From: Puniceicoccales bacterium
GTDB lineage: Bacteria > Verrucomicrobiota > Verrucomicrobiia > Opitutales > UBA953
Direction: 5' to 3'
DNA length: 64,000 nt
NCBI GenBank assembly: GCA_031256995.1
Contig: JAIRPL010000037.1
Span: 1-64,000 of the forward strand
In this document: piece after piece, positions 1-64,000 of the stretch
Numbering within the stretch: position 1 is the stretch's first letter
Layout of the letters: every line of letters starts with the position of its first letter
Made by a program: the position numbers and the translations under genes
Notes under the pieces: generated by a model
The model's input: only the letters and a program-made list of their open reading frames with translations
What the model was told of the DNA's origin: nothing
Databases searched by the model: none

Positions 1-150
1 CCCGCGCTACGACGGCCGCACCACGACGTATTCCAAGTCATTGCGCGTATTGCGAGCCTGCCCTCCGCTGGCGCCACATTTGCCGCCGCTGAAGGCGTCC
101 TTGGCGCGCGGCCGTGGAATGCGGCTACCTTGCGCGCGGCAGGCTTCCGT

Positions 151-325
151 CGTCGTAACGCGGGTTTCCAAACCTGCTTTCAAGTCGCTTTTTGGGAGAG
201 GGTGCGGGCCAACGAAGATGTCCAACGAAAAGCGGTTGGATTGCCTCCCGTCTTGGCCGCCCCTTTTTCACGTTGGGAGTAGGGCAGGCTTCAAGGGAGC
301 AGGTTTGGAAACCCGCGCTACGACG
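151..325 (+). repeat. dispersed repeat with inverted ends, copy A
   Basis: A 175-base element bounded by an inverted repeat of about 27 bases (151-177 and 298-325), with core GCGGGTTTCCAAACCTGC at the left end and its complement at the right. The interior contains TCAAGTCGCTTTTTGGGAG, CCAACGAAAAGCGG and TTGGCCGCCCCTTTTT. A second full copy in the same orientation lies at 38571-38726 and a rearranged inverted copy at 34304-34568. It has no coding capacity, so it is a MITE-like or REP-like element (inference). Confidence 0.75.
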
Positions 326-495
326 GCCGCGCCACGACGCGCTCCAAAACCTTTTGCGCATTTGCAAACCTGTCGTGGCGCGGGTCTCCATGCTTGCTCT
401 TGCCGTCCACGCCACTCCCTCTTCGTCCCCCTGCTTGCGCGAAATTTTCGCGTGGGGGTTCCTGCAAGTTCTTGCGCCCGGGCTTGGCAGGCCCC

Positions 496-594
496 GGCGC
501 GGCAATTGCCCGCAGAGGATGCCGTGCCTTTTTCGACTCCTCTTCATCGTCTTCCACCACCGGCGCGGAGATTGTCCGCAGGGAATGCCGTGCC
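496..594. repeat. 33-base direct repeat pair
   Basis: Two near-identical segments at 496-528 and 562-594 share GGCGCGG, then ATTG, CCGCAG and ATGCCGTGCC in the same order. They are separated by about 33 unrelated bases. No function can be assigned. Confidence 0.5.
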
Positions 595-614
595 GTGGCG
601 GCGGGGCGTTTTTT

Positions 615-1655
615 TTAGAAATCCACGCCTTTGACCAAGCGGGGCAGGGGGAGTGTTTTGCCGGAGAGGCTTGCAAGCCAGGGGCGCAGGGGGGGCGGGG
701 GGGCGAGTCTGGCGAGAATGGTGTCAAAATTTTCCGCCGGGGTTTTCAGCTTTCCGCGCAGGGGATGGAGGTCGAGACGAAGATCAAGGATGGGGGTGGT
801 TGCGGGATGGGGCGGTTTTTTTTCCACGGAAGTGGCGTTTGGGCATTGGGTTGCATCTTTTGGCTCCGGATCTGGAACCAGTTTTTCCGCGAGGGCCGGG
901 GGGATGTTGAAATGGCGTGCCAGACGCCGGGCGGCATCCCATGGGGAGAGCGCGTCGGTGCCGGCCCAGTGGTAAATGCCGGTGAGGGGCGGGCGTTCGC
1001 ACAATTCCACGATGACGTCGGCGAGGTTGTCCGCCGAGAGGTATTGGCGAAGCTTGGCGCGGGGAAGCGGGGTGGGGGTGTTTGTGGCCCAAGTGGCGAG
1101 GAGATGCTCGTGCCAGGTGGGATCGGGGGACTGGCCGGCGCCGTTCGCCGGCGAATTCCCAAGCAAGGGTGGAACCCGAAGCGCGGTGGCGAAATTTTTC
1201 GCGTGCCGCAGGATGGCTTTTTCGCCTTCGAGCCGCGTGTGCCCGCAAAGGTGGGTGGGCGCGGGTGTGGCGGTGTGGGCGTAGGGCAGGTGGGGCGGGC
1301 GCCCGTCAAAAACAAGGTCGGTTGAGAGGTGTATGAGGCGGGCGGAGAGGTGGTGCGCCATGCGCGCGAGGGTGAGCGGCAGGGTGATGTTGAGCGCGGT
1401 GGCCAGCGTGGGGTCCTGGGCGCAGGCGTCGGGGGTCCCAAGTGCCGCGGTGTTGACCACGGCGTCGGGGAATTCATCGAGCAACAGCCGCTCGAGGCTG
1501 GCCGTGGCGGAGACATCCATGCGAACGTGCCTCGCGGCCTCCGGGATCCCGGCGGATTGCGCGCCGACGGCGACGACCTTGTGCCCGCGCCGCACCGCCG
1601 CCAAGGCCGCCTCGCGCCCCGCAAGGCCCGAGGTGTCCAGTATGATGATCTTCAT
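615..1655 (-). CDS. RmlD/SDR-type NAD(P)-binding protein, catalytic Tyr/Lys replaced
   Basis: This 346-residue protein belongs to the dTDP-4-dehydrorhamnose reductase (RmlD) branch of the extended short-chain dehydrogenases. It begins with a nucleotide-binding strand and glycine turn (MKIIILDTSGLAGREA) and has the family segment HLSTDLVFDG. The start is the ATG at 1655, because the Rossmann strand begins there; upstream codons run back into glgC sequence. The active-site stretch, normally YGxTKxxGE, reads LCGHTRLEGE here, so the YxxxK pair is Cys and Arg. The protein may therefore bind a nucleotide without reducing a sugar, as the RmlD-like MAT2B subunit does in animals (analogy only). It lies 32 bases after glgC on the same strand and is probably co-transcribed. 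The family call is firm; the exact substrate is unknown. Confidence 0.8.
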   Translation of the reverse strand: MKIIILDTSGLAGREAALAAVRRGHKVVAVGAQSAGIPEAARHVRMDVSATASLERLLLDEFPDAVVNTAALGTPDACAQDPTLATALNITLPLTLARMAHHLSARLIHLSTDLVFDGRPPHLPYAHTATPAPTHLCGHTRLEGEKAILRHAKNFATALRVPPLLGNSPANGAGQSPDPTWHEHLLATWATNTPTPLPRAKLRQYLSADNLADVIVELCERPPLTGIYHWAGTDALSPWDAARRLARHFNIPPALAEKLVPDPEPKDATQCPNATSVEKKPPHPATTPILDLRLDLHPLRGKLKTPAENFDTILARLAPPPPLRPWLASLSGKTLPLPRLVKGVDF

Positions 1656-1687
1656 GTGGTTGGGGATGGGGCCGCGCGGCGTGGCGG

Positions 1688-3007
1688 CTATATCGTGAGT
1701 GTCCCGATTGTGGTGTTGTCGGGGACAATGGCGTCCTTCTTGACGATGAGAACCCCGTCGCGCTTGTAGAGGGATTCGTTTTCCCACTTTTCCTCGACGC
1801 CCTCGGGGGAGAGGCGGCAGTTGTCCCCGACGCGGGAATTTTTGTCGATGATGGCGTTTTGTATGACGCAGTTTTTCCCGATGCCGATGTCCGGGCGCCC
1901 GAGTTCGCGATTTTTCCGGATGTCCTCCGGCTCCTCATGGACGTCCGCCCCGAGCATCACGACGTTGGTCAGGCGGGAGCCGCCGCGGATGACGCTGCGG
2001 ATGCCGATGACGCAGCGCAGGAGCGTGGCATCGCTGACAATGCTGCCCTCGGAGAGGACGACGCGCTCGACTGTGGCGTTGTTGATCTTCGCCGGCGGGA
2101 GAAAGCGGGCGTGGGTGTAAATGGGGTGCGCGCTGTCAAAAAAATTGAACGGGGGCACCGTCTCGGTGAGGGCAAGGTTCGCCTCCCAGAATGACCCCAC
2201 GGTGCCGATGTCCTCCCAGTATCCGTCAAAGACATGGGCCTGGAGCTGGCGTTTGCCGAGCAGGGCCGGGATGACCTCCTTGCCAAAATCGGTCATGGTG
2301 TTGTCCAGGGCCTCGATGAGGACGTCGGCCCTGAAGACGTAGATGCCCATGGAGGCGAGGCAGACGGGCGTGTTTCCCGCCGTCGCGCAGGCGGGTTTTG
2401 TGGCGCGGATGGCCTCGAGGATCCTTCCGTGCACGTGCAGGCTTTCGATCACGGCGGGGTCCGTCGGTTTCTCGACGAAGCCGGTGATGGCCCCGTTTTC
2501 GTCAACGCGCGTGACGCCGAGGGCGGAGACGTCGCGGGCCGGGAGCACCTTGGTCGCGATGGTGAGGTCGGCGCTGGTCTGGCGGTGGCGGGCGACCATT
2601 TCCGCGAGGTCCATGCGGTAGAGCTGGTCGCCGGAGAGGATGATGACGAGGTCCGAGGGGGCGAGGTGAAGGTGGCCCAGGTTCTGGCGCACCGCGTCGG
2701 CGGTGCCTTGGTACCAGGACTCCTTTTCAAGGGTTTGCTCGGCGGCGAGGATGTCCACAAACCCCCTGTCAAAACGGTCGAAACGGTAGGCCTGCTGGAT
2801 GTGTTTGTGCAGGGAGGTGGTCTTGAACTGTGTGAGGACGTAAATTTGGTTGAAGCCGGAGTTGAGACAGTTGCTGATGGGGATGTCCACAAGACGGTAG
2901 CTCCCGCCAAGCGGAACGGCCGGTTTGCAGCGGTAACTCGTGAGGGGATGCAAACGGGTGCCGCGTCCTCCGCCCATGATGACGCATTTTATTTCGGGGT
3001 GGTTCAT
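1688..3007 (-). CDS. glgC: glucose-1-phosphate adenylyltransferase
   Basis: ADP-glucose pyrophosphorylase of 439 residues, which makes ADP-glucose from ATP and glucose 1-phosphate, the first committed step of bacterial glycogen synthesis in the cytoplasm. The nucleotidyltransferase signature GGGRGTRLHPLT is at residues 12-23 and KPAVPLGG at 29-36. The C-terminal third is a left-handed beta-helix (ADVHEEPEDIRKNRELGRPD and the following hexapeptide-like turns), and the whole matches the cyanobacterial/plant-type length. The start at 3007 (MNHPEIK) is placed where the family begins; the longer open frame upstream overlaps the TPR gene in another frame. It lies 61 bases after the TPR gene and is followed 32 bases later by the RmlD-like gene, with argH further upstream in the same run. 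Confidence 0.95.
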   Translation of the reverse strand: MNHPEIKCVIMGGGRGTRLHPLTSYRCKPAVPLGGSYRLVDIPISNCLNSGFNQIYVLTQFKTTSLHKHIQQAYRFDRFDRGFVDILAAEQTLEKESWYQGTADAVRQNLGHLHLAPSDLVIILSGDQLYRMDLAEMVARHRQTSADLTIATKVLPARDVSALGVTRVDENGAITGFVEKPTDPAVIESLHVHGRILEAIRATKPACATAGNTPVCLASMGIYVFRADVLIEALDNTMTDFGKEVIPALLGKRQLQAHVFDGYWEDIGTVGSFWEANLALTETVPPFNFFDSAHPIYTHARFLPPAKINNATVERVVLSEGSIVSDATLLRCVIGIRSVIRGGSRLTNVVMLGADVHEEPEDIRKNRELGRPDIGIGKNCVIQNAIIDKNSRVGDNCRLSPEGVEEKWENESLYKRDGVLIVKKDAIVPDNTTIGTLTI

Positions 3008-3068
3008 GACCGGGCGCAGGAAAGGAGGGGGCTTTTTTGAGGCAAGGTGAAAGAGGCTGCCCTGCTGC

Positions 3069-3599
3069 TCATGGCACGGAGCGCGCGGCCCGCTCGTCGT
3101 CCCACGCCGCCTGCCAGTTTTCGAGCCTGCGGTAGGCGGCGGCGCGGAAGAGCAGGGTGCGCCTGAGGATTTCCGGCGGGAGCGGCCATTGGCAGAGGAT
3201 TTCCGTCCAGTCCGAGACGGCCTTGGCGGGGTCGCCGGCGTCCATGAACGCGAGGGCGCGCTGGTGGCTGGCCTCGATGTTCGCCTCGCGCGGGCCATTG
3301 TGAATCTGGATGGCGGTGGTGAACGCCGCGATGGCCTCCTGGAGCCTGCCGCTGGCACGCAGACGCAGGCCGAGGGCAAGGTGGCCCTCCGTGCCCGCGG
3401 GGCTGCCGGCGGCGTCCCCGTCCACGGGGGCGCGCCCGTTGCCCGGTCTGCCGCCGGCCGTGCCTGGAAACCACGCGCCGGGGGCGGAGAACAGCAGCGC
3501 CAGCAGCGCTGCCAGGCCCGCGACGGCGGCGGCGCGGAGGCTTTTCCCGGTTTTTTTCGCGGGGGGCGGCGCGGCGGGGTCGGGGTTCATGCTTTTCAC
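3069..3599 (-). CDS. TPR-like protein with N-terminal membrane segment
   Basis: A 176-residue protein with a basic N-terminus, a hydrophobic helix at about residues 22-42 ([17 protein letters not shown]), a Gly/Pro-rich linker, and two or three helical pairs resembling tetratricopeptide repeats ([20 protein letters not shown] and [18 protein letters not shown]). It is probably anchored in the inner membrane with the repeats outside, acting as a protein-binding scaffold. The GTG at 3599 overlaps the argH stop in a GTGA junction, which suggests translational coupling; an ATG at 3590 is an alternative start. Its partner is unknown. Confidence 0.7.
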
Positions 3600-5032
3600 G
3601 CCCCGGCTTCCGCGTCGGCGTCGAGGTGTTTGCGCCAGCGCGCCAGCTGGCCGGCGGTTTGCCGGGGGCCGGGCATCCCGGTCCTTTCGCGCGCGCGCAT
3701 GGCGGTCCCCAGGTCAAAGACGTCCACCCAGTCCGCGTCAAAATGCCCGTCCACGGCGCGCACCTGCTCCAGGGAAAGCTTGTCGAGCGGCACGCCCTGC
3801 TTTTCCGACAGGGCGACGAGTGTGCCGATGACGTGGTGGGCGGCGCGGAACGGCACCCCCTTGCGCACGAGGTAGTCGGCCAGATCCGTCGCGAGCAGCA
3901 GCGGGTCGGCCACGGCCCCGGCGCATCGCGCGGGGTTGAAGCGCATGCCGCGCAGGGTCTCGCGGAGCACCTCGAGGCTGAGCAGGACGGTGTCAAAGGA
4001 GTCGAAAACCGGCGGCTTGTCCTCCTGCAGGTCGCGGTTGTAGGTCAGGGGCAGGCCCTTTGTGAGCGTGAGCAGGGTGTGCAGGTTCCCCTGGAGGCGG
4101 GCGCTTTTGCCGCGCAGCAGCTCCAGCGAGTCAGGGTTCTTCTTCTGGGGCATCAGGCTGGAGCCTGTCGTGAAGGCCTCCGTCATGACCGCGAACCCGA
4201 ACTCGGCGCTGCTCCACAAAATCAGGTCCTCGGCGACGCGCGAGAAATGCACCCCGCACAGCGCGCAGTGGGATGCGAATTCGACGAACAGGTCGCGGTC
4301 GGCCACGGCGTCCATGCTGTTTCCCGTCACGCGCGGCCTTCCGGCGGCGTCCGTGAAGCCGAGGAGGCTGGCGGCAAACTCGCGGTCGATGGGCAGCGTC
4401 GTCCCGGCGATGGCCCCGGAGCCGAGCGGGCAGACGTTGGCGCGCTTGGCAAACTCCCCGAAGCGCTCGAGGTCGCGCGCGAACATCTCGACGTAGGCGA
4501 GCAGGTGGTGGGCGGCGGAGACGGGCTGCGCGCGCTGCAGGTGTGTGTAGCCGGGGATGAGCACCGCCTGGGCGCCCTCGGCAAGGTCGAGCAGCACCCC
4601 AACCAGGGCGCGCAGGGCGGCGCGCACGCGCCCGGCGGCGTCCTTGAGAAACAGGCGCATGTCGGTCGCGACCTGGTCGTTGCGGCTTCGCGCGGTGTGG
4701 AGCTTGGCGGCGGCGGGGACGCGCGCGGTGAGCGCCTGCTCGATGTTCATGTGCACGTCCTCCAGCGCGGTCCTCCATTCAAAACGGCCGGCGTTGATCT
4801 CGGCGAGGATCTGGTCAAGGCCGGCGTGGATGGCGTCGCGCTCGCCGGTGGAAAGCATGCCGCAGCGGGCGAGCATGGCGGCGTGGGCCTTGCTGCCCGC
4901 GATGTCGAACGGGGCCAGGCGCGCGTCAAATGAGACCGACTCGCTGAAGCGCAGCATGAGGGCGCTTGGACCCTCGGCGAAACGCCCGCCGTAGGTGGCT
5001 TGCACGACTTTCCCGGTGTTGGAGGAGCTCAT
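3596..5032 (-). CDS. argH: argininosuccinate lyase
   Basis: A 478-residue fumarase/aspartase-superfamily enzyme that splits argininosuccinate into arginine and fumarate in the last step of arginine synthesis. The signature [12 protein letters not shown] is at about residues 290-301, with the catalytic serine loop at S291/S292. The conserved EDVHMNIE (H94), HTARSRNDQ (112-120) and [10 protein letters not shown] (161-170) blocks are intact, and the length is normal for the family. The start was set at the ATG at 5032 (MSSSNTGK), because the 16 upstream codons of the open frame have no family counterpart. No other arg gene is nearby. It lies 75 bases after the efflux lipoprotein gene and overlaps the TPR gene start. 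Confidence 0.95.
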
Positions 5033-5106
5033 CTTTGCGGCCCGCGAGGAAAGGGCGCCCCGCCTGTTTGGCAAAGACAAACCCGGCGTTCCTCCGGGGG
5101 CGCGTC

Positions 5107-6609
5107 CTACGGGGCGGGGCGCGGTTCCTCCATCCCCGTGCCGGACGGCCCTGGCGCGGCATCCCAGCCGCCCCCGATGGCCTTCACAAGGAGGACGCTG
5201 GTGGAAAGCTGCTGGCCCCGGACGCGCGCGGCGTCGCGCTTGATGGAGATCGCCCGGCGCTCGGCGACCGTGACATCCATGTAGCTCACCGAGCCGCCCT
5301 TGTAGCGTTTGTTGACGAGCGCCGCGGCGCGGTCCCCGGCGGCGACGGCGCGCTCGAGCTTCTCGCCGCGCTCGGACAGCAGGCGAAGGTCCCCGAGGCA
5401 GGTTTCGACCTCCTTGAATGCGTTGAGGATGTTCTGGCGGTAGGCGGCCGTGGCGGCGCGCACGCGGGCCTCGGCCCTCCGGAGGTTCTGCTCGTTGCGC
5501 CCGCCCTCGAAAACCGGGAGCGAGATGCTTGGCGCAAGCGCCCAGAAACGGCTGTCCCAGTCGAGCGTCGTGGCAAAGTCCGTGCTGGCGAAACCGAGTT
5601 TCCCGAAGAGGGTGACGGCCGGGTAGAAGGCGGCCCTGGCGACACCGATCTCGGCGGTGAGCGCGTGGAGCTCGCGCTCGGAGGCGGCGATGTCCGGGCG
5701 GCGCTCAAGCAGCTCGGAGGGCAGCCCGACGGGGATCTCCGGGGGGCGCAGCCGCGCGGCGGCGGGGTCGGGGGCGATCCCAAAACCGGACGGGTTTTTC
5801 CCGCACAGCGCGGCGATCTCGAGCAGGACCCCGGCGCGCTGGCGCTCGATCTCGTGCAGGTCGCCCTCCGCGGCGTGCACCTCCGTCTCGGCCAGCGAAA
5901 GGTCGAGGCCGTCATCGGCGCCCAGCGCCTTGCGGCGCCTCACGATCTCAAGGGATTTGTGCTGGCTTTGCAGGTAGAGGCTCACGAGCTCGCGCTCGTC
6001 GTCGAGCGCGCGGAGGTTGAAGTAGGCGCGCGCCACGGTGGTCTGGAGCGAGAGCAGCGCGTTGTTGAAGTCGGCGGCGGCGGCGTTGGCGCGCTCCCCG
6101 GCGGCCTCCTTGGAGCGGCGCACGCGCCCCCAGAGGTCGAGTTCGTAGCGAAGGTCCACGCCAAGCGAGTAGCTGTCATTGGTGTAACCGGGTGTGCCGG
6201 CGCGGCGGTTTGCCTCGGAGCGCGCCCGCCCGGCCCCGGCCTCGGCGCCGATCTCCGGCCAGAGGGCGGCCCGCTCCATCCCCGCGAGCGCGCGGGCCTC
6301 GTCCAGGCGGGCGAGGGCCGTGTGCAGCGAGGGCGTCCCCGCGCCGTCGCGCAGGTCCGAGGCGGTGGTGAGCAGGCCGTCCAGGACGGGGTCCCCGTAG
6401 GCGGCCCACCATCTTCCCCTGGGGAGGTGGTCCCGCGGCGTGGCGGATTTCCACGGGCCGGGGCTGGCGTAGGCGTCGGGAACCGCCCCGGCCGGCTCCG
6501 GGCGCTGGTAGTCCGGCCCGATCGGCGAGCATGCCCCCGCCAGCAAAAGCAGCGGAATGGCGAGCGCGGGGGGCACTGGAATGTGGTTTCGCGGGCTGGA
6601 AGGAGGCAT
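5107..6609 (-). CDS. TolC/OprM-type outer-membrane efflux lipoprotein
   Basis: A 500-residue member of the NodT/OprM group of outer-membrane efflux factors. The N-terminus is a lipoprotein signal with lipobox LAGAC (Cys27), followed by [10 protein letters not shown], the classic start of the mature OprM-type protein. Two repeated OEP halves follow, each with long helices and the characteristic [17 protein letters not shown] and NQ/R-rich turns ([15 protein letters not shown]). It forms the periplasmic tunnel and outer-membrane channel of RND or MFP-ABC pumps. No membrane-fusion or pump gene lies next to it, so the partner is encoded elsewhere. The start at 6609 is the ATG that gives the signal peptide; the remaining upstream open frame crosses the divergent promoter region. 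Confidence 0.9.
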
Positions 6610-6757
6610 GTGCGGAAGACGCTCCCCTGGAGCGACAATTTCGTGACACGGGAGATTCGCCCTTGTTGCAAGGCCGCGGGCGCGCCGCCGGGTTTCCGGC
6701 CCGCCCGGACGGGGCGCGGGTGTTGAACAAAGCCGCCGCCATGCTGTCTTTTGCGGC

Positions 6758-9700
6758 ATGCGAATCCACCCCATGTCTTCCCGTGTTTCCAGGGTCGCGG
6801 GCATGTGCTTTGCGTCCGCCGTCCTCGCGGTGGCCGCCGTGTTTGTCTCCACCCCGGCCCCGGGCGCCGCCGGCTACGACAACGGATCGGTGCCTGTGAA
6901 CACCACCGCGTCCGCCCGCCGCCTCATCAACGACCTTCTCGCCACGCATGGCGAGGCCGGTTACCCGCGCGGGCGCGAGTTCCTGGCCCGTCTGGAGGTT
7001 TTGGAAAAGGCGCCGGTGCCGGATGATTCCGCCCTTGGGACCCTCATCCGGGAGGCGGCGCTGGCCAATCCCGCGCTGGATTTTGACAAAATCCTGTTTG
7101 TCCGCCGTTCCGTGCGCTCGGGGACGGGGTTCATGATCCTCAATTCCCATTGTGAGGACGACATCCGCCGCGGCGGCTGGGACAACGAGTTGATGCTCCT
7201 TTCGGACCTGCGCGCGCCCAGCCCGAAGCTTGCCTCCGTTTACCGCCCTCCCAACGGGGGGATCATCCGCGACCTTGACTTGCATTTCGACGCCGGGCGC
7301 CTGCTCTTTGCCGCCACAAACGCGAACAGCGCGGGCGACTGGGCCGTTTTTGAGAAATCCCTCGGGGACCCGGCCCTGCCGGCGCGCCGGCTCACCCCCG
7401 GCGACCAGCCCGGGATCCAGTGGTTTGACCCGTGCTACCTTCCCGAGGAGGGCGCCGTGCTGGCGTTTTCCACGGCGGGCGTCCAGGGCGTGCCCTGCGA
7501 GAATGGCCGTGAAAAATCCGCCAGCCTGTACCGCATTGACGGCGTCGGCACCGGCGGGCCGGCCTCCCCCCGGACGGATTACCGCGTCCGCCAGCTCACG
7601 TTTGAGCAGGACAGCGGCTGGCACCCGCGCCCGCTGCCCGACGGGCGCGTGTCCTACCTGCGGTGGCAATACACCGATTCGCCGCACTATTTTGACCGCA
7701 TCCTCTTCACGATGCTGCCCGACGGGCGCCAGCAAAAGGCGCTCTGGGGCAGCGGCGCGTATTTTCCCACGGCCTTCAAGCAGGCGCGTCCCGTTCCGGG
7801 CCACCCCAGCCTGATTCTTGGCGTCGCGGCCAGCCACCACGGCGTGGCCGAGTCCGGGCGCCTCCTGCTTGTGGACCCCAACCGCGGCACCCATTACCCG
7901 TTCCGCCACACCCCCGGATCCAAGGAGTGGGGACCCGAGGGCGGCGAGCTTGAGATCCCGGCGCACACCTACCCGGCCGACGTCACCGGTTGCGTGCAGG
8001 AGATCCCCGGCTGGGGGCGCGATGTGGTCGGCAACGTCAAGGACGAGCAGGGGGGCGGGCAGCGCTACACCTTCGCCTTTCCATATCCCCTCAACGAGAA
8101 ATACCACCTTGTGAGCATGCGCGAGCGGGGGAAGGACGCCTTCTCGCTCTACCTCGTGGACTGCTTTGACAATTTTGTGAAGATCCTCGAGCTGCCCGGC
8201 GAGCATTGCTTCGAGCCTGTGCCCGTCATCCCGCGCAAGCGCCCGCCCGTCATCCCGGACATGATCGCGCCGCGCGTCGCCCCCGGCGAGACCCCGCCCC
8301 CGGGGGCCATGCTTGTCTCCAACGTCTACGAGGGGCGCGGGCTGCCCGGGATCCCGCGCGGCGTGGCCAAGTCACTGCGTGTCATCGCCTACCACTTTGC
8401 GTATTGGAAGCGCGGCGGCCACCTCTCCGTCGGCGAGCATTCCGCGTGGGACGTGAAGCGCGTCCTTGGGACCGTGCCCATCGAGGAGGATGGCTCGGCC
8501 TTTTTTGAGATTCCCAGCAACACGCCCGTCGCCTTGCAGGTTCTGGATGCGGATGGCGCGGCCATCCAGCTCATGCAAAGCTGGACGATCGCCATGCCGG
8601 GCGAGACCGTCTCCTGCGCCGGCTGCCACGAGAACTCCAATGTCGCCATGCCGCCGCGGCGCACCATCGCCGCCATGCGCCCGCCGCGCCCGCTCACGCC
8701 CTTTCACGGCCCGCCCCGCCCCTTTGGTTTCCAGACGGAGATCCAGCCGATACTCGACCGCAATTGCCGCTCCTGCCACCACTCCGAGGCGGCCCGCGCC
8801 CTGCGCCTGCCGGACTTCACCCCGCCCCCGGCGGGGAAGGGCCTCGTGCTTTGGCGGAACAATCCGTCCTACCTCGCCCTCAATCCCTATGTCTACCGCC
8901 CAGGCCCCGAGGCTTTCATCGAGACGAATGTGCCGATGGAATTCCACGCCGGGAACAGCGAGCTGATCCAGCGCCTCCGGCGGGGCCACCACGGCGTCGA
9001 GAAACGCCTGACACGCGCCGACTGGGAGCGCCTTTACGCGTGGGTGGACCTCAACGCGCCGCACCAGGGGGGGTGGGGAGCCCCGGATTTTGAGAAACTG
9101 CGCTTGCGGCTCCAGAAAGCCTACCAGGGCAGCCCCTCCAACCCCGAGGCCGACATCCGCGCCGGGTGGGAGGCCCTCCGGGAGAAGCCGGCCCCGCTGG
9201 CGAAGAAGATGCCTGTGGAAAAAATCCGCCGCCTGCTGAGCAAGGCGCACCTGGCCGACCTCAAGGCCTTCCCGCCCGCGCCCGCCGCCGCGAAAAAGGG
9301 CGCCCCCCCGGCGCCCGTCCCGCCGCCGGCCCCGGTGCCGCCCGGCGCGGCCGCCCCGAAGGCCCCTGCGGCCTTTGTCGAGCCGGCCTCGCCGGACGCC
9401 CCCGGCGCGCTGCGCGTCCTGCGCCTGCCCGATGGCTCCTCCCTGCGTTTCCGCCGCGTCCCCGCCGGCGTCACGGTCATCGGCAACGACGACGGTTTCC
9501 CGGATGAGCGCCCCGCCGCGCGCGTGCGCATCGCCAAGGGTTACTGGCTCGCCGAGACGGAGATCACAAACGCCCAGTACGCCCTTTTTGACCCCGACCA
9601 TGACACCGGCTACAACGTCGAGACGGGCAAGGACCACGTGACACCCGGCCACATCGCCAACCACCCCGACCAGCCTGTCGCCCGCGTGAGCTGGCACCGG

Positions 9701-10252
9701 GCCGTGGATTACTGCCGCTGGCTTTCCCGGTCCACAGGCGTGCCCGGGATCGGCCTCCCGACCGAGGCCCAGTGGGAGCATGCCGCCCGGGCCGGCACCA
9801 CGTCCCACTTCTTTTTTGGCGCGCGCCATGCCGATTTCTCCCCCTATGCCAACCTGGCCGACGCCGGCCTGCGCCGCACCAACCGCGGTTTTCCGGGCGG
9901 CTCGAAGCTTGCCATCCGCCAGAACTTCCCGGCCGGGTATGCCTTTCCGCTTCGCGACAACCGCTATGAGGACAAGTGGTTCACCGTGGATTACGTGAAA
10001 CAATACGCCCCCAACCCCTGGGGGCTTTACGACATGATCGGCAATGTCGCCGAGTGGACGCGCTCGGCCTACGTCCCGTACCCGTATCGCGACGATGACG
10101 GGCGCAATGCCCCCGGGCAGGACAGGCCGCGTGTTGTCCGTGGCGGCGCGCATGACACGCGCCCCGCGGCCACAGGATCGTCCGTGCGCATTCCGTTCCT
10201 GCCCTACCAGCGCCCCCACAATGTCGGTTTCCGCCCCGTCATAGAGGAATGA
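6758..10252 (+). CDS. secreted dihaem-c protein (hydrazine-synthase-alpha-like) fused to FGE-fold domain
   Basis: A 1164-residue exported protein. Residues 1-36 form a signal peptide; the first ATG is used, but M6 at 6773 is an equal alternative. Residues about 110-560 look like a beta-propeller of the kind found in hydrazine-synthase alpha-related proteins (blocks such as SGWHPRPLPDGRVSYLRW). Two c-type haem motifs follow: C620-A-G-C623-H624 and C670-R-S-C673-H674. A Pro/Ala-rich linker (about 835-880) leads to a C-terminal FGE-sulfatase/SUMF1 domain (about 890-1164) with LPTEAQWEHAARAG, GLYDMIGNVAEWTRS and RVVRGGAH. The two cysteines that form the formylglycine enzyme's active site are absent (RGGAHDTRPAATGSSVR), so sulfatase activation is unlikely. 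A periplasmic redox or sensing role is inferred. Such fusions occur in Planctomycetes and Verrucomicrobia; the true reaction is unknown. Confidence 0.85.
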   Translation: MRIHPMSSRVSRVAGMCFASAVLAVAAVFVSTPAPGAAGYDNGSVPVNTTASARRLINDLLATHGEAGYPRGREFLARLEVLEKAPVPDDSALGTLIREAALANPALDFDKILFVRRSVRSGTGFMILNSHCEDDIRRGGWDNELMLLSDLRAPSPKLASVYRPPNGGIIRDLDLHFDAGRLLFAATNANSAGDWAVFEKSLGDPALPARRLTPGDQPGIQWFDPCYLPEEGAVLAFSTAGVQGVPCENGREKSASLYRIDGVGTGGPASPRTDYRVRQLTFEQDSGWHPRPLPDGRVSYLRWQYTDSPHYFDRILFTMLPDGRQQKALWGSGAYFPTAFKQARPVPGHPSLILGVAASHHGVAESGRLLLVDPNRGTHYPFRHTPGSKEWGPEGGELEIPAHTYPADVTGCVQEIPGWGRDVVGNVKDEQGGGQRYTFAFPYPLNEKYHLVSMRERGKDAFSLYLVDCFDNFVKILELPGEHCFEPVPVIPRKRPPVIPDMIAPRVAPGETPPPGAMLVSNVYEGRGLPGIPRGVAKSLRVIAYHFAYWKRGGHLSVGEHSAWDVKRVLGTVPIEEDGSAFFEIPSNTPVALQVLDADGAAIQLMQSWTIAMPGETVSCAGCHENSNVAMPPRRTIAAMRPPRPLTPFHGPPRPFGFQTEIQPILDRNCRSCHHSEAARALRLPDFTPPPAGKGLVLWRNNPSYLALNPYVYRPGPEAFIETNVPMEFHAGNSELIQRLRRGHHGVEKRLTRADWERLYAWVDLNAPHQGGWGAPDFEKLRLRLQKAYQGSPSNPEADIRAGWEALREKPAPLAKKMPVEKIRRLLSKAHLADLKAFPPAPAAAKKGAPPAPVPPPAPVPPGAAAPKAPAAFVEPASPDAPGALRVLRLPDGSSLRFRRVPAGVTVIGNDDGFPDERPAARVRIAKGYWLAETEITNAQYALFDPDHDTGYNVETGKDHVTPGHIANHPDQPVARVSWHRAVDYCRWLSRSTGVPGIGLPTEAQWEHAARAGTTSHFFFGARHADFSPYANLADAGLRRTNRGFPGGSKLAIRQNFPAGYAFPLRDNRYEDKWFTVDYVKQYAPNPWGLYDMIGNVAEWTRSAYVPYPYRDDDGRNAPGQDRPRVVRGGAHDTRPAATGSSVRIPFLPYQRPHNVGFRPVIEE

Positions 10253-10660
10253 CGGCGGGGCGGGCGGGGCCTGGCCCGCGCCCTCCATCAGGGTGCGCGC
10301 GCGGGCCGGGGCCTCGTGTTTTTGCTTGCGCGTGCCCGCCTTTTGGGAAGGGTTCGCCCCCTTGATGAACACGTTGAGATTCCGCCCGTCCAGGCTTCGT
10401 CGCCGGCTCCCCTTCGGGGGGTGACTTTTTGTGCCGGCCCGCCGCGCGCTGGCTGTTCATGCGCGGTGTCCTGTGAAAAACAGTCCTCCGCGTCCGCCGT
10501 TTGCGCGGCGCCCCCGCCCGGGCCGGTTTTCGGGTGGCTTTGCCGCCGGGCGTCCCGGCCGGTTTGGGGCGCGGAATGCGCGCGGCGCGGCGGAGGCCGG
10601 GGAAAGCATGCCGCGCATGCCCCGAAGACAACCATCCCACCTCCAAACACATCCTTTTTC
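10253..10660. other. intergenic leader region before leuA
   Basis: No gene is recognised in these 408 bases. The leuA frame stays open upstream to about 10316, but that part (Ala/Arg/Pro-rich) does not resemble any LeuA N-terminus. A GC-rich hairpin at 10407-10421 is annotated separately. The long leader leaves room for attenuation of leuA, but I see no leucine-rich leader peptide or T-box. Confidence 0.5.
10407..10430 (+). terminator. possible terminator or attenuator hairpin
   Basis: CCCC and GGGG arms pair around a TTCG tetraloop (10409-10420), followed by GTGACTTTTT. The stem is short and the T-run starts five bases later, so it is only a weak intrinsic-terminator candidate. It would either end the upstream haem-protein transcript or act in the leuA leader. 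Confidence 0.3.
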
Positions 10661-12349
10661 ATGCAGCACGCACCCATCACAAAATACCACCCGCAGGCCG
10701 GGATCGAGCTGGCCGGGCGGCGCTGGCCCTCGCGCACGATCACCCTCGCGCCCGCTTGGTGCAGTGTGGACCTGCGGGACGGCAACCAGGCGCTCGCCAT
10801 CCCGATGAATGTCCCCGAGAAAATCGAGATGTTCAACCTGCTCGTCCGCGTGGGCTTCAAGGAGATCGAGATCGGCTTTCCCTCCGCCAGCGACACCGAG
10901 TTCGCCTTCTGCCGCGAGCTTGTCGCGAGGCGCCTCGTGCCGGACGACGTCACCGTGCAGGTGCTTGTGCAATGCCGCGAGCACCTCATCCGCCGCACTT
11001 TTGACGCCCTTGAGGGGTTTCCGCGCGCCATTGTGCACATCTACAACTCCACCTCCCCGCTCCAGCGGCGCGTCACGTTTGGCGGCGCGACACGGGCGGG
11101 GATCAAGCAGATCGCCGTCGAGGGCGCGCGCCTGGTGAAGGCGGCGGCGGGGCGTTTCCCGGGGCTTCGCCTCGAGTACTCCCCGGAAAGTTTCTCGGAC
11201 ACCGAGCCGGATTTCGCCCTCGAGGTCTGCGAGGCTGTGGGCGACGTGTGGCAGCCGACGCGCGAGGCTCCGATCATTTTCAATCTCCCGGAGACGGTCC
11301 AGTGGGCCATGCCCAACCACTATGCCGACCGCATCGAGTGGTTTGTCCGCCACCTTGCCAGCCCCGAGACCGCCATCGTCTCGCTGCACACGCACAACGA
11401 CCGGGGCACCGGCACGGCCGCCACCGAGCTTGGCCTTCTGGCCGGGGCGACCCGCGTGGAGGGCACCCTCTTCGGCAATGGCGAGCGCACGGGGAACCTG
11501 GACATCGTGAACCTCGCGCTGAACCTCTATTCCAACGGCGTGGACCCTGGGCTGGATTTTTCAGACCTTCCCTCCGTTCGCGCCATTTACGAGCGCTGCA
11601 CCCGGATGAGCGTCCATGAGCGCCACCCTTACGCGGGTGACCTGGTCTTCACCGCCTTTTCCGGCTCCCATCAGGACGCCATCAAGAAGGGCATGGACTT
11701 GCGCGCGGGCCTTCCCAAGGACGCCCCGTGGGCCGTCCCGTACCTGACCATCGACCCGCGCGACATCGGCACGGACTACGAGGCCGTCATCCGCATCAAT
11801 TCCCAAAGCGGCAAGGGCGGCGTCGCCTACATCCTCGCCCGCGACCACAGCCTCAACCTCCCCAAGGAGATGCACCCGCAGGTCGGCGCCACCATCAACT
11901 CCATCGCCGACGCCGCGCAGCGCGACCTCTCACCGGCGGAGATTTACGAGAATTTCCATAAAAACTATGTCAACCTCGACGCCCCCCTGGACGTCTCCCA
12001 CATCGAGCACAATATCGTCGGCGCCGACCCCGGGAGCGGCGCCGAGATCATCCATCTGCGCGCCGAGATGCGCATGGATGGCGGGACCGGGATCCTGGAG
12101 GGGGACGGCAACGGCCCGTTGAACGCCCTGGTCAACGCCCTGGAGAGGCGCGGACTGAAGGATTTCTCGCTTGTGAAATACGAGTCGCACTCCTTCGGCG
12201 CCACGTCCGCCGCCAGCGCCGCCGCCTATGTGTGCCTTCGACGCGCCCGCGACGGCGCCCTGTTCTGGGGGTGCGGCCTGCACACGAGCATTGAGACCGC
12301 AGGCATCCGCGCCCTCGTCAGCGCCTACAACCGCGCGGCGAGCCTTTGA
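10661..12349 (+). CDS. leuA: 2-isopropylmalate synthase (long, type 2)
   Basis: A 562-residue enzyme that condenses acetyl-CoA with 2-oxoisovalerate in the first step of leucine synthesis. The N-terminal TIM barrel has the family start WCSVDLRDGNQAL (about residues 31-43), metal-binding SLHTHNDRGTG and GNGERTGN; the C-terminal third carries the LeuA regulatory domain. The architecture matches the actinobacterial/fungal type rather than the short E. coli type. The start is the ATG at 10661 (MQHAPITKYHPQ); the preceding frame is open but lacks homology. It is transcribed toward lysA, with 98 bases between the two stops. No other leu gene is adjacent. Leucine feedback is expected from the family. 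Confidence 0.95.
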   Translation: MQHAPITKYHPQAGIELAGRRWPSRTITLAPAWCSVDLRDGNQALAIPMNVPEKIEMFNLLVRVGFKEIEIGFPSASDTEFAFCRELVARRLVPDDVTVQVLVQCREHLIRRTFDALEGFPRAIVHIYNSTSPLQRRVTFGGATRAGIKQIAVEGARLVKAAAGRFPGLRLEYSPESFSDTEPDFALEVCEAVGDVWQPTREAPIIFNLPETVQWAMPNHYADRIEWFVRHLASPETAIVSLHTHNDRGTGTAATELGLLAGATRVEGTLFGNGERTGNLDIVNLALNLYSNGVDPGLDFSDLPSVRAIYERCTRMSVHERHPYAGDLVFTAFSGSHQDAIKKGMDLRAGLPKDAPWAVPYLTIDPRDIGTDYEAVIRINSQSGKGGVAYILARDHSLNLPKEMHPQVGATINSIADAAQRDLSPAEIYENFHKNYVNLDAPLDVSHIEHNIVGADPGSGAEIIHLRAEMRMDGGTGILEGDGNGPLNALVNALERRGLKDFSLVKYESHSFGATSAASAAAYVCLRRARDGALFWGCGLHTSIETAGIRALVSAYNRAASL

Positions 12350-12387
12350 GGAAACGGGGGGGTGCGCGGCGCCCTCTCCCGCGCTTT

Positions 12388-12404
12388 TCCACGTCTTGCG
12401 TGGA
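12388..12404. terminator. possible bidirectional terminator hairpin
   Basis: A perfect 6-base inverted repeat (TCCACG and CGTGGA) with a 5-base loop lies between the convergent leuA and lysA stops. It has TTTT on its left side, which would serve the minus strand poorly, and no clear T-run on the right, so the call rests mainly on position. Confidence 0.3.
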
Positions 12405-12447
12405 GGCCTTCGCGCCCTCCGCCGCGCCTGTCATGCCGCCGCGCCTG

Positions 12448-13761
12448 TCATGCCAGCGGGATTTCGTTCTGGATCATCTGCTCCAGCGTCTGGCGGCGCC
12501 GGATGAGGCGCGGCGTGTTTCCGGGGTCGAGGAGTATCTCCGGGGCCTCGGGGAAGCTGTTGTAATTTTTCGCGCTCATGGCCGAGCAATAGGCGCCCGC
12601 GCCGCCGATGAGGCACAGGTCGCCCATCCTCACGGCGGGAAGGCGCACGGGGGCGAGCCTTTCCGGCTCCCCGGGGGCGCAGGAGATGAGGTCGCCCGAC
12701 TCGCAGCAGTGGCCGGCGAGGATGTAGTCATGCACGGCGGATCCGGGGGCGCGGCCGGCGTCCGCCGGGACGATCTCCGCCGGGTGCTGGGCGCCGTAAA
12801 GACCGGGGCGGAGAAGCTCCGTCATCCCCGTGTCGAGTTTCAGGAAACGGCGCCCGGCCTCCCCGGTGTCGGTGATGTCCTGCACGCGGGCGAGCAGCAC
12901 GCCGCAGTTGGCCGTCAGGAAGGTTCCGGGTTCGATCTCAAGGTGGAGTCTGCGGCCGGTGCGCGCGGCGAAATCCTCGAATGCGGCCTTCACGGGCGCG
13001 CCGGCGGCCTGCAAATCGGCGTCCTTCTCGCCGGGGACGCGGGCGACCTTGAATCCGCCGCCGAGGTTGAGCGTTCGCGCGTCCGGGAAGCGGTCCATCA
13101 GGGCGAGGTTGAGCGTGGAGACTTCCTGCCACACGGCGGGGTCGCTGCCGGAGCCGATGTGGGTGTGGACGCGCACGATGTTGAGCCGGTGGCGGCGCGC
13201 GGTTTCCAGGATCTCCGCGATGTGCTCGTGCCAGATGCCGAACGAGGCGTCCGGCCCGCCCACATTGGTCTTCCCCGTGCCCCCGGATCCGCGCCCGGGG
13301 TTGATCCGCACGCCGATGTTCCAGCCGGGAAGGGCCGTGCCGATGGCGTCCAGCTGCGCGAGCGAGCAGGCGTTGACGAGGACGCCCGCGCGGAGCAGCG
13401 GGGTGAGGTCGGCGGGAAGCTCCTGGGTGGAGAGGGAGATCTTTTGCGGGGCGATGCCGGCAAACATGGCCCGGCGGACCTCGTGCCCCGAGCTGGCGTC
13501 AAAGTGCAGGCCCTTGCGCTCGAAAAGGCGCAGCACGGTGGCGTTGGGCAGCGCCTTCATCGCGAAACGAACGGTCAGCCCGTGGGCGTTTGGAAAGGCG
13601 AGCGCCTCGGCCGCCCGGTCCTCAAGCGCCTGCTGCGAGTAGACGTAGGCGGGTGTTCCGTGGGCGGCGGCGATGCGCCGGGCGATGTCTTCCGGGACGG
13701 TGTTCGTGGGCCGGAACCTTCCGGCGTTTCCGGAAACAGGGACGGTGGTGGAGGCAGGCAT
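12448..13761 (-). CDS. lysA: diaminopimelate decarboxylase
   Basis: A 437-residue PLP enzyme of the alanine-racemase-fold decarboxylases that converts meso-diaminopimelate to lysine. The PLP lysine is K69 in RFAMKALPN; HTHIGSGSDP and the phosphate-binding LNLGGGFKVAR follow, and the active-site cysteine lies in AGHCCESGD. CESGD is typical of LysA rather than of ornithine or carboxynorspermidine decarboxylases. The start at 13761 (MPASTTVP) fits the family length; the open frame continues upstream into the divergent PLD gene without homology. A direct repeat of GCGCCTGTCATGCC spans the stop codon (about 12424-12454). No dap genes are adjacent. Confidence 0.93.
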   Translation of the reverse strand: MPASTTVPVSGNAGRFRPTNTVPEDIARRIAAAHGTPAYVYSQQALEDRAAEALAFPNAHGLTVRFAMKALPNATVLRLFERKGLHFDASSGHEVRRAMFAGIAPQKISLSTQELPADLTPLLRAGVLVNACSLAQLDAIGTALPGWNIGVRINPGRGSGGTGKTNVGGPDASFGIWHEHIAEILETARRHRLNIVRVHTHIGSGSDPAVWQEVSTLNLALMDRFPDARTLNLGGGFKVARVPGEKDADLQAAGAPVKAAFEDFAARTGRRLHLEIEPGTFLTANCGVLLARVQDITDTGEAGRRFLKLDTGMTELLRPGLYGAQHPAEIVPADAGRAPGSAVHDYILAGHCCESGDLISCAPGEPERLAPVRLPAVRMGDLCLIGGAGAYCSAMSAKNYNSFPEAPEILLDPGNTPRLIRRRQTLEQMIQNEIPLA

Positions 13762-13882
13762 ACTGGAAAGCGCGCGCAGGATTGCCCTGGCGCCGTTTCC
13801 CGCAAGGCGGAAGGGGATGCGGGAAAAAGGCGTGGGCGTGGAAAATTTGACAACCGCTTCACGCTGTGTTTTCCGGCGCGCC

Positions 13883-14521
13883 ATGCGGATTCGTATTTTC
13901 CTGATTTCGAGCTTATTTGCGCTCTTCCCGGCCTTTTCCCCCATGCCGGCCGCGCCGCGATCCGGGGAGGCCCCGGGCGCCTTGTCCGCTGGCGCCCCGG
14001 ACAGGGGGATTCCGGGTGCGGACGGGGTGGACGCCTTTGGGGGCGTGGAGCTGGTTGGCGTGGGATTCTCGCCCGGCGGAAGCGCGGAAAAATGGGTGCT
14101 CTCCGTCATAAATGGCGCGAAAAAGGAGCTGCGGGTCTCCGCCTACACTTTCACCTCCCGCCCCGTGGCCGCCGCGCTGCTCCGTGCGCGGCAACGCGGC
14201 GTGGATGTCGCCGTGCTGCTCCATGCGCCAGCGCCGAGAGAGACGCCGTTCATCATCCCCTTTTTGCGCGGCAACGGCATCCCGTTCCGCCTCGGCAATT
14301 GCAAGGGGCTTATGCACAACAAGTTCATCGTCGCCGATGGGGCCGTTGTCCAGACAGGCTCCTACAACTACACGCGCGCCGCCGCCTCGGTGAATGCCGA
14401 GAATGTCGTCGTGCTGCGCGGGGCGGCCTGCGCCAGGGTTTACCTGCGGGAATGGGCGCGTCTTTGGCGCGAGGCGCAGGCCACGGCGGGGACGCCGAAA
14501 CGCCGTGGCGTTTTTCCGTAA
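13883..14521 (+). CDS. secreted phospholipase-D-type nuclease/phosphodiesterase
   Basis: A 212-residue protein with a signal peptide (MRIRIFLISSLFALFPAF, cleavage near residue 23) and one PLD-like domain. The HKD motif is H145-N-K147 followed by D152 (MHNKFIVADG), then GSYNYT, as in the small Nuc-type bacterial endonucleases that work as dimers with one HKD each. It would cleave phosphodiester bonds (nucleic acid or phospholipid) in the periplasm or outside. The start is the ATG at 13883, which gives the signal peptide. It is divergent from lysA with about 120 bases between starts, and followed by the small Cys-rich gene 98 bases later. Confidence 0.85.
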   Translation: MRIRIFLISSLFALFPAFSPMPAAPRSGEAPGALSAGAPDRGIPGADGVDAFGGVELVGVGFSPGGSAEKWVLSVINGAKKELRVSAYTFTSRPVAAALLRARQRGVDVAVLLHAPAPRETPFIIPFLRGNGIPFRLGNCKGLMHNKFIVADGAVVQTGSYNYTRAAASVNAENVVVLRGAACARVYLREWARLWREAQATAGTPKRRGVFP

Positions 14522-14619
14522 ACAAACCTGCCGGGGGATGGCGCTCCAATTGTGTTCCGGGACACTTCTTTCCCGATCCGGACACACCAACCACCACAAC
14601 ATCCACCACGGAGCCACCC

Positions 14620-14841
14620 ATGAAAAAACGAACCTCAATCCTTTCCGGTCTTGCCGCGCTTTTTGCCGCGACCGCTTTTACGCCGCTTTTCGCCGCCGCT
14701 GACAAGGCCGCGCCGGATGCGTCCTCCTGCTGCAAGGCAAAATCCCACTGCGGCCCGGCGCCCGTTTCCCATTGCGCCACGGCGAAACCGCATTGCGGCC
14801 CCTCCGCCGCCGACAAGGCCGCGCCGGACGCGCTCTCCTGA
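14620..14841 (+). CDS. small secreted Cys-rich protein with internal repeat
   Basis: A 73-residue protein whose ATG is preceded by GGAG at a normal distance. It has a signal peptide (MKKRTSILSGLAALFAATAF), then a mature part of about 45 residues with five cysteines in CCKAKSHCGP and HCATAKPHCGP, framed by two copies of ADKAAPDA that are also near-identical at the DNA level. The signal peptide closely resembles that of the next gene, HtrA (MNKRTSMLAGLAAF), suggesting a duplicated leader. The His/Cys pattern could bind metal or form disulfides (inference). No family is recognised. Confidence 0.65.
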   Translation: MKKRTSILSGLAALFAATAFTPLFAAADKAAPDASSCCKAKSHCGPAPVSHCATAKPHCGPSAADKAAPDALS

Positions 14842-14901
14842 GTGATGTCGTGCCACTAACGTCTTTCCAGACTGCACATCCTGAATTACACACTCCACAA
14901 G

Positions 14902-16410
14902 ATGATCATGAACAAACGAACCTCAATGTTGGCGGGCCTTGCCGCCTTTTCAGCCGTGATTGCGCTCGCGCCGCTCTTTGCGGGACAGGAGAAGAAGGAC
15001 TCCGCCGCAAAAAAGCCCGCCGTCGAGTTCAATTTCGACTCCCGTCCCATCGACCGATCCAGCAAGGTTCGCGTCACAAGCTATGCGGACACGTTGGCCA
15101 GGATCACGCCGGCCGTCGTGAGCATCCGCACCGAGCAGACCGTCCAGGTCATCCAGCGCAACCCGTTCCGTTCCCCGCTCGACGACCTTTTTGACCTCTA
15201 TGGCATGGCCCCGCCACGCCGTCGCGGCCAGCCTGATGCCGCCCCGCGCACCGAGAAACGTCCGATGGGCCTTGGCTCGGGCACGATCATCCACGCCGAC
15301 GGCTACATCCTCACGAACCGCCACGTCATCAGCGACAACGAGGGCGACCCGGCCGAGGAAATCACCGTCGAGCTTGCCGATAAGCGCCAGTTCAAGGCCA
15401 AGGTGATCGGCTCCGACCCGAAGACCGACATCGCCATCATCAAGATAGAGGCCCCCAAGCTTCCCGTGGCGCAGGTGGCCGACAGCGGCGCCCTGCGCGT
15501 GGGGGACATTGTGTTCGCCGTTGGCAACCCGCTTGGCGTGGGCATGTCCGTCTCCCAAGGCATCGTCTCCGCCCTCGCCCGCGAGGTTGGCATTCTGCGC
15601 AGCGAGCAGGGGCTTGAGAGTTTCATCCAGACCGATGCATCCATCAACCCGGGCAACTCCGGCGGGCCGCTTGTCGATGCCGACGGGCGTGTCGTGGGCG
15701 TCAACACCGCCATCGCCTCCCCCACGCGCGCCAGTGTCGGCATCGGTTTCGCGGTGCCTTCCTCGCTCGCCCTGGACATCATCACGAGCCTCGTCAACCA
15801 GGGTGGCGTGGCCCGCGGATACTTTGGCGTGGAGACACAGTACGTGACCCCCGGAATCGCCGAGCGCCTTGGCTTGCCGACGCCCACGGGCGCGTTCGTC
15901 ACGGGCGTCGAGGAGAATTCCGCCGCCGACAAGGCGGGGATCCGGCCCGAGGACACGATCACGCAGATCAACGGCGAGAGCGTCGAAAATCCGTCCTCGC
16001 TGCGCTACTTAGTCTCCAAGCTCAAGCCCGGCGAGAAAGCCAGGGTGGAGGTCGTCCGCGATGGCAAAAAGAAGACGATCGAGATCACTGTCGGAAGCCA
16101 GAAGGCGGAAAGCGACTCCCTTGAGGCCCTGTTCCCCGGCTTTGAGTTTCGTTCGCTCAACAAGGAGTTGCGCACGCAATACAGCATCTCTCCGAGGATA
16201 AAGGAGGGCGTCGTCATCACCAAGAACGGCGAGGCGAATCCGCACACCCTTCTTGGGCGTTTCCTGCGCCCCGGCACGGTCATCGTGGCCGTCAACCGCA
16301 CGGGCGTCGCCACGCCGGAGGATCTTGCCAAGGCCATCCACAAGGGTTCTGAAAACATCCTGCGCATCTACGCGAACGGACGTTTCCATGCCCTCTCGGT
16401 GAAGCTCTGA
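14902..16410 (+). CDS. periplasmic serine protease of the HtrA/DegP family
   Basis: A 502-residue exported trypsin-fold protease and chaperone with two PDZ regions that degrades misfolded envelope proteins. The signal peptide covers residues 1-27. The catalytic triad is H141 (LTNRHVIS), D176 (KTDIAIIKIE) and S253 (GNSGGP). PDZ1 is at about residues 277-370 with GIRPEDTITQINGESV; the C-terminal stretch resembles a diverged second PDZ. ATGs at 14902 and 14908 are both possible; neither has a clear ribosome-binding site. The gene follows the small Cys-rich gene by 60 bases and may share its transcript. A strong terminator candidate follows at 16475-16523. HtrA beside a giant autotransporter fits the known role of DegP in outer-membrane protein quality control. 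Confidence 0.93.
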   Translation: MIMNKRTSMLAGLAAFSAVIALAPLFAGQEKKDSAAKKPAVEFNFDSRPIDRSSKVRVTSYADTLARITPAVVSIRTEQTVQVIQRNPFRSPLDDLFDLYGMAPPRRRGQPDAAPRTEKRPMGLGSGTIIHADGYILTNRHVISDNEGDPAEEITVELADKRQFKAKVIGSDPKTDIAIIKIEAPKLPVAQVADSGALRVGDIVFAVGNPLGVGMSVSQGIVSALAREVGILRSEQGLESFIQTDASINPGNSGGPLVDADGRVVGVNTAIASPTRASVGIGFAVPSSLALDIITSLVNQGGVARGYFGVETQYVTPGIAERLGLPTPTGAFVTGVEENSAADKAGIRPEDTITQINGESVENPSSLRYLVSKLKPGEKARVEVVRDGKKKTIEITVGSQKAESDSLEALFPGFEFRSLNKELRTQYSISPRIKEGVVITKNGEANPHTLLGRFLRPGTVIVAVNRTGVATPEDLAKAIHKGSENILRIYANGRFHALSVKL

Positions 16411-16474
16411 GGCCGGCCCGCGTCGCCAGGCCCGCGTTTCCAGCGCCGGCCTGGCCTCCTGCCGGGCGTTTTTC

Positions 16475-16523
16475 AAGGAACGGGGTGCGCGAAAAAAAGC
16501 GTGGCCCCGCTCCTTGTTTTTTT
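16475..16523 (+). terminator. intrinsic terminator after the HtrA gene
   Basis: The arms AAGGAACGGGG (16475-16485) and CCCCGCTCCTT (16505-16515) pair with one mismatch, extended inward by TGCGC/GCG around a GAAAAAAA loop. TTGTTTTTTT follows at once. This is the clearest intrinsic terminator in the window. A second, bulged hairpin followed by TTTTT lies just before it (about 16444-16473). Confidence 0.75.
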
Positions 16524-16696
16524 GTTTGAACACGCAAACTCCCTCCGTCCCGAAGCGAGTTTTGTTTTTGGGTGGAGATGGGACATTCTATGATGAAGCG
16601 AGCCGGCGACGAGCGGCGGTCAAAAAAAGGTGGGTGAGCCGGGAATGTTTCATTCGAAAATCATGGCAATGGCATTTCCATTTTAAGAGGGAATGG

Positions 16697-16732
16697 TTCG
16701 GTTTCCACTTCGATTTCCACTTCGGTTTCCAC
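16697..16732 (+). repeat. 12-base tandem repeat, three units
   Basis: Three head-to-tail units of TTCGRTTTCCAC (R is G, A, G). The units are otherwise identical, so this is a young microsatellite-type array. It lies in the low-GC region between htrA and the autotransporter gene. Confidence 0.8.
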
Positions 16733-17118
16733 TGTGATTCCGCCTTCTGTTTTCATCCTTTTTTCTTTGAGTGGAATTGACGGCGGCCGCGATCATCCAC
16801 GCGAATTCGTTTTGGAAAAGTTTTGGCGTTTCATGCGTTGTCTGAAAATGAACGCGAACGCACAACATCCTGAGAAATCACGCTTTACGTTGTTTTCTAA
16901 TTTTCATCCCTGCGTAAAATCGCGCGTCCAAATGACACATCTTGCGCGGATTTCCCTCCTTTGGAGAATTATCTATTCCAATCCGGAAAAGCAGAATAAA
17001 ACATGCGTCGAAAACGGAAGTGTCCTGGGGCGAATATTGGAAAAATCCGCTTGGCGACATCCGCGTCAAATTCCTGTGCGCAAATCCACTCCAAGCGTTG
17101 TGGATCGTCGAAATACAG

Positions 17119-17183
17119 ATTCCTCGCAACGTGGATCTTTCGCAACGTGGATTCCTCGCAACACCGGCCCCTCGCAACGCAGA
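17119..17183 (+). repeat. 16-base tandem repeat, four degenerate units
   Basis: Four units of 16-17 bases share the core TCGCAACG (ATTCCTCGCAACGTGG, ATCTTTCGCAACGTGG, then two more divergent units). It lies about 770 bases upstream of the autotransporter start. No function is assigned. Confidence 0.65.
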
Positions 17184-17954
17184 CGCGGCCCGCGAACGCA
17201 CCCGCATATTGAAAAAATTTCCGGCATAAAACGCCCCATCATTGTGGACACGCCAAGCCCACCCAAAACCTTGCGCGCAATCCCAAATTGAAATGCGAAA
17301 TAAATGCGAAATAAAACAGGGAAAGAGACAAAACAGAGAAATCGCCACGCACGCCCCGCCCCGCGCCTCTTTCTCTCTTTCTTTCTCTCTCCCGCTCCCC
17401 CCGCCCCCCCGTGCGCGCGGGTGTGCCATCCGGCCGCTTCCGGTGGCCTCCGTTGTGTCCCGGTCTTTCCGAAGCGTCTTGTGCCGCCGCGTCCCAAGGT
17501 TGTTTTTGGCGGCGGCGGGGAACGGGTGTTTCCCGGTTTTCCTCGCATTTTTCCCTTGTCACGCAATCGCTTGGCGCCGACGATCGCGCGGTGTGGCTGG
17601 GGTTGTCGGGCTGGATTCCGCCCGGTCTCCCTTGGCCGTCGTTCTTATTTCCTCGTTACTGTCTTTTGTTCTTCGTTCCCGTTTTGTGTTCCCGTTCTGC
17701 GCTCCGTGGGCGTGCGCGCCATCCCGTGTTGTGCGCGCCGTTCCGGGGTGAATTTTCTCTCCAAAAAAAACTGAAAGCTCGTTCCCAAGTTCGTTCCAAA
17801 ACCCGTTCCCCTTGAAAAATCCGGGACTGTCTTCGTTCCCCGTTCATCTCTCGTTCATTCCGGGCGTTTTGCCCTGTGTTTTCCGCCCCGCCTGACGGCC
17901 CGCCGCTGGTGGCGTCCGTTTGGAGCGGCCTCACCTTTGCACCCTTTTGCTGCC

Positions 17955-20900
17955 ATGCCTATCCCCAAACCTGCCTTTCTGTTTGCGCAACCTGCCCGTC
18001 CGGGGCGCACTCCCCGCGCCTTGTTGTCGCGCGCGGCCCTTTTTGCCGCCACCGCGCTGGGGGCCTCCGCTGTCTTCTCCCCGGCCCTTGCCCCGCAGGC
18101 CCTTGCCGCGACGGTCGGGCAGCTTACCGGTTCCGCAAGCCGGGTGATCGCCGCGAGCGACGTGCTTGAGGTCACCGGGGCCACGCATTTCCGAAGCTCC
18201 GGCGCGGGCTACACCAGCGCCGCCTACGCGGGCGACATCTACAGCGGCGTGCTTTCCGGCACGGGCGCCTTTGTCCTCTCCGACGGCACTTTGCGTCTTG
18301 ATGCCAAGCAGACCTTTTCCGGCGGCATCACCGTCACAGGCGCGGACTCGGTGCTCATTTTCAACACCCAAAAGGACGCCTTCAACAACGTCGCCGGCAA
18401 CGCCATCCGCGTCCTCGACGGCGGCACCCTCGTCTTTGGGAAGAACGACACGACGAACAGTTACCCCGCCATGCCGATTTATCTCTACGGGGCTTCGGAC
18501 ACCGTCCGCTCCTCCCTCGAGAATTCCTACCAATACAACAAACTCGGCGCGCTCTTCATGAAGAATGGCGACTTGGTCATCGCCGCGAACGGTTATTCGG
18601 ATGCGAAATGGCGCAGCTACAGCCTGAACGGGGTCGTGACCGTCCAGGCCGAGCCGGATGCCACCGCCGAGAATCCCACCGTTTCCCGCATCTACACCAA
18701 GGAGGGGGTGCTCGACCCCAACATCCACCTCGGCGCCAACAGCCACGGCACCACCACCACCTTCATGGTCGAGGCCAACGCCCTCCTCGACGTCTCCTCC
18801 ATCCTCGTGAATCGCGCCGACAACCTGGCGGCCTCGAATCTGACCAAGGAGGGGGCCGGCAAGATGCTTATCACCGGCCTCAACACCTACACAGGCACCA
18901 CCATCGTCTCCGGGGGCATCCTCCAGGTCGGCGACGCCTCCAACCCGGACCCCGCCGCGCGGGTGGATGCCGGAAGCATCAGCACCACCTCCGGGGTCAC
19001 CATCGCGGCGGGGGCCGTCGTGCGTTTTGACATCGGCACGGCAAGCCCGCTTCACAACTCGACCTTTGGGAAGTCAATCTCCGGCGCCGGCGTGTTCCAG
19101 AAAGACGGGCCGGGCAAACTCACGATCGCGGTACAAAATCTCCCGCCCATCTTCGACGTCCTCGGCGGGCACCTCGCCCTGACAGGCACGGACAAGACCA
19201 CCGTGCGCACAATCTCCGTCATGGGCACCGCGGAGGTCCCGGCCACGCTCGAATTTGTCGGCACCAAGATCCTTGGTGGAAACCACTGGATGCTTAGTAG
19301 CTCCGAATCTGAACCCAACCTGGCGAACACCAAGCTCTATCTTGGGCCTTACGCGACACTTCTTTTCGCCACCGGGAAAACGAACGAGCAGGCCATCCCC
19401 TACATCTGGATGCGCGGGGGGACGATCGCGGTGAACAATGGAGGCAGTTCCTCCTCCGGATTTGAGGCCGCGACGGTGCCCCCCGTCGTCGTGGTGGAAC
19501 GCCCCGCCGGCGCGACGGGGACCGATGTCTGGACCTCCTACATCATTGACGGAAACACGACCAACCAATCCGCCGTTCACCCCTACCGCAACGGCACGAC
19601 GTTCCAAGTCGCGGAAAACGCCGCGTTGAGCGTGCAGGCCAACCTGATCCTCGGCAGCAACAATACCCAGACCACGGGGATCACCAAGACCGGGGCCGGC
19701 ACCCTCATCCTCTCCGGGGCAAACGGCTGGGGCAACCTCTACAAGGGCGGGACGACGATCAACGCCGGGACGGTCGAGCTGGATTACACGCGGGCAGGCT
19801 CGCCCGCGACAAACATCATCGCGACCGGGACGCCGCTCACGCTCTCCGGCGGCAGCCTGGTGGTCAAGGGGAAGGCCGGGCAAAACGGCATCGTGGAGAC
19901 CTTCAGCGGCACCACCTCCACCGCCCAGACCAACTCCACCATCCGCATCGAAAAGGGCGCCGCCACGGCCATCACCCTCGCGCTGGGCACCCTCGCCGTC
20001 AACGGCGCGCTGCGCCTCGAGGGGGCCGACCTCCCGCGCTACAACTCCGGCTACACTATCGGCACCACAAACTACACGACCACGACGTCGGCGGGCGCGA
20101 ATGACGGCGCGACCCGCCTCAAGGGCGTCGTGCTCGGCGGGGCGTGGGCCTCCACCCTCGCCTCCGGCGCGCCATCCGGCTCCTACTACATCGTCCCGCT
20201 GTCGAGCACGACGAGGATCTCGGTCCACCAGGGGATGCTCGTGCACAGCACCGGCGCGTCCACCGACCGCTCGTACGAGATCTACGATGGCGGCGGGACA
20301 CCCGGCGCGGTGACCATAAGCGCGGGGGCTGAGACTACGATCGAGTCCCTCCTCTTCTCCGCCACCACGGCCGGCACCATCAACAACACCTCCTGCATCC
20401 GCGTCACCTCCGGGGAGATTGTCAAAACAGCCGACTCGGCCATGCTCACAATCGGGCTTGCTCCGGGGGACGGCTCCACCAACAAGATTGTGCCGGAGCG
20501 GGGCAACGTCGCCGGCACCGTGAAGCTTGTGAACAACGCCACCGACCCGGACTCGCTCCTCGTCGTCAATTCCGCCATCAGCAATCCGGGGTCCAACCCG
20601 GCTTCGCTCAGTGTCAGCGGCACGGCCCCGGTCGTGCTCGCAGGGAAGAATGACTTCAAAGGCTCGTTGACCATCCTCGGCCCGGCCCCGGTCATAATCA
20701 AAGGGGACAATGGCGGCCACACTAGCAGCACCGCCGCCAGTTTTACCGGCCCGGTGACAATCGCCCCTGGGGCGACACTCCGGTTCTCCAACGTTCCAGG
20801 ACAGACTGTTCAATGCTACTACAATACTTTCGCGATCGGCGCGGGAGGCACGCTGCAGGTGGATACGGATGCGGTGACTTATTTTCTTCAAGGAGCCATT

Positions 20901-23900
20901 TCCGGCGAGGGCGCCCTCGTGAAAACCGGAAGCGGGGGGCTGGGAATCAGCAATACGCCGAATGATACTTTCACGGGCGGGACCTACATCTATGGCGGCT
21001 ACATCGGGATCAACTGCTCGGGCCCGACCTCCTCCATAAAAGGCACGGTGTATATCTTCGAGGGGGCATCCCTTCAGCTGAACGCCTCCGACGCGACCGG
21101 CCATGGCAATTCGGACACAAATCCAACCGGGCAGATAGACCACATCGTCCTCAACGGCGGGACTCTGCTTTGGAATAATAACGGCAACCAAACCTTTTCT
21201 TTCAACAAAGGAGGCTTGGAGATGACGGCCGGGACGTTTAGGCAGTCAACCACGGGTGGCCGGGTTTCCATACGTGCCGGCACGCCCATCATCACCCATG
21301 CCACGAGCGCGCCCTCCCGCATCGGCCCCATGAACTTTGACCTGCGATCCAATGACCTGCGGTTCATCGTCGAGAAAGGCACCGTCCCGGTCTCCAACGG
21401 CATCAGCGTGGATTTGCTCATGGAGGCGGTGATCCGGGATTACCCAGGGTTCAACAACGTCATCCAAAAGTACGGCGACGGGCTTATGCGCCTCACGGGC
21501 ACGAGCCAATACACGGGCGGCACCGTGATCAACGCCGGCACCATCTCCACCAACAACACCGCCGGGCTTGGGACCAGCCCGGTGACGCTGCGCGCCGGGG
21601 CCGTTTTCCATTATGACGGCGCGACCCCGTTCACCCTGAACGCCTCGACCAGCGCGCCCATCGGCAACAATGCCGCCGGGTCCAGCCTCGCGGGAAACAA
21701 TCCCGGCGATTACGGGGTGATCGACGTCTCCGCAGGCTCCACCGTGGTGCTCAACACGACGCTGGGCGGCGGCGCGGCCCAGTCACGCATCCTGAAGCGG
21801 GGCGAGGGCACCCTCGTCATCGGGGGAGCCGGCGACAACAACGGCGGGCACATCATCCTGGACGCCGGGCGGCTGGAGCTGAACAAGAGCGCCAATTTCG
21901 TGGCCGGCGGGCCGAAAGCCACCGGCTTTGGCGACCACGACTTCATCGTCAATGGCGGCCTGGCCATCCTCACCGGCGGCGCCGTCTCCGAGGCCAACCC
22001 GGGCAACGGGATGCAGTTTTACAAGGACACCAAATGGCAGATCAACGGCGGGAGCGTCGACCTGAACGGGCGCAGCGTGGCCCTCGCCAGCCTCGGCTCC
22101 ACCGGCCCCGGCGGCATTGTCACCAACGCCAGCGGCGCGGGCCTCTCCAACCTCTGGTTCACGAACAACATCGTCAACGGCTACCACGATAACGAGACCT
22201 ACGCCGGGAGGATCACCGGGAACGTCGGCATCGTCATCGCCGCCGGGTCAAACCGCATCCAGGGCCTCTCGGGCGTGAACACCTACACCGGGGCGACGCA
22301 AATCACCTCCGGGACGCTCCTCCTTTCCGGCGCCGGGAAGCTCGGCGCGACCCCCGTCACCGTGGGCGCCGCCGGAAGGCTGCTCCTGGAGGCCCCCGGC
22401 GCCATCGGCTCCATCGCCTCCCTGGATGTCACCACCGCCGGGGCCAAACTGGAGATCGCCGCCAGCCAGACTCTTTCCGCGGCCTACTCCGACGCCTCCG
22501 GGGCGGGCATCCTCTTCTCGGGCACGGGCGCGCCCGTGCTCACTTTCGCCACGGGGGCGACCGTCAACGCCGCCGTCTCCGGGCCGGGCGTGCTGGCCTT
22601 CTCCGGCGGCACCAGCACCCTGGCAAACACCGGCAACGCCCACACCGGCGGGACAAGGGTGCTCGGCGGCGCGACGCTCCTGTTCGCCAACCCGGCCGTG
22701 TTCGGGCCGGCGGGGGTCACCCTCGACAATGGCACGCTCTCCCCCGCCGGCGCCAGCGCGCTCAACCTCGCCGCCACTTCCGTGACCGTCAACGCCGGCG
22801 GCGGCACGCTCAACGCGGGCGCGGCGGATGTCTCCCTTGGCGCGGTCTCCGGCGCGGGGACGCTCCGCAACGCCGGCTCCGGCACGGCGTCCATCCGCTC
22901 CTTCACGTCGGGCATGATCGCGGGCGGGAAATGGCTGCTCGCCGATGGCGCGGTGCTCGCCGGCGCGGTCGTCTCCGGCCCCGGCGCGGTCGCCTCCCTC
23001 GGCATCGCGGGAAGCCCGGCCGGCACGGCGTCCCTCGGCACGCTTTCCACCCCGCAGGGCGTCTCGTTTCACACGAGGCTCTCCGGGGGGGATGTCTCCG
23101 ACCGCTATGCCGTCACCAGCGGCGCCGTGGCGTTTGGCGCGGGGAATTTCGTGCGGATAAACACCGCCCTGGCGGGCGATTATACGATCGCCACGGCGCC
23201 GGGCGGCTTTTCCGGCCATGACAACCCGGCGAACCTGCTCCTCGTCGTCGGCGCGGAATCCCTTGGCAACACGCACAACCTGGCGGACTTCTCCGTGAAA
23301 AACTCCACGGAGCTTCACCTCGACCTCAAGATCGTCTCCGTCCCCCTCGTCTGGGGGGGCGACTCGCAAAACGCCTGGGATGCCGTGCAGGAGAACCGCC
23401 CCTGGGAGGACGCGGTCTCGCCCGTCGCGGGCAACTTTTTCGCGCGGGGTGACCGGGTGTTCTTCACCGCCGCCGGCGCGCAGTCGCCCGCGGTCACGGT
23501 GGGCGCCGGAGTGGGCGTCTCCGACATGTTTGTCACCGGCGGCGCCTACACCTTCTCCGGGCAGGGCATCACCGGCTCCGCCGCCCTGGCCACCGGCGGC
23601 GCGCACGCCTTCGGGGGCGCGGGGGCGGACAGCGCCCGGGGCGCGCTGGAGGTCTCCGGCGCGGGCACCGTGGCGGATTTCTCCGGGACCCCGCTGTCCT
23701 TCGCCGGCGGCGTCTCGGTGGCCGGTGGCGCGAGGCTCCGCCTCTCCAACGGCGCGCAGGTCTCCGCCACGCCCTCGCTCACGGTCGGCGGCGCCTCGGG
23801 CGTGGCGGGCATCCTGGAGGCCGGCGGGGCCATCGTGCTGAACCCGTCAACGCAGGTCTCCATGGGCCTTGCTGGCGCGGAATTCTCCCTGCCCGGGGCG

Positions 23901-26900
23901 CTGGACCGCCTCACCATCGGCGCCGGGAGCCTCTCCGGCGGCGGCGCGGACGGCGTCGCCTTCACCAAGACGGGTGCGGGGGTGCTGGCGCTCTCGGGGG
24001 ACAACACGTTCACGGGCCGGGTCGTCGTCGGGCGCGGCACGCTTGAGATCGGCAGCGGCGGGGATGGGCGGCATGCCCTTGGCTCGCCCGCCACAAACGC
24101 GCTCTGGCTCGGCTCCGCATCCTCGGCCGCCACGCTCTCCGTGCCCTCCGGGGCGGATGCGGCGGTGTCGCTCGGCGGGCGCGAGGTCGTCGTCGGCGCC
24201 GCCGGCGCGGTGTTCGAGGTCGGGCAGGGGCGCGCGCTCTCCATCGGCGGGGCGCTCTCGGGCGACGGTTCGGCGGCCGCCGCCGGCATCGTGATCTCGA
24301 AAACCGGGAACGGGATGCTGGAGATCTCCGGGGACAACTCCCTCTCGCTCCACGGCACCATTGCCGTGCGGCAGGGGGCGCTTTCCATCTCCAGCGCGGA
24401 AAACCTGGGGGCCTCCTCCAACGTGATTCTCCTCGGGAACGACGTGGCGGTGGCCATTTCCACGGGCGGGCTGCGGGTCCCCGGCTCCGGCGTCCTGCGC
24501 CTGGCCAACCCGGTGGCGTTTTCCGGGGCCGGCGGCGTCATCGACGTGGACGGGGCGGCGGGGCGGCTCGTCCTGGACGGCCCCCTGGGGAACGGCGCCG
24601 GACAGGCGACCGCAGGCTCCGCGCGGGCGCTCACCAAGACAGGCGCCGGGACCCTGGTCCTGGCCGCCGACAGCACGGACGGCCTTGGCGTGGACGGCTC
24701 CGGGACCCCGCTGGGCGCCTCGCCCGCCGGCGCGCTGGCCGGGAATGCCGCCGTGGAGCAGGGCACGCTGCTCTTGCTCGCGCCCGGCGTCCTTGGCGTG
24801 GACGGGGCGGGGCAGGGGGAGGCTTTCACGCCGTTCTCCCTCGCGCTCGGAAGCGCGGGCCACACGGGCCGCCTTGACATCGCGGCGGACATCGGCGGCG
24901 GCGGCGCCATCGTGGCTGCATTCACGCCGGAGTCCCCGTTCCAGCTTGGCCGCCGCTCCATCGCGCTTGGCGACGCGGGCGGCGTCATCCACGTGGCGGA
25001 AAACATCTCCGCGGAGCATTCCGGGGCGCTTTCGGGGGGCATGCTCACGAAGGACGGCCTGGGCGTGCTCACGCTGCGCGGCGCCAACGCCGGCCTTGAC
25101 GACGCCGGAAACCCGGTCCCCGCGGGCGCGGCCCACACCGGGGCGGTCCATGTCCGCGAGGGCACGCTGGTGCTGGCCCATGCCGGCGCCGGGGCGGATC
25201 CGCTCGTGGACGCCGCCGGGGTGGGCGCCGTCACGCTTGGCTCGGCCTCGACCTCGGGCGTGCTGCGGGTCGCCGTCTCCGGTGTGCTGGGCAACGATCT
25301 TGCCACGGTCGCCGGCGCGCCTCTCTCCACGCTTGAGATCGCCCCCCATGCGGGCGGCGCGGCCCCGGCGGTCACGCTGCGCGGCGCCAACCTGGGCTTT
25401 TCCGGCCTGTTTGCCGTGGCCCCGGGCGCGTCGCTGGCGTTCGCCTCCGCGGCGGAGATCGGCGGCGCGGGCGGTGTCTCCTCGTTCCTGCTTGGCGCGC
25501 CGGAGTTGAACCCGGACGCGCCCTTGGGCACGCCGGGCGCGCTGGTGTTCGCCCCCGATTTTTCCAACCCCGACGCGGGCGCGCGCACCCTCTCGCTCGG
25601 GGCGTCCCACTCCATCGTGCTGGGGGCATCCGGCGGCGCGTTCCGCGTCGAGGCCCCGGACTCCGGCACGCCGGCGACCCTGGTCCTGGGCGGCGCCGTC
25701 TCGGGAGCCACGCTGGTGAAGACAGGCGGCGGGCGGCTCGTGCTCAACGCGCAGAACAGCTTCCACGGGCTTTCCATCGAGGATGGCGTGGTTTTTGCCA
25801 CGCTGGGCGTGGAGGGGCTTGGCAATGGCGGCTCGCCGCTCTCCCTTGGCGGCGCCTCGACATCGGGCACCCTCGAGACCGCCGGATCCTTCTCCCTCGG
25901 GACGCGCCCGGTCAGCGTGAACGCCGGCGGCGGCGTCCTGCTCGTCCCCTCGGGGGCGGCGGGCTATGACGGCTCGGGCCTCTCCTCGGATTCCACGGCC
26001 GCGGTGCTGGAGAAAAAAGGCGCGGGCACCTTCCGCATCGCCGCCGCGCAGCCCGCGTTCCTCGGTGTGCTCGCCCTTTCCGGGGGCACGACGCGCCTTG
26101 GCGGCGAGGACGCCCTGGCCAACGCCGCCGCCCTGCGCGTGGAGAACGGCGCGACGGCCTTTGCCGAGCGCGCCCAGTCCTTCCAGTCGCTCGTCATTGG
26201 CGAGAACTCGGTTTTCACCTTCGACACCGCCATCGATGCCGCCTCCCGGAACCTGTCCGTCAACGCCCTGGACCTTGGCGGCTCGCTGCGCAACGCCACC
26301 ACGGTGACGGTGCTTTCCCCCGACGCCTCCGACCCCTCGCGGCCGGGCATCCTGACCATCCGCGCCGGGCAGACCGCCGCCCCACGGGACCTCATCCTCG
26401 GGCCGAACACCGTCTTCAACGTGGAGTCGGCCGACGCCGTCGTCACCACGTCCCTTGGCGCCATTTCCTTCCAGGGCCTCGCCTCCGACCCGGCCCATGG
26501 CGGCGCCGACACGCGCACCATCATCAACATCGCCAGCTACAACCACGAGCCGCGCTATGTGATCGCCCGCGCCACGGACATCTCCGGCGGGGGGTTCCGC
26601 GCCACGGTCGCCTTCCGCGACGCCCTCCCGGGCACCCCGGCCATCGCGCTTCCCGCCGCGCCGGACAGGGATCTCTTCCTCTCCGTCGACGCGCGCGTGG
26701 AGCGCTCCGCCACGGGGGGCGCCGAGCTTGTCGTCTCCAGCTCGCTCGTCTGGGAGTCGGTCTCGCCGGGGGCCGCGCACGGCGTCTTCAACATCGGGGC
26801 CAGCCCCGATGGCACGACCCCGGCGACATTCACGCTCGGCGAGATCCCCGACATCCTCGCGAAGGACAACCTGCTCGTGGACAACCTGCTGGCCACGGGG

Positions 26901-29900
26901 ACCGGGCTGGATGGCGACGCCGCCCACAACCCCGACGACGCCTCGGACGCCAACGCCGGAGGCGCGTGGGACGGGCGGACGCTCGTGAAGCGCGGCGTGG
27001 GGACGCTCGTGCTGGCAGGCTCCAACGCCTACACCGGCCGCACCATCATCGAGAACGGGAGCATCCTGGCGCTGCGCGCGGACTCGCTGGGCGCGGCCGG
27101 CGCGGACGGGGTCTGGGCGCCCGTCGTCTTTGACGCCTCGAACGGCGTCCACAGCGGCGGCGGGGACGCCGTGCGCAGGCTGCGCTTCGACATCGAGTCG
27201 CGGCACTCCGGCGGGTTCTCGCGCGACGTCACGGGCGACGGGATCCTCGAGAAAAGCGGCGCCGGGCGTCTTTCCATCTTCGGCGCCCTCTCCCATTCCG
27301 GCGGCACCCGCGTGTATGACGGCACGCTGGCCCTCGCGGCCTCCGGCTCGCTTGGCGGCGCCTTGGTGCTTGATTCCTCCGAGGGCGGCCTGCGCGGGGG
27401 CGCCGGCCAGCCCGCCGCCGGCTCGCCGCGCTTTGACATCTCGGAGAAGGGCGCGGGGGCGGTTGTCCTGCTTGAGTCCGTCTCCGCCGACTTCCGCTCG
27501 GCCCTTCTCCTGGGCGCCGCGACCCTCCAGCTGGGTTCCGCCGGCACGGACGGCGCGGGGGCGGTCGCGGGCGTCATCTCCGGCGCGGGCGGGAGGCTTG
27601 TGAAGGATGGCGCCGGGCTTCTGTCGCTTTCCGGCGCGAACACGTTCACGGGCGGCATGGAGCTTCGCGGCGACGGCTCCATCCACGCCGGCCACGCGTC
27701 GGCCCTCGGCTCGGGCGTCTTTCTTCACGCCGGCTCGGGCGCCCTTGCCATCGCGCCCGGCCTTGCCCTGCGCAATGACATCACCCTGGCCGGCGGTGGC
27801 GCGCGCGAGTTTTTCAATGATGGCGCCGTGAGCCTCTCCGGGAGGTTCACCGTGGAGGATGGCGGCGGGGCGGTGCTCCTGAAGACCGGCGCCGGCGAGC
27901 TGCGCATGGAAAACACGGCCGCGCTCGACGCCCTTGGCCCGGGATCCGTCCTGCGCATCGACGCCGGCTCGGTGTTCCTGGCTGGGTCGCGGCTCGCGGC
28001 ATCCCTTGAGGGCGCCGGCGCGCTGTCCGCCTCGCTGCCGTCAAGCGCCGCCACGTTTGTCTTCAGCGGCCCCGCCGGCGGTTACACGGGGTCGTTCACG
28101 ATGGAGCGCGGGGTGCTCGCGGCCGATGCCGGCACCTCCGCCGCGCTTCGCACCGGCACCCTCCGCCTCTCCCCGGTCTCCACCCTGTCGGTGGGGGAGG
28201 GCGCGTCCGGCGCGCCGCTGGGCGCCGTGGTGGCCAATGGCGGCACGCTGCGGTTCGCGTTCGGGGCGTACTCGCCCGCCGGGCTTCTTGAGGCGGAATC
28301 GCTCGACCTGTCCGCCGGCGTTGTCGCGCGCCTTGAACTCTCGGGGCCGCTCAGCCTTTCCGCCGCCGACCCCGCCGGGCGGAACTTGTTCGCCCTCAAC
28401 GCGGGCAATCCCGCCGCGACGATGCGGCTCGCGTCCGCCGCCCATGTCACCGCGCCGGATGCGCTGGCGAACCCGGGGGCGTCCGTCTCCTGGCTCGACA
28501 CGGGTGGCGCGGATGTCCTGGCCGGGCCTGTCACGCGCGTTGTGACCGACAGCCCCGGCGGCGCGCGCCTTGGCACGGCCTCCATCACCTACACGCCGCG
28601 CCTGGTGGATGACGCCTCGGCCTCCGCCGGCATGGCGCCCGGGATCCTGCTGGACGCCGTGCTTGAGACGCTCACGGCCGAGGCCGGGGCGGTGATCCCG
28701 CTGCGCCTGCCGCCCGGCGCGGACGCCTCGAACGCCGTGCTGCAGGCCCGCCTGCGCGGCGCCGGCGGTTTCGCGTTCAGCGGGCCTGGCGTGGCGACGG
28801 TCGGGAAGGCCGGCGGCCAGAACGACTATTCGGGGCCGACCTCGATCGACGCGGCGACGCTCGTGCTCGGCGCGGATGGCGCGCTGGGGCGCACCTCCTC
28901 CCTCACGCTCACCGGCTCCGCCGTGCTCGACATGGCGGGCGCGAGCCAGGATGTGCGTTCGCTTTATGGCGAGCCGGGCACCGTCCTGCGGCTTGGCGCG
29001 CTGGGGGTCGGCGGCTCCGGTGTCTTTGACGGGCTTCTCGAGGGAGGCCCCGGGGCGTCCATCGTGAAAACCGGCCCGGGCACCCTGGAGCTTTCCGCCG
29101 CAAGCCCGGCCGCGCCGGCGCTCGCCGTGCGGGGCGGCTCGCTTGTGGTCTCCGGGCTGCTTGGCGTGGATTCCCCCGGCGCCACGGACGCCTTCCACGC
29201 GGCGGACATCGTGCTCGACGGCGGCTCGCTGGTCTTTGCCTCCGAGTCCGGGTCGCAGACCCTTTCCGGAAAACTGTCCGCCGGGATGGGCGCCGGCGGC
29301 TCCCTCGTGAAGCGTGGCGGGGGGCGGCTCGCGCTCTCCAATGCCGCGAACACCCACGCGCAGACGATCGCCGAGGCGGGCGTGCTCGCCATTGCCGACG
29401 GCGGCGCCCTTGGGTCCGGCGTGGCGGTGCTGTCGGGGGGCGTGGTGCTGGAGTTTTCCGGGGAGTCCGGGAAATCCTATTCCCATCCTCTTTCCATCGG
29501 CGCGGGCGGGGCGGTTTTTGCGACGCCGGCCTCCGAAGGCCCAGGCTTCTCGGCGGCCTTCTCGGCTGGGATCCTTGGCGAGTCCTCCACCTCCTCGATC
29601 ACCATTGAGGGGCCGGGCGAGGTCGACCTTTCCGGCGCGGACGCCGCCTATGCGGGCGAGACCCTTTTGCGCGGCGGCACGCTCGCCATCGCGCGCGACT
29701 CCAACCTCGGCCAGGGTGGGCGCGTGTTTGACGGGGGGACCCTCCGCCTTTGCGAAGGCGCCGCGCTGCGTTCCACGTGGGTGGCCGCCGGCGGCGGTGG
29801 AGCCATCCTCGTGGATGGCGAGGGCGTCCTGGCGTCCTGGGGCGGCGACATTTTTGCGCGGACCGGGGCCGGCCCCGATCCGGCTCCCGTGACCAAGGGC

Positions 29901-32900
29901 GGCGCGGGGACCCTCGTCGTCACGGGCGAGATCACGGCCCCGTTCCGCGTTGGCGAGGGTGTGCTGGCGGGGACCGGGCGGATCACGGATCCGTCGTTCG
30001 CCGGGGGGGTGGTCATTTCGCCCGGCCTCAATGGGGTGCCGGGCGGGGTGCTCCGCCTTGGCCATGCGGGTGGCGTCGTGGAGCTGGAGGGCGTCACCCT
30101 GCGCCTCCTCCCGGATGCCGGCGGCGGCGTGCTGGCCGTCGAGGGCGACGCCTCCTTCGGCGTCTCCACGCCCAACACGCTGGACCTGCGCGACGCGGCC
30201 GGCGTGGGCGCCGCCAACACACGGCGTGTGATCCTCACGGCCACAGGCTCGCTGCGGCATGGCGAGCTGGCGGCCACGCTTTTTGAATGCCGCGGGATCC
30301 AGCTCAATGACGCGACCTCGCGCCACAAGGCGACGCTCGCCGTCGAGGGCGGCAGCCTCGTGCTCTCCACCTGGGCGGAGGCGTCGGGCGAGATGATCTG
30401 GACCGGCCAGTCCGTCTGGGACAAGGCGGGTGAGGACTGGTTGTACAGCGCGCCGGGGGCGGTCTTCAAGGACGGCGACAAGGTGCGTTTCAACGCCGAG
30501 CACGGCTCCAGGAACGTGGATGTCACAAGCAACGGCGGCGGTGTGCTGGTCGGGCAGATGGATGTCGAGAGCGGCGAATGGCGTTTTGACGGCGGGAAGA
30601 TCGCCGGGACAAATGTCCGCACTTCCGCCCCCGATGTCACGGGTGACGGCTGGCTTTATGTCCATGCCGGGGCCTCCGCCGCGTTTGGCAACGAGCTTGA
30701 ATACGTGGGCGGGGGGATCTCCGGGGTTGTCGTCTTCGAGCGCGCGGTCCGGTTTGACGTCCCCCTGCGGATCCAGCGCGGCGGCTCGGCGCATCTTGAC
30801 CAGATCTCCACGCTCGACACGCCGGGTGTCCAGCTCGATGGCGAGCTTGTCGTCACGCGCTCGTCCGGCCGCTCCCTCACGCTTTCCGCGCCGCTTTCCG
30901 GCTCCGGGTCGCTGGTCCTTCTGGGCGATGGCGACGGGGTCTCCGGCGGCGTGATTGTCCTTTCCGAGCAGAACACGCACACCGGCGGCACGACCGTCTC
31001 CGGCGGGGTGACCCTGTCGCTCCCCTCGGACATGCCCCTTGGGCTTGGGGTGGCCCGCCTTGACGGGGCGTCCCTGGAGCTGTCCGGGACGTCCTACGCC
31101 AAGGCGTGGGAGCTTGGCCCGGCGGGCGGCGTCTTGCGCGTCGCCTCCGCCGACGCCTCCGTCCTCTTCGCGTCCCCGCTTTCACGGGTTGGCGAAAGCT
31201 CCGACGCCTCGCACCCCCTTGCCAAGGAAGGGCCTGGCGCGTTGCGCATCACCTCCCCGGCGGATGTCGGCCCGGTTGCCGTGCGCGGTGGAAAGCTTGT
31301 GCTGGCCGCGCCGGTCGGCGCCGTCACGGACGCCGGGGCGCGCCATGCCGCGCCGCTCACCCTTGCCGCCGGCGCCGTGCTGGAGGTTGAGAACGCCGCG
31401 TCGCAGACGTTTTCCGGCCCTGTCACCGGCCCGGGCCTGCTGCGCCATACCGGCTCGGGGGACCTTGTCCTTGGCGACGCCTCCTCCGCCGCCGGGGCGG
31501 CCGTGGCTGCGGCGGTCAGCCTTGCCTCGCTGGAGAACCAGCGCGGGCTGCTCGTGCTCGGCGCGCCGGTGTCGATCGCCCGTTCGCTGGACAATGCGGG
31601 CACGCTTGAGGCGCTCGCGCCCGTCGTGCTTGACCCCGCGGCCGTCTCCGGCGCGGATTCCGGGGCCGGCTTCACGGAGGCCGCCACCCTGGCCAACTCC
31701 GGCCGGTTTTCCGCGCCCGCGCTCCGCTCCACCGTGCCGCTGATGAACACCGGGACCCTTGCGCTTTCCGCCGGCTCCGAAGCGGGGGCGACCGGGCACC
31801 TTGCCCTGGATGCGCAGGCCCCGCTCGTGAACAATGGCGATCTGGAGGCCCGCACCCTTTCCGCCGGCGCCCCGCTGCTCAACAACGGCTCGCTCTGGCT
31901 TGGGGCCGCGGCGGATCCCGCCGTCGAGGCGTCCATCGGGACGCCTGCGGGCCACCTCTCCCTCACGGACGCCGCGCCGCTGACCAACAACGGCACCTTG
32001 CGCCTTGTCTCATTCGACATCCACGGCGGCCTTTTCAATGCCGGGATCGCCGAGGTTTCCGGTTCGGCCAGGCTGGCCTCGGCCTCGGCGGTGGTGGGCA
32101 GCAACAACTCCGGCCGCCTTTCCGTCGCCGGTTCCCTCGGCGTCACGGGCAATTTTGACAACTCCGGGACCCTTTCCGCCGCCGATGCCTCCGTCTCGGG
32201 CGGCACGCTCAGCAACGGGGGGACCGTGGTGATTTCCGGCTCCCTGGCCGCCAGCGTCCGCAATGAAGGGATTTTGCGGGCAGGCTCGCTTGCGGGCGAC
32301 CTGGAGAATGCCGGTTACGGCGCCTCGGCGACGCTCGGCGGCGTCTCGGGGGATGTCCTCAACCGCGGGCGCTACCGCGCGCTTGGCGCCGTCTCCGGCT
32401 CCTTTGCCAATCACGACAACGCCACGCTGAACCTCGATTCCAGCCTGGCGGGCCACTCCATCTCCGGCGCGCTCGCCAATTCCGGCTTCATCCACTTCGA
32501 CAGTTTCGGGCAGGAGCTTCGCGCGGGTTCGCTCTCCAATGCCGCGCCCGGCTCGCCCGGCCACTATTCCCTGGAGATCGTCCTTGGCGACACGGCCGCC
32601 AGCGACCGCATCACGCTGCCGCAGGGCGCCGCCGTCACCGGGACGCACATTTTCACCATTCGCACGGTTCGTGGGGGTGAGAACGCAACCAAGTCGACGA
32701 CACACGCCCTTGCCACGCCGGAGGCCGACTATTCCCGCGCGACCCTGCGGCTGGCCGCGCCCGTGGAGGCGGGCTTGTACAGCTACGGGCTTGTTGACGA
32801 ACGGACCCCTGTCCTGGGCGCCCTCGGCTACTCCAGCGCCGCCAAGGCTGCCGTGAATTCCGCCACCGCGCCCTCCACGGCATGGTTCTCCCAGCTGGAC

Positions 32901-33800
32901 AACATCCACTCGCGCCTTGGCGAATTCCGCGCCCCCGCCGCGCCGGATGCCGCCACGCCGGAGGCGCCCGCCCAGCGCGCCTCCAACGCCGTCTGGCTGC
33001 GAGCCCACTCGGCGCAGATCAACGCCAGCCCGGCGCAGGAGGGCCTCGATCCCTATCGCCAATACCAGCACGGGGCCGATGTCGGCTATGACCATGCCTT
33101 TGCCACGCATTCCGCCGCGCGCCTTTATCTCGGCGTCGGCGCAGGCTACCAAATGACCCGCGCGGACGTCCGTGCGTCGGCCTTGTCGCGTGCCGAGACC
33201 GCGTCGGCGACCGTCGGCGCCTATGCCACATGGGTCCACGACGCCGGCTGGTTTGCCGACCTCTACGCCAAGGGCCAATACACGAGCGCGGACATTTCCG
33301 CGCCGTCCGTTCGCGCCGATTACGCCACGACCCTCGTTGGCGCGTCCATCGAGCTGGGGAAACGTTTCACGTTTGGCGCCGGCTGGTATCTCGAACCCGC
33401 CGTCCAGTTTGCCTATTCCCGCCATCTTGGCACGGATTACACCCTGCCCGGCGTCGATGCTGCCGCGCCGGGTGTCCCCGTGCACCATGCCGACTCGGAC
33501 ACCTACCGCTTTGTGGAACGCCTTCGCGTCGGGAAATTCCATTACCTTGGCGCGCGTTTTGGGCACATCCAGCCCCACCTCGAGGCAGCCCTGGAGCGGC
33601 AGGACAGCGATGGCGGCCAGATTCGCGCCGGGGATGAGCGCTTCAATCCCACGACGGATGGTTTGCGGGGGCATTTTGGGGCCGGTCTGTCCTGGCACCC
33701 GACCGCCTTCACGCAATTCACGCTTTCCTACGCCTACACGTTTGGCGACGCCTACCGCCGCCCCTATTCCATCTCCATCTCGGCACGCACCTCCTTCTAA
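17955..33800 (+). CDS. giant autotransporter (5281 residues), beta-strand-repeat passenger and C-terminal barrel
   Basis: A type V secreted surface protein. The signal peptide covers residues 1-52 (LSRAALFAATALGASAVF, ending PQALAA). The passenger is a very long predicted beta-helix with about sixteen autotransporter-associated repeats of the form KTGAGTLxLSGxNTYTG. Two W/GD modules (about residues 1797-1875 and 4147-4220) are shared with the PEP-CTERM protein encoded downstream. Residues about 4515-4870 form a stalk of roughly fourteen short LxNxGxLxA repeats (PLVNNGDLEA, NFDNSGTLSA). The last 270 residues are an autotransporter barrel starting at VWLRAHSAQ and ending in aromatic SARTSF, the signal for BAM-mediated insertion. 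The frame is uninterrupted. The start is the ATG at 17955; an in-frame TTG at 17937 is less likely. Adhesion or surface coating is inferred. Confidence 0.93.
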   Translation: MPIPKPAFLFAQPARPGRTPRALLSRAALFAATALGASAVFSPALAPQALAATVGQLTGSASRVIAASDVLEVTGATHFRSSGAGYTSAAYAGDIYSGVLSGTGAFVLSDGTLRLDAKQTFSGGITVTGADSVLIFNTQKDAFNNVAGNAIRVLDGGTLVFGKNDTTNSYPAMPIYLYGASDTVRSSLENSYQYNKLGALFMKNGDLVIAANGYSDAKWRSYSLNGVVTVQAEPDATAENPTVSRIYTKEGVLDPNIHLGANSHGTTTTFMVEANALLDVSSILVNRADNLAASNLTKEGAGKMLITGLNTYTGTTIVSGGILQVGDASNPDPAARVDAGSISTTSGVTIAAGAVVRFDIGTASPLHNSTFGKSISGAGVFQKDGPGKLTIAVQNLPPIFDVLGGHLALTGTDKTTVRTISVMGTAEVPATLEFVGTKILGGNHWMLSSSESEPNLANTKLYLGPYATLLFATGKTNEQAIPYIWMRGGTIAVNNGGSSSSGFEAATVPPVVVVERPAGATGTDVWTSYIIDGNTTNQSAVHPYRNGTTFQVAENAALSVQANLILGSNNTQTTGITKTGAGTLILSGANGWGNLYKGGTTINAGTVELDYTRAGSPATNIIATGTPLTLSGGSLVVKGKAGQNGIVETFSGTTSTAQTNSTIRIEKGAATAITLALGTLAVNGALRLEGADLPRYNSGYTIGTTNYTTTTSAGANDGATRLKGVVLGGAWASTLASGAPSGSYYIVPLSSTTRISVHQGMLVHSTGASTDRSYEIYDGGGTPGAVTISAGAETTIESLLFSATTAGTINNTSCIRVTSGEIVKTADSAMLTIGLAPGDGSTNKIVPERGNVAGTVKLVNNATDPDSLLVVNSAISNPGSNPASLSVSGTAPVVLAGKNDFKGSLTILGPAPVIIKGDNGGHTSSTAASFTGPVTIAPGATLRFSNVPGQTVQCYYNTFAIGAGGTLQVDTDAVTYFLQGAISGEGALVKTGSGGLGISNTPNDTFTGGTYIYGGYIGINCSGPTSSIKGTVYIFEGASLQLNASDATGHGNSDTNPTGQIDHIVLNGGTLLWNNNGNQTFSFNKGGLEMTAGTFRQSTTGGRVSIRAGTPIITHATSAPSRIGPMNFDLRSNDLRFIVEKGTVPVSNGISVDLLMEAVIRDYPGFNNVIQKYGDGLMRLTGTSQYTGGTVINAGTISTNNTAGLGTSPVTLRAGAVFHYDGATPFTLNASTSAPIGNNAAGSSLAGNNPGDYGVIDVSAGSTVVLNTTLGGGAAQSRILKRGEGTLVIGGAGDNNGGHIILDAGRLELNKSANFVAGGPKATGFGDHDFIVNGGLAILTGGAVSEANPGNGMQFYKDTKWQINGGSVDLNGRSVALASLGSTGPGGIVTNASGAGLSNLWFTNNIVNGYHDNETYAGRITGNVGIVIAAGSNRIQGLSGVNTYTGATQITSGTLLLSGAGKLGATPVTVGAAGRLLLEAPGAIGSIASLDVTTAGAKLEIAASQTLSAAYSDASGAGILFSGTGAPVLTFATGATVNAAVSGPGVLAFSGGTSTLANTGNAHTGGTRVLGGATLLFANPAVFGPAGVTLDNGTLSPAGASALNLAATSVTVNAGGGTLNAGAADVSLGAVSGAGTLRNAGSGTASIRSFTSGMIAGGKWLLADGAVLAGAVVSGPGAVASLGIAGSPAGTASLGTLSTPQGVSFHTRLSGGDVSDRYAVTSGAVAFGAGNFVRINTALAGDYTIATAPGGFSGHDNPANLLLVVGAESLGNTHNLADFSVKNSTELHLDLKIVSVPLVWGGDSQNAWDAVQENRPWEDAVSPVAGNFFARGDRVFFTAAGAQSPAVTVGAGVGVSDMFVTGGAYTFSGQGITGSAALATGGAHAFGGAGADSARGALEVSGAGTVADFSGTPLSFAGGVSVAGGARLRLSNGAQVSATPSLTVGGASGVAGILEAGGAIVLNPSTQVSMGLAGAEFSLPGALDRLTIGAGSLSGGGADGVAFTKTGAGVLALSGDNTFTGRVVVGRGTLEIGSGGDGRHALGSPATNALWLGSASSAATLSVPSGADAAVSLGGREVVVGAAGAVFEVGQGRALSIGGALSGDGSAAAAGIVISKTGNGMLEISGDNSLSLHGTIAVRQGALSISSAENLGASSNVILLGNDVAVAISTGGLRVPGSGVLRLANPVAFSGAGGVIDVDGAAGRLVLDGPLGNGAGQATAGSARALTKTGAGTLVLAADSTDGLGVDGSGTPLGASPAGALAGNAAVEQGTLLLLAPGVLGVDGAGQGEAFTPFSLALGSAGHTGRLDIAADIGGGGAIVAAFTPESPFQLGRRSIALGDAGGVIHVAENISAEHSGALSGGMLTKDGLGVLTLRGANAGLDDAGNPVPAGAAHTGAVHVREGTLVLAHAGAGADPLVDAAGVGAVTLGSASTSGVLRVAVSGVLGNDLATVAGAPLSTLEIAPHAGGAAPAVTLRGANLGFSGLFAVAPGASLAFASAAEIGGAGGVSSFLLGAPELNPDAPLGTPGALVFAPDFSNPDAGARTLSLGASHSIVLGASGGAFRVEAPDSGTPATLVLGGAVSGATLVKTGGGRLVLNAQNSFHGLSIEDGVVFATLGVEGLGNGGSPLSLGGASTSGTLETAGSFSLGTRPVSVNAGGGVLLVPSGAAGYDGSGLSSDSTAAVLEKKGAGTFRIAAAQPAFLGVLALSGGTTRLGGEDALANAAALRVENGATAFAERAQSFQSLVIGENSVFTFDTAIDAASRNLSVNALDLGGSLRNATTVTVLSPDASDPSRPGILTIRAGQTAAPRDLILGPNTVFNVESADAVVTTSLGAISFQGLASDPAHGGADTRTIINIASYNHEPRYVIARATDISGGGFRATVAFRDALPGTPAIALPAAPDRDLFLSVDARVERSATGGAELVVSSSLVWESVSPGAAHGVFNIGASPDGTTPATFTLGEIPDILAKDNLLVDNLLATGTGLDGDAAHNPDDASDANAGGAWDGRTLVKRGVGTLVLAGSNAYTGRTIIENGSILALRADSLGAAGADGVWAPVVFDASNGVHSGGGDAVRRLRFDIESRHSGGFSRDVTGDGILEKSGAGRLSIFGALSHSGGTRVYDGTLALAASGSLGGALVLDSSEGGLRGGAGQPAAGSPRFDISEKGAGAVVLLESVSADFRSALLLGAATLQLGSAGTDGAGAVAGVISGAGGRLVKDGAGLLSLSGANTFTGGMELRGDGSIHAGHASALGSGVFLHAGSGALAIAPGLALRNDITLAGGGAREFFNDGAVSLSGRFTVEDGGGAVLLKTGAGELRMENTAALDALGPGSVLRIDAGSVFLAGSRLAASLEGAGALSASLPSSAATFVFSGPAGGYTGSFTMERGVLAADAGTSAALRTGTLRLSPVSTLSVGEGASGAPLGAVVANGGTLRFAFGAYSPAGLLEAESLDLSAGVVARLELSGPLSLSAADPAGRNLFALNAGNPAATMRLASAAHVTAPDALANPGASVSWLDTGGADVLAGPVTRVVTDSPGGARLGTASITYTPRLVDDASASAGMAPGILLDAVLETLTAEAGAVIPLRLPPGADASNAVLQARLRGAGGFAFSGPGVATVGKAGGQNDYSGPTSIDAATLVLGADGALGRTSSLTLTGSAVLDMAGASQDVRSLYGEPGTVLRLGALGVGGSGVFDGLLEGGPGASIVKTGPGTLELSAASPAAPALAVRGGSLVVSGLLGVDSPGATDAFHAADIVLDGGSLVFASESGSQTLSGKLSAGMGAGGSLVKRGGGRLALSNAANTHAQTIAEAGVLAIADGGALGSGVAVLSGGVVLEFSGESGKSYSHPLSIGAGGAVFATPASEGPGFSAAFSAGILGESSTSSITIEGPGEVDLSGADAAYAGETLLRGGTLAIARDSNLGQGGRVFDGGTLRLCEGAALRSTWVAAGGGGAILVDGEGVLASWGGDIFARTGAGPDPAPVTKGGAGTLVVTGEITAPFRVGEGVLAGTGRITDPSFAGGVVISPGLNGVPGGVLRLGHAGGVVELEGVTLRLLPDAGGGVLAVEGDASFGVSTPNTLDLRDAAGVGAANTRRVILTATGSLRHGELAATLFECRGIQLNDATSRHKATLAVEGGSLVLSTWAEASGEMIWTGQSVWDKAGEDWLYSAPGAVFKDGDKVRFNAEHGSRNVDVTSNGGGVLVGQMDVESGEWRFDGGKIAGTNVRTSAPDVTGDGWLYVHAGASAAFGNELEYVGGGISGVVVFERAVRFDVPLRIQRGGSAHLDQISTLDTPGVQLDGELVVTRSSGRSLTLSAPLSGSGSLVLLGDGDGVSGGVIVLSEQNTHTGGTTVSGGVTLSLPSDMPLGLGVARLDGASLELSGTSYAKAWELGPAGGVLRVASADASVLFASPLSRVGESSDASHPLAKEGPGALRITSPADVGPVAVRGGKLVLAAPVGAVTDAGARHAAPLTLAAGAVLEVENAASQTFSGPVTGPGLLRHTGSGDLVLGDASSAAGAAVAAAVSLASLENQRGLLVLGAPVSIARSLDNAGTLEALAPVVLDPAAVSGADSGAGFTEAATLANSGRFSAPALRSTVPLMNTGTLALSAGSEAGATGHLALDAQAPLVNNGDLEARTLSAGAPLLNNGSLWLGAAADPAVEASIGTPAGHLSLTDAAPLTNNGTLRLVSFDIHGGLFNAGIAEVSGSARLASASAVVGSNNSGRLSVAGSLGVTGNFDNSGTLSAADASVSGGTLSNGGTVVISGSLAASVRNEGILRAGSLAGDLENAGYGASATLGGVSGDVLNRGRYRALGAVSGSFANHDNATLNLDSSLAGHSISGALANSGFIHFDSFGQELRAGSLSNAAPGSPGHYSLEIVLGDTAASDRITLPQGAAVTGTHIFTIRTVRGGENATKSTTHALATPEADYSRATLRLAAPVEAGLYSYGLVDERTPVLGALGYSSAAKAAVNSATAPSTAWFSQLDNIHSRLGEFRAPAAPDAATPEAPAQRASNAVWLRAHSAQINASPAQEGLDPYRQYQHGADVGYDHAFATHSAARLYLGVGAGYQMTRADVRASALSRAETASATVGAYATWVHDAGWFADLYAKGQYTSADISAPSVRADYATTLVGASIELGKRFTFGAGWYLEPAVQFAYSRHLGTDYTLPGVDAAAPGVPVHHADSDTYRFVERLRVGKFHYLGARFGHIQPHLEAALERQDSDGGQIRAGDERFNPTTDGLRGHFGAGLSWHPTAFTQFTLSYAYTFGDAYRRPYSISISARTSF

Positions 33801-33802
33801 AA

Positions 33803-34100
33803 CGGGGATTTCCGCCGGCCGTTCCTGGGAAAGTCAGGGCGTGCCGGCGCGGTTCATGCCCTCCTTTAGAAACCGGATTTCCGCCGGCCTTGCCCTCGTG
33901 AGGCCGCGTGGAAAGTGGCGTGTTCACCCCGTGCTGTCCCCGGTCCCGTCGCGGCTCATGGCCCCCCGCAGGACCGCGTGGAATGCGGAGTGTTTACCGG
34001 CCCTTCTGACGCCGGGATTCCGCCAGCCGTGTCCTCTTGAAGGTGCAAAAGCCGCGAACCCGCTCCCAGTCTTCTGGAACCGGGATTCCCGCCGGCCTTG
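33803..34100. repeat. degenerate 69-base tandem array, about five units
   Basis: The motif CCGGGATTTCCGCCGGCC recurs, with changes, at 33803-33820, 33873-33889, about 33938-33955 (weak), 34012-34027 and 34080-34097, a spacing of 68-71 bases. A second motif, GCGTGGAAxGxGGxGTGTT, recurs 69 bases apart at 33907 and 33976. The units diverge throughout and there are no cas genes, so this is not a CRISPR array. It begins three bases after the autotransporter stop codon. Confidence 0.65.
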
Positions 34101-34150
34101 CCCGCCCGCGCTTTTTTTGGGGGGCGCTTGCGCATTCCGGAACCTTTCGC

Positions 34151-34305
34151 CCTGGCGCTGGCACTGCCGTTGGCGCTGAAGCTGGCGCTGCTGTTGGCGT
34201 TGAAACGCGGCGGTTTCGGTGAAACCGCCCTGCCACGGAACTGCCGTTGGCGCTGGTGTTGGCGCTGGCGCGGTTGTTCCGGGCGATTTGGCACTGGCGC
34301 TGCCG
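34151..34305. repeat. GGCGCTG-rich short repeat tract with a perfect hairpin
   Basis: TGGCGCTG or close variants (TGGCGTTG, GGCACTG) recur eight or more times at irregular 6-12 base intervals. Inside the tract, GGCGGTTTC (34209-34217) and GAAACCGCC (34221-34229) form a perfect 9-base hairpin with a three-base loop. It could act as a terminator-like or boundary structure for the convergent surface-protein genes, although no T-run follows it. Confidence 0.55.
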
Positions 34306-34568
34306 TAGCGCGGGTTTCCAAACCTGCTCCTTGAAGTCTGCCCTATTCCCAACGCAGAAAAGGGGCGACCAAGACGCAAACCTGCTCTCCAAACGCCTTT
34401 CGTTGGCATATACCCTCCAAAGCGGCAGAAGACTGCCGCATTCCGGCCAGCCGCGCGCCAAGGCCGCACTCAGCGGCAGCACAAGTGGCGTCGGCAGCGG
34501 GCCGGCTCGCGAATACACGCAATGCCTTGGAACGCGGCGGGGGAGCAGGTTTGGAAACCCGCGCTACG
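34304..34568 (-). repeat. dispersed repeat with inverted ends, copy B (inverted, expanded)
   Basis: The outer ends are GCGGGTTTCCAAACCTGC near 34309-34327 and its complement near 34544-34562. The left part, to about 34375, is the reverse complement of the right half of copy A (complements of TTGGCCGCCCCTTTTT and GGGCAGGCTTCAAGG). The interior then diverges and is longer than in the other copies, so this is either a composite of two copies or an element carrying an insertion. Confidence 0.65.
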
Positions 34569-34629
34569 ACGGAGGTGGGCAGGATTGTTGGTCTCACCCG
34601 GCGCCCGGCGTGGCCGCTGGTGTTGCTCT

Positions 34630-34765
34630 CGGTGCTGGCTTTGGTGCTGGTTTTAGCCGTTTTGGCTTTGGCGGCCTTGGCCGTTTTGGCGGCGTTAGCC
34701 TCGGCTGTTTTGGCAGCCTCGGCTTTGCTGGCCTTGGCCGTTTTGGCGGTGGTTTTGGCGTTTTC
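34630..34765. repeat. GCCAAAACGGCC-type imperfect tandem repeat
   Basis: On the minus strand, units built from GCCAAAAC, GGCCAAGGC and GGCTGCC repeat about every 12-18 bases. The tract spans the end of the PEP-CTERM gene, so the last 20 or so codons of that protein, beyond the basic PEP-CTERM end, are encoded by repeat DNA. Confidence 0.65.
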
Positions 34766-37700
34766 TGGGGCGCAGGAGGGCCAGGGCGAGGGTGGCAAGG
34801 GCGCCGCAGAGGGCGTAGGTGGAGGGTTCGGGGACGAAGGGGATGGCGTAGGTGGTGACCAAGCGCAGGCCTCTGGTGGTGACGCCGCCCTGGGTGCTGG
34901 TGAATTCCTCGACGCGGAATTTGTAGTCGGGGTCCGCGTCGGTGCCCTTGCCAACGAAGGAGATGTCGCCCACGAGGCTCGAGAGGTCGGCGATGAGGTC
35001 GCCGTCGGTGGTGGCGAGGATGGTGTGGGTGTCGCCTTTGAGGATTTTCCCGCCGACGCCGGTCAGCACGATGGCGGTGGCGAGGGTGACGTCGGAGTTG
35101 ATCCTGATGTCGCCGTGGGCGAGGAGGATCTGGTCGTTGGCGTTGCCGCTGATGTCGATGAGGAGGTGCGCGTTGGAGGAAAGGATGAGGTCTCCGCCAG
35201 CGGTGGCGTTGAATGTGAGGGTGCCGATGCGGCCGTAGGCGGTGCCGGGGGAGATTTTGCCGTCGATGGTTGCGCCGCCGCCGCCGGCGCTGACCTGCCC
35301 GGTCCCGGCGAGGGTACCGTTTTCGCCGACGGTGACGGCGGTTGCGGCTTGGGTGATGTTGGCGAGGACGACGGTTCCGCCGATAATGCTGAATTCCCCG
35401 GCGTAGGCTTGGTTCGCGGCGAGGGTGAGGGTGCCTGTGCCGGTCTTGTAGAGGTTGCCGTCGCCGCTGATGGTGCCGCGGTAGGTGTAGGGCGTGTCGC
35501 GCTTGAATTCGACGTAGCTTTTGCCGCCGACTTGGACGCCCTGCCTGTCGTCTGTTCCGAGCCTGCCACCGTCGGCGAGAATGAGCCTGGAGGAGATGGA
35601 GTCGATGTTCAGGGCGCCTCCGTTGGTGATGTTGAGTGGGGCGGCGAGGGTGACGTGCGCGCCGCCGGAGATTTGCAGGTCGCCGCGCAGGATGGTGTCG
35701 CCCTGGAAGATCGCGTCGGCGTTCGAGATGGTGGCGCCGTGGAAATCGACGGGGACCTGGAATATGGCGGTGGCACTATTTTCGACATAGAGCATGCCGT
35801 CTGTGAGCGGCGCATAGGTGCTGGTCGCGGCGGTGTGGTAGGTCGAGCTGCTGGTGCTGCCGCGGATTTCGCCGCCGGTGAATGTGAAGGTGGCGTCGCG
35901 CACACGCATGCGGGCGACGGTGACGCCGCCCTGGTCCACGGCGATGTCATGGGTGCCGGCGGTGCTTGTGAAGCTGACGAGGTCGCCGTGAAGGAAGGTG
36001 TTTGTGGGGGTGGTGTTTCCCGAGTCGACGGTGACGTTGCCACTCCAGTTGGGCGCGGTCTGGGTCGAGAGTTCACTCTTCCAAACGCCCGCGCCGTCGG
36101 CCCCGGTCCACGTGTTTTCGATGTTTCCCCAGATGGTCTCGACGTGAAGATAGAGTTTGTTCGCCTTGGAGTCCGGGGCGTCGGGGTTGTGGTCGCGCAG
36201 CTCCCCGACGACGTAATTGCGGCCGCCCGGCGGTGGTGGCGTTGCGGCGCCGACCGGGGTCACGGGGTTGTTGTTGATGGTGAGGTTTGCCGTGGAAAGA
36301 AATCCCGTTGTGGCGACGGAGTGGTCCGGCAGGGCGGTGGCGTCGAGGAGGTAGTAATTCCCCACGAATCCAACATCTCCCACGATCTCGATTTTGTTGG
36401 CGCCAGGGAGGACATATGAGTCCGGGCCGCCGATGTGCGGTTTATTTCCGCCCTCGAGCCTGAGCATTGCCACGGTGCCTCCGGGTGTGGGCGTTATTCC
36501 AGTTCCAAGTTCAAAGCGCAGGGTGGAATTTTGCTCAAAGCACAGATTTCCGCTTGCGAGTACGTTGTTTGTTCCTTCAATGGCGAGGTTTGTGCCAGAG
36601 CAGAGGACGTAACTGCCAAACGACGTCGGAGAATTCTCATCGTAAGTTTGGTAACGCGCCCCCCCGGACAATTTGTGGGTGTTGCCAGGGCCGCTGACAT
36701 CTGTATACCCCGGAATAAACGCCCGCGCATGCTCCCCAATCTGCGCAAAGGTGCCGTTCTCGTAAGATCCGATATAAACTTTATAACCAGACGTATTCGA
36801 TGGTGATTTTACGGCTTTGATGCCATCATAGAGTTCGATGGTGGTAGCAACATCTACGAGATCGCAGATTTGGATAGTGGCATCGTGGCTTGTTGAACTT
36901 TCGTCTTCCTTGAGATAGATCGCGCGTTGGATCTGGTTTGTGCCTGTGCCGACAGTGTTGTTCTGAATTCTGAAAACATCGCCAGGTTTGGATCCCGATC
37001 CTAAATATAAGTTAACTTCATCTTTCCATTCCATGTGAATGGCTCCCCCTGTTTCCATAGAGGCTCCGTCCGTCAATGCGGCTTTGTTTCCAGAGATTTC
37101 GCCGCCATCATCGGGGGAGATAGACAGTAAACTATGGCTTGACGAATTCATGTATATCGCACCACCCGCCAGCCCCGCTTGATTGTTTGTAATGAGCATC
37201 TTCCCAGCGGATTCTAAATAAACCCATGGATTTCGGGTAGCATGTGGAGCGGGAGAAATCAGGGAGATTGCACCACCGTATTCAGCAGCATAATTTTCCT
37301 TGATGACCATCTTCTGATCACCAAGCTGAGGACTCGATGAACGGGTTGATAATTTTAGTTGAATATTGCCATAAGTGTTTGTCGTTAAAGCGGATTCTAT
37401 TGCAATCGCCCCGCCGATTCCAGCGGAATTTCCGGAGACAAGGATGCTTGCCGCGTTAACATCCAATAAAATAATTGATCCATTTGCAGCGGAGGTGAGG
37501 GTGCGGAGGTAGAATGCCCCGCCGCTTTTGTTTACGGGTGATCCACTTTGGGCGGCATGGTTGTTGACTACGGAAAAAAGGCTACTCGCATTTATCACAA
37601 CATTTGCGTCGGTTCCATTTGCGTAAATCGCCGCGCCACTGCCACTATTTGACGTGTTGTTTGTGAAGGAAATGTTCCCTGCCGAGATCTGCAATGGACG

Positions 37701-38219
37701 GGTGCTACGTGTGATGGCGTCGATGGCACCCGTGCCACCACCGCTGGCAGTGCCGTGATTGTTATTGAAAATCAGATCGCCACTGCGAATTTCGAAACCC
37801 TCGGGGGAAGTTTGAACGATATCACCAAGGATGCTGACCAAGTTGCCAGCGATGGTCGCCGCACTGCTTGCCGATGGATTGGAGAATGTGAGCGTTGATC
37901 CGCTGCCAAGCTCGATTTTCCCGAGATAGCCTACCGCGATTCTGTTCGTTCCATCTGTATTTCCAAATGTGATGGCCGCCCCGGAATCGATCCTAAGGGC
38001 AGGAGCGTGTTCAATCGTTGTCCCGTGGAAAATTATTTCACTGAGTTTTGGCCGTTCGCTACCAATTGTGAGGTCCAAGGAGTTCGTCCCCACAGTGCCG
38101 TTGGCTTGAATGGATAAAACATCGTAATCGCTTAGTGTCACACTTGCCCCGAGGGCTTTATTTGCGTTAAAAACGAGAAAGATTCCAGCTGCGACAAGAA
38201 GCGCTACCCCCCCCCCCAC
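34695..38219 (-). CDS. PEP-CTERM protein with Pmp-like GGAI repeats; start disrupted by a poly-G tract
   Basis: As read here, a GTG start inside a G-run gives 1174 residues. Hydrophobic VALLVAAGIFLVF is followed by a cleavage-like KALGAS. Residues about 100-400 carry six or seven repeats resembling chlamydial Pmp units (GNSAGIGGAI, NYAAEYGGAI, NNQAGLAGGAI). A W/GD module (around 36115-35860) matches two in the giant autotransporter, and a KTGTGTLTLAANQAYAG repeat follows. The C-terminus has the PEP-CTERM signal FVPEPSTYALCGALATLALA plus RPRKR, for exosortase-type processing. The natural start appears to be the ATG at 38302, with a basic leader, but it reaches a stop at the tract; one more G (or two fewer) restores frame. 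The 5' half is less GC-rich than the 3' half. The product is probably surface-exposed; its function is unknown. Confidence 0.8.
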   Translation of the reverse strand: MGGGVALLVAAGIFLVFNANKALGASVTLSDYDVLSIQANGTVGTNSLDLTIGSERPKLSEIIFHGTTIEHAPALRIDSGAAITFGNTDGTNRIAVGYLGKIELGSGSTLTFSNPSASSAATIAGNLVSILGDIVQTSPEGFEIRSGDLIFNNNHGTASGGGTGAIDAITRSTRPLQISAGNISFTNNTSNSGSGAAIYANGTDANVVINASSLFSVVNNHAAQSGSPVNKSGGAFYLRTLTSAANGSIILLDVNAASILVSGNSAGIGGAIAIESALTTNTYGNIQLKLSTRSSSPQLGDQKMVIKENYAAEYGGAISLISPAPHATRNPWVYLESAGKMLITNNQAGLAGGAIYMNSSSHSLLSISPDDGGEISGNKAALTDGASMETGGAIHMEWKDEVNLYLGSGSKPGDVFRIQNNTVGTGTNQIQRAIYLKEDESSTSHDATIQICDLVDVATTIELYDGIKAVKSPSNTSGYKVYIGSYENGTFAQIGEHARAFIPGYTDVSGPGNTHKLSGGARYQTYDENSPTSFGSYVLCSGTNLAIEGTNNVLASGNLCFEQNSTLRFELGTGITPTPGGTVAMLRLEGGNKPHIGGPDSYVLPGANKIEIVGDVGFVGNYYLLDATALPDHSVATTGFLSTANLTINNNPVTPVGAATPPPPGGRNYVVGELRDHNPDAPDSKANKLYLHVETIWGNIENTWTGADGAGVWKSELSTQTAPNWSGNVTVDSGNTTPTNTFLHGDLVSFTSTAGTHDIAVDQGGVTVARMRVRDATFTFTGGEIRGSTSSSTYHTAATSTYAPLTDGMLYVENSATAIFQVPVDFHGATISNADAIFQGDTILRGDLQISGGAHVTLAAPLNITNGGALNIDSISSRLILADGGRLGTDDRQGVQVGGKSYVEFKRDTPYTYRGTISGDGNLYKTGTGTLTLAANQAYAGEFSIIGGTVVLANITQAATAVTVGENGTLAGTGQVSAGGGGATIDGKISPGTAYGRIGTLTFNATAGGDLILSSNAHLLIDISGNANDQILLAHGDIRINSDVTLATAIVLTGVGGKILKGDTHTILATTDGDLIADLSSLVGDISFVGKGTDADPDYKFRVEEFTSTQGGVTTRGLRLVTTYAIPFVPEPSTYALCGALATLALALLRPRKRQNHRQNGQGQQSRGCQNSRG
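38207..38217 (-). promoter_or_regulatory. 11-G homopolymer, putative phase-variation switch
   Basis: On the coding (minus) strand, eleven consecutive G follow CTCGGGT and precede TAGCGC. From the upstream ATG at 38302, the frame reads through 27 sense codons to CTC GGG, then TGG and three GGG codons, and hits TAG. With twelve or nine G the same frame enters VALLVAAGIF and continues for about 1170 codons. Slipped-strand change of the tract would therefore turn the gene on and off. A miscalled homopolymer length is the main alternative. A TTGACA box lies upstream at 38335-38340, without a clear -10 partner. Confidence 0.65.
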
Positions 38220-38302
38220 CCGAGAATTTTATACGAAACTCCGTGTTTGTGACGGATTTCTGTGTTATTTGCTGAGTTTTCGGGGAAGGTTCTTGAATTC
38301 AT

Positions 38303-38958
38303 GGCATACCCCGAAAAAATAAGAACTTAATACGTGTCAAGGGCCTTTTCACATTTTTTACATTTTTTTTTGGAGTGCCCCATTTTCCACGGTTTGCCGC
38401 CGCTGCCGCCGCCACCTGTGCTGCCGCCTGCCGCCACCTGCCGCCGCCGCACTGCCGTCGTAGCGCGGGTTTCCAAACCTGCTCCCCCGCCGCGCCCCCG
38501 CTTGGCTGCGGATCCGCCTGTCGCTGGGGCTATGCGCCCCTGCCGCGCCCCTGTCGCCGTCGCACTGCCGCCGTAGCGCGGGCTTCCAAGCCTGCTCTCA
38601 AGTCGCTTTTTGGGAGAGGGGACAGGCCAACGAAAAGCGGCTGGATCTGGTTCCCCCCTTGGCCGCCCCTTTTTTGCGTTGGGGTGGGGCAGGCTTCAAG
38701 GAAGCAGGTTTGGAAACCCGCGCTACTGTGTCGTGCCACCGTGCTGCGCGTTATGGGCCTGCGGTGCGGCGGCAGAGGGCAGGGTCGCAATACGCGAAGT
38801 GCCTTGGAGTGCGGCCGGCGAGCAGGTTTGGAAACCCGCGCTACTGTGCTGTGCTACCGTGCTGCGCCACTGTGGCTGCGGCGCCGTGCTCGCGCTACTG
38901 TGCTGTTCTACCACGCTTGCGCTGCTGTGGCTTGTGCGGCGCTGTGCCGCGCGGGGTG
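38303..38958. other. gene-free repeat region between PEP-CTERM gene and helicase
   Basis: No gene is recognised. Besides dispersed repeat copy C (38571-38726), single ends of the same repeat occur at 38456-38482 and, inverted, at about 38820-38844. The rest consists of short GCCGCC- and GTGCTG-type low-complexity repeats. The promoter of the PEP-CTERM gene must lie at the left edge, where the DNA turns AT-richer. Confidence 0.55.
38571..38726 (+). repeat. dispersed repeat with inverted ends, copy C
   Basis: A 156-base copy in the same orientation as copy A. Its left end is TAGCGCGGGCTTCCAAGCCT; then come CTCAAGTCGCTTTTTGGGAG, CCAACGAAAAGCGG, TTGGCCGCCCCTTTTTTGCG, GGGGCAGGCTTCAAGG and the right end AGCAGGTTTGGAAACCCGCG. 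It is about 20 bases shorter than copy A within its interior. Confidence 0.75.
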
Positions 38959-41900
38959 TCAGGCGTTGGTGCGGGTGGAGGCGATTGCGGCGAGTAGTTT
39001 TGCGAAGGTGCCGTCGGGGTCGGCGAACCAGTCCGGGGACCAGACGCGGTGGAGGTTCCAGCCGAGGCCGTTCAGGACGATGGCGCGTAATTTGTCGCGG
39101 TCGCGCGCGGTGGCGGCGTCGAGGTAATGGCGGCCGTCGCATTCGACGCCGAGGATGTGTTTTTCGGGATGCGCCGGGTCGGCCACGGCGAGGTCGATGC
39201 GGTAGGAGGAGGCCCCGGCGTTTTCGGTGACGAGGAATCCCGCCTCGCGGATGCGCGCGGCGAGATAGGCGGTGAAGGATGGGTGGGCGGTGCCGGGGGA
39301 GGTTTTTCCGGCGATGGATCCGGTGCCCGCTGGTTGGACTGGGGCTTGAAGCGGAAGCCGTCCGCAGGAGGTTTTTTCGGCGATGGGTCCGGCGTCCGCG
39401 GGCGCGTTGAGGCGGGCGGAGGACCCTGCCTGGGCGTGGGCGAGGAAATTGCGGAGATCGTGGACGCCGCGCGCGCGGGTGGTGGTGAGGGCGGCGTCCA
39501 GGTCATCGCCGGTGATGCTGCTGAAGACGTGGATCTCGTGCTTGGCGCGGGTGATGGCGACGTTGAGGCGGCGCTCGCCGCCCTCGCGGTTGAGGGGGCC
39601 GAAGTTTGTGGTGACACGCGGCGCGGTGGTGGCGCCGCCGGGGGCGGAGGCGTTGCGGGTTGCGGCGCGGGGGCGCTTTTCGTCGTAAAGCCCGTAGCCG
39701 ATGGAAAACAGGATGACGTCGCGTTCGTCCCCCTGGACGTTTTCGAGATTTTTGACGAAGACAGGCTCGCCCTCGACCGGGGGGCTGGCCCCGAAGTGCC
39801 GCTCCAAGGCCGGGTTGGCGCGCAGGGCCTCGTCGAGCAGGTTTTCGACCAGCCGTTGCTGGGCGAGGCTGAAGGTCACGATGCCGTAGGAGCGCGCCGG
39901 GCCGGAGGTGTCGGAGAGGCGCTGGGTGAGGAATGCGACGAGCCGGGCGGCCTCGACGCGGTTTGTGCGCGTGGCGGATTTGTCATAGCGGGCCTCGGGC
40001 AGGTGGTGGAGGCGGATTCCGCCCGCCGCCGGCGAGGTGTCGGCGGAGGGGAATGTGAGCAGGGTGTTGCCGTAATAGCGCTGGTTGCTGAAGGCGATGA
40101 GGCTTTCGTGGCGGCTGCGGTAGTGCCATGCGAGGCGGCGCGAGGGAAGGCCGGAGGCGGAGAGTTCGTCGAGGATGCTTTCGAGGTCCTCGGTACCGCC
40201 GGCTTCATCCTCGTCATCCGCGTCGTCGTCGGGGGCGGCGGTGGCGCTGTTGAAGAAGGAGGTTGGCGGGAGCTGCCTGGGGTCCCCGACGATGATTGCC
40301 TGCCTGCCGCGCGCGATGGCGCCGATGGCGTCCCAAACCGGGATTTGGGAGGCCTCGTCAAAGATCACGATGTCGAATTGGCGGTGGGAAGGCTCCAGGT
40401 ATTGGGCGATGGACAGGGGCGACATCAGCACGCACGGTTTGAGGGCGGCGAGCAGGTTCGGGGTTTTCGCGAGGAGCTGCCGGACGGGGATGTGGCGGAT
40501 TTTTTTCGCAAGCTCGCGGTTGAGCAGCGCGCGCTCGGCCTTGAGGGCGGCATCAGCGCCGTCTCCGGCACAGGCTGCCGCGGCGCTGGCGGCGAGTTTC
40601 GCGTGAATGAACTCCCTGGCGAGCCGCTCCAGCTGCGAGTCAAGCTCGCGGAAACGGCGCACCTGCCCGTCGTGCTCGCCCCCGAGGAAGGCGCGCAGGG
40701 GCGGGGAGGCGTCGAGCAGGGCGGTGAGCAGTTGACGGTGAAAGGCATCCTCGAGGAGGGCGGGGATCTCGCCGGCGGGGGTCCCGAGTTTTTCCACGCG
40801 GGAGACGAGGGGTTGCAGGCCCGCGGCGATCGCCGCCGCGCGGATTTTCTGCCATGCGCACCATTCGCGGATTTTCGGCCACGCGGCGGAAAGCCCGGCG
40901 GCAAAGCTCCGGGCGGCGGCCGGCATCGCGGCGAATGTGGAGAGCGCGTCGGGGCGCAGGCAGGCGGCCCCGGCGAAGGCCTTGAGTGACTCGAGGTGGC
41001 TGGACGCCGCGTCCCGGTGGGCGGCAAGGAGCGGCTTTATGGCGGCCCTGGCGGCGGGTGTGGCGAGCGCGTTGGCGAGCGCGGGGCGCCAGGCTTTTCC
41101 GGGGTGCGCCGCATGGTCGGGCGCGGGGGCGGCCGCGGCCTCGAGGGTGTCCAGCGTGGAGTGCAGTTGCGCGCCCCAGGCGATGGCCCGTTCGATGTCC
41201 GGGAGGGAAGGCTCGGCGGAGTTCCACAGGCCGCCGAGCAGGGCCGCCGTGCGTGAATTGGCACGCAGCGCCTGCTTGATTTTTTCGATGCGCACGGCCG
41301 CCTCGATGGCGAGTGACGTTTCCTTGGCGGAGGGGGTCGTGTTCATGGAAGGGAGGCGCGCGGCACGGAGCCTGCGGCGGAATTTCCATGAATGGAAGAG
41401 GCGGGCGCCCACCCATCTGGCGCGCACGGATTCCCACTCGGAGGAGAGGGCTTCCGGGCCGGGGTCTGCGAGTTTCGCCTCGTCAAACGCGAGGGAGCGC
41501 AGCCGTGCGCGGAGGGTGTCGCGCTCGGCCGCGAGGGCGCCGGCGGCTTCCAGGCATGCCGCGGTGCTGGCCCACGGCTCCATGAAGAAGGCCGGGCCGG
41601 CGGGCACGGCGTTTTCCAGGAGGGCGTCGAGTCCGATGAACGCGACGGCCTCGCGCGAGAGGGCCGGGGGCTGGCCGGGCGTTTTCGCGCCGTCAACCGC
41701 CCGGGGCGTTTCCGTGCCCGGAGGGGTGCCGGAGGCGTCGGGGAATGGGTGTCCGAGGGCGTTGCGAAGGGAGCTTGTGGCCGCGAGCAGGGCATCGGCG
41801 GCGTTGGCGAGGGCGTTGGCGAGCGGCAGTGTGGCCTCGGCCCACAGCGGGGAGTAATCATCGCAGGCGAGCGGGGTGAGCGGATGGCCGGGGAGTGGCG

Positions 41901-44616
41901 CGATGCGCGCGACGGTCTCGGCGATGCGCTGCGCGAGCGAGCGGGCGGCGGCCAGCTGCGCGGATGACACCCCGGCCGGGCGCGCCCATTCCGGCGAGTC
42001 CAGCCGTGGCGCGCGGGCTGTCTCCGCGGTGCGCGGGAGCACGTGGTCGAAGCAGGCGTGCGCGGAGATGCCGCATGGGGCCGGGTTGTGGAGGGCGCGC
42101 ACGTAGGCGTTCAGGCCGTCGCGCTCGCGCTGGAGGCTTTCGGCGCAGCGGCGCCATTCGCCCGGGGCGGTGTCCTTCCCGGCAGTCGCGACGTTGATGG
42201 CCTCCCTGAGCTGGGCCAGCACCTCGCTTTTCCCGGATTTGTTTGAGTGGAGCTCCAGGCAGAACGGGGCGAGGTTGTCCTCCCGGAGGCGGCGGTGCAC
42301 GACGTCGAGGGCGGCGCGTTTCTCGGCCACAAAGAGGACCCGTTTTCCCTCCGCGAGGCAGTGGGCGATGATGTTGGTGATTGTCTGTGATTTCCCGGTT
42401 CCCGGCGGCCCCTCGAGCACGAAGTCGTGCCCGGCGGCCGCGGCCATGACGGCGGCGAGCTGGGAGGAGTCGGCGCTGCGCGGGCAGATCGTCGCGGCGG
42501 CCGAGAATTCGTCATCCAACCGCGCGGCGGTGACCGGGACCGGCGCTGGAGGTTTCGCGGGGGCGTCCGTTTGCCCGTGCTCGAGGAGGGTTGAGACGAC
42601 GCGGTTTTTGCGCAGGTCGTCGAGGCGGTCGGAGAGGTCTTTCCAGAGGAGATGTTTTGTGAATGAGAACTGGCCGAGCCAGAGCTCGTCGCGCACCTCC
42701 CAGCCCTTGAGCGGGAGGACGGCGTCGCGGAAGGCCTTGAGCACGGCCTGGATGTCCACGCCGCTGTCGTCCTCCGGGAGCGGGTCGATGCCGGGGATCT
42801 CCTTTTGGAACTCCTGCCGGAGCATTTCGAGGAGCGTGGAATTGACGCGCGTCTCCTCGTCGAGCCGGCGCAGCGTGAAGCCGTCGAGCGCGGATTTGCG
42901 GCGCAGCTCGACGGGGATGAGCAGGAGCGGGGCGCGCAGGGAGCGCTCGGCGTGCGCGGTTTCGCGCCACTCGAGGATGCCGGCGGCGGCGAACAGGGTG
43001 TTGGCGCCATTCTCCTCCAGGGAGAGGCGGGCGGAGCGGAAGAGGGCGGTCAGGCCGGCGCGGTGCGCTGCGTCGTCGAACGTGGTGTGCAGGCGGCGGT
43101 GTTTTTCGAGGCTTTCGCGCAGGTGCGCCGCAAGGGCGCTCTCGCGCTCGGCGGCCGGGATGGCGGCGGTTCGCGGGTCTTTCTCGTCGAAAAGCCTGGG
43201 GCGTGGCAGCAGGGCCAGCTCCTTGCCGGCCGCGAGCAGGTCCTCGACGCGCGCGGAATTTTCCACGAGCAGGCGCGGCGTGGTCTTGGTTTCCCGGAAG
43301 TTCAGCAGGCGGTTGCGCAGGGAGAGGTCGAGCAGGCGCGACTTCCATTGGGCGACCCTGGCTGGCGCGGGCGGAGACGCTGGCGTGGCGGCCTGGGGCG
43401 GCGGGGTGGGGAGGCCGGGTGGCGGCGGGGGCGTGTCCGGATCCGCGGGCCGGGGTGTGCCAACGCCGGAGGGCGGCGGGGCGGAAAAGGGCGGGGTGCC
43501 CGGCGGCGGCTTTGGCCCGCCCTGGCCGGGGACGGAGGATGGCAGGGGGCGGATGCGGGCGAGCCGGGCGCCGTGGATGTCGAGCGCGAGGCGGAATGGG
43601 ATCTCTGTCTCGAGGTTGGGGCGGGCGGCGAGTTCGGCCTCCGCGAGCGTGGCGGGGGTGTCGCGGGTGAGGGTTGTGCATTCAAAGACGGCGAGCAGGC
43701 CCGCCTCGGCGAGTTTCCGGATCTGGCGCAGGTCGTCGGAGACGGGGTCTGGAAGGGCGGTCTCCTCGAGCCAGACGGCGGCATAGGCGTGCCCCTCGTG
43801 GATGAGCACGAGCGGGCGCAGGCCGGCCTGCTCAAGGCAGGCGGCGGCGAACAGGGCGAGGTCCAGGCAGGTGGCCAGGCGGGTGGCGGTGATCCCGGAG
43901 GGGAAGCGGATTTTTTGCCCGGTGTCCTCGAAGCTGGCCGGCGGGCAGACGTAGCGGATGCGCAGGGAGGCCAGCGCGGCGAAGATGGCGGCTGTTTGCG
44001 CGCGGACCCGGGAGCGGCTTTTCTCCTGGTAGCCGTTGAGGGCGGCCCGGCCGGTGCTTTCGCCGAGAATGCCGGCGGCGTTGGAGAGCACGGATTCGAC
44101 GGCGGGGTCGTTGGGCAGGACGAAGGCGGCGAGGATCTCGGGCAGCGCGGCGAGGCCGCACCATTCGTTTGGGGCGAGGAGGGCGACATCGTGCGCGGCA
44201 ACGGCCAGCGGCGGCCCTGACGGGGCGGGCAAGGCAGGCTCCCTTGCGCCATCGGCGTCCGGGTGGGGCATGGGGCCGTCTAGCGGGAGGGGTTGTTCGT
44301 GGAGTGTGAGCGTGAGCCGCCCGCGGACGCGTTCGTTGAGCGAGGCGAGGAATGACGGATTGAAGCGCAATGGCAGCGGCGAGGCGGTCCAGACGGCGTG
44401 TGGCGCGAGTTCCTCGATGCGGAATTCGGCGGGTTCGACAAAGGGTGGCTCGGAGTTCGCGCGCAGGAGGAGGTTGCGCCGCGGGGTTCCGTCGTTTTGC
44501 AACCGCGCCTCCTTTATGACGGGGATGTTGTTTTGCTGGAATGCATGGTTGAGTGTGCTGTCGCACACGAAATGGAGCGCCGGGGCGCCCGCGCTGCCTG
44601 CCGTGTTGGTGTTCAT
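38959..44616 (-). CDS. DUF4011-helicase with C-terminal Vsr-like nuclease (Hhe-type antiphage candidate)
   Basis: A 1885-residue cytoplasmic protein. Residues 1-380 contain a transglutaminase-like region, then a Pro-rich linker (about 365-420). DUF4011 begins at about residue 424 with WKSRLLDLSLRNRLLNFR. A superfamily 1 helicase follows: Walker A EGPPGTGKSQTITN near 735, Walker B IVIFDEASQI near 1417, GDPRQLPPTSFF, NVQGDERDVILFSIG and LNVAITRAKHEIHVF. The last 100 residues (RIDLAVAD, GVECDGRHYLDAATARDRDK, LGWNLHRVWSPDW) are a Vsr/MTES_1575-type endonuclease. The same order defines the single-gene Hhe antiphage systems found by defence-island screening. The start is the ATG at 44616. Repeats flank its 3' side. 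Defence function is inferred from architecture. Confidence 0.88.
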   Translation of the reverse strand: MNTNTAGSAGAPALHFVCDSTLNHAFQQNNIPVIKEARLQNDGTPRRNLLLRANSEPPFVEPAEFRIEELAPHAVWTASPLPLRFNPSFLASLNERVRGRLTLTLHEQPLPLDGPMPHPDADGAREPALPAPSGPPLAVAAHDVALLAPNEWCGLAALPEILAAFVLPNDPAVESVLSNAAGILGESTGRAALNGYQEKSRSRVRAQTAAIFAALASLRIRYVCPPASFEDTGQKIRFPSGITATRLATCLDLALFAAACLEQAGLRPLVLIHEGHAYAAVWLEETALPDPVSDDLRQIRKLAEAGLLAVFECTTLTRDTPATLAEAELAARPNLETEIPFRLALDIHGARLARIRPLPSSVPGQGGPKPPPGTPPFSAPPPSGVGTPRPADPDTPPPPPGLPTPPPQAATPASPPAPARVAQWKSRLLDLSLRNRLLNFRETKTTPRLLVENSARVEDLLAAGKELALLPRPRLFDEKDPRTAAIPAAERESALAAHLRESLEKHRRLHTTFDDAAHRAGLTALFRSARLSLEENGANTLFAAAGILEWRETAHAERSLRAPLLLIPVELRRKSALDGFTLRRLDEETRVNSTLLEMLRQEFQKEIPGIDPLPEDDSGVDIQAVLKAFRDAVLPLKGWEVRDELWLGQFSFTKHLLWKDLSDRLDDLRKNRVVSTLLEHGQTDAPAKPPAPVPVTAARLDDEFSAAATICPRSADSSQLAAVMAAAAGHDFVLEGPPGTGKSQTITNIIAHCLAEGKRVLFVAEKRAALDVVHRRLREDNLAPFCLELHSNKSGKSEVLAQLREAINVATAGKDTAPGEWRRCAESLQRERDGLNAYVRALHNPAPCGISAHACFDHVLPRTAETARAPRLDSPEWARPAGVSSAQLAAARSLAQRIAETVARIAPLPGHPLTPLACDDYSPLWAEATLPLANALANAADALLAATSSLRNALGHPFPDASGTPPGTETPRAVDGAKTPGQPPALSREAVAFIGLDALLENAVPAGPAFFMEPWASTAACLEAAGALAAERDTLRARLRSLAFDEAKLADPGPEALSSEWESVRARWVGARLFHSWKFRRRLRAARLPSMNTTPSAKETSLAIEAAVRIEKIKQALRANSRTAALLGGLWNSAEPSLPDIERAIAWGAQLHSTLDTLEAAAAPAPDHAAHPGKAWRPALANALATPAARAAIKPLLAAHRDAASSHLESLKAFAGAACLRPDALSTFAAMPAAARSFAAGLSAAWPKIREWCAWQKIRAAAIAAGLQPLVSRVEKLGTPAGEIPALLEDAFHRQLLTALLDASPPLRAFLGGEHDGQVRRFRELDSQLERLAREFIHAKLAASAAAACAGDGADAALKAERALLNRELAKKIRHIPVRQLLAKTPNLLAALKPCVLMSPLSIAQYLEPSHRQFDIVIFDEASQIPVWDAIGAIARGRQAIIVGDPRQLPPTSFFNSATAAPDDDADDEDEAGGTEDLESILDELSASGLPSRRLAWHYRSRHESLIAFSNQRYYGNTLLTFPSADTSPAAGGIRLHHLPEARYDKSATRTNRVEAARLVAFLTQRLSDTSGPARSYGIVTFSLAQQRLVENLLDEALRANPALERHFGASPPVEGEPVFVKNLENVQGDERDVILFSIGYGLYDEKRPRAATRNASAPGGATTAPRVTTNFGPLNREGGERRLNVAITRAKHEIHVFSSITGDDLDAALTTTRARGVHDLRNFLAHAQAGSSARLNAPADAGPIAEKTSCGRLPLQAPVQPAGTGSIAGKTSPGTAHPSFTAYLAARIREAGFLVTENAGASSYRIDLAVADPAHPEKHILGVECDGRHYLDAATARDRDKLRAIVLNGLGWNLHRVWSPDWFADPDGTFAKLLAAIASTRTNA

Positions 44617-44689
44617 GCGCGGCCATGCTGCCGCCGTTTTTCACGCGGCACAATTGTTCTGTGAGCGGGGGGCGGGAGGGGGGGCGGGG

Positions 44690-46744
44690 TCAGGCCTTTT
44701 TTGGCGTCCTGGCGGCGAGCTTGCGCGGGGAGTCCGCGCCGTTGGGGCGGCGTGGAACCAGGTAGGTCTTTGATGTGATGAGTTTCTCGTACATTTCCAG
44801 CATGGCGACGCCCTCGCGGGGCCGCACCTGGTTGGCGCGCGTGGCCCGGTCTATCTGGCGTTTCAGCATGCGGCAGAGGTCCTCCGCGCTGTACTGGATC
44901 ATGCTGAGGATTTTGTCGGTGCTGGAGCCGTTGATGGTCTCCTCGATGTAGTAGCCGTCGTCCTCGTCGTCCTCGAGGAAGACGTGCACCTCGTTCACGC
45001 GCCCGAAAAGGTTGTGGAGGTCCCCCATGATGTCCTGGTAGGCGCCGACGAGGAAGGCCCCGAGGTAGTAGGGTTTCCCGGGCTGGAGAGGGTGGAGGTT
45101 GAGGGTGGTGCGGACGTCCTCGAGGTCGATGAAGGCGGAGATCTTGCCGTCGCTGTCGCAGGTGATGTCCGCGAGCGTGGCCGGGATCGTTGGTTGCTCG
45201 CCGAGGCGGTGCAGGGGCGCGATGGGGAAGAGCTGGTCGAGCGCCCAGTGGTCGAGGAGGGACTGGAAGACGGAGAAGTTGCAGACGTATTGCTCGGCGA
45301 GGAGCTGCTTGATGGCGAGGATCTCGTCGGGGACGGGGCCGCTGGCCGGGAGTTTTTCGAGGATGTCGCGGCAGGTCGCCCAGAACAGGCGGTCGATCTC
45401 GGCCCGTTCCTCGAGCCGGAGATAGCCGAGGTTGAACATGGAGTGGGCCTCCTCCTTTTTCTGCTTGGCGTCATGGTAGCGCTCCAGGGCGTCAAGCCGC
45501 GAGGGGTTGCGGTGGATGTCCTCCATCTCGCGGACGATCATGGAGCGGCGGCCCCGGAGAGGCTCGGCCTCGATGTCGCCCCGCACGATCCTGTCCACGG
45601 CCTCGAAGACGAGGATGGAGTGGGGGGCGACGAGCGCCCGGCCGCTTTCCGAGGTGATGTCGGGGACGGGGACGTTGCATTGCGCGCAGACGGTCTTCAC
45701 GTGGGCGATGATGTCCCTGGCGTAGGCCTCCATGCTGTAGTTCATGGAGCTTTCGAAGTTGGAGCGGCTGCCGTCATAGTCCACGCCCAGGCCGCCGCCA
45801 ACGTCGAGCATGCCCATCGGGAAGCCGAGCCGGTGAAGCTCGCAATAGTAGCGGGTGGCCTCGGTGACGGCTTTTTTGATGGTGGCGATGTTGGGGACCT
45901 GGGATCCGATGTGGAAATGGACGAGCCTGAGGGACTTGGAGAGGCCGGCGCGGCGCAGTTTGCGTGCGGCGATGATGATCTCGCTGGCCGTGAGGCCGAA
46001 TTTTGCGTTTTCGCCCGTGGAGTCGGCCCATTTACCCTCGCCCGCGGTGGTGAGTTTCAGGCGCAGGCCGATGCAGGGTTCGACGGACATTTCGCGGGCG
46101 ATGCGGATGATGGCGTCCACCTCGGAGAGTTGCTCGATGACGAGCACGGTTTGCTTGCCGAGGCGGCGCCCCAGGAGGGCGAGCCGGATGTATTCGTCAT
46201 CCTTGTAGCCATTGCAGACCAGGAGGGCGTCCTTGTTCTCGAGCAGGGCCAGGGCGATGAGCAGCTCGGGTTTGCTGCCTGCCTCAAGCCCGAAGTCGTA
46301 GTGTTCGCCGGCGTCGAGGATCTCCTCCACGACCTCGCGCAGCTGGTTGACCTTTGTGGGGAAGACGCCGCGGTAGGCGCCCTCGTAGCGCTCGTCCCGG
46401 ATGGCGCTGCGGAAGGCCTCGTTGAGGCGGATGACCCGCTGGCGCAGCATGTCCTGGACGCGGATGGTGAGGGGCGGGCGGATGCCCATGCGGGCGGCCT
46501 CCTCGATGATGTCCAGGAGGCAGATGGCCCGGTTGTCGGCGAGCGGGTGGACGCGCAGGGCGCCGTCCGCGCCGACGCTGAAATGCCCGGCGCCCCAGCG
46601 GCGGAACCCGTAGTACTCCTCGGCGTCGGCTGTGGACCAGCCCCTGGCGTCCGGCCTGGCGTTGTCGCGCGGCGCGTCCGGCGGCACGGCGGGTTGCGGA
46701 GGTTTGTGCGCGCTGCTGGCGCGGACGGCGGCGGGCTTGCTCAC
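44690..46744 (-). CDS. speA: biosynthetic arginine decarboxylase
   Basis: A 684-residue PLP-dependent enzyme converting arginine to agmatine, the entry to polyamine synthesis. The PLP lysine is K131 in GVFPTKVNQLREVV, and the family blocks HYDFGLEAGSKPEL, LVHFHIGSQV, LDVGGGLGVDYDGS and DITSESGRALVAPH are intact, as is the C-terminal IEETINGSSTDKIL region. The length is a little above that of the E. coli enzyme. I chose the GTG at 46744 (SKPAAVRAS); the frame stays open to 46894 through a C9 tract (46841-46849) without family similarity, so the start is uncertain. It lies 146 bases after the ABC ATPase gene and 73 bases before the helicase gene. Confidence 0.92.
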   Translation of the reverse strand: MSKPAAVRASSAHKPPQPAVPPDAPRDNARPDARGWSTADAEEYYGFRRWGAGHFSVGADGALRVHPLADNRAICLLDIIEEAARMGIRPPLTIRVQDMLRQRVIRLNEAFRSAIRDERYEGAYRGVFPTKVNQLREVVEEILDAGEHYDFGLEAGSKPELLIALALLENKDALLVCNGYKDDEYIRLALLGRRLGKQTVLVIEQLSEVDAIIRIAREMSVEPCIGLRLKLTTAGEGKWADSTGENAKFGLTASEIIIAARKLRRAGLSKSLRLVHFHIGSQVPNIATIKKAVTEATRYYCELHRLGFPMGMLDVGGGLGVDYDGSRSNFESSMNYSMEAYARDIIAHVKTVCAQCNVPVPDITSESGRALVAPHSILVFEAVDRIVRGDIEAEPLRGRRSMIVREMEDIHRNPSRLDALERYHDAKQKKEEAHSMFNLGYLRLEERAEIDRLFWATCRDILEKLPASGPVPDEILAIKQLLAEQYVCNFSVFQSLLDHWALDQLFPIAPLHRLGEQPTIPATLADITCDSDGKISAFIDLEDVRTTLNLHPLQPGKPYYLGAFLVGAYQDIMGDLHNLFGRVNEVHVFLEDDEDDGYYIEETINGSSTDKILSMIQYSAEDLCRMLKRQIDRATRANQVRPREGVAMLEMYEKLITSKTYLVPRRPNGADSPRKLAARTPKKA

Positions 46745-46890
46745 GGTTTTTTCAGGAAAGGTGTGCGGGTTGGTGTTTGGCTTGGCGCGGAATCGTGCGT
46801 GGCGCGCCCACGCTGGAAAGCGGAAAAGCGGGTGGCGCGCGGGGGGGGGCTTGGGGTGCGTCGGCGCGTCCTGCGCGCCCGCGCCGGTTC

Positions 46891-47703
46891 TCACAATGTC
46901 AGGGCGAACCCGGGGGCGACCGTGGCGTGGACGCGGAAAACGGAGTGGAGCAGGGCGGGAGTGAGTATTCTGGCGGGCGGTCCCGCGGCGCGCAGCAGGC
47001 CGTTCTCAAGGAGGATGAGCCAGTCGAGTTCGCGGGCGAGGGAGAGGTCGTGCAGGGAGAGCAGGAGGCTGGCCCCGGGGCGGCTGGCGAGTTCGCGGGC
47101 GAGGGCGAGTGTCTCAAGGACGTGGCGCGGGTCGAGTTGCGCGAGGGGTTCGTCCCATAGCTGCAGCGGGGCGCCGGTGGTGACGGCGCGGGCCAGCAGC
47201 ACCCTTTGGCGCTCCCCGCCGGAGAGGCGGTTGACCGGGCGTGCCGCGAGGGGCGCAAGGTCGAGGCGTTCCATGGCTTCGCGGACGCCCTTGCCGTCGT
47301 CGCCGTGGGCATAGCGGCCTTGCGAGATGACGGACTGGACTGTGAAGCCGAACTCAAAGCTGGCGTCCTGCGGCACCCAGGCGGTGTGGCGCCCGCGTTC
47401 CAAGGCCGGGATGGCGTCCAGGTCGCGCCCGGCCCACCGTATCCTTCCCCGGCACGGGAGGACGCCTGCGGCGCATTGCAGGAGGGTGGATTTCCCGGAT
47501 CCATTCGGGCCGAGCAGGCCGCAGAGTTTGCCCGCCGGGAGGTTCAGGCTGATGCCGCCAAGGCGCCCGGGGATGCCGAGGTCGCAAAGCTCGAGGGCGG
47601 GCGTGTCCGTGGCGTCCCGGCGTGGGGTTGCGGTTGCGGGCGCGCATCCGCCTTCTGGTCCGGCCTTTCCGTCTTCAGGGCGTTGGAAACAGGTTTTTAT
47701 CAC
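46891..47703 (-). CDS. orphan ABC transporter ATPase (FecE/BtuD/HmuV-like)
   Basis: A 270-residue ATP-binding subunit of the iron-siderophore/cobalamin/haem importer group. Walker A is GPNGSGKST (65-73), the signature is LSGGERQ (160-166), Walker B is LQLWDEP (180-186) and the switch histidine is H218 in LSLHDL. No permease or binding protein is adjacent, so its transporter partner is encoded elsewhere. Translation from a GTG at 47703 gives about 35 N-terminal residues without family similarity, so the true start may be internal. It lies 30 bases after the chorismatase-like gene and may share its transcript. The substrate cannot be told from the ATPase alone. Confidence 0.83.
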   Translation of the reverse strand: MIKTCFQRPEDGKAGPEGGCAPATATPRRDATDTPALELCDLGIPGRLGGISLNLPAGKLCGLLGPNGSGKSTLLQCAAGVLPCRGRIRWAGRDLDAIPALERGRHTAWVPQDASFEFGFTVQSVISQGRYAHGDDGKGVREAMERLDLAPLAARPVNRLSGGERQRVLLARAVTTGAPLQLWDEPLAQLDPRHVLETLALARELASRPGASLLLSLHDLSLARELDWLILLENGLLRAAGPPARILTPALLHSVFRVHATVAPGFALTL

Positions 47704-47733
47704 GCGGGACGGTGGTTTTCCGCAGGTTCGCGA

Positions 47734-48933
47734 TCATGCCTTGAAGGCGTCGAGTTCGATCTCGAAAAGCAGGTCGCCCCGGCAGATGTCGCCGTGCGCG
47801 AATATGGCCGGGATGGGGGGCAGGTTGAGGGAGGCGCGGCATGGCTCGAAGCGTTTCATCCATGCGGGGGAGGGGAAATAGAGGATGGCGCGCGCGGTGT
47901 CCTCCCAGCGCATTCCGCGCGATTCGAGGATGGCGCCGACGACGCGCAGGGAGAGTTTTATTTGCGCGTCCAGGTCGCCGGTGTGCGCGGTCCTGCCCTC
48001 GGGTTCGATGCTGGCGGTGCCGGAGATGAAGAGGTGGCGCCCGTCCTGGCCGGAGATTTCCACGGCGCGGCTGAAGGCGCTTTTGTAGTCGTTGGCCGGG
48101 CATTGCAGGGGGGAGGGCACGGCCTTGATCTCCAGCGTGGCGCCCTGCTTGGGGGCCACGGCCATTGCGTCGAGCATGAGCGCCGCGCCTTGGGGGTTGG
48201 CCGCCCCGATCCCGGTGCTGGCGGGCACGAGTTTGCCGAAAATGGCATTTTCGTTGAAAAATGCCGTGCGGACGCGGTTGAAATCGTCGTACCAGTCAAG
48301 AATGCGGTCGTTGTAGAACCACGTGCGGACGACGTCGGTGATGTTGAAGCGGGCGTCGGCGAGCAATTTTTTGAGTTCTTTCCAGAGGGCGGCGGATTGC
48401 GCGCCGGGCGTGGCGGAGGTGTCTCCGGGGGCTAGTGCCGCAAGCAGGATGCAGCGGGCGTCGCTGGTTTCCCAGGCGACCCCCGCCTGGGTGCCGTTGC
48501 CGGATTGGACGCGCCGGAAGGTTCCGGAGGGCAGGGCGGTGATGCGCGCGCCGCGCAAGTCTCCCTCCGGGGTGTCGTGGCGGGCGAGGAAGGCGGCGGG
48601 GAAGGGCAGTGGCTCGCCCAGGGTTTTTGCCAGGGCGGGGTCTCCAAACACAGTGCCCTGGGCGGCATCAAGATTCCGGCGCCGCATTTCCCGCAGGATC
48701 CGGTTGAGCAGGCCCGTGAGGTTCTCGCCCGGGAGGATGTTGGAGGAGAGGGAGACCAGGCCGCAGCCCATTGGTGCCACAAACACACCCTCCGCGGTTG
48801 TTTCGGAAAGTGGTTTCCGGGTGCCGATGGCGGTGTGCCGCCCTTGGGAGGGGGGGGCGGTGGGATCTCCGCCTTCCGCTGTCTGGTGGGGGGGTGGGGT
48901 GTCTTGTTGTCCAATAAGGTTTTCGTTCAGCAT
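47734..48933 (-). CDS. chorismatase-like / RidA-fold protein
   Basis: A 399-residue protein related to the FkbO/Hyg5/XanB2 chorismatases, which are built from YjgF/RidA-type folds and hydrolyse chorismate. The visible hallmarks are FNENAIFGKLVPASTGIGA and LFISGTASIEPEGRTAHTGD followed by a Q-x-K helix, matching the family's GTASI...H.GD block. The first 60 residues are Pro/Gly-rich with no similarity; here the DNA has runs of eight and seven G. The start is the ATG at 48933 (MLNENLIGQQ). If active it would make a hydroxybenzoate from chorismate, for example toward a quinone or pigment, but no partner genes are nearby. A plain RidA-family role is the alternative. Confidence 0.65.
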   Translation of the reverse strand: MLNENLIGQQDTPPPHQTAEGGDPTAPPSQGRHTAIGTRKPLSETTAEGVFVAPMGCGLVSLSSNILPGENLTGLLNRILREMRRRNLDAAQGTVFGDPALAKTLGEPLPFPAAFLARHDTPEGDLRGARITALPSGTFRRVQSGNGTQAGVAWETSDARCILLAALAPGDTSATPGAQSAALWKELKKLLADARFNITDVVRTWFYNDRILDWYDDFNRVRTAFFNENAIFGKLVPASTGIGAANPQGAALMLDAMAVAPKQGATLEIKAVPSPLQCPANDYKSAFSRAVEISGQDGRHLFISGTASIEPEGRTAHTGDLDAQIKLSLRVVGAILESRGMRWEDTARAILYFPSPAWMKRFEPCRASLNLPPIPAIFAHGDICRGDLLFEIELDAFKA

Positions 48934-49155
48934 TATGGCATGCCAAGACAATGCGGGGGCTGTTTTGTTGCACCGGCGGCGGCCGGGTGCGGGGTTGTGT
49001 CCGGCTTTTTTGCTCCATTTTCCGCATTCCCGCCTGCACTTTGTCCCGACAATTCTGTTGCCGGGACGCACCTCCGCTGCCATACGTGGCCCCATGCGGG
49101 GGATTCCGCAGAAACTGGAACTGCCCGTGTTCTTCCCAGAAAACGCATTTTTGCA

Positions 49156-50586
49156 ATGACACCGCCAAACCCGCCGCCCTCCTTGCCCGAAACGCCTGCC
49201 GACCCCGCTGGTGCGCCGGGCTTTGCCGTCGATCCGCAGAATGGTGCCTCTTATGCGCAATTTTCCAATGCCGCCGGTGGCTCCGCGTATGCGCAGGGCG
49301 AGTTCCCCGCTTCCCACGGGGGTGTCGTGCCCGAGCTGGCTTGCGACCCCGCCATGGACCCCGCGCTGCTTGCCGAAAACCTCAGTCCGTTCAAGCGTTT
49401 CTGGCGAAAATACGGCGGGGACAGTTTTTTGATCTCAGTCGGCGTCCACATCGTCCTTGCCATCATTGCCGTCACCTGGGTTGTGTCGGTTGTCGTCATC
49501 AATGACAAGAAGGACAACAAGATCGACACCGGGGCCGGCGGTGGCAACAACGGCGACCGGGTGACCATGTCGGAGCATCGCGTCAAACCCAAGAATGCCC
49601 GCAACATGGCGCGCTCGAGCATGAAGCTGATGAGCAAGAGCAGCACGTCGTCCGTCTCGCTTCCGGAGATGCCGAGCCTGAGCATGGCCTCCTTGGATAG
49701 TGGCGCGATCGCCGGTGCCTCGTCGGCGGGGTTTGGCACTGGGGCTGGCGGGGGTGATGGACCCGGTATTGGGCCAGGGAAGGGTGGTGGCCGAAACATG
49801 GTTTCCTTCTTTGGCGTGGATGGTTTTGGCGCGGCGGGCATTGTGGGCACGCTTTATGACATCAAGCGCACGCCCAAGGGCGAACCCACCGCAGCCGCCG
49901 GGTCCGTCCCCAACTATCTGGCCGTGGCCCGCAAGTTCGTGAACAGTGGCTGGAATGAGGCGGTGCTGAGGGGGAACTACTGGGAGTCCCCGACAAAACT
50001 TTCGCTGCAGCAAGTGCTTGTGCCTCTCATGTCCGCCGAGGCGGCCCCCAAGTCATTCAAGGCCGATGGCATGGCCGGGAAGCGTTGGATTGCCCACTAC
50101 AAGGGCAGCGTTGTCGCGCCGTTCAGTGGTAAAATGCGTTTTGTGGGCATGGCGGATGACTGGATCACGGTGCGTTGGGGCAAGAAAAACTTGCTTGTCG
50201 CGGGCTATCCTGCGTCGCACACGGGCAGTTATGTCTCGGGCACCCCGAGAAAGGGCGCAAAACCGCCCGCGATGCCCGATGGCGTGGGTGACAGTTTTCC
50301 ATACGGCTTCCGCCGGCCCAATTTTCAGACGGGTCCGTGGTTCAATGTCTCGAAGGGGTCCACCTACGAGATTGAGATCGCGATAGGCGAGACGCCAGGG
50401 GGGGAGTTTTGCGCGACGCTTGCCTTCCAGATGGGGGTTCGCGACGCGAAGCTTCTCCTTTTCCGCATGAGCAACGACCCGCTTCCCGAGGGCGTGGAAA
50501 AGGCCGCGATTCCGGCGAACGTCGACCTCACCGGCGGCGGCTTCGTCTGGAAGCCGGTCATGAAGAACTCGCGCCCTTTGCGTTAG
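49156..50586 (+). CDS. single-pass membrane protein with C-terminal PA14-like domain
   Basis: A 476-residue protein with a cytoplasmic Pro/Ala-rich N-terminus (1-78), one membrane helix at about residues 91-115 (FLISVGVHIVLAIIAVTWVV), a basic then Gly/Ser-rich linker (GAGGGDGPGIGPGKGG) and a C-terminal beta-rich domain (about 290-470) with KRWIAHYKGSVVAPFSGKMR and DDWITVRWG, resembling PA14-type carbohydrate-binding folds. The topology resembles TonB-like or anchored envelope proteins common in Verrucomicrobia. The start is the ATG at 49156; the open frame extends upstream over the divergent promoter without similarity. It is divergent from the chorismatase-like gene (222 bases) and lies 97 bases before rnc. 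Function unknown. Confidence 0.7.
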   Translation: MTPPNPPPSLPETPADPAGAPGFAVDPQNGASYAQFSNAAGGSAYAQGEFPASHGGVVPELACDPAMDPALLAENLSPFKRFWRKYGGDSFLISVGVHIVLAIIAVTWVVSVVVINDKKDNKIDTGAGGGNNGDRVTMSEHRVKPKNARNMARSSMKLMSKSSTSSVSLPEMPSLSMASLDSGAIAGASSAGFGTGAGGGDGPGIGPGKGGGRNMVSFFGVDGFGAAGIVGTLYDIKRTPKGEPTAAAGSVPNYLAVARKFVNSGWNEAVLRGNYWESPTKLSLQQVLVPLMSAEAAPKSFKADGMAGKRWIAHYKGSVVAPFSGKMRFVGMADDWITVRWGKKNLLVAGYPASHTGSYVSGTPRKGAKPPAMPDGVGDSFPYGFRRPNFQTGPWFNVSKGSTYEIEIAIGETPGGEFCATLAFQMGVRDAKLLLFRMSNDPLPEGVEKAAIPANVDLTGGGFVWKPVMKNSRPLR

Positions 50587-50683
50587 TTGCGCCTTTGCGT
50601 CCCCTCCCTCCCGCCTCTTCCGAATTTGACACAACACAGAGGATGGGCGACCCGTCCCCGGGCGCGCATGCCTCACCGCCAAA

Positions 50684-51610
50684 ATGAAGCTCATCCCAAG
50701 GCTTGGAAAAATTCTGCCATTTCTCTTCCGTCGCCGCGCTAAAACAGTCGGCGCGGTGGATCTGGCCTCGCTTGAAAAGCTGATTGGACACCGTTTCAAG
50801 GATCCTCTCCTGCTTCAGGTCGCGCTCACCCATCCCAGTTACAGTTCCAGTCAAAATGCCAAGCCGTCCGCGTCGACGTCCCAGCCGGCCCGGGCAGGAA
50901 GGCTTGCGAGGAACCCTGCGCCTGGTGCCGCCGCAAGGGCCGAGGCAAAGGCGGAGGTGCCTGTGGCCAAGGCTGCCGCGCGTGTGAAAAAGCACGCGAA
51001 AACCGCGGCCAAGGACAACCAGCGCCTGGAGTTTTTGGGGGATGCCGTGCTCAGTCTCGTGCTTGCCGAGGCCTTGTATCAGGCGACGGATGCCGATGAG
51101 GGGTTGCTTACCGATGCGCGAACGCGCGTTTCCTGCGGGAAGCACCTCGCCCGCGTCGGGCGCGAACTTGGCCTGGGCGCGCTTCTTCGCGTCGCCCGCA
51201 ATGGCGACACCGCCCGCATCCGCGAGTCGGACACCGCCAATGAGGACGCGCTTGAAGCCCTCTTTGGCGCCGTCTTTCTCGACAGGGGCCTGAATGCGGC
51301 CAGAAAACTTGCCAGGCGCCTTTTCGCGGAGGAACTCCAGTTTGATGCCGCCCGTGTCGAGCAGGGGCGTTCCGCCAAAAACCGCCTGCAGGAATGGGTG
51401 CAAAGCGACGGGCGCCCCAACGATGGGCGGCGCATTGAATACCGGTGTGCGGAGCGCAGCCTTGACTACCCCCAACGCTTTACGGTGGAAGTGCTTGTGG
51501 ATGGTGTGCAACGGGGGTCCGGCGAGGGGCCGACCAAGCGCGCGGCCAGCGAGTTTGCCGCCGCCGCCGCCCTCGCGGTCATGAGGCCGAAGGCCCCGTC
51601 CTCCGTGTGA
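50684..51610 (+). CDS. rnc: ribonuclease III with extra insertion
   Basis: A 308-residue double-strand-specific endoribonuclease for rRNA and mRNA processing, longer than the usual 220-250. The signature NQRLEFLGDAVLSLV (residues 112-126) supplies E116 and D120; the second metal site is D188 and E191 in NEDALEALFGAVF. A dsRNA-binding domain follows from about residue 212 (KNRLQEWVQ...GEGPTKRAASEFAAA). Between ALTHPSY (47-53) and NQRLEF there is an Ala/Lys/Arg-rich insertion of about 57 residues, which in the fold would sit in the loop between the first helices. It could add RNA affinity (inference). The start MKLIPRLGK also adds a basic leader. Confidence 0.92.
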   Translation: MKLIPRLGKILPFLFRRRAKTVGAVDLASLEKLIGHRFKDPLLLQVALTHPSYSSSQNAKPSASTSQPARAGRLARNPAPGAAARAEAKAEVPVAKAAARVKKHAKTAAKDNQRLEFLGDAVLSLVLAEALYQATDADEGLLTDARTRVSCGKHLARVGRELGLGALLRVARNGDTARIRESDTANEDALEALFGAVFLDRGLNAARKLARRLFAEELQFDAARVEQGRSAKNRLQEWVQSDGRPNDGRRIEYRCAERSLDYPQRFTVEVLVDGVQRGSGEGPTKRAASEFAAAAALAVMRPKAPSSV

Positions 51611-51621
51611 GGCGCGCCCCC

Positions 51622-51677
51622 GCCTCCGCCGTTCATTTTCGCCCGGAGCCGCGTCCGGTGGCGTTTTCGGCGGAGGC
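51622..51677. terminator. inverted repeat after rnc
   Basis: GCCTCCGCCG (51622-51631) and CGGCGGAGGC (51668-51677) form a perfect 10-base inverted repeat with a 36-base GC-rich loop that can itself fold. No T-run follows, so it may slow rather than end transcription between rnc and the HIT gene. Confidence 0.35.
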
Positions 51678-51728
51678 TGGCAGTGCGCTCTTGCGGGGTC
51701 CCTGCCCGCCGGCAAGTCTCCTTCCGCG

Positions 51729-52223
51729 ATGAACCACCTCCATGCCTATTGGCGGATGCAATACGTCAAGGCGCCCAAGACTGGCGCGGACAAGGCCTCC
51801 CTTTTTGAGGATCTTCCCAAAAACCGGGACGAAAAATCGGTGCATCTGCTTCACAGGGGACGGACGGGTTATCTCGTCTTGAATCGTTACCCCTATAATG
51901 CGGGGCATTTGCTGGCCATTCCCTACCGCCCGGCGGGCACGCTGGGGGAGCTTTCGGCGGACGAGCGCGCCGACTTGATGGAACTCATCGTGCTGGCCCA
52001 AAAAATCCTGACCGACGCCCTCCATCCCGATGGCTTCAATGTCGGCTTCAATTTTGGGGCGGCGGCCGGCGCGGGAATTCCAAACCACCTCCATGCCCAT
52101 ATCGTCCCGCGCTGGGAGGGGGATGGCAATTTCATGCCGGTGTTGGGCGACACCCGCGTTTTGTCGGATTCGCTGGATTCCATGTGGGAACGCCTTCGCG
52201 CCTTTTGCCCCAAAGCCGGCTGA
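51729..52223 (+). CDS. HIT-family nucleotide hydrolase/phosphorylase
   Basis: A 164-residue histidine-triad protein. The HxHxH motif is H120-L-H122-A-H124 (NHLHAHIVPRWEGD), with the upstream family blocks RGRTGYLVLNRYPYNAGHLL and GFNVGFNFGAAAGAGIP. This longer version, with DGNFMPV after the motif, resembles Ap4A phosphorylase/hydrolase-type HIT proteins of actinobacteria. It probably acts on dinucleoside polyphosphates or nucleotide-phosphoramidates in the cytoplasm. It follows rnc by 118 bases. The start at 51729 is the first ATG. Confidence 0.88.
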   Translation: MNHLHAYWRMQYVKAPKTGADKASLFEDLPKNRDEKSVHLLHRGRTGYLVLNRYPYNAGHLLAIPYRPAGTLGELSADERADLMELIVLAQKILTDALHPDGFNVGFNFGAAAGAGIPNHLHAHIVPRWEGDGNFMPVLGDTRVLSDSLDSMWERLRAFCPKAG

Positions 52224-52454
52224 TCGCTCCTTTTCCCCCTTTGCCGGTCATGCGGCACTTTGCCGGCGCGAGCAGACTTCGGGCCGGTTTGGGGTTTGGT
52301 GGCCGACGTTGGCCAAACGGTTCATCCGGCTGTCATCATGGCGCAATTCCTTGCCAATGCGCATCTTGTGTTTTTCGTTCACCATGGCTTGGATTTCCTG
52401 CGCGAGACCAACCCCGTCAGGTTGTCGAGGGCGGCGGGCAAGGGGTGACGCGGC

Positions 52455-54389
52455 CTATGGATGCACTTCCGGGGGAAGCCAGGGTTTGAGGCGCGTGAGG
52501 GCGTTTTTCATGGAATGCGTGTAGGGAAAACCCACTTTCTCAAAATAGGGGCCGAGATTATGTTTGGTGTGTTTTGACCAGAGCAGGACAAAGCGTTCCT
52601 TGTCGCGCAGGTCGGCTTTGAGGTCCTCGTTGCTGGTGGCATCGGCGAGCGAATCGCTGGAGTCGCGGCGGGAAAGTCGTTTTTTCGCGGCGGCTTTTGC
52701 CGACTGCCTTGCGTGGGCCTTGGCAATGCGCGCTTTCAGGCGGCGTTCCACAGCGGTGTCGGGCTTCAGGTATTCGGCAAAAGTTGCGCGAAGGGAGGGC
52801 CATCCGAATTCGCGTAAAACGGGCATGTAGATTGACAGGTGGTGATCGCTGCCGTTGGCGCCGGCGGGATCGGCAAGTTTCTCGGCGAGATATTTTTCAA
52901 GATTCGGGCCGCCGGCAAAACGTTCCTTCCCCGCGATAGTCTCCATGCTGAACAGGGCGAACAGGTTGCAGGTTGTCTCGCCAAATCCGGCAAATGTCCA
53001 CTCGCCACGTTGGTGGTTGTGGCCGGATTCGTGAAAGAGTCCCCAATCGCCTTCGACTGTGAGGTGCCTGTTGTCCACAAGATGGCGCGCGCTTGGGTTT
53101 TGGTGGCACATGATGGGATAGCCGGAGTGCATGTAGCCGAGGGTGAGTTGCTCATCGGGAACGATCCGTTCGGGATGGGTTGTCCGCTTGGGGAGCGCGG
53201 CGAGCCAGTCTTGTCCATCAATGATCTTCTCCCATGTTTTCATGAGTTCCTCCGGATCCTTGAGGTTTTGGAGATATTTGGAAGGGACGGATAACACGAT
53301 GCTTCGGCAGGCCAGCTCGCCCCAGGGCGCCGGGGCCTGTCGAAGGCGCTGCCATTCATCCGCGGAGGTTTCGCCAAGACGGTAAAATGGAGCCTCGATT
53401 GCGCCGACGATTTCCACCCGGATTTTGTCGCGCGGTTTTGCGGAGTTATTGGAGTTTATGATGTAGATGAGTCCTCCAAACGGATTTGCGATTGGGGTTT
53501 CGGGGTTTGTGGCGGACGTCGAAGTTGTGATTTTGGGGAAACGGCGCCATTCGGAGACCTCCTCGGCGTTGGAGAGATCATCGGTGTGACAGCCGATTTG
53601 GATGGTCAGGCCACGTTTGAGATCGTTTTGGGAGAGGCGCACGCGAATGAGTTCGCCGGGTGGGGCGTAAAGGCCTGTGGATTGCCAGCCGGAGATATTG
53701 GCGGGGAGGTGCAAGGTTTTTGTGATGCGCGGGGCGGAGGAAGGGACGGGGCCAGGAAAGGTGTTGGCGGCGGGGTGGGCGGTCATCAAGGGGAAAGGCG
53801 TTTTTATATAGCGCGAGACGAGGGCGGTGAAGGTGTCGCGATTTTTGCCAAGTCGAAGGGGTTTGCCGGGAGTCGGGGCGATGGTTTCCCAAATTTCACG
53901 GTCGAACTTGGAGGGTTGGGCGGCTTTGCGAATGATGGCGCGTGGCAGTTTTGTGCTGTAGCCCACAGGCGGGGCGGGGGAGGGGGCAGGGGCGGGATCG
54001 GCCGCTTTTGGGGAGCTTGGAACCCGTTGTGGAACCGGGGCGGGTGGGGTGCTGGCGGACAATGAGGGCGTGTTTTGTGCCGAGGCGGCAGGGGGGATTG
54101 GCGGAAGTGTCTTGCGCGAGGCGGCTTCCGGGGTGGGTGGCGGCTCACTTTGGACGATTTGCACGGTGTCCACCTGTTTTTCACGAATGTCATGGACGAC
54201 GAGGAATATGCCCCCAAGGCTGCCGATCATGAGCACGAAAGTCAGAGCCATCCAGCGTCCCCCATCTCCCCGGTTGCCGCCACCAATGATGATTTTGTGA
54301 AATGCGCGCCGCGGGTTGGATGCCGGAGGGCGAGGCACTGGAGGCCGTTGGCGGGGCGCGGAAGGGGGGCGGTATTGTGACATGGGCAT
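52455..54389 (-). CDS. membrane-anchored M60-like (mucinase/enhancin-type) metallopeptidase
   Basis: A 644-residue protein. The N-terminal 45 residues are Pro/Arg-rich and cytoplasmic; a membrane helix at about 47-66 (MALTFVLMIGSLGGIFLVVH) leads to a Pro/Ala-rich periplasmic linker and the M60 domain. The zinc motif is H453-E454-S-G-H457 with the distal glutamate E471 (TFAGFGETTCNLF), fitting HExxH-x(8-28)-E of the M60 family, whose members cleave O-glycosylated mucin-type proteins. A positively charged segment follows at about 565-590 (AKAHARQSAKAAAKKRL). It is divergent from the ECF sigma gene (250 bases between starts). In a host-associated organism, mucin or glycoprotein use is plausible (inference). 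Confidence 0.88.
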   Translation of the reverse strand: MPMSQYRPPSAPRQRPPVPRPPASNPRRAFHKIIIGGGNRGDGGRWMALTFVLMIGSLGGIFLVVHDIREKQVDTVQIVQSEPPPTPEAASRKTLPPIPPAASAQNTPSLSASTPPAPVPQRVPSSPKAADPAPAPSPAPPVGYSTKLPRAIIRKAAQPSKFDREIWETIAPTPGKPLRLGKNRDTFTALVSRYIKTPFPLMTAHPAANTFPGPVPSSAPRITKTLHLPANISGWQSTGLYAPPGELIRVRLSQNDLKRGLTIQIGCHTDDLSNAEEVSEWRRFPKITTSTSATNPETPIANPFGGLIYIINSNNSAKPRDKIRVEIVGAIEAPFYRLGETSADEWQRLRQAPAPWGELACRSIVLSVPSKYLQNLKDPEELMKTWEKIIDGQDWLAALPKRTTHPERIVPDEQLTLGYMHSGYPIMCHQNPSARHLVDNRHLTVEGDWGLFHESGHNHQRGEWTFAGFGETTCNLFALFSMETIAGKERFAGGPNLEKYLAEKLADPAGANGSDHHLSIYMPVLREFGWPSLRATFAEYLKPDTAVERRLKARIAKAHARQSAKAAAKKRLSRRDSSDSLADATSNEDLKADLRDKERFVLLWSKHTKHNLGPYFEKVGFPYTHSMKNALTRLKPWLPPEVHP

Positions 54390-54639
54390 TGGAGCGGTAT
54401 TTCAAGACCATGGTTTTGCGAAGTTGCGCCAATTCCAAGCAAAACAAGCGACAATGCCTGATGGAAGAGGCCGGGAGTGTTTTGTGGATTTGCTGGAACC
54501 AGTCTTGACTTCAGATGTCGATTCCGCACAACGGCGCGCAGCTCTTTTCGTTCTCCGGCGAAATTTTCCGTTGGGCCCGCGCAAGTGTGCAGAACGGTTC
54601 GACGGTGTCCGTTCCACAATATTCCAACAACCATCTGCC

Positions 54640-55230
54640 ATGCCCATGACCCTAAACGAAGAAAATGCCCTTGAACGCGCCCGCATCGGGGATGCCTCGG
54701 CGTTCAGCGAAATCGTCACCATCTATCAGGATCGAATTTTTGCGAAAGTTTTCAGCATACTCCGTAACCGGCAGGATGCGGAGGAGATCACACAGGACAC
54801 CTTTGTTCGCGCCCAGCGCGGCCTGCCCGCCTTTCGTGGCACGGCCTCGTTCACCACATGGCTTTACCAGATCGCAACCAACCTTGCCCGCAATCGTTAC
54901 TGGTATTGGCGCCGCCGCCGCCGTGACGTGTCGCTTTCCCTCGACAGCCCGATTGGCGAGGATGGGGACATGACCCTCGTGGACGTGCTGCCGGACGAGG
55001 AACTCACACCGGTTGATCTCACGATCAACAAGGAGTTCGTGGATCGCGTTGCCGAGTGCATGGGGCAGCTCAAAAAGGCCCACCGCGAGATTCTTGTCAT
55101 GCGCAACGTCAAGAGCATGGCCTACGAGGATATTGCCGAGGAACTGGGGCTTTCCATTGGCACCGTGAAAAGCCGCATCGCCCGCGCCCGCGAGGCCTTG
55201 CGCTCAATAATGGGGGAGGAGTTTTCCTGA
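54640..55230 (+). CDS. ECF RNA polymerase sigma factor (RpoE-like)
   Basis: A 196-residue group 4 sigma factor. Region 2 is at about residues 20-85 (YQDRIFAKVFSILRNRQDAE, EITQDTFVRAQRGL, TWLYQIATNLARNRYW) and region 4 at about 130-190 with the helix-turn-helix MAYEDIAEELGLSIGTVKSR. Between them is an acidic linker. Two Met codons (54640 and 54646) are possible starts; the long open frame upstream has no similarity. It is followed 8 bases later by a probable anti-sigma gene, the usual co-transcribed pair. Divergence from the M60 gene makes that gene a possible target. Confidence 0.93.
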   Translation: MPMTLNEENALERARIGDASAFSEIVTIYQDRIFAKVFSILRNRQDAEEITQDTFVRAQRGLPAFRGTASFTTWLYQIATNLARNRYWYWRRRRRDVSLSLDSPIGEDGDMTLVDVLPDEELTPVDLTINKEFVDRVAECMGQLKKAHREILVMRNVKSMAYEDIAEELGLSIGTVKSRIARAREALRSIMGEEFS

Positions 55231-55238
55231 TATTCGCA

Positions 55239-55724
55239 ATGAATGACAACGATTTTAATGTATTGCTCGACAAATACCTTGATGGGGACCTGACCGACCC
55301 TGCGGAGCGTGTGCTCCTGCGCGAGACGGTGGAGAAGGTGCCGGAGCACCGCCGGCGTTTCTTGCGTGCCCGCCAGTTGCGGCTTGCCTTTGCCACGATT
55401 CCGGAGCGCAAGTCCGGTCTTCTCTATTTTCTGCCCAGCGTGGCCCGGTTGCGTCATTTCGGTTCCATGTTTGGCAACACGGCTGTTTTTGCTTTTGCGC
55501 TCGGTCTCGCGTTTCCCAATGGAGACGGCGTGCCGCTGGACATCACCGGGGCGGCTCATGTCCCCGCCGCACAGGGAGTCCGCGCGACAGGGGATTCCGC
55601 AGGGGGAACGATTTTTGCCCAAGAGGCCTCCGCGGAGGATTCGGCTTACCCTTCTGACGGCCATTCCGAGATGGATCTTGGCAGCCTCATTCCCGCGGAA
55701 GAGTACGGATTTGTGCGTCTGTGA
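55239..55724 (+). CDS. probable anti-sigma factor (single-pass membrane protein)
   Basis: A 161-residue protein whose N-terminus (LLDKYLDGDLTDPAERVLLR) is typical of anti-sigma factors and related regulators, followed by a weak membrane segment at about residues 82-97 (NTAVFAFALGLAFP) and an acidic extracytoplasmic tail. The zinc-binding HxxxCxxC of ZAS-type anti-sigmas is absent. Its position 8 bases after the sigma gene supports the call. It would hold the sigma factor at the membrane until an envelope signal arrives. The downstream 187 bases contain only a weak GGCGGC/GCCGCC inverted repeat. Confidence 0.72.
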   Translation: MNDNDFNVLLDKYLDGDLTDPAERVLLRETVEKVPEHRRRFLRARQLRLAFATIPERKSGLLYFLPSVARLRHFGSMFGNTAVFAFALGLAFPNGDGVPLDITGAAHVPAAQGVRATGDSAGGTIFAQEASAEDSAYPSDGHSEMDLGSLIPAEEYGFVRL

Positions 55725-55911
55725 GTGCGCGAGGCTTTGATTGTTTCCTCCTGCAGGTCGAGATGGCGGCGGGAGGGTGAGGTTGCCGCCGTCTAAAGCG
55801 GACTTTTCGAATCTTGGATCCCCTCTTCCGATTCCCTCCCTCCCCCGATTCCGGCACTCCCCGGCCCGTTCCTCCACCTGCCTGCGAGTGGATTGAAGAT
55901 GTCCTTGTTGC

Positions 55912-56277
55912 TCATCCTGGCAGTTTTTGAAGCTGTTCGCGAATGGACGCGGCAACGGTTCGTGCCAGTTTCACGGGCACCGCGTTGCCAAGCTGCCTTA
56001 TGCTCTCCGTCCACGATCCGTGGAAAATGAAATCGTCGGGAAACGTCTGGATGCGGGCGGATTCGCGGACGGAAAAATAGCGGACGCCGCCGTTGTCGTC
56101 GGCGAGCATGTTCTCCCCGCCGGGAACGCCGTGTGCACCAGCCTTGAGTGCTTTTGCCGGTTCGTCCCAAGGGCTGCCCGTGTGTCCTGGATAGGCACGC
56201 GCACCGGGTTGCGGACGATGATTCGGAAGAGCACTTTTGACGTCCGGATTTCCAAGTCCGCGCAAGGCGTCACGCAC
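55912..56277 (-). pseudogene. C-terminal remnant of a DNA (cytosine-5) methyltransferase
   Basis: Only the last 121 codons of a C5 methyltransferase remain. They include the motif VIII-like region with GHTGSPWDEPAKALKAGAHG and VPGGENML, motif IX (FSVRESARIQTFPDDF) and motif X (RQLGNAVPVKLA). The catalytic PCQ and SAM-binding motifs I-VI are missing: upstream in this frame there is a stop at about 56314-56316 within 40 bases, and nothing in the other frames continues the family. The GTG at 56277 is an arbitrary boundary. It indicates a deleted methylase gene, perhaps from a lost restriction system. It lies tail-to-tail with the anti-sigma gene and about 240 bases before nuoH. Confidence 0.75.
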
Positions 56278-56520
56278 AGTTTGGCAGCGAATTTTCGGGC
56301 AGAATTTTCTGCATCAAAGAATTTTTGGACCTCGCGTGCGCGCTCATTGCCATGGGGCATGCAGGGCGGCGGATTTGAGGTTTTTTTGACAGGCCTGATT
56401 TTGCTTTTGCGCAGGAGTTTTTGGCTTTTTTCGGGGGAGGAATTTCCTGCCACACTTTCAGATTGAGGAGAAACGGGGGCGGGCGCACGTTGTCCGCCTG
56501 TTTTTGCGACAAATTGAAAC

Positions 56521-57729
56521 ATGGAAGCATTGCCTGCCGAAATCTTGAACGGACTGGTCAACCTGTTGCCGACGGACGCGCGTTGGTTGCGCTGGTTGCT
56601 GGCATCCGGCGTCACCGTGGCAGCCATCCTGTCTGTGTTTGGCCTGACGTTTGCGTTTTTGACGGTGACGGAACGCAAGCTTCTGGGGCGGTTTCAGAAT
56701 CGTTATGGGCCGAACCGCGTGCGGGTTTTTGGTGTGCGGTTGTTTGGTTTTTTTCAGCCTTTTGCCGATGCCGTGAAGGCGATCACGAAGGAGGACATTG
56801 TGCCCTTTGGGGCGGACCGGGTGCTGCACTTTGCGGCGCCAGTGCTCATGGTGGCATGCTCGTTGCTGGGGCTGGCTGTGCTGCCGTATGGGCGGGAGCT
56901 TTCGGCGCTGGCGGGGCTGGACGCCGCGCTGCTCTATTTTTTCGCGGCGGGCGCGGCCTCGGAGCTGGCGATTTTCATGGCGGGATGGGCGGGCAACAAC
57001 AAGTACTCCCTGCTTTCGGCCCTGCGCGCACTGGCGCAGCTTGCCAGTTATGAGTTGCCACTGCTGCTGGTGGCGGTCCCCGTGGTCATGCTTTCCGGGA
57101 CGCTTTCGTTGACAGGGATTGTCGAGGCGCAGGGTGGATGGACGGCTGGCGTCTTGCCGCATTGGAATGTTTTCACGCCCTGGGGTTTCGCCGGGGCGGT
57201 CATTTTTCACATAACGGCGCTTGCCGAGTGCAATCGTTGTCCGTTCGACCTTCCCGAGGGCGAAAGCGAGATCATCGCCGGATATCTTACCGAGTACTCG
57301 GGCTTCAAGTACGCGTTGTTTTTCATGGGCGAGTATTTTGGCATGGCCTCACTGGCCGGCCTGGGTGTCACGCTGTTTTTTGGGGGGTGGCAGGCTCCGT
57401 GTGAATTCCTGACATTTATCCCGTCATATCTTTGGTTTTACCTTAAAATTGTGGTCTTCATCCTGTCATTCATGTGGGTGCGCGCCACATTGCTTCGCCT
57501 GCGCATGGACCAGCTGACACGTTTGGCGTGGAAATTCCTTGTGCCGTTTGCCCTTTCAAACCTTGGGGTCGCGCTGTTTTGGGCGCGCACGGCGGAGTGG
57601 GCGGGCTTTCCCTTGCAGGCCGCGCGTTGGGCGCTGGCGGCGGTGTGCATTGTGGCGCTGTTTCTTCTGTTTGGCAGGCGGTTCCAAAAGGCCTTCGCCC
57701 CGCGCCAGTATGTTGTCAGCGAGACGTGA
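56521..57729 (+). CDS. nuoH: NADH-quinone oxidoreductase subunit H, solitary
   Basis: A 402-residue integral membrane subunit of complex I that lies at the quinone site and proton path. It has eight or more hydrophobic helices and the family signatures ERKLLGRFQNRYGPNRV, FAGWAGNNKYSLLSALRALA-like block (residues about 155-177), and ECNRCPFDLPEGESEIIAGY. Its length is above the E. coli subunit (325), mainly from C-terminal helices. No other nuo gene is nearby: a methylase remnant precedes it and trmL follows, although nuoH is usually embedded in an operon. The start is the ATG at 56521. The frame is intact, so the gene appears functional. Confidence 0.93.
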   Translation: MEALPAEILNGLVNLLPTDARWLRWLLASGVTVAAILSVFGLTFAFLTVTERKLLGRFQNRYGPNRVRVFGVRLFGFFQPFADAVKAITKEDIVPFGADRVLHFAAPVLMVACSLLGLAVLPYGRELSALAGLDAALLYFFAAGAASELAIFMAGWAGNNKYSLLSALRALAQLASYELPLLLVAVPVVMLSGTLSLTGIVEAQGGWTAGVLPHWNVFTPWGFAGAVIFHITALAECNRCPFDLPEGESEIIAGYLTEYSGFKYALFFMGEYFGMASLAGLGVTLFFGGWQAPCEFLTFIPSYLWFYLKIVVFILSFMWVRATLLRLRMDQLTRLAWKFLVPFALSNLGVALFWARTAEWAGFPLQAARWALAAVCIVALFLLFGRRFQKAFAPRQYVVSET

Positions 57730-57907
57730 TATTCGCGGTGACGCGATGTCGTGAAATTTCCCCTCTTTTTCAAATTCGTGAAATGGGAAAGGCGCGAAGT
57801 GGCACCCAAAAGGTTGTGAAAGACCCAAATGCACGCAAACGGAGTGCCTGCGTTGTTTTCTCGTAATTTTCTGGAGGTCGATGTTTCCCGCATGTTTCTT
57901 GGGGAGA

Positions 57908-58390
57908 ATGCTTCATGTCATTTTGCATTGCCCGGAGATTCCGCAAAACACGGGAAATATCGGGCGGATGTGTGCGGTTTGCGGGGCGCGGCTCCACTTG
58001 ATCCACCCGCTCGGATTCACGATCACGGACGCCCGGTTGCGTCGGGCGGGAATGGATTACTGGCATGAACTTGACGTTCACCACCATGCAAACTGGGCGG
58101 AATTCGCGACCAGCGAGGCGCGCCCAAAGGGACGGATCTGGCTGCTGACAACCCGCGCCCGCCAGACCATCTGGGACGCACGTTTTGCGGACGGCGATGG
58201 CTTGGTGTTTGGCAACGAAGGCTCTGGCGCGCCACCGTGGTTGCACGAGGAGATTGGGGAGGGGTTTCGCGTGAAAATTCCGCAACCCAACTCAAATCTG
58301 CGTTCCCTTAATCTTTCGACAGCGGCCGGGATTGCCACTTACGAGGCACTCCGGCAGTGCGCCGCCGCCGGTCTTGCCGGCGAGGCGTAG
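57908..58390 (+). CDS. trmL: tRNA (cytidine/uridine-34 2'-O)-methyltransferase
   Basis: A 160-residue SPOUT-family methyltransferase that 2'-O-methylates the wobble nucleotide of tRNA-Leu. MLHVILHCPEIPQNTGNIGR is the family N-terminus; the SAM-binding knot is formed by DGLVFGNEGSGAP and RVKIPQPNSNLRSLNLSTAA. The start was placed at 57908 because homologues begin with MLHVVL; an in-frame ATG at 57881, preceded closely by GGAGGT, would add nine residues. It follows nuoH by 178 bases and converges on the UvrA-like gene. Confidence 0.9.
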   Translation: MLHVILHCPEIPQNTGNIGRMCAVCGARLHLIHPLGFTITDARLRRAGMDYWHELDVHHHANWAEFATSEARPKGRIWLLTTRARQTIWDARFADGDGLVFGNEGSGAPPWLHEEIGEGFRVKIPQPNSNLRSLNLSTAAGIATYEALRQCAAAGLAGEA

Positions 58391-58459
58391 AAAGGGACGC
58401 CGCCCTTCGCCTGTTCGCGGCGGCCGGGCGGTCTCGAACCTGTTTTTTCAAAGCCATTT

Positions 58460-61400
58460 TCAGGCGCTTTTTGCCTTTTTTCCGACGGCGCGAAGCCACG
58501 GGGATGTCGGCGTGTCCAGGCGGGCAAAGGCGGATGGCGGCGCGGCGGCGACAAGTTTTCCGCCTTTTTCACCCGCGCCAGGGCCGAGTTCGAGAAGCCA
58601 GTCGGCGGCGCGGAGGATGTCAATGTTGTGCTCGATGACGACGAGCGTGTTCCCCGCGTCCACCAGCCGTTGCAGGATTTTGGCAAGGTGCGCGACGTCC
58701 TCGCGATGCAGGCCTGTCGTTGGTTCATCCAGAAGGATGAGCGTCCCCGCCCCGCCAATGGGGGTTCCTTCCGCGGCGGCGATGTCGCCAAGGAATCGCG
58801 CCAGTTTGAGGCGCTGCGCCTCGCCTCCGCTCAACGTGCTCAACGGCTGGCCAAGTGTCAGGTAATGCAAACCGACCTCCGCGAGCATTCCGAGCGCGCG
58901 GAGGATTTCCTGGATGCGTTTTCCGGCACGTTTGGCCTCGCGCGCGGTGCCGGCGTCACCTGCCTCCAATTTTTCGTCGGCGAAAAAACGGAGCGCCTCC
59001 GCCACGGTCAGGGAAAGGATGTCCGCGACGCTTTTTCCCCGATGCTGGAAACGGAGAATCTCGGGGCGGAAGCGGCTCCCCTCGCACACCGGGCATGGGA
59101 GATGGATGTTGGCCAGGAATTGCATTTCGACGCTTTCCCAGCCCGACCCGCCGCAGTGCGGACAACGTCCCTCGCCACTATTGAATGAGAAATGGGATGC
59201 GGACAGGCCGGCCTTGACGGCGTCCGGCGTGCCGGCGAGCAGTTCGCGGATGGCTTCCCAGGCACCGGTGTGCAGGGCCGCGTTGGAACGTGGCGTGCGG
59301 CTGGCCGGGGATTGGTCCACAAGCGCCGTGGCGGCCAGCGGCGCGTCGCATTCGTAGTGGAATCGCGCGGGCACGGCCTCGCCCGCCGATGGATTCTCCA
59401 ATGGCTCCACCGTGCCGCGGAATGTTGCCTCCGAAACGGGAAAGGGCGTGGGCTGGACACCGGGTGTGGCGGGAATGGCGGCGAGCACCTGGTTAAGAAG
59501 GGTGGATTTTCCGGATCCGGAGACGCCGCAGATGGCCGTGAAACGGCCCAGGGGAATGTCGAGCGCGAGGTCCCGCAAATTGTTGGCATGAATACCTTTT
59601 ATGCGCAAATGCGGGGAGCCTGCGTCCACCGGGCGCATGCGCGATCGCGGCGGTTCGCGCCTCCCAAGCAGCCACGCGGCCGTGGCGGAATCGGCGGACG
59701 CCGATTTTAGCGCGGCAGGCGGTCCGCTGAACACAACACGCCCGCCGTCGGCCCCGGGGCGCGGGCCGATTTCCACGATCCATCCGGCCGCGCGCATCAC
59801 CGATTCGTCATGCTCGACGACAACAACCGTGTTCCCCTCCTGCGGCGCGGCCATCCGGCGCAGGATGCCATTCATGCGTTCGAGGTCCCCGGGGTGCATT
59901 CCCACGCTTGGCTCATCAAGCACAAACAGGGTGTCCGCCAGTCCGGAACCAAGGCAGGCCACGAGGTTGACCCGCTGGGATTCCCCGCCGCTGAGCGTGC
60001 GGGAAAGACGGTCGGGGGAGAGGTAGCCAAGCCCGGTCTCCTCCAGGAAGGACAGGCGTTTCAGCATGCCCTCCAGCGCCTGTTCCGCCGGGTGGCGGGG
60101 GTGTGTGACACGCTGCTGGCGCAGCATGGCAAGCAGTGTCGAGACGTCTTTCGCGTAAAGTTCCGGAAGGGAAAGGCCTTTCCATCGCCAGCAAAGCGAT
60201 TCCGCCTTGAGGCGTTTTCCGCCACAGACCTGGCAGGTTGAATAACTCCGATAACGGGAAAGGAAGACGCGGACATGCATTTTGTAGGCGGAGCTTTCCA
60301 GCCAGCCAAAAAAGCGTTTCACGCCATACCACGAGTTCCGCCAGTCATGGCCGGGGGTTCCGTGGTCATCCTCGCCATCCGTGACGAAGGATTTTTGCCC
60401 CGGTGTGAGGGTGTCCCACGGGACGTTTGTCGGGATTCCGTGCCGTCTTGCGGCGCGCAGCAGGTCTTTCTGGCTTTCGCCATAAACCTCCCCTTGGAAC
60501 GGGGCGATGGCGCCATCGGCAAGGGTGCGCATGGGGTCCGGGATTATTTTTGCCCAGTCCACGCCGGTCACGCGCCCGAAGCCGTTGCATTCCGGGCAGG
60601 CGCCGAGGGGGGAATTGAATGAAAACTGCGCGGGTGCCGCCGGGGCGAACCGGCGTCCACTTGGCGTGACCAGTCCCTTGTCAAAATCCAGGGTTCCCGC
60701 GGGGACCGCCGGGTTGGCATGGAAAATCGCCACGCGAAGTCGTCCGCGGCCAAGCTGGAATGCCTTCGCCGCCGCCTCCAGGAATCGCGCCCGGTTTCTC
60801 GGGTCGGGGGCGATGCGGTCCTGAAGGAGTGTCGCGCTCCGCGGGGCATCCCCGCCGGCGGGAAATCCATCCAGTGGCAGCACCACCCCGTCGAGCAACC
60901 CTCGCGTGTAGCCCTGCTGGATGAATGGCGCGAGTGCCGCCGCCCACTCCATCCCCGCCGGGCGGGTGACGGAAAAACCCGGTGCGATGGCCTCCCAGGG
61001 TTGTCCTTCGGCGTGCGCGGCGCCGGCTGCCTGGAGCAATCTTTCCCAAGCGTCCTCAGGGTGGCTTGGGTGGATCTCGAGACCTGTTTCCGGATCGTGC
61101 AGCGTGGCGTTGTGCGCGAACCAAACTTTGAACCAATCGCACAGGCCGGTCATCGTGCCGACGGTGGAGCGCGAGGTTTTCACCGTGCCGCCCCTGCGGA
61201 CGGCGATGGATGGGCGGATGTTTTCGACGGAGTCCACCTTGGGGGGCGGAATCAGATCGAGGAATTGTCGCGTGTAGGAACTGAATGTCTCCACATAACG
61301 CCGCTGTCCCTCGGCGTGGAGGGTGTCAAACACCAGCGAGGACTTTCCCGCGCCGGAGAGTCCCGTCACCACGACCAGCCCTCCCACAGGGATGTCAAGA

Positions 61401-61483
61401 TCCACCCCTTGCAGGTTGTTCTGCCTCGCCCCGCGAATCCGGATGCATCCGCGCCCAAACCCCGTCATGGGGGATTTTTTCAT
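58460..61483 (-). CDS. UvrA paralogue (UvrA2-like excinuclease ATPase)
   Basis: A 1007-residue tandem ABC ATPase of the UvrA family. The first half has GLSGAGKSSLVFDTLHAEGQ, the QRRYVETFSSYTRQFLD block, a zinc pair CPEC/CQVCGGKR, and LSRTLSGGESQRVNLV; the second has GVSGSGKSTLLNQV, the zinc finger CPHCGGSGW/CPVCEGSRF and LSTLSGGEAQRLKLA, each with Walker B (LFVLDEPSVGMH, LILLDEPTTGLH). The cysteine module that normally follows the first Walker region in UvrA1 is missing (WFAHNATLHDPETG), so UvrB interaction may be altered; hence the paralogue call. It may act in damage recognition or tolerance of DNA-binding drugs. The start at 61483 (MKKSPMTGFG) is one of several in-frame ATGs. It is divergent from the A2M gene. 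Confidence 0.88.
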   Translation of the reverse strand: MKKSPMTGFGRGCIRIRGARQNNLQGVDLDIPVGGLVVVTGLSGAGKSSLVFDTLHAEGQRRYVETFSSYTRQFLDLIPPPKVDSVENIRPSIAVRRGGTVKTSRSTVGTMTGLCDWFKVWFAHNATLHDPETGLEIHPSHPEDAWERLLQAAGAAHAEGQPWEAIAPGFSVTRPAGMEWAAALAPFIQQGYTRGLLDGVVLPLDGFPAGGDAPRSATLLQDRIAPDPRNRARFLEAAAKAFQLGRGRLRVAIFHANPAVPAGTLDFDKGLVTPSGRRFAPAAPAQFSFNSPLGACPECNGFGRVTGVDWAKIIPDPMRTLADGAIAPFQGEVYGESQKDLLRAARRHGIPTNVPWDTLTPGQKSFVTDGEDDHGTPGHDWRNSWYGVKRFFGWLESSAYKMHVRVFLSRYRSYSTCQVCGGKRLKAESLCWRWKGLSLPELYAKDVSTLLAMLRQQRVTHPRHPAEQALEGMLKRLSFLEETGLGYLSPDRLSRTLSGGESQRVNLVACLGSGLADTLFVLDEPSVGMHPGDLERMNGILRRMAAPQEGNTVVVVEHDESVMRAAGWIVEIGPRPGADGGRVVFSGPPAALKSASADSATAAWLLGRREPPRSRMRPVDAGSPHLRIKGIHANNLRDLALDIPLGRFTAICGVSGSGKSTLLNQVLAAIPATPGVQPTPFPVSEATFRGTVEPLENPSAGEAVPARFHYECDAPLAATALVDQSPASRTPRSNAALHTGAWEAIRELLAGTPDAVKAGLSASHFSFNSGEGRCPHCGGSGWESVEMQFLANIHLPCPVCEGSRFRPEILRFQHRGKSVADILSLTVAEALRFFADEKLEAGDAGTAREAKRAGKRIQEILRALGMLAEVGLHYLTLGQPLSTLSGGEAQRLKLARFLGDIAAAEGTPIGGAGTLILLDEPTTGLHREDVAHLAKILQRLVDAGNTLVVIEHNIDILRAADWLLELGPGAGEKGGKLVAAAPPSAFARLDTPTSPWLRAVGKKAKSA

Positions 61484-61761
61484 GTCGCGATCCATCCTTG
61501 GTTTGGCGGCATTCTTCATGGGCGCCGGATGCTGCCCGCCCGCCACAGGTGTCCGCAATGCGATTTGCGGGCAAAAACAGGATCGCATTGTAAGGGATGT
61601 TTCTGGACAGGCCGGCAGGCGGCAGGCAAGCCACGGACGGCCGCAGGCAGAACATCGCCGCCCCCTCCGAACGCTCAATTTTTTCACGAAACGGGTAAAC
61701 CACGTTTCTCCGCATTTAGGACTGGCTGCGATGGAGATTGCTGGCAGATTTGCGGAAAAGT

Positions 61762-64000
61762 ATGGGGTTTTTGCATGATTTTCGACACGCGACGGGGGTC
61801 GCGTTTTCATTGTTGGCACTCGGAGCCGCCGCGTCTTTCGCCAGGATTCCAGAACTCCCGGCCCAAGGTTTTCCCGACAAGCCGGATGCCGGAACCGCCG
61901 GAAGCGCCAACAGCGCGATAAAGCTGGATTTGACCACAAACGGAGGCCCCCTCCCCGCTGGCAATGGCGCCATGGCGCCCGGCGCTGGCGCGGTGGCAGG
62001 CGTGGACGACGATGCGGCCTTGCACGCGCTTTTGCAATTGGCGGCCGAAAAGGCGACCCTGAAGGGGGGGCGGGAAGGCCAGCTTGCCGCCATCCGCGTC
62101 CTCGCGCCGCAGATGGAAAAGGCGTCGCCAAGGCTGCGGGCTTTGCTCGCCGCGGGTCTTGCCCACGCCTGGAATGCCTATTACCGGGAAAACTTGTGGA
62201 CGCTGTTTGCCCGTTCGGCGGACATGGCGCCCGATGACGCCGCCAAGGACGCCGGCAGGGCAAGTCTTCCGGCGCCGGAAATCATCCAGACATGGGATGC
62301 GGCCCGTGTCCGTGAGGAAATCCGCCGCTATTACGCCATTGCGTTCTCCGATCCTGCCGTTTTGCGCGCCACGCCTGTCTCCGTTTTTGACAAAACGTTC
62401 CCGCGCGCGGAGCAAAAAGGCGCCGCCGCAAAAAAACACCTCCGCCCCGATTCCCTGCGTCCGACGCTTTACGACTTCCTCGTCCACGACGCCATCGCCT
62501 TCCTTGGCGACAATCAACGCGACAGCCATCCTTCGCTGGATTTCGACCCATTGCCCGGCATCGAATCGCCGGTTTTGGGAACCCTTGAAGAGTTTTTGAA
62601 TTGGAAACCGCAAGCCGCGGACCCCCACGCCCCGGATGCCTTTCCACCAAAAACGGGAATCCTTGGGGCGATCGCCCTTTACCAATCCCTGCTCCGATTC
62701 CGCATTGCCGACACCGCCAATCCCGCGCCTTTGGCTGACGCCGATCTCTCGCGCATCCTCTGGGCGGCAAGGCTCCTCCAGGACGCCGAGGGCGTCGCGC
62801 CCCGTGTCGAGCAGGCCCTTCGCGCCCATCTGGAGCGCTGGAAAGACCATGAGGCCGCCGCTGAGACAGCCGCCGAACTCGCCCTGTTTTTGCGTTCCGA
62901 CGAGAAACGCCCGGATGCGGCCCTCGAAGCCTATCGCGTTGCCACACTCGGGGTTTCCCTCCAGCCCCAAAGCGACGGGGCGAGGCGCTGCCGCGACATC
63001 ATCGCGGAGCTGGATGCCGCGCGCCTTCTGGACATTGCCACGGAATCCTCCTGGGCCGACCCGCTCCCCGACATCACCGTCCGCTATCAAAATCTAAAGA
63101 CCATCCACTTCCGCGTCATACCCGGAAGCGACGAGGCGTCCGACGCCGCCGCGCCGCCGAACCGCAAACCCGCGCTGGAATGGAAGGTCGCGCTGCCCGC
63201 CTCCAACTACGCCCCCCGCGCGTATTCCTTCCCGGCCCCAAGCGGCCTTGCCCCGGGGCTTTACCACCTCGTCGCAAGTCCGGACGCCGACTTTGGAAAA
63301 GCAAAGTCCGCCACGCTCTCCTGCCGTTTCCGCGTTTCCAACCTGGCCATCTTTTCGGATTTCGCCCAGGACACCGAATCACACGCCCAAGGACGCGCTG
63401 GCGCGGGTTTCCTTCAGGGGTTTGTCCTTGATGCCCGCACAGGCCAGCCCATTCCCGGTGTGGACATCACGGCATGGCGGCACAACAGGGATGAGAGCAA
63501 AACCCCGCTCCCAGGCGCCAGGACAAACGCCGATGGCGCGTTTTCCATCCGCACAAACCACCTCTCCCGCACCCGCATTCTTGCCGCCGACCCCGCCACC
63601 GGCCACAAGGCCGGGGGGCGTGGCGACTCGCTCGATGGCGGCCGGAGCCACGACCACAGCCAGGACGCGGAACGCACGCGCCTTTACGTCCATTTCCTCA
63701 CGGACCGCACGCTCTACCGCCCGGGGCAGGAAGTCCGCTTCAAGGCCGTCGTTTTCCGCGCCAACAAAAAGACCAACGAATACGCCGTGGCCGCCGGCCG
63801 GAGAATCACCGTGGCGCTTGTGGACCCGAACGGAAAGGACGTCGCCACGCTTGTCCTGCGCACCAACGCCAACGGCGGCGCGTCAGGCCACTTCACGCTT
63901 CCGGCCTCCGGGTTCAACGGCCTCCACGCACTGCGTTCCGTCGGGGCGGAGAATGGCCGGGGCCATTTCCGCGTCGAGGAGTACAAGCGGCCCAAGTTTG
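61762..64000 (+). CDS. alpha-2-macroglobulin-family protein, 3' end outside window
   Basis: The frame is open from the ATG at 61762 to the window edge (746 codons seen). The N-terminus MGFLHDFRHATGVAFSLLAL resembles a signal peptide, possibly ending near AAASFA. Residues about 60-430 are helical with no clear family; macroglobulin domains follow, with FLQGFVLDARTGQPIPGVDI and the highly characteristic VHFLTDRTLYRPGQEVRFKA (about 642-661) and FRVEEYKRPKF at the edge. Bacterial A2Ms are periplasmic protease traps; the thioester, if present, would lie beyond 64000. The upstream 278 bases are the shared divergent region with the UvrA paralogue. Confidence 0.85.
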   Translation, partial: MGFLHDFRHATGVAFSLLALGAAASFARIPELPAQGFPDKPDAGTAGSANSAIKLDLTTNGGPLPAGNGAMAPGAGAVAGVDDDAALHALLQLAAEKATLKGGREGQLAAIRVLAPQMEKASPRLRALLAAGLAHAWNAYYRENLWTLFARSADMAPDDAAKDAGRASLPAPEIIQTWDAARVREEIRRYYAIAFSDPAVLRATPVSVFDKTFPRAEQKGAAAKKHLRPDSLRPTLYDFLVHDAIAFLGDNQRDSHPSLDFDPLPGIESPVLGTLEEFLNWKPQAADPHAPDAFPPKTGILGAIALYQSLLRFRIADTANPAPLADADLSRILWAARLLQDAEGVAPRVEQALRAHLERWKDHEAAAETAAELALFLRSDEKRPDAALEAYRVATLGVSLQPQSDGARRCRDIIAELDAARLLDIATESSWADPLPDITVRYQNLKTIHFRVIPGSDEASDAAAPPNRKPALEWKVALPASNYAPRAYSFPAPSGLAPGLYHLVASPDADFGKAKSATLSCRFRVSNLAIFSDFAQDTESHAQGRAGAGFLQGFVLDARTGQPIPGVDITAWRHNRDESKTPLPGARTNADGAFSIRTNHLSRTRILAADPATGHKAGGRGDSLDGGRSHDHSQDAERTRLYVHFLTDRTLYRPGQEVRFKAVVFRANKKTNEYAVAAGRRITVALVDPNGKDVATLVLRTNANGGASGHFTLPASGFNGLHALRSVGAENGRGHFRVEEYKRPKF

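Follow-up and report, generated by a model that had tools for sequence, protein, structure and literature searches.

The product of the gene analysed here is probably an alpha-type subunit. It would belong to a multihaem complex, located in the periplasm or outer envelope, that resembles hydrazine synthase (HZS) and performs a chemistry other than hydrazine formation. This reading is based on the HZS alpha fold with both haem sites, on a conserved beta-gamma partner gene and on a frequent chorismatase-like third gene. The HZS-like complex appears to be widespread among Planctomycetota and Verrucomicrobiota relatives and in some Bacteroidota. The features located in the window, that is, the whole stretch of 64,000 nucleotides that was analysed, are listed in Table 1.

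Table 1. Positions of the alpha-type gene, its domains and conserved residues, and of the chorismatase-like gene in the window.
Feature	Position (nt)	Strand	Basis or remark
FGE-fused HZS-alpha-like dihaem protein gene	6758–10252	+	1164-aa ORF
Probable signal peptide, residues 1–38	6758–6871	+	By eye only; pLDDT <50 at 1–21 and 25–38
Beta-propeller, residues about 108–500	7079–8257	+	Model strands; HZS alpha and TolB structural matches
Cys247 (QG-x-PC)	7496–7498	+	Invariant in 83/83 fused members; candidate pocket residue
His310	7685–7687	+	Invariant in 83/83; candidate pocket residue
His360-His361 (GHH)	7835–7840	+	Invariant in 83/83; candidate pocket residues
HZS_alpha middle domain PF18582, residues 535–625	8360–8632	+	Pfam
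Haem motif I CAGCH, C620–H624	8615–8629	+	Corresponds to HZS haem alpha-I; Asn628 at +4 instead of the Tyr591 of HZS
Haem motif II CRSCH, C670–H674	8765–8779	+	Corresponds to HZS haem alpha-II
His744	8987–8989	+	Invariant in 83/83; candidate for the distal haem II ligand, in the region of HZS His772
Pro/Ala-rich linker, residues about 831–884	9248–9409	+	Sequence; low pLDDT at 831–873
FGE/SUMF1-like domain PF03781, residues 901–1161, without the catalytic Cys pair	9458–10240	+	Pfam, structure match, alignment
Chorismatase-like (FkbO/Hyg5, Rid fold) gene	47734–49317	-	At most 527 aa; the real start codon is probably internal

Domain architecture and predicted fold

In the preliminary description, the gene was read as encoding a secreted dihaem protein with a propeller-like region resembling HZS alpha and a C-terminal fold of the formylglycine-generating enzyme (FGE) that lacks the active-site cysteines. 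An HMM search of the ORF with Pfam bore out both families above their gathering scores, namely PF18582 (E 1.2e-29, 103.1 bits vs. 26.6) and PF03781 (E 3.2e-37, 129 bits vs. 23.3). Modeling of the whole protein using AlphaFold led to a model with pLDDT 82.5 and pTM 0.83, in which the best solved match of residues 108–775 was HZS alpha (5c2v_A; Z 31.2, 565 aligned residues, rmsd 3.1, 21% identity); Foldseek related the model to the same chain with E 1.7e-23. The modeled HZS-alpha-like fold matches the HZS alpha chain almost end to end, and its propeller alone matches TolB with Z about 24. In addition, a profile-profile comparison with six true HZS alpha sequences gave E 1.8e-24 across 638 columns. 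Export is predicted from the sequence as probable, in agreement with the proposed secretion. A scan of positions 5000–12500 against Rfam gave no match.

Haem motifs and invariant residues

Conservation was evaluated in a set of 83 rows, defined as ORFs whose match begins no later than query residue 150 and extends at least to residue 1150. Duplicates are included in this number (L108 holds the same genes as L054, and L120 the same as L047), and L183 and L249 represent a single Bacteroides nordii locus. Both CxxCH motifs, which had been noted from the sequence of the one protein, were found to be invariant in all 83 full-length relatives, so they are more than chance occurrences. The QG-x-PC motif at Cys247 is confined to the fused subfamily plus the loci L083, L091 and L093. 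Cys247 was considered as the counterpart of the zinc-site residue Cys303 of HZS and dropped, as the alignments put the two on different strands; the aligned loop near Gly331-Ser332, where the alignment is loose, contains no Cys for Cys303. In the profile alignment, His744 falls in the region of His772, the distal ligand of the second, bis-His haem of HZS alpha, with an offset by one possible.

A fused CcsBA gene for haem attachment was found in the genome of the window organism, and ResB is located close to the alpha/beta-gamma cluster in three genomes (G066, G571 and G540). CcsA is present in 51/57 and ResB in 41/57 relatives regardless of HZS_alpha, so a profile link between cytochrome c maturation and HZS_alpha is weak and was not retained. 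ResB was not found in 2 of the 12 HZS_alpha-positive genomes (G058 and G573).

Homology to HZS alpha, and that of the partner to HZS beta-gamma, would fit a true hydrazine synthase within a cryptic anammox-like metabolism, but this is extremely improbable. With the NF052339 model of true HZS alpha, the ORF scores 39.9 bits, far below the cut-off of 800 bits, which is reached in 27 of 392 Planctomycetota genomes. The column of the proximal Tyr591, occupied by Tyr in 6/6 true HZS alpha sequences, contains Tyr in only 1 of the 83 fused relatives (Tyr lies within +1 to +5 in 2/83), and the HZS gamma Cys165/Asp168 loop (third haem) is deleted in the profile alignment of 24 beta-gamma sequences. Hydrazine synthesis was rejected on the NF052339 score and the lost ligands alpha-Tyr591 and gamma-Cys165. 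Since HZS-specific ligands are lost, the product is presumably not hydrazine, a compound that the preliminary description had considered an unlikely substrate.

The FGE-like domain

The PF03781 score, far over its gathering value, could also indicate a sulfatase-maturation or FGE-type enzyme that incidentally carries haem. The active-site Cys columns, placed by the motif RGGSxxCxxxxC, contain the Cys pair in 0/83 relatives, with Cys in the second column alone in 5/83. Moreover, genomes G008 and G052 possess the fused gene and no sulfatase match at 1e-8, and HZS_alpha-positive relatives contain 0–3 sulfatases. Sulfatase maturation was rejected on the missing Cys pair and the sulfatase counts, and an FGE-type enzyme can be given hardly any probability. 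Structural comparison of the modeled C-terminal domain revealed matches to PvdO (Z 27.4), PorK (Z 24.2) and FGE (Z about 23); this fold probably serves for docking or for ligand binding.

The fusion of a redox centre with an FGE fold had been described from this one protein. The full-length fused ORF was found at 75 loci, from the best 79 of 579 candidates; it is no oddity of this genome and represents an old conserved architecture.

The beta-gamma partner

The partner gene encodes a fused homologue of HZS beta and gamma, which consists of a propeller plus a dihaem domain and whose C-terminal part matches CCP_MauG. For the 24 beta-gamma-like proteins analysed, the HZS chains 5c2v_B (E 5.8e-47) and 5c2v_C (E 2.2e-37) rank ahead of any cytochrome c peroxidase or MauG, and the Cys residue C396 is invariant in 24/24. 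A single-sequence structure prediction of the partner had pLDDT 35.4, and its result was not used.

The distance between the FGE-alpha and beta-gamma genes is 1–15 bp in four Akkermansia genomes and 149 bp in G573. The genome of the Akkermansia muciniphila type strain contains a single copy of each, located near each other. Linkage of the two genes was also found in another Akkermansiaceae, Phycisphaerae, Hydrogenedentes, Victivallis, G571, B. nordii and Carboxylicivirga. One verrucomicrobial ORF of 3111 aa unites HZS_alpha, FGE, PKD and CCP_MauG, i.e., alpha and beta-gamma. Strong beta-gamma matches were found in 7/8 HZS_alpha-positive vs. 1/49 negative relatives and in 25/25 positive vs. 1/10 negative genomes of a second set; the genomes are not independent of one another, and several were chosen for carrying alpha. 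The divergence of alpha and beta-gamma was correlated over 10 loci (r 0.91, 0/5000 permutations; the duplicates L108 and L120 were left out). Given this linkage, the protein, previously described as an activity or sensor of its own, is more plausibly a subunit within an HZS-like complex of alpha and beta-gamma. The earlier statement that the organism shows no anammox genes holds for hydrazine synthase itself, but 7/8 relatives carrying HZS_alpha possess HZS-like beta-gamma homologues, which were not found in this genome.

The number of alpha matches per genome is 1–121 vs. 1–11 for beta-gamma, some of the latter being pieces of one gene; the ratio is at least 31 to 1 in G574 and 121 to 7 matches in G058. 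Such an excess is odd for a fixed complex and speaks against the reading preferred here. It would suit a different arrangement, in which alpha-like proteins are clients and a MauG-like beta-gamma oxidatively matures or cross-links exported cytochromes of the HZS alpha fold, their FGE, laminin-G, NPCBM and HEAT parts being the business ends. MauG matures pre-methylamine dehydrogenase, and both the CCP_MauG domain of the partner and the varying alpha fusion partners are consistent with an analogous role. However, alpha retains both haem sites and the HZS-like domain order, beta-gamma resembles MauG less closely than it does HZS beta and gamma, and a natural alpha/beta-gamma fusion exists; we regard the client role as rather unlikely.

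The chorismatase-like gene

The chorismatase-like gene of the window belongs to the same subfamily as genes found directly downstream of beta-gamma elsewhere, from Bacteroidota through Hydrogenedentes. Such a gene is located at 12/27 beta-gamma loci, often after beta-gamma, and is present in 27/28 HZS_alpha-positive vs. 8/18 negative genomes. Within the genus of the window organism, it was found in 7/7 HZS_alpha-positive and 0/2 negative members. These data could indicate a role in the synthesis or use of a chorismate-derived aromatic. The chorismatase-like protein would form it in the cytoplasm, as a hydroxybenzoate or a dihydroxy-cyclohexadiene acid, and its oxidation by the HZS-like complex would take place outside. 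The Carboxylicivirga copy matches TIGR04444 at 1.7e-37, in favour of this pathway. Against it, the TIGR04444 cut-off of 325 bits was reached in 0/46 genomes (49 bits for the window gene), and genes for pigments or polyketides were not identified next to the chorismatase-like gene. A role in such a pathway seems rather unlikely.

Window genome and gene neighbourhood

The FGE-fused alpha protein of this Puniceicoccales bacterium originates from a termite gut. No beta-gamma match at E 1e-8 was found in the window genome (89.6% complete), and no beta-gamma lies beside the FGE-fused alpha at the inspected loci of its genus. Beta-gamma is located within the retrieved stretch at only 3 of the 75 close-relative loci with the full fused ORF, and genome G548 contains beta-gamma and the chorismatase-like gene with no HZS_alpha. 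These observations count against the complex.

The neighbours of the gene, which the preliminary description suggested examining for conservation, gave a divided result: beta-gamma is conserved in Akkermansia and others, whereas no conserved operon was found beside the closest homologues, where no family occurs more than 4 times among 75 adjacent same-strand genes. Some neighbours could point to periplasmic sugar breakdown, with alpha oxidising a sugar or glycoside, a gluconolactonase-like small propeller nearby hydrolysing the lactone, and FGE and other modules binding glycans. In L142 and L147, FGE-alpha is immediately preceded by genes for an SDR, a NupG-type transporter, an FGGY kinase and an SGL propeller; DhaK, DhaL and an LsrF-like aldolase accompany it in B. 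nordii; a DUF5703/GH95-like gene is located 38 bp upstream of L055, the closest homologue among the matches listed; and there are alpha paralogues fused to laminin-G and NPCBM. The low family count among adjacent genes and the lack of a sulfatase link speak against a sugar pathway, which is quite unlikely.

Proposed function

For the preferred HZS-like complex, the following scheme can be assumed. The dihaem beta-gamma unit would perform one redox step or pass electrons, as in HZS, and haem I of alpha would catalyse the second step below the face of the propeller, where the candidate residues Cys247, His310 and His360-His361 would lie, while haem II would serve as a relay. The non-enzymatic FGE-like domain would dock a partner or bind a ligand such as, perhaps, an aromatic compound or a glycan. 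One or a few beta-gamma units would be shared by many alpha paralogues, with alpha setting specificity. The beta-gamma of the window organism would be missing from the assembly or lost.

A bolder proposal, which we put forward tentatively, is that FGE-alpha, beta-gamma and the chorismatase-like protein form an undescribed system that acts on an organic substrate by a new kind of multihaem chemistry. It would operate in PVC bacteria at large and in commensals of the gut, for example A. muciniphila and B. nordii; it might represent the non-anammox stock of hydrazine synthase, with many alpha per few beta-gamma in expanded genomes. The pair in cultured gut bacteria, including A. muciniphila, would make ancestral HZS chemistry directly testable. 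Its occurrence in relatives from the gut and from the environment points to an uncharacterised enzyme complex that is open to study in cultured bacteria. In addition, the HZS_alpha family, with up to 121 matches per genome, would gain its first function, and the widespread 'dead' FGE fold would have one of its uses explained.

Comparison with known systems

For a long time, hydrazine synthase was regarded as restricted to anammox bacteria, and its origin is still debated. A full-text literature search revealed no paper joining formylglycine-generating enzyme and hydrazine synthase, or chorismatase and Akkermansia; for A. muciniphila and hydrazine synthase, the sole match listed was a ruminant feed study. 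The parts of PMC12758564 consulted describe homologues of HZS alpha and of a fused beta-gamma that are co-located in non-anammox organisms (clades I–IV), among them one from Opitutus terrae, and state that HZS residues are not conserved in non-anammox homologues and that Cys303 is missing in Scalindua too (PMC12758564). These parts describe no FGE fusion, and its main text nowhere mentions formylglycine, Akkermansia or Bacteroides. Clade I homologues are given there as having no His772 counterpart (PMC12758564), whereas the fused family seems to retain one, His744.

The third gene shares Rid/chorismatase domains with the chorismatases FkbO, Hyg5 and XanB2, but remains under the TIGR04444 cut-off everywhere tested. 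MauG and the bacterial dihaem cytochrome c peroxidases resemble the C-terminal dihaem domain of the partner through the CCP_MauG match, and are a poorer match to it than HZS gamma. The C-terminal domain of alpha has the fold of FGE/SUMF1, PvdO and GldK/PorK; unlike the FGE/SUMF1 enzyme, it is without the copper cysteine pair, and in being non-catalytic it resembles GldK/PorK, which have a structural role. Finally, HzsA (PDB 5C2V chain A) contains a propeller, a haem alpha-I middle domain and a C-terminal haem alpha-II in an order identical to that found here. It differs in possessing Tyr591 and Cys303, of which the former is absent and the latter has no clear equivalent in the FGE-fused alpha, and in its partner genes, while the FGE-fused alpha has the extra FGE domain and its own invariant Cys247, His310 and His360-His361.

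Domain architecture and conserved residues

The ORF under study encodes a protein of 1164 residues. The profile search suggested in the preliminary description matched both expected Pfam families, HZS_alpha (residues 535–625) and FGE-sulfatase (residues 901–1161), each well over threshold. An AlphaFold model built from 40 sequences (pLDDT 82.5, pTM 0.83) was used for structure comparison. Its N-terminal two thirds resembled the alpha subunit of hydrazine synthase (HZS; 5c2v_A, Z 31.2 over 565 residues), so the proposed likeness to HZS alpha was borne out, and its final quarter resembled PvdO, PorK and FGE (Z 23–27).

The two CxxCH motifs reported from the sequence are located at residues 620–624 and 670–674. 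Both are invariant in 83 full-length members, as are Cys247, His310, Arg314, His360, His361 and His744. Cys247 is mainly a mark of the fused subfamily; GHH is common to several other subfamilies too. True HZS alpha proteins from six anammox genomes served for comparison. Haem I of the fused proteins was in register with that of true HZS alpha, and the +4 residue after it (Tyr591 in HZS) is Asn in the window protein and Tyr in only 1 of the 83. The C-terminal domain had been described as FGE-like without active-site cysteines, and the FGE Cys pair is indeed lacking in all 83 members, the second position by itself being Cys in five.

Distribution of the fused form

The window MAG (2.43 Mb, 89.6% complete) contains six matches to HZS_alpha, including a partial one. 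Close relatives of it are Puniceicoccales MAGs, presumably from termite gut, going by the isolate names. Within the genus, 3–18 copies were found in seven of nine genomes and none in two; the domain was present in 34 of 145 Verrucomicrobiota genomes. The Phycisphaerae MAG G058 (6.2 Mb, record of locus L127) gave 121 HZS_alpha and 7 beta-gamma matches, and a search of it for ResB gave no match.

The FGE-fused form is one subfamily, represented by the window protein and 6 more among the ORFs of 78 matches in relatives. A scan of named genomes yielded 579 relatives, and a full fused ORF was present in 75 of the best 79 loci, which were retained. These span Planctomycetota, Verrucomicrobiota, Kiritimatiellia, Lentisphaerae, Hydrogenedentes, Acidobacteria (Bryobacterales) and Bacteroidota. 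The HZS and FGE parts gave correlated identity matrices (r 0.82, 81 proteins), as would be expected of an old fusion. Other arrangements are listed in the table; some stand-alone FGE-like proteins carry DO-GTPase1 or DUF4062 domains.

Coordinates of the features in the window and in other loci
Sequence	Coordinates	Strand	Feature
Window	6758–10252	+	FGE-fused alpha gene
Window	17937–33800	+	5287-aa ORF rich in passenger-like repeats, apparently a giant autotransporter
Window	34698–38219	-	Smaller apparent autotransporter, weak PATR match
Window	38962–44616	-	1885-aa protein, DUF4011 / AAA helicase / MTES_1575 nuclease
Window	47734–49317	-	Chorismatase-like gene
L158, Thermoguttaceae MAG	8786–15821		Tandem pair of fused copies, each 1084 aa
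L206, B. nordii	4944–7300		With L249: second alpha copy divided into separate alpha and FGE frames, and one chorismatase-like gene interrupted by stops
L249, B. nordii	5467–6626		With L206, as above
L092, genus of window	1–5434		Stand-alone FGE-like protein adjoining HZS_alpha paralogue
L105, genus of window	608–2410		As L092
L071, genus of window	3827–7321		As L092
L074, genus of window			As L092
L090, genus of window			As L092
L198	6983–8845		Beta-gamma with Cys 7 residues ahead of first haem Cys
G548, contig C1	1896507–1904766		Beta-gamma and chorismatase-like genes within ~8 kb; genome without HZS_alpha
G569, A. muciniphila, contig C1	2339931–2345109		Second chorismatase-like match ~4 kb from second ResB match

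Beta-gamma partner

In Akkermansia muciniphila, the FGE-fused gene is followed, after a gap of ~15 bp, by a gene encoding a propeller and CCP_MauG protein. A profile of 24 such proteins matched HZS beta (5.8e-47) and HZS gamma (2.2e-37) above all peroxidases and MauG, and the partner was therefore identified as the fusion of HZS beta and gamma known from bacteria other than anammox. Published work describes that protein and the occurrence of HZS-like alpha with beta-gamma outside the anammox group (PMC12758564). Literature searches, passages of that article included, turned up no description of an FGE-fused alpha, of alpha/beta-gamma clusters in Akkermansia and Bacteroides, of the natural three-part fusion or of a chorismatase-like neighbour of beta-gamma.

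The two genes are close together in four Akkermansia genomes and another Akkermansiaceae, in genomes G573 and G571, and in Phycisphaerae, Victivallis, B. nordii and Carboxylicivirga. The Hydrogenedentes locus comprises three genes with one-base overlaps, and the Bryobacterales pair is truncated at a contig end. In genome G558, a single 3111-aa frame joins HZS_alpha, FGE, PKD repeats and the beta-gamma part. The Cys preceding the first beta-gamma haem Cys (L198 and relatives) is invariant (24/24) and might stand in for the third haem thioether of HZS gamma. As to haem supply, genomes G066, G571 and G540 have ResB near the cluster; in the window genome a fused CcsBA was found, and c haem attachment is therefore predicted to be possible.

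Among 57 relatives, strong beta-gamma matches were found in 7/8 HZS_alpha-positive and 1/49 negative genomes, with weak partial matches in two further negative ones. The second set gave 25/25 versus 1/10; the co-occurrence p-values are too strong, because five genomes represent one genus and the positives were picked for carrying alpha. Alpha and beta-gamma divergence correlated across ten loci (r 0.91, falling to 0.78 when two Akkermansia are left out). No beta-gamma was found in the window genome (89.6% complete), and it was near the fused ORF in only 3 of the 75 loci (best 79 of 579). The linkage is clear in some clades and absent in the loci examined from that of the window. The lopsided alpha to beta-gamma copy numbers leave room for a reading in which a MauG-like beta-gamma matures many alpha proteins.

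Chorismatase-like gene

In Akkermansia, B. nordii, Carboxylicivirga, Victivallis, Hydrogenedentes and the genomes G571, G469 and G574, the gene after beta-gamma is chorismatase-like and of the Rid fold. Such a gene was found in 12 of 27 beta-gamma loci (two of the 27 being one B. nordii locus); one B. nordii copy is interrupted by stops. None of these proteins reached the curated chorismatase cut-off. TIGR04444 matched in 27/28 HZS_alpha-positive and 8/18 negative genomes; six of these eight matches were strong (>145 bits) and look like ordinary chorismatases. Within the window's genus, the gene was present in 7/7 positive versus 0/2 negative genomes.

The window copy, ~37 kb from the FGE-alpha gene, belongs to the same subfamily as the beta-gamma-linked copies of loci L248, L250, L252, L254 and L255 (E 1e-71 to 1e-79). 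It is flanked by ABC ATPase and arginine decarboxylase genes. Elsewhere in the window, the DUF4011 / AAA helicase / MTES_1575 nuclease protein is of a type frequent in defence islands.

Putative function and comparison with hydrazine synthase

The most fitting role for the FGE domain is that of a module for binding or docking, without catalysis. Maturation of sulfatases was in practice ruled out, because genomes G008 and G052 carry the fused gene and no sulfatase match. Among the relatives G000–G056, HZS_alpha-positive genomes had 0–3 sulfatases and many negative ones 20 or more.

Carbohydrate-type modules on paralogues and sugar genes beside some copies are suggestive of an organic substrate, and the chorismatase-like gene is suggestive of an aromatic one. 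By homology, the predicted alpha/beta-gamma complex would work like HZS, with two haem sites on separate subunits, which may be joined by a diffusing intermediate or by electron transfer. Hydrazine had already been considered an unlikely substrate, and the residues agree: the missing Tyr591, a Cys303 region that aligns only loosely and the gamma deletion argue against hydrazine chemistry. HZS gamma has the Cys165/Asp168 loop, whereas in the beta-gamma homologues this loop is deleted.

Follow-up and report, generated by a model that had tools for sequence, protein, structure and literature searches.

The window, a 64,000-nucleotide stretch of DNA from a Puniceicoccales bacterium, contains a putative surface-protein gene on the minus strand, reading from position 38302 to position 34695. 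On the plus strand positions 38207-38217 read CCCCCCCCCCC, so the coding strand carries a run of 11 G, directly preceded by GGGT (38221-38218). An earlier note had placed this run between an ATG leader and the core of a signal peptide, and the sequence at 38217-38207 confirms that arrangement. The ATG at 38302 encodes MNSRTFPENSANNTEIRHKHGVSYKILGWGGG, which is followed by TAG (38206-38204). Translation thus bears out the claim that the leader ends immediately after the tract. Lengthening the tract by one base, to 12 G, creates a frame of 1202 codons that runs through VALLVAAGIFLVFNANKALGA without a break. A tract of 9 G is equivalent and, as had been proposed, either length would restore the whole protein. 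Coordinates of the features are collected in Table 1.

Table 1 Features of the poly-G-bearing surface-protein gene and its upstream region
Feature	Position	Strand	Basis
TTGACA hexamer, possible promoter element	38335..38340	-	Sequence; upstream region and leader 88% identical to C6
ATG leader MNSRTFPENSANNTEIRHKHGVSYKILG(W), basic n-region, ending in GGGT	38218..38302	-	Sequence; near-copy in C6, MNTRTFSENSTNNAEIRRKHGVSYKIL
Run of 11 G, the putative slippage switch	38207..38217	-	Sequence; C42 paralog with 18 G at the same place
TAG that ends the leader frame when the tract has 11 G (assembled sequence: off)	38204..38206	-	Sequence
Hydrophobic signal-peptide core VALLVAAGIFLVFNANKALGA, in frame with the leader if the tract has 12 or 9 G	38145..38207	-	Translation
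Surface-protein body (beta-strand-repeat passenger), open for about 1170 codons	34695..38206	-	ORF; paralogs with 38-40% identity overall
Best of three Pmp-type repeats (TIGR01376)	37611..37679	-	17.4 bits, cut-off 15
Autotransporter-type beta-strand repeat (TIGR02601 / PATR)	35364..35456	-	26.6 bits, cut-off 19.85
PEP-CTERM-like tail VPEPSTYALCGALATLALALLRPRKR	34761..34835	-	TIGR02595, 19.4 bits, cut-off 16 (genome search)

As assembled, the sole start for the 1174-codon body is a GTG that forms part of GGGTG11. After it, the nearest in-frame starts (GTG at codon 27, GTG at codon 43 and TTG at codon 48) each fall 3' of the hydrophobic segment. The start available to the assembled gene is as poor as the earlier note had described. 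The body nevertheless stays open for about 1170 codons, though out of frame with the ATG. At 11 G, the tract lies above the threshold of 9 applied to the Neisseria phasome (PMC5953494), and a change in its length joins or separates the start and the body of the gene.

The TTGACA hexamer upstream of the leader is without a convincing -10 box. A consensus promoter scan found nothing matching the conserved TTGACA region and did not pick the hexamer. The PEP-CTERM gene is flanked on both sides, at window positions 38440-38960 and 34100-34600, by G+C-rich intergenic repeats (GCAGGTTTGGAAACCCGCGCTAC and relatives), and segments of this type are also present upstream of a related leader on contig C6. 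Convergent with the PEP-CTERM gene is an autotransporter-like gene of 5287 codons, which occupies positions 17937-33800 of the plus strand without interruption.

The encoded protein has a C-terminal PEP motif, a hydrophobic helix and a basic end, with about 20 residues beyond the basic cluster. The tail was recognised in the genome search (Table 1); on the whole window protein, hmmscan gave TIGR02595 a score of 12.2, under the cut-off of 16. The earlier note had also described Pmp-like repeats. TIGR01376 matches weakly (Table 1), and the Pfam Pmp-repeat score is 20.0 against a cut-off of 20.6. No autotransporter barrel domain was found in the window protein with Pfam or NCBIfam, so it is not classed as a Pmp; family membership was rejected on account of the absent barrel and the PEP-CTERM-like C-terminus. 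The genome to which the window belongs (G000) encodes 16 PEP-CTERM tails. Despite this, no exosortase or archaeosortase was detected in G000, an assembly that is 89.6% complete. An exosortase is present in all eight congeners. Given the completeness of the assembly, the exosortase gene is probably missing from it.

Other G000 genes share parts of this arrangement. All sequences compared here are consensus MAGs, in which tract lengths are approximate and are unreliable above all near contig ends. The closest intact relatives of the window gene are on C42, C73 and C29. In the C42 paralog, the leader MNMNSRNRFPKKGQFAAQARVYERNSRKQ is followed by 18 G and then by NSFSALRSLLIAFGGVAALAPQGVRAD; the gene is in frame and encodes 1471 aa. 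Its tract sits between the basic leader and the hydrophobic segment, the place occupied by the tract in the window. The C73 paralog has an ordinary start with no tract. The PEP-CTERM gene on C29 has a decayed copy of a leader of the type found on C51, C71 and C72, also with no tract. At the left end of C6, a near-copy of the window upstream region and leader (88% identity) runs into about 23 G, and the contig soon ends. A second leader family, located at the ends of C51, C71 and C72 (C59 is similar), runs into 10-22 G. On C26, a stretch of 20 C lies 103 bases from the contig end in the leader of another PEP-CTERM gene, which is one base out of frame. The C stretch is interrupted in a relative of this gene on C55.

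Many G000 contigs break 60-120 bases beyond a long tract, as would happen if reads were lost or in conflict at such sites. Leaders without a body number at least five (C6, C51, C59, C71 and C72), and PEP-CTERM bodies without a leader also number at least five (C4, C5, the start of C26, C60 and C64). Such orphans are what genes split at or close to a tract would leave behind, and the leaders may pair with the bodies.

How much of this could arise by chance depends on tract length and position. With a G+C content of 66%, a stretch of 64 kb should contain 0.15-0.23 runs of at least 11, and a genome 6-9. Words of 8 G in the window show no excess over shuffled sequences. Hence, the 11-G run by itself is weak evidence. 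Its position, unlike its presence, is remarkable. Judged from the assembled sequences, chance does not explain the repeated occurrence of tracts at this position in paralogous leaders. Runs of at least 15 are expected 0.05-0.08 times per genome, and G000 is clearly in excess. Those distant from contig ends include at least the tracts on C42 (18), C48 (16), C59 (15) and C70 (15); the census covered searched patterns and tract-bearing stretches, and its counts are lower bounds. Pure-G contig ends of 33-88 bases (C8, C15, C22, C24, C48 and C55), which inflate poly-G counts in G000, were set aside because they probably arose in sequencing or assembly.

We compared these tracts with those in related genomes. 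Tracts of at least 12 are frequent in five of the eight congeners (63 matches in G003, 49 in G002, 20 in G004, 16 in G008 and 6 in G005), some of the matches being contig-end artefacts. Outside the genus such tracts are rare, with 0-5 per genome. The trait is patchy rather than genus-wide, because two congeners have many PEP-CTERM genes and one long tract each (39 genes in G006 and 21 in G007). No relative of the window protein was found in 37 related genomes at E<=1e-30 or in the contig scan, and an exact search for the leader in viral contigs found none. The window locus was not found in other strains; tract lengths of 11 to 23 were compared among the paralogs and the leader family of G002.

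G002 is a congeneric Opitutales MAG with about 14 related leaders (MKNTSxETRR...DATSALNC), all of which lead into a long poly-C/G tract; on contigs that extend past it, a signal peptide and a repeat passenger come next. The tract is an assembled poly-C stretch in eight cases. Three of these leaders are in frame (16, 19 and 11 C) and five are out of frame (20, 18, 15, 23 and 17 C). Long tracts are in excess at the 5' ends of PEP-CTERM genes in this genome: 14 of 40 tracts of at least 12 are found there, compared with 0.6 expected, a difference for which the binomial value is not to be taken literally as the test ignores the relatedness of the genes. Among the 30 PEP-CTERM frames that reach 300 codons, 12 have a 5' tract. 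A codon-position test for purifying selection showed no enrichment of change at third positions in the leader family. Selection on the leader peptide is thus unsupported, and the evidence for translation of these leaders consists of the lack of stops and the in-frame examples.

We consider it likely that the G tract in the window is a hypermutable simple-sequence (contingency) switch and that it belongs to a battery of such switches, found in G000 and in some of its congeners. Briefly, slipped-strand mispairing would add or remove single G residues. Tract lengths divisible by three (9, 12 or 15) would let the ATG leader read on into the signal-peptide core, so that the Pmp-like surface protein with its PEP-CTERM tail is produced and exported. 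With any other length, translation that begins at the ATG would stop early, as predicted at the TAG that follows 11 G. This off state would be expected to yield no exported protein, because nothing between the tract and the signal core could serve as a start. With a battery of surface genes switched by poly-G or poly-C, each cell would display a random subset. We infer slippage in living cells, loss of the protein in the off state and a benefit from surface diversity. The earlier note had read the tract as a phase switch, and the paralog, the near-copy leader and the congener family, all known as consensus sequences, support this. Comparison of tract length among relatives, which it had also suggested, gave 18 G in frame on C42, about 23 G on C6 and mixed frames in G002.

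The 11-G off state may be genuine, or it may be a consensus error. On the latter account, the real tract would invariably have 12 (or 9) G and the gene would never be off, the assembled off state being an artefact. The locus comes from a MAG, tract lengths are uncertain and many contigs break just past long tracts, all of which speak for such an error. However, it covers at most the window locus and not the recurrent variable tracts in paralogs and in the congener; furthermore, a perfect run of 12 G would remain mutable. We consider it unlikely that consensus error explains the locus. Pure compositional noise in a 66% G+C genome fits the number of runs of at least 11 expected per genome and the unremarkable 8-G counts, but is hard to reconcile with tracts of 18 and about 23 G at the same position in related leaders or with the strong enrichment at PEP-CTERM 5' ends in G002. 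We give it almost no weight.

Two further explanations accept an off-frame tract as genuine. The tract could be fixed, with slippage of RNA polymerase or the ribosome yielding a constant low level of protein and no heritable switching. Long homopolymer runs can promote transcriptional slippage, and expression of this kind would also keep the body open. Yet in-frame paralogs exist (C42 and three in G002), and all three length classes occur within one gene family. Slippage during expression is accordingly given a low probability, somewhat below that of a consensus error. Alternatively, the gene could be a pseudogene with a frameshift in its leader, its function being left to other paralogs. The lack of a good start as assembled is in keeping with this, as is the C29 relative with its decayed 5' end. 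Against decay, about 1170 codons are free of stops, and the repeat and sorting features are conserved; we regard a pseudogene as improbable, more so than slippage in expression. The window feature is real, and it is most likely one of several switches in a poly-G/C phasome that comprises multiple genes in this Opitutales genus.

Comparable switches are known in other bacteria. The tracts of Neisseria pilC and opa lie in or near the region encoding the signal peptide. Poly-G/C (pilC) or pentamer (opa) tracts in the reading frame switch these surface proteins by frameshift, and the pilC tract ranges over G9-20 (PMC5953494). The window tract is likewise within the 5' coding region of a surface gene, but it separates a 28-residue leader from the hydrophobic core. 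The phylum is different, the proteins are unrelated and slippage, demonstrated in Neisseria, is inferred for the window gene. Within the same PVC superphylum, poly-G tracts in pmp genes of Chlamydia psittaci keep the frame in one assembly but disrupt it in a second assembly of that strain (PMC3323650). Long poly-G in a repeat-rich surface-protein family is thus common to both systems. In contrast, chlamydial Pmps end in an autotransporter barrel, whereas the window protein has a PEP-CTERM-like tail and a weak match to the Pmp repeat. By analogy, translational phase variation, as in Neisseria pilC and probably in Chlamydia pmp genes, appears to be the best reading.

A closer relative, Akkermansia muciniphila, also belongs to the Verrucomicrobiota. 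Long G repeats are described in two of its capsule genes, for which phase variation by slippage is suggested (PMC3048395), a likeness to the window gene. A second report places its PEP-CTERM genes near invertible DNA (PMC11892184). As far as these texts go, the Akkermansia PEP-CTERM genes are tied to inversion switches and not to homopolymers, unlike the window gene, and fewer tracts are reported. A search of an open-access library gave no paper that connects homopolymer switching with PEP-CTERM proteins. Homopolymer switching is a known trick; for PEP-CTERM proteins it has, as far as we could find, not been described previously. If true, our reading would add PEP-CTERM surface proteins of putative gut-symbiont Verrucomicrobiota to those subject to homopolymer phase variation. 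It would suggest that slippage-driven surface diversification matters beyond pathogens, the usual subjects of such studies. A warning also follows: PEP-CTERM families in MAGs that break at such tracts would be undercounted or called pseudogenes.

The earlier note had described a single switched gene. Its account of the anatomy of that gene stands, while the system appears to be broader. In G000, a type III DNA methyltransferase gene (PF01555 and PF18273; ORF L123:2507-4603, minus strand) has a 15-G tract (G000:C70:22752-22766) close to its 5' end and, as assembled, does not share the frame of the upstream ATG. Similarly, a 15-C tract (G000:C59:18944-18958) lies about 8 codons past the ATG of an acyltransferase gene (PF01757; ORF L076:10921-12129, plus strand), in frame as assembled. 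Type III methyltransferases and acyltransferases are classes well known for phase variation. The C70 gene is a candidate phasevarion and the C59 gene a candidate phase-variable acyltransferase. We see an even chance that some putative termite-gut Opitutales possess a genus-level phasome. This would comprise dozens of PEP-CTERM or repeat-passenger genes under poly-G/C control, together with the type III methyltransferase (as a possible phasevarion), the acyltransferase and genes with poly-C further upstream, perhaps acting via a leader ORF or attenuator.

In this second layout, poly-C lies about 100-240 bases 5' of a PEP-CTERM gene and is followed by hairpin-like sequence, with conserved flanks. 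It was found in G002 on C53, C79 and C110 (L327, L334 and L339) and in G008 on C99 (L189). The G008 leader has relatives in L184 and L186. One idea is that the tract lies in a leader ORF whose frame would decide passage through an attenuator. G000 also contains long C tracts about 150-200 bases 5' of secreted-protein starts (G000:C56:73-95 and C62:27947-27971). These precede a terminator-like hairpin (CCCAGC..GCTGGGTTTTT), and a homologous copy without the tract is present at C15:3564-3684.
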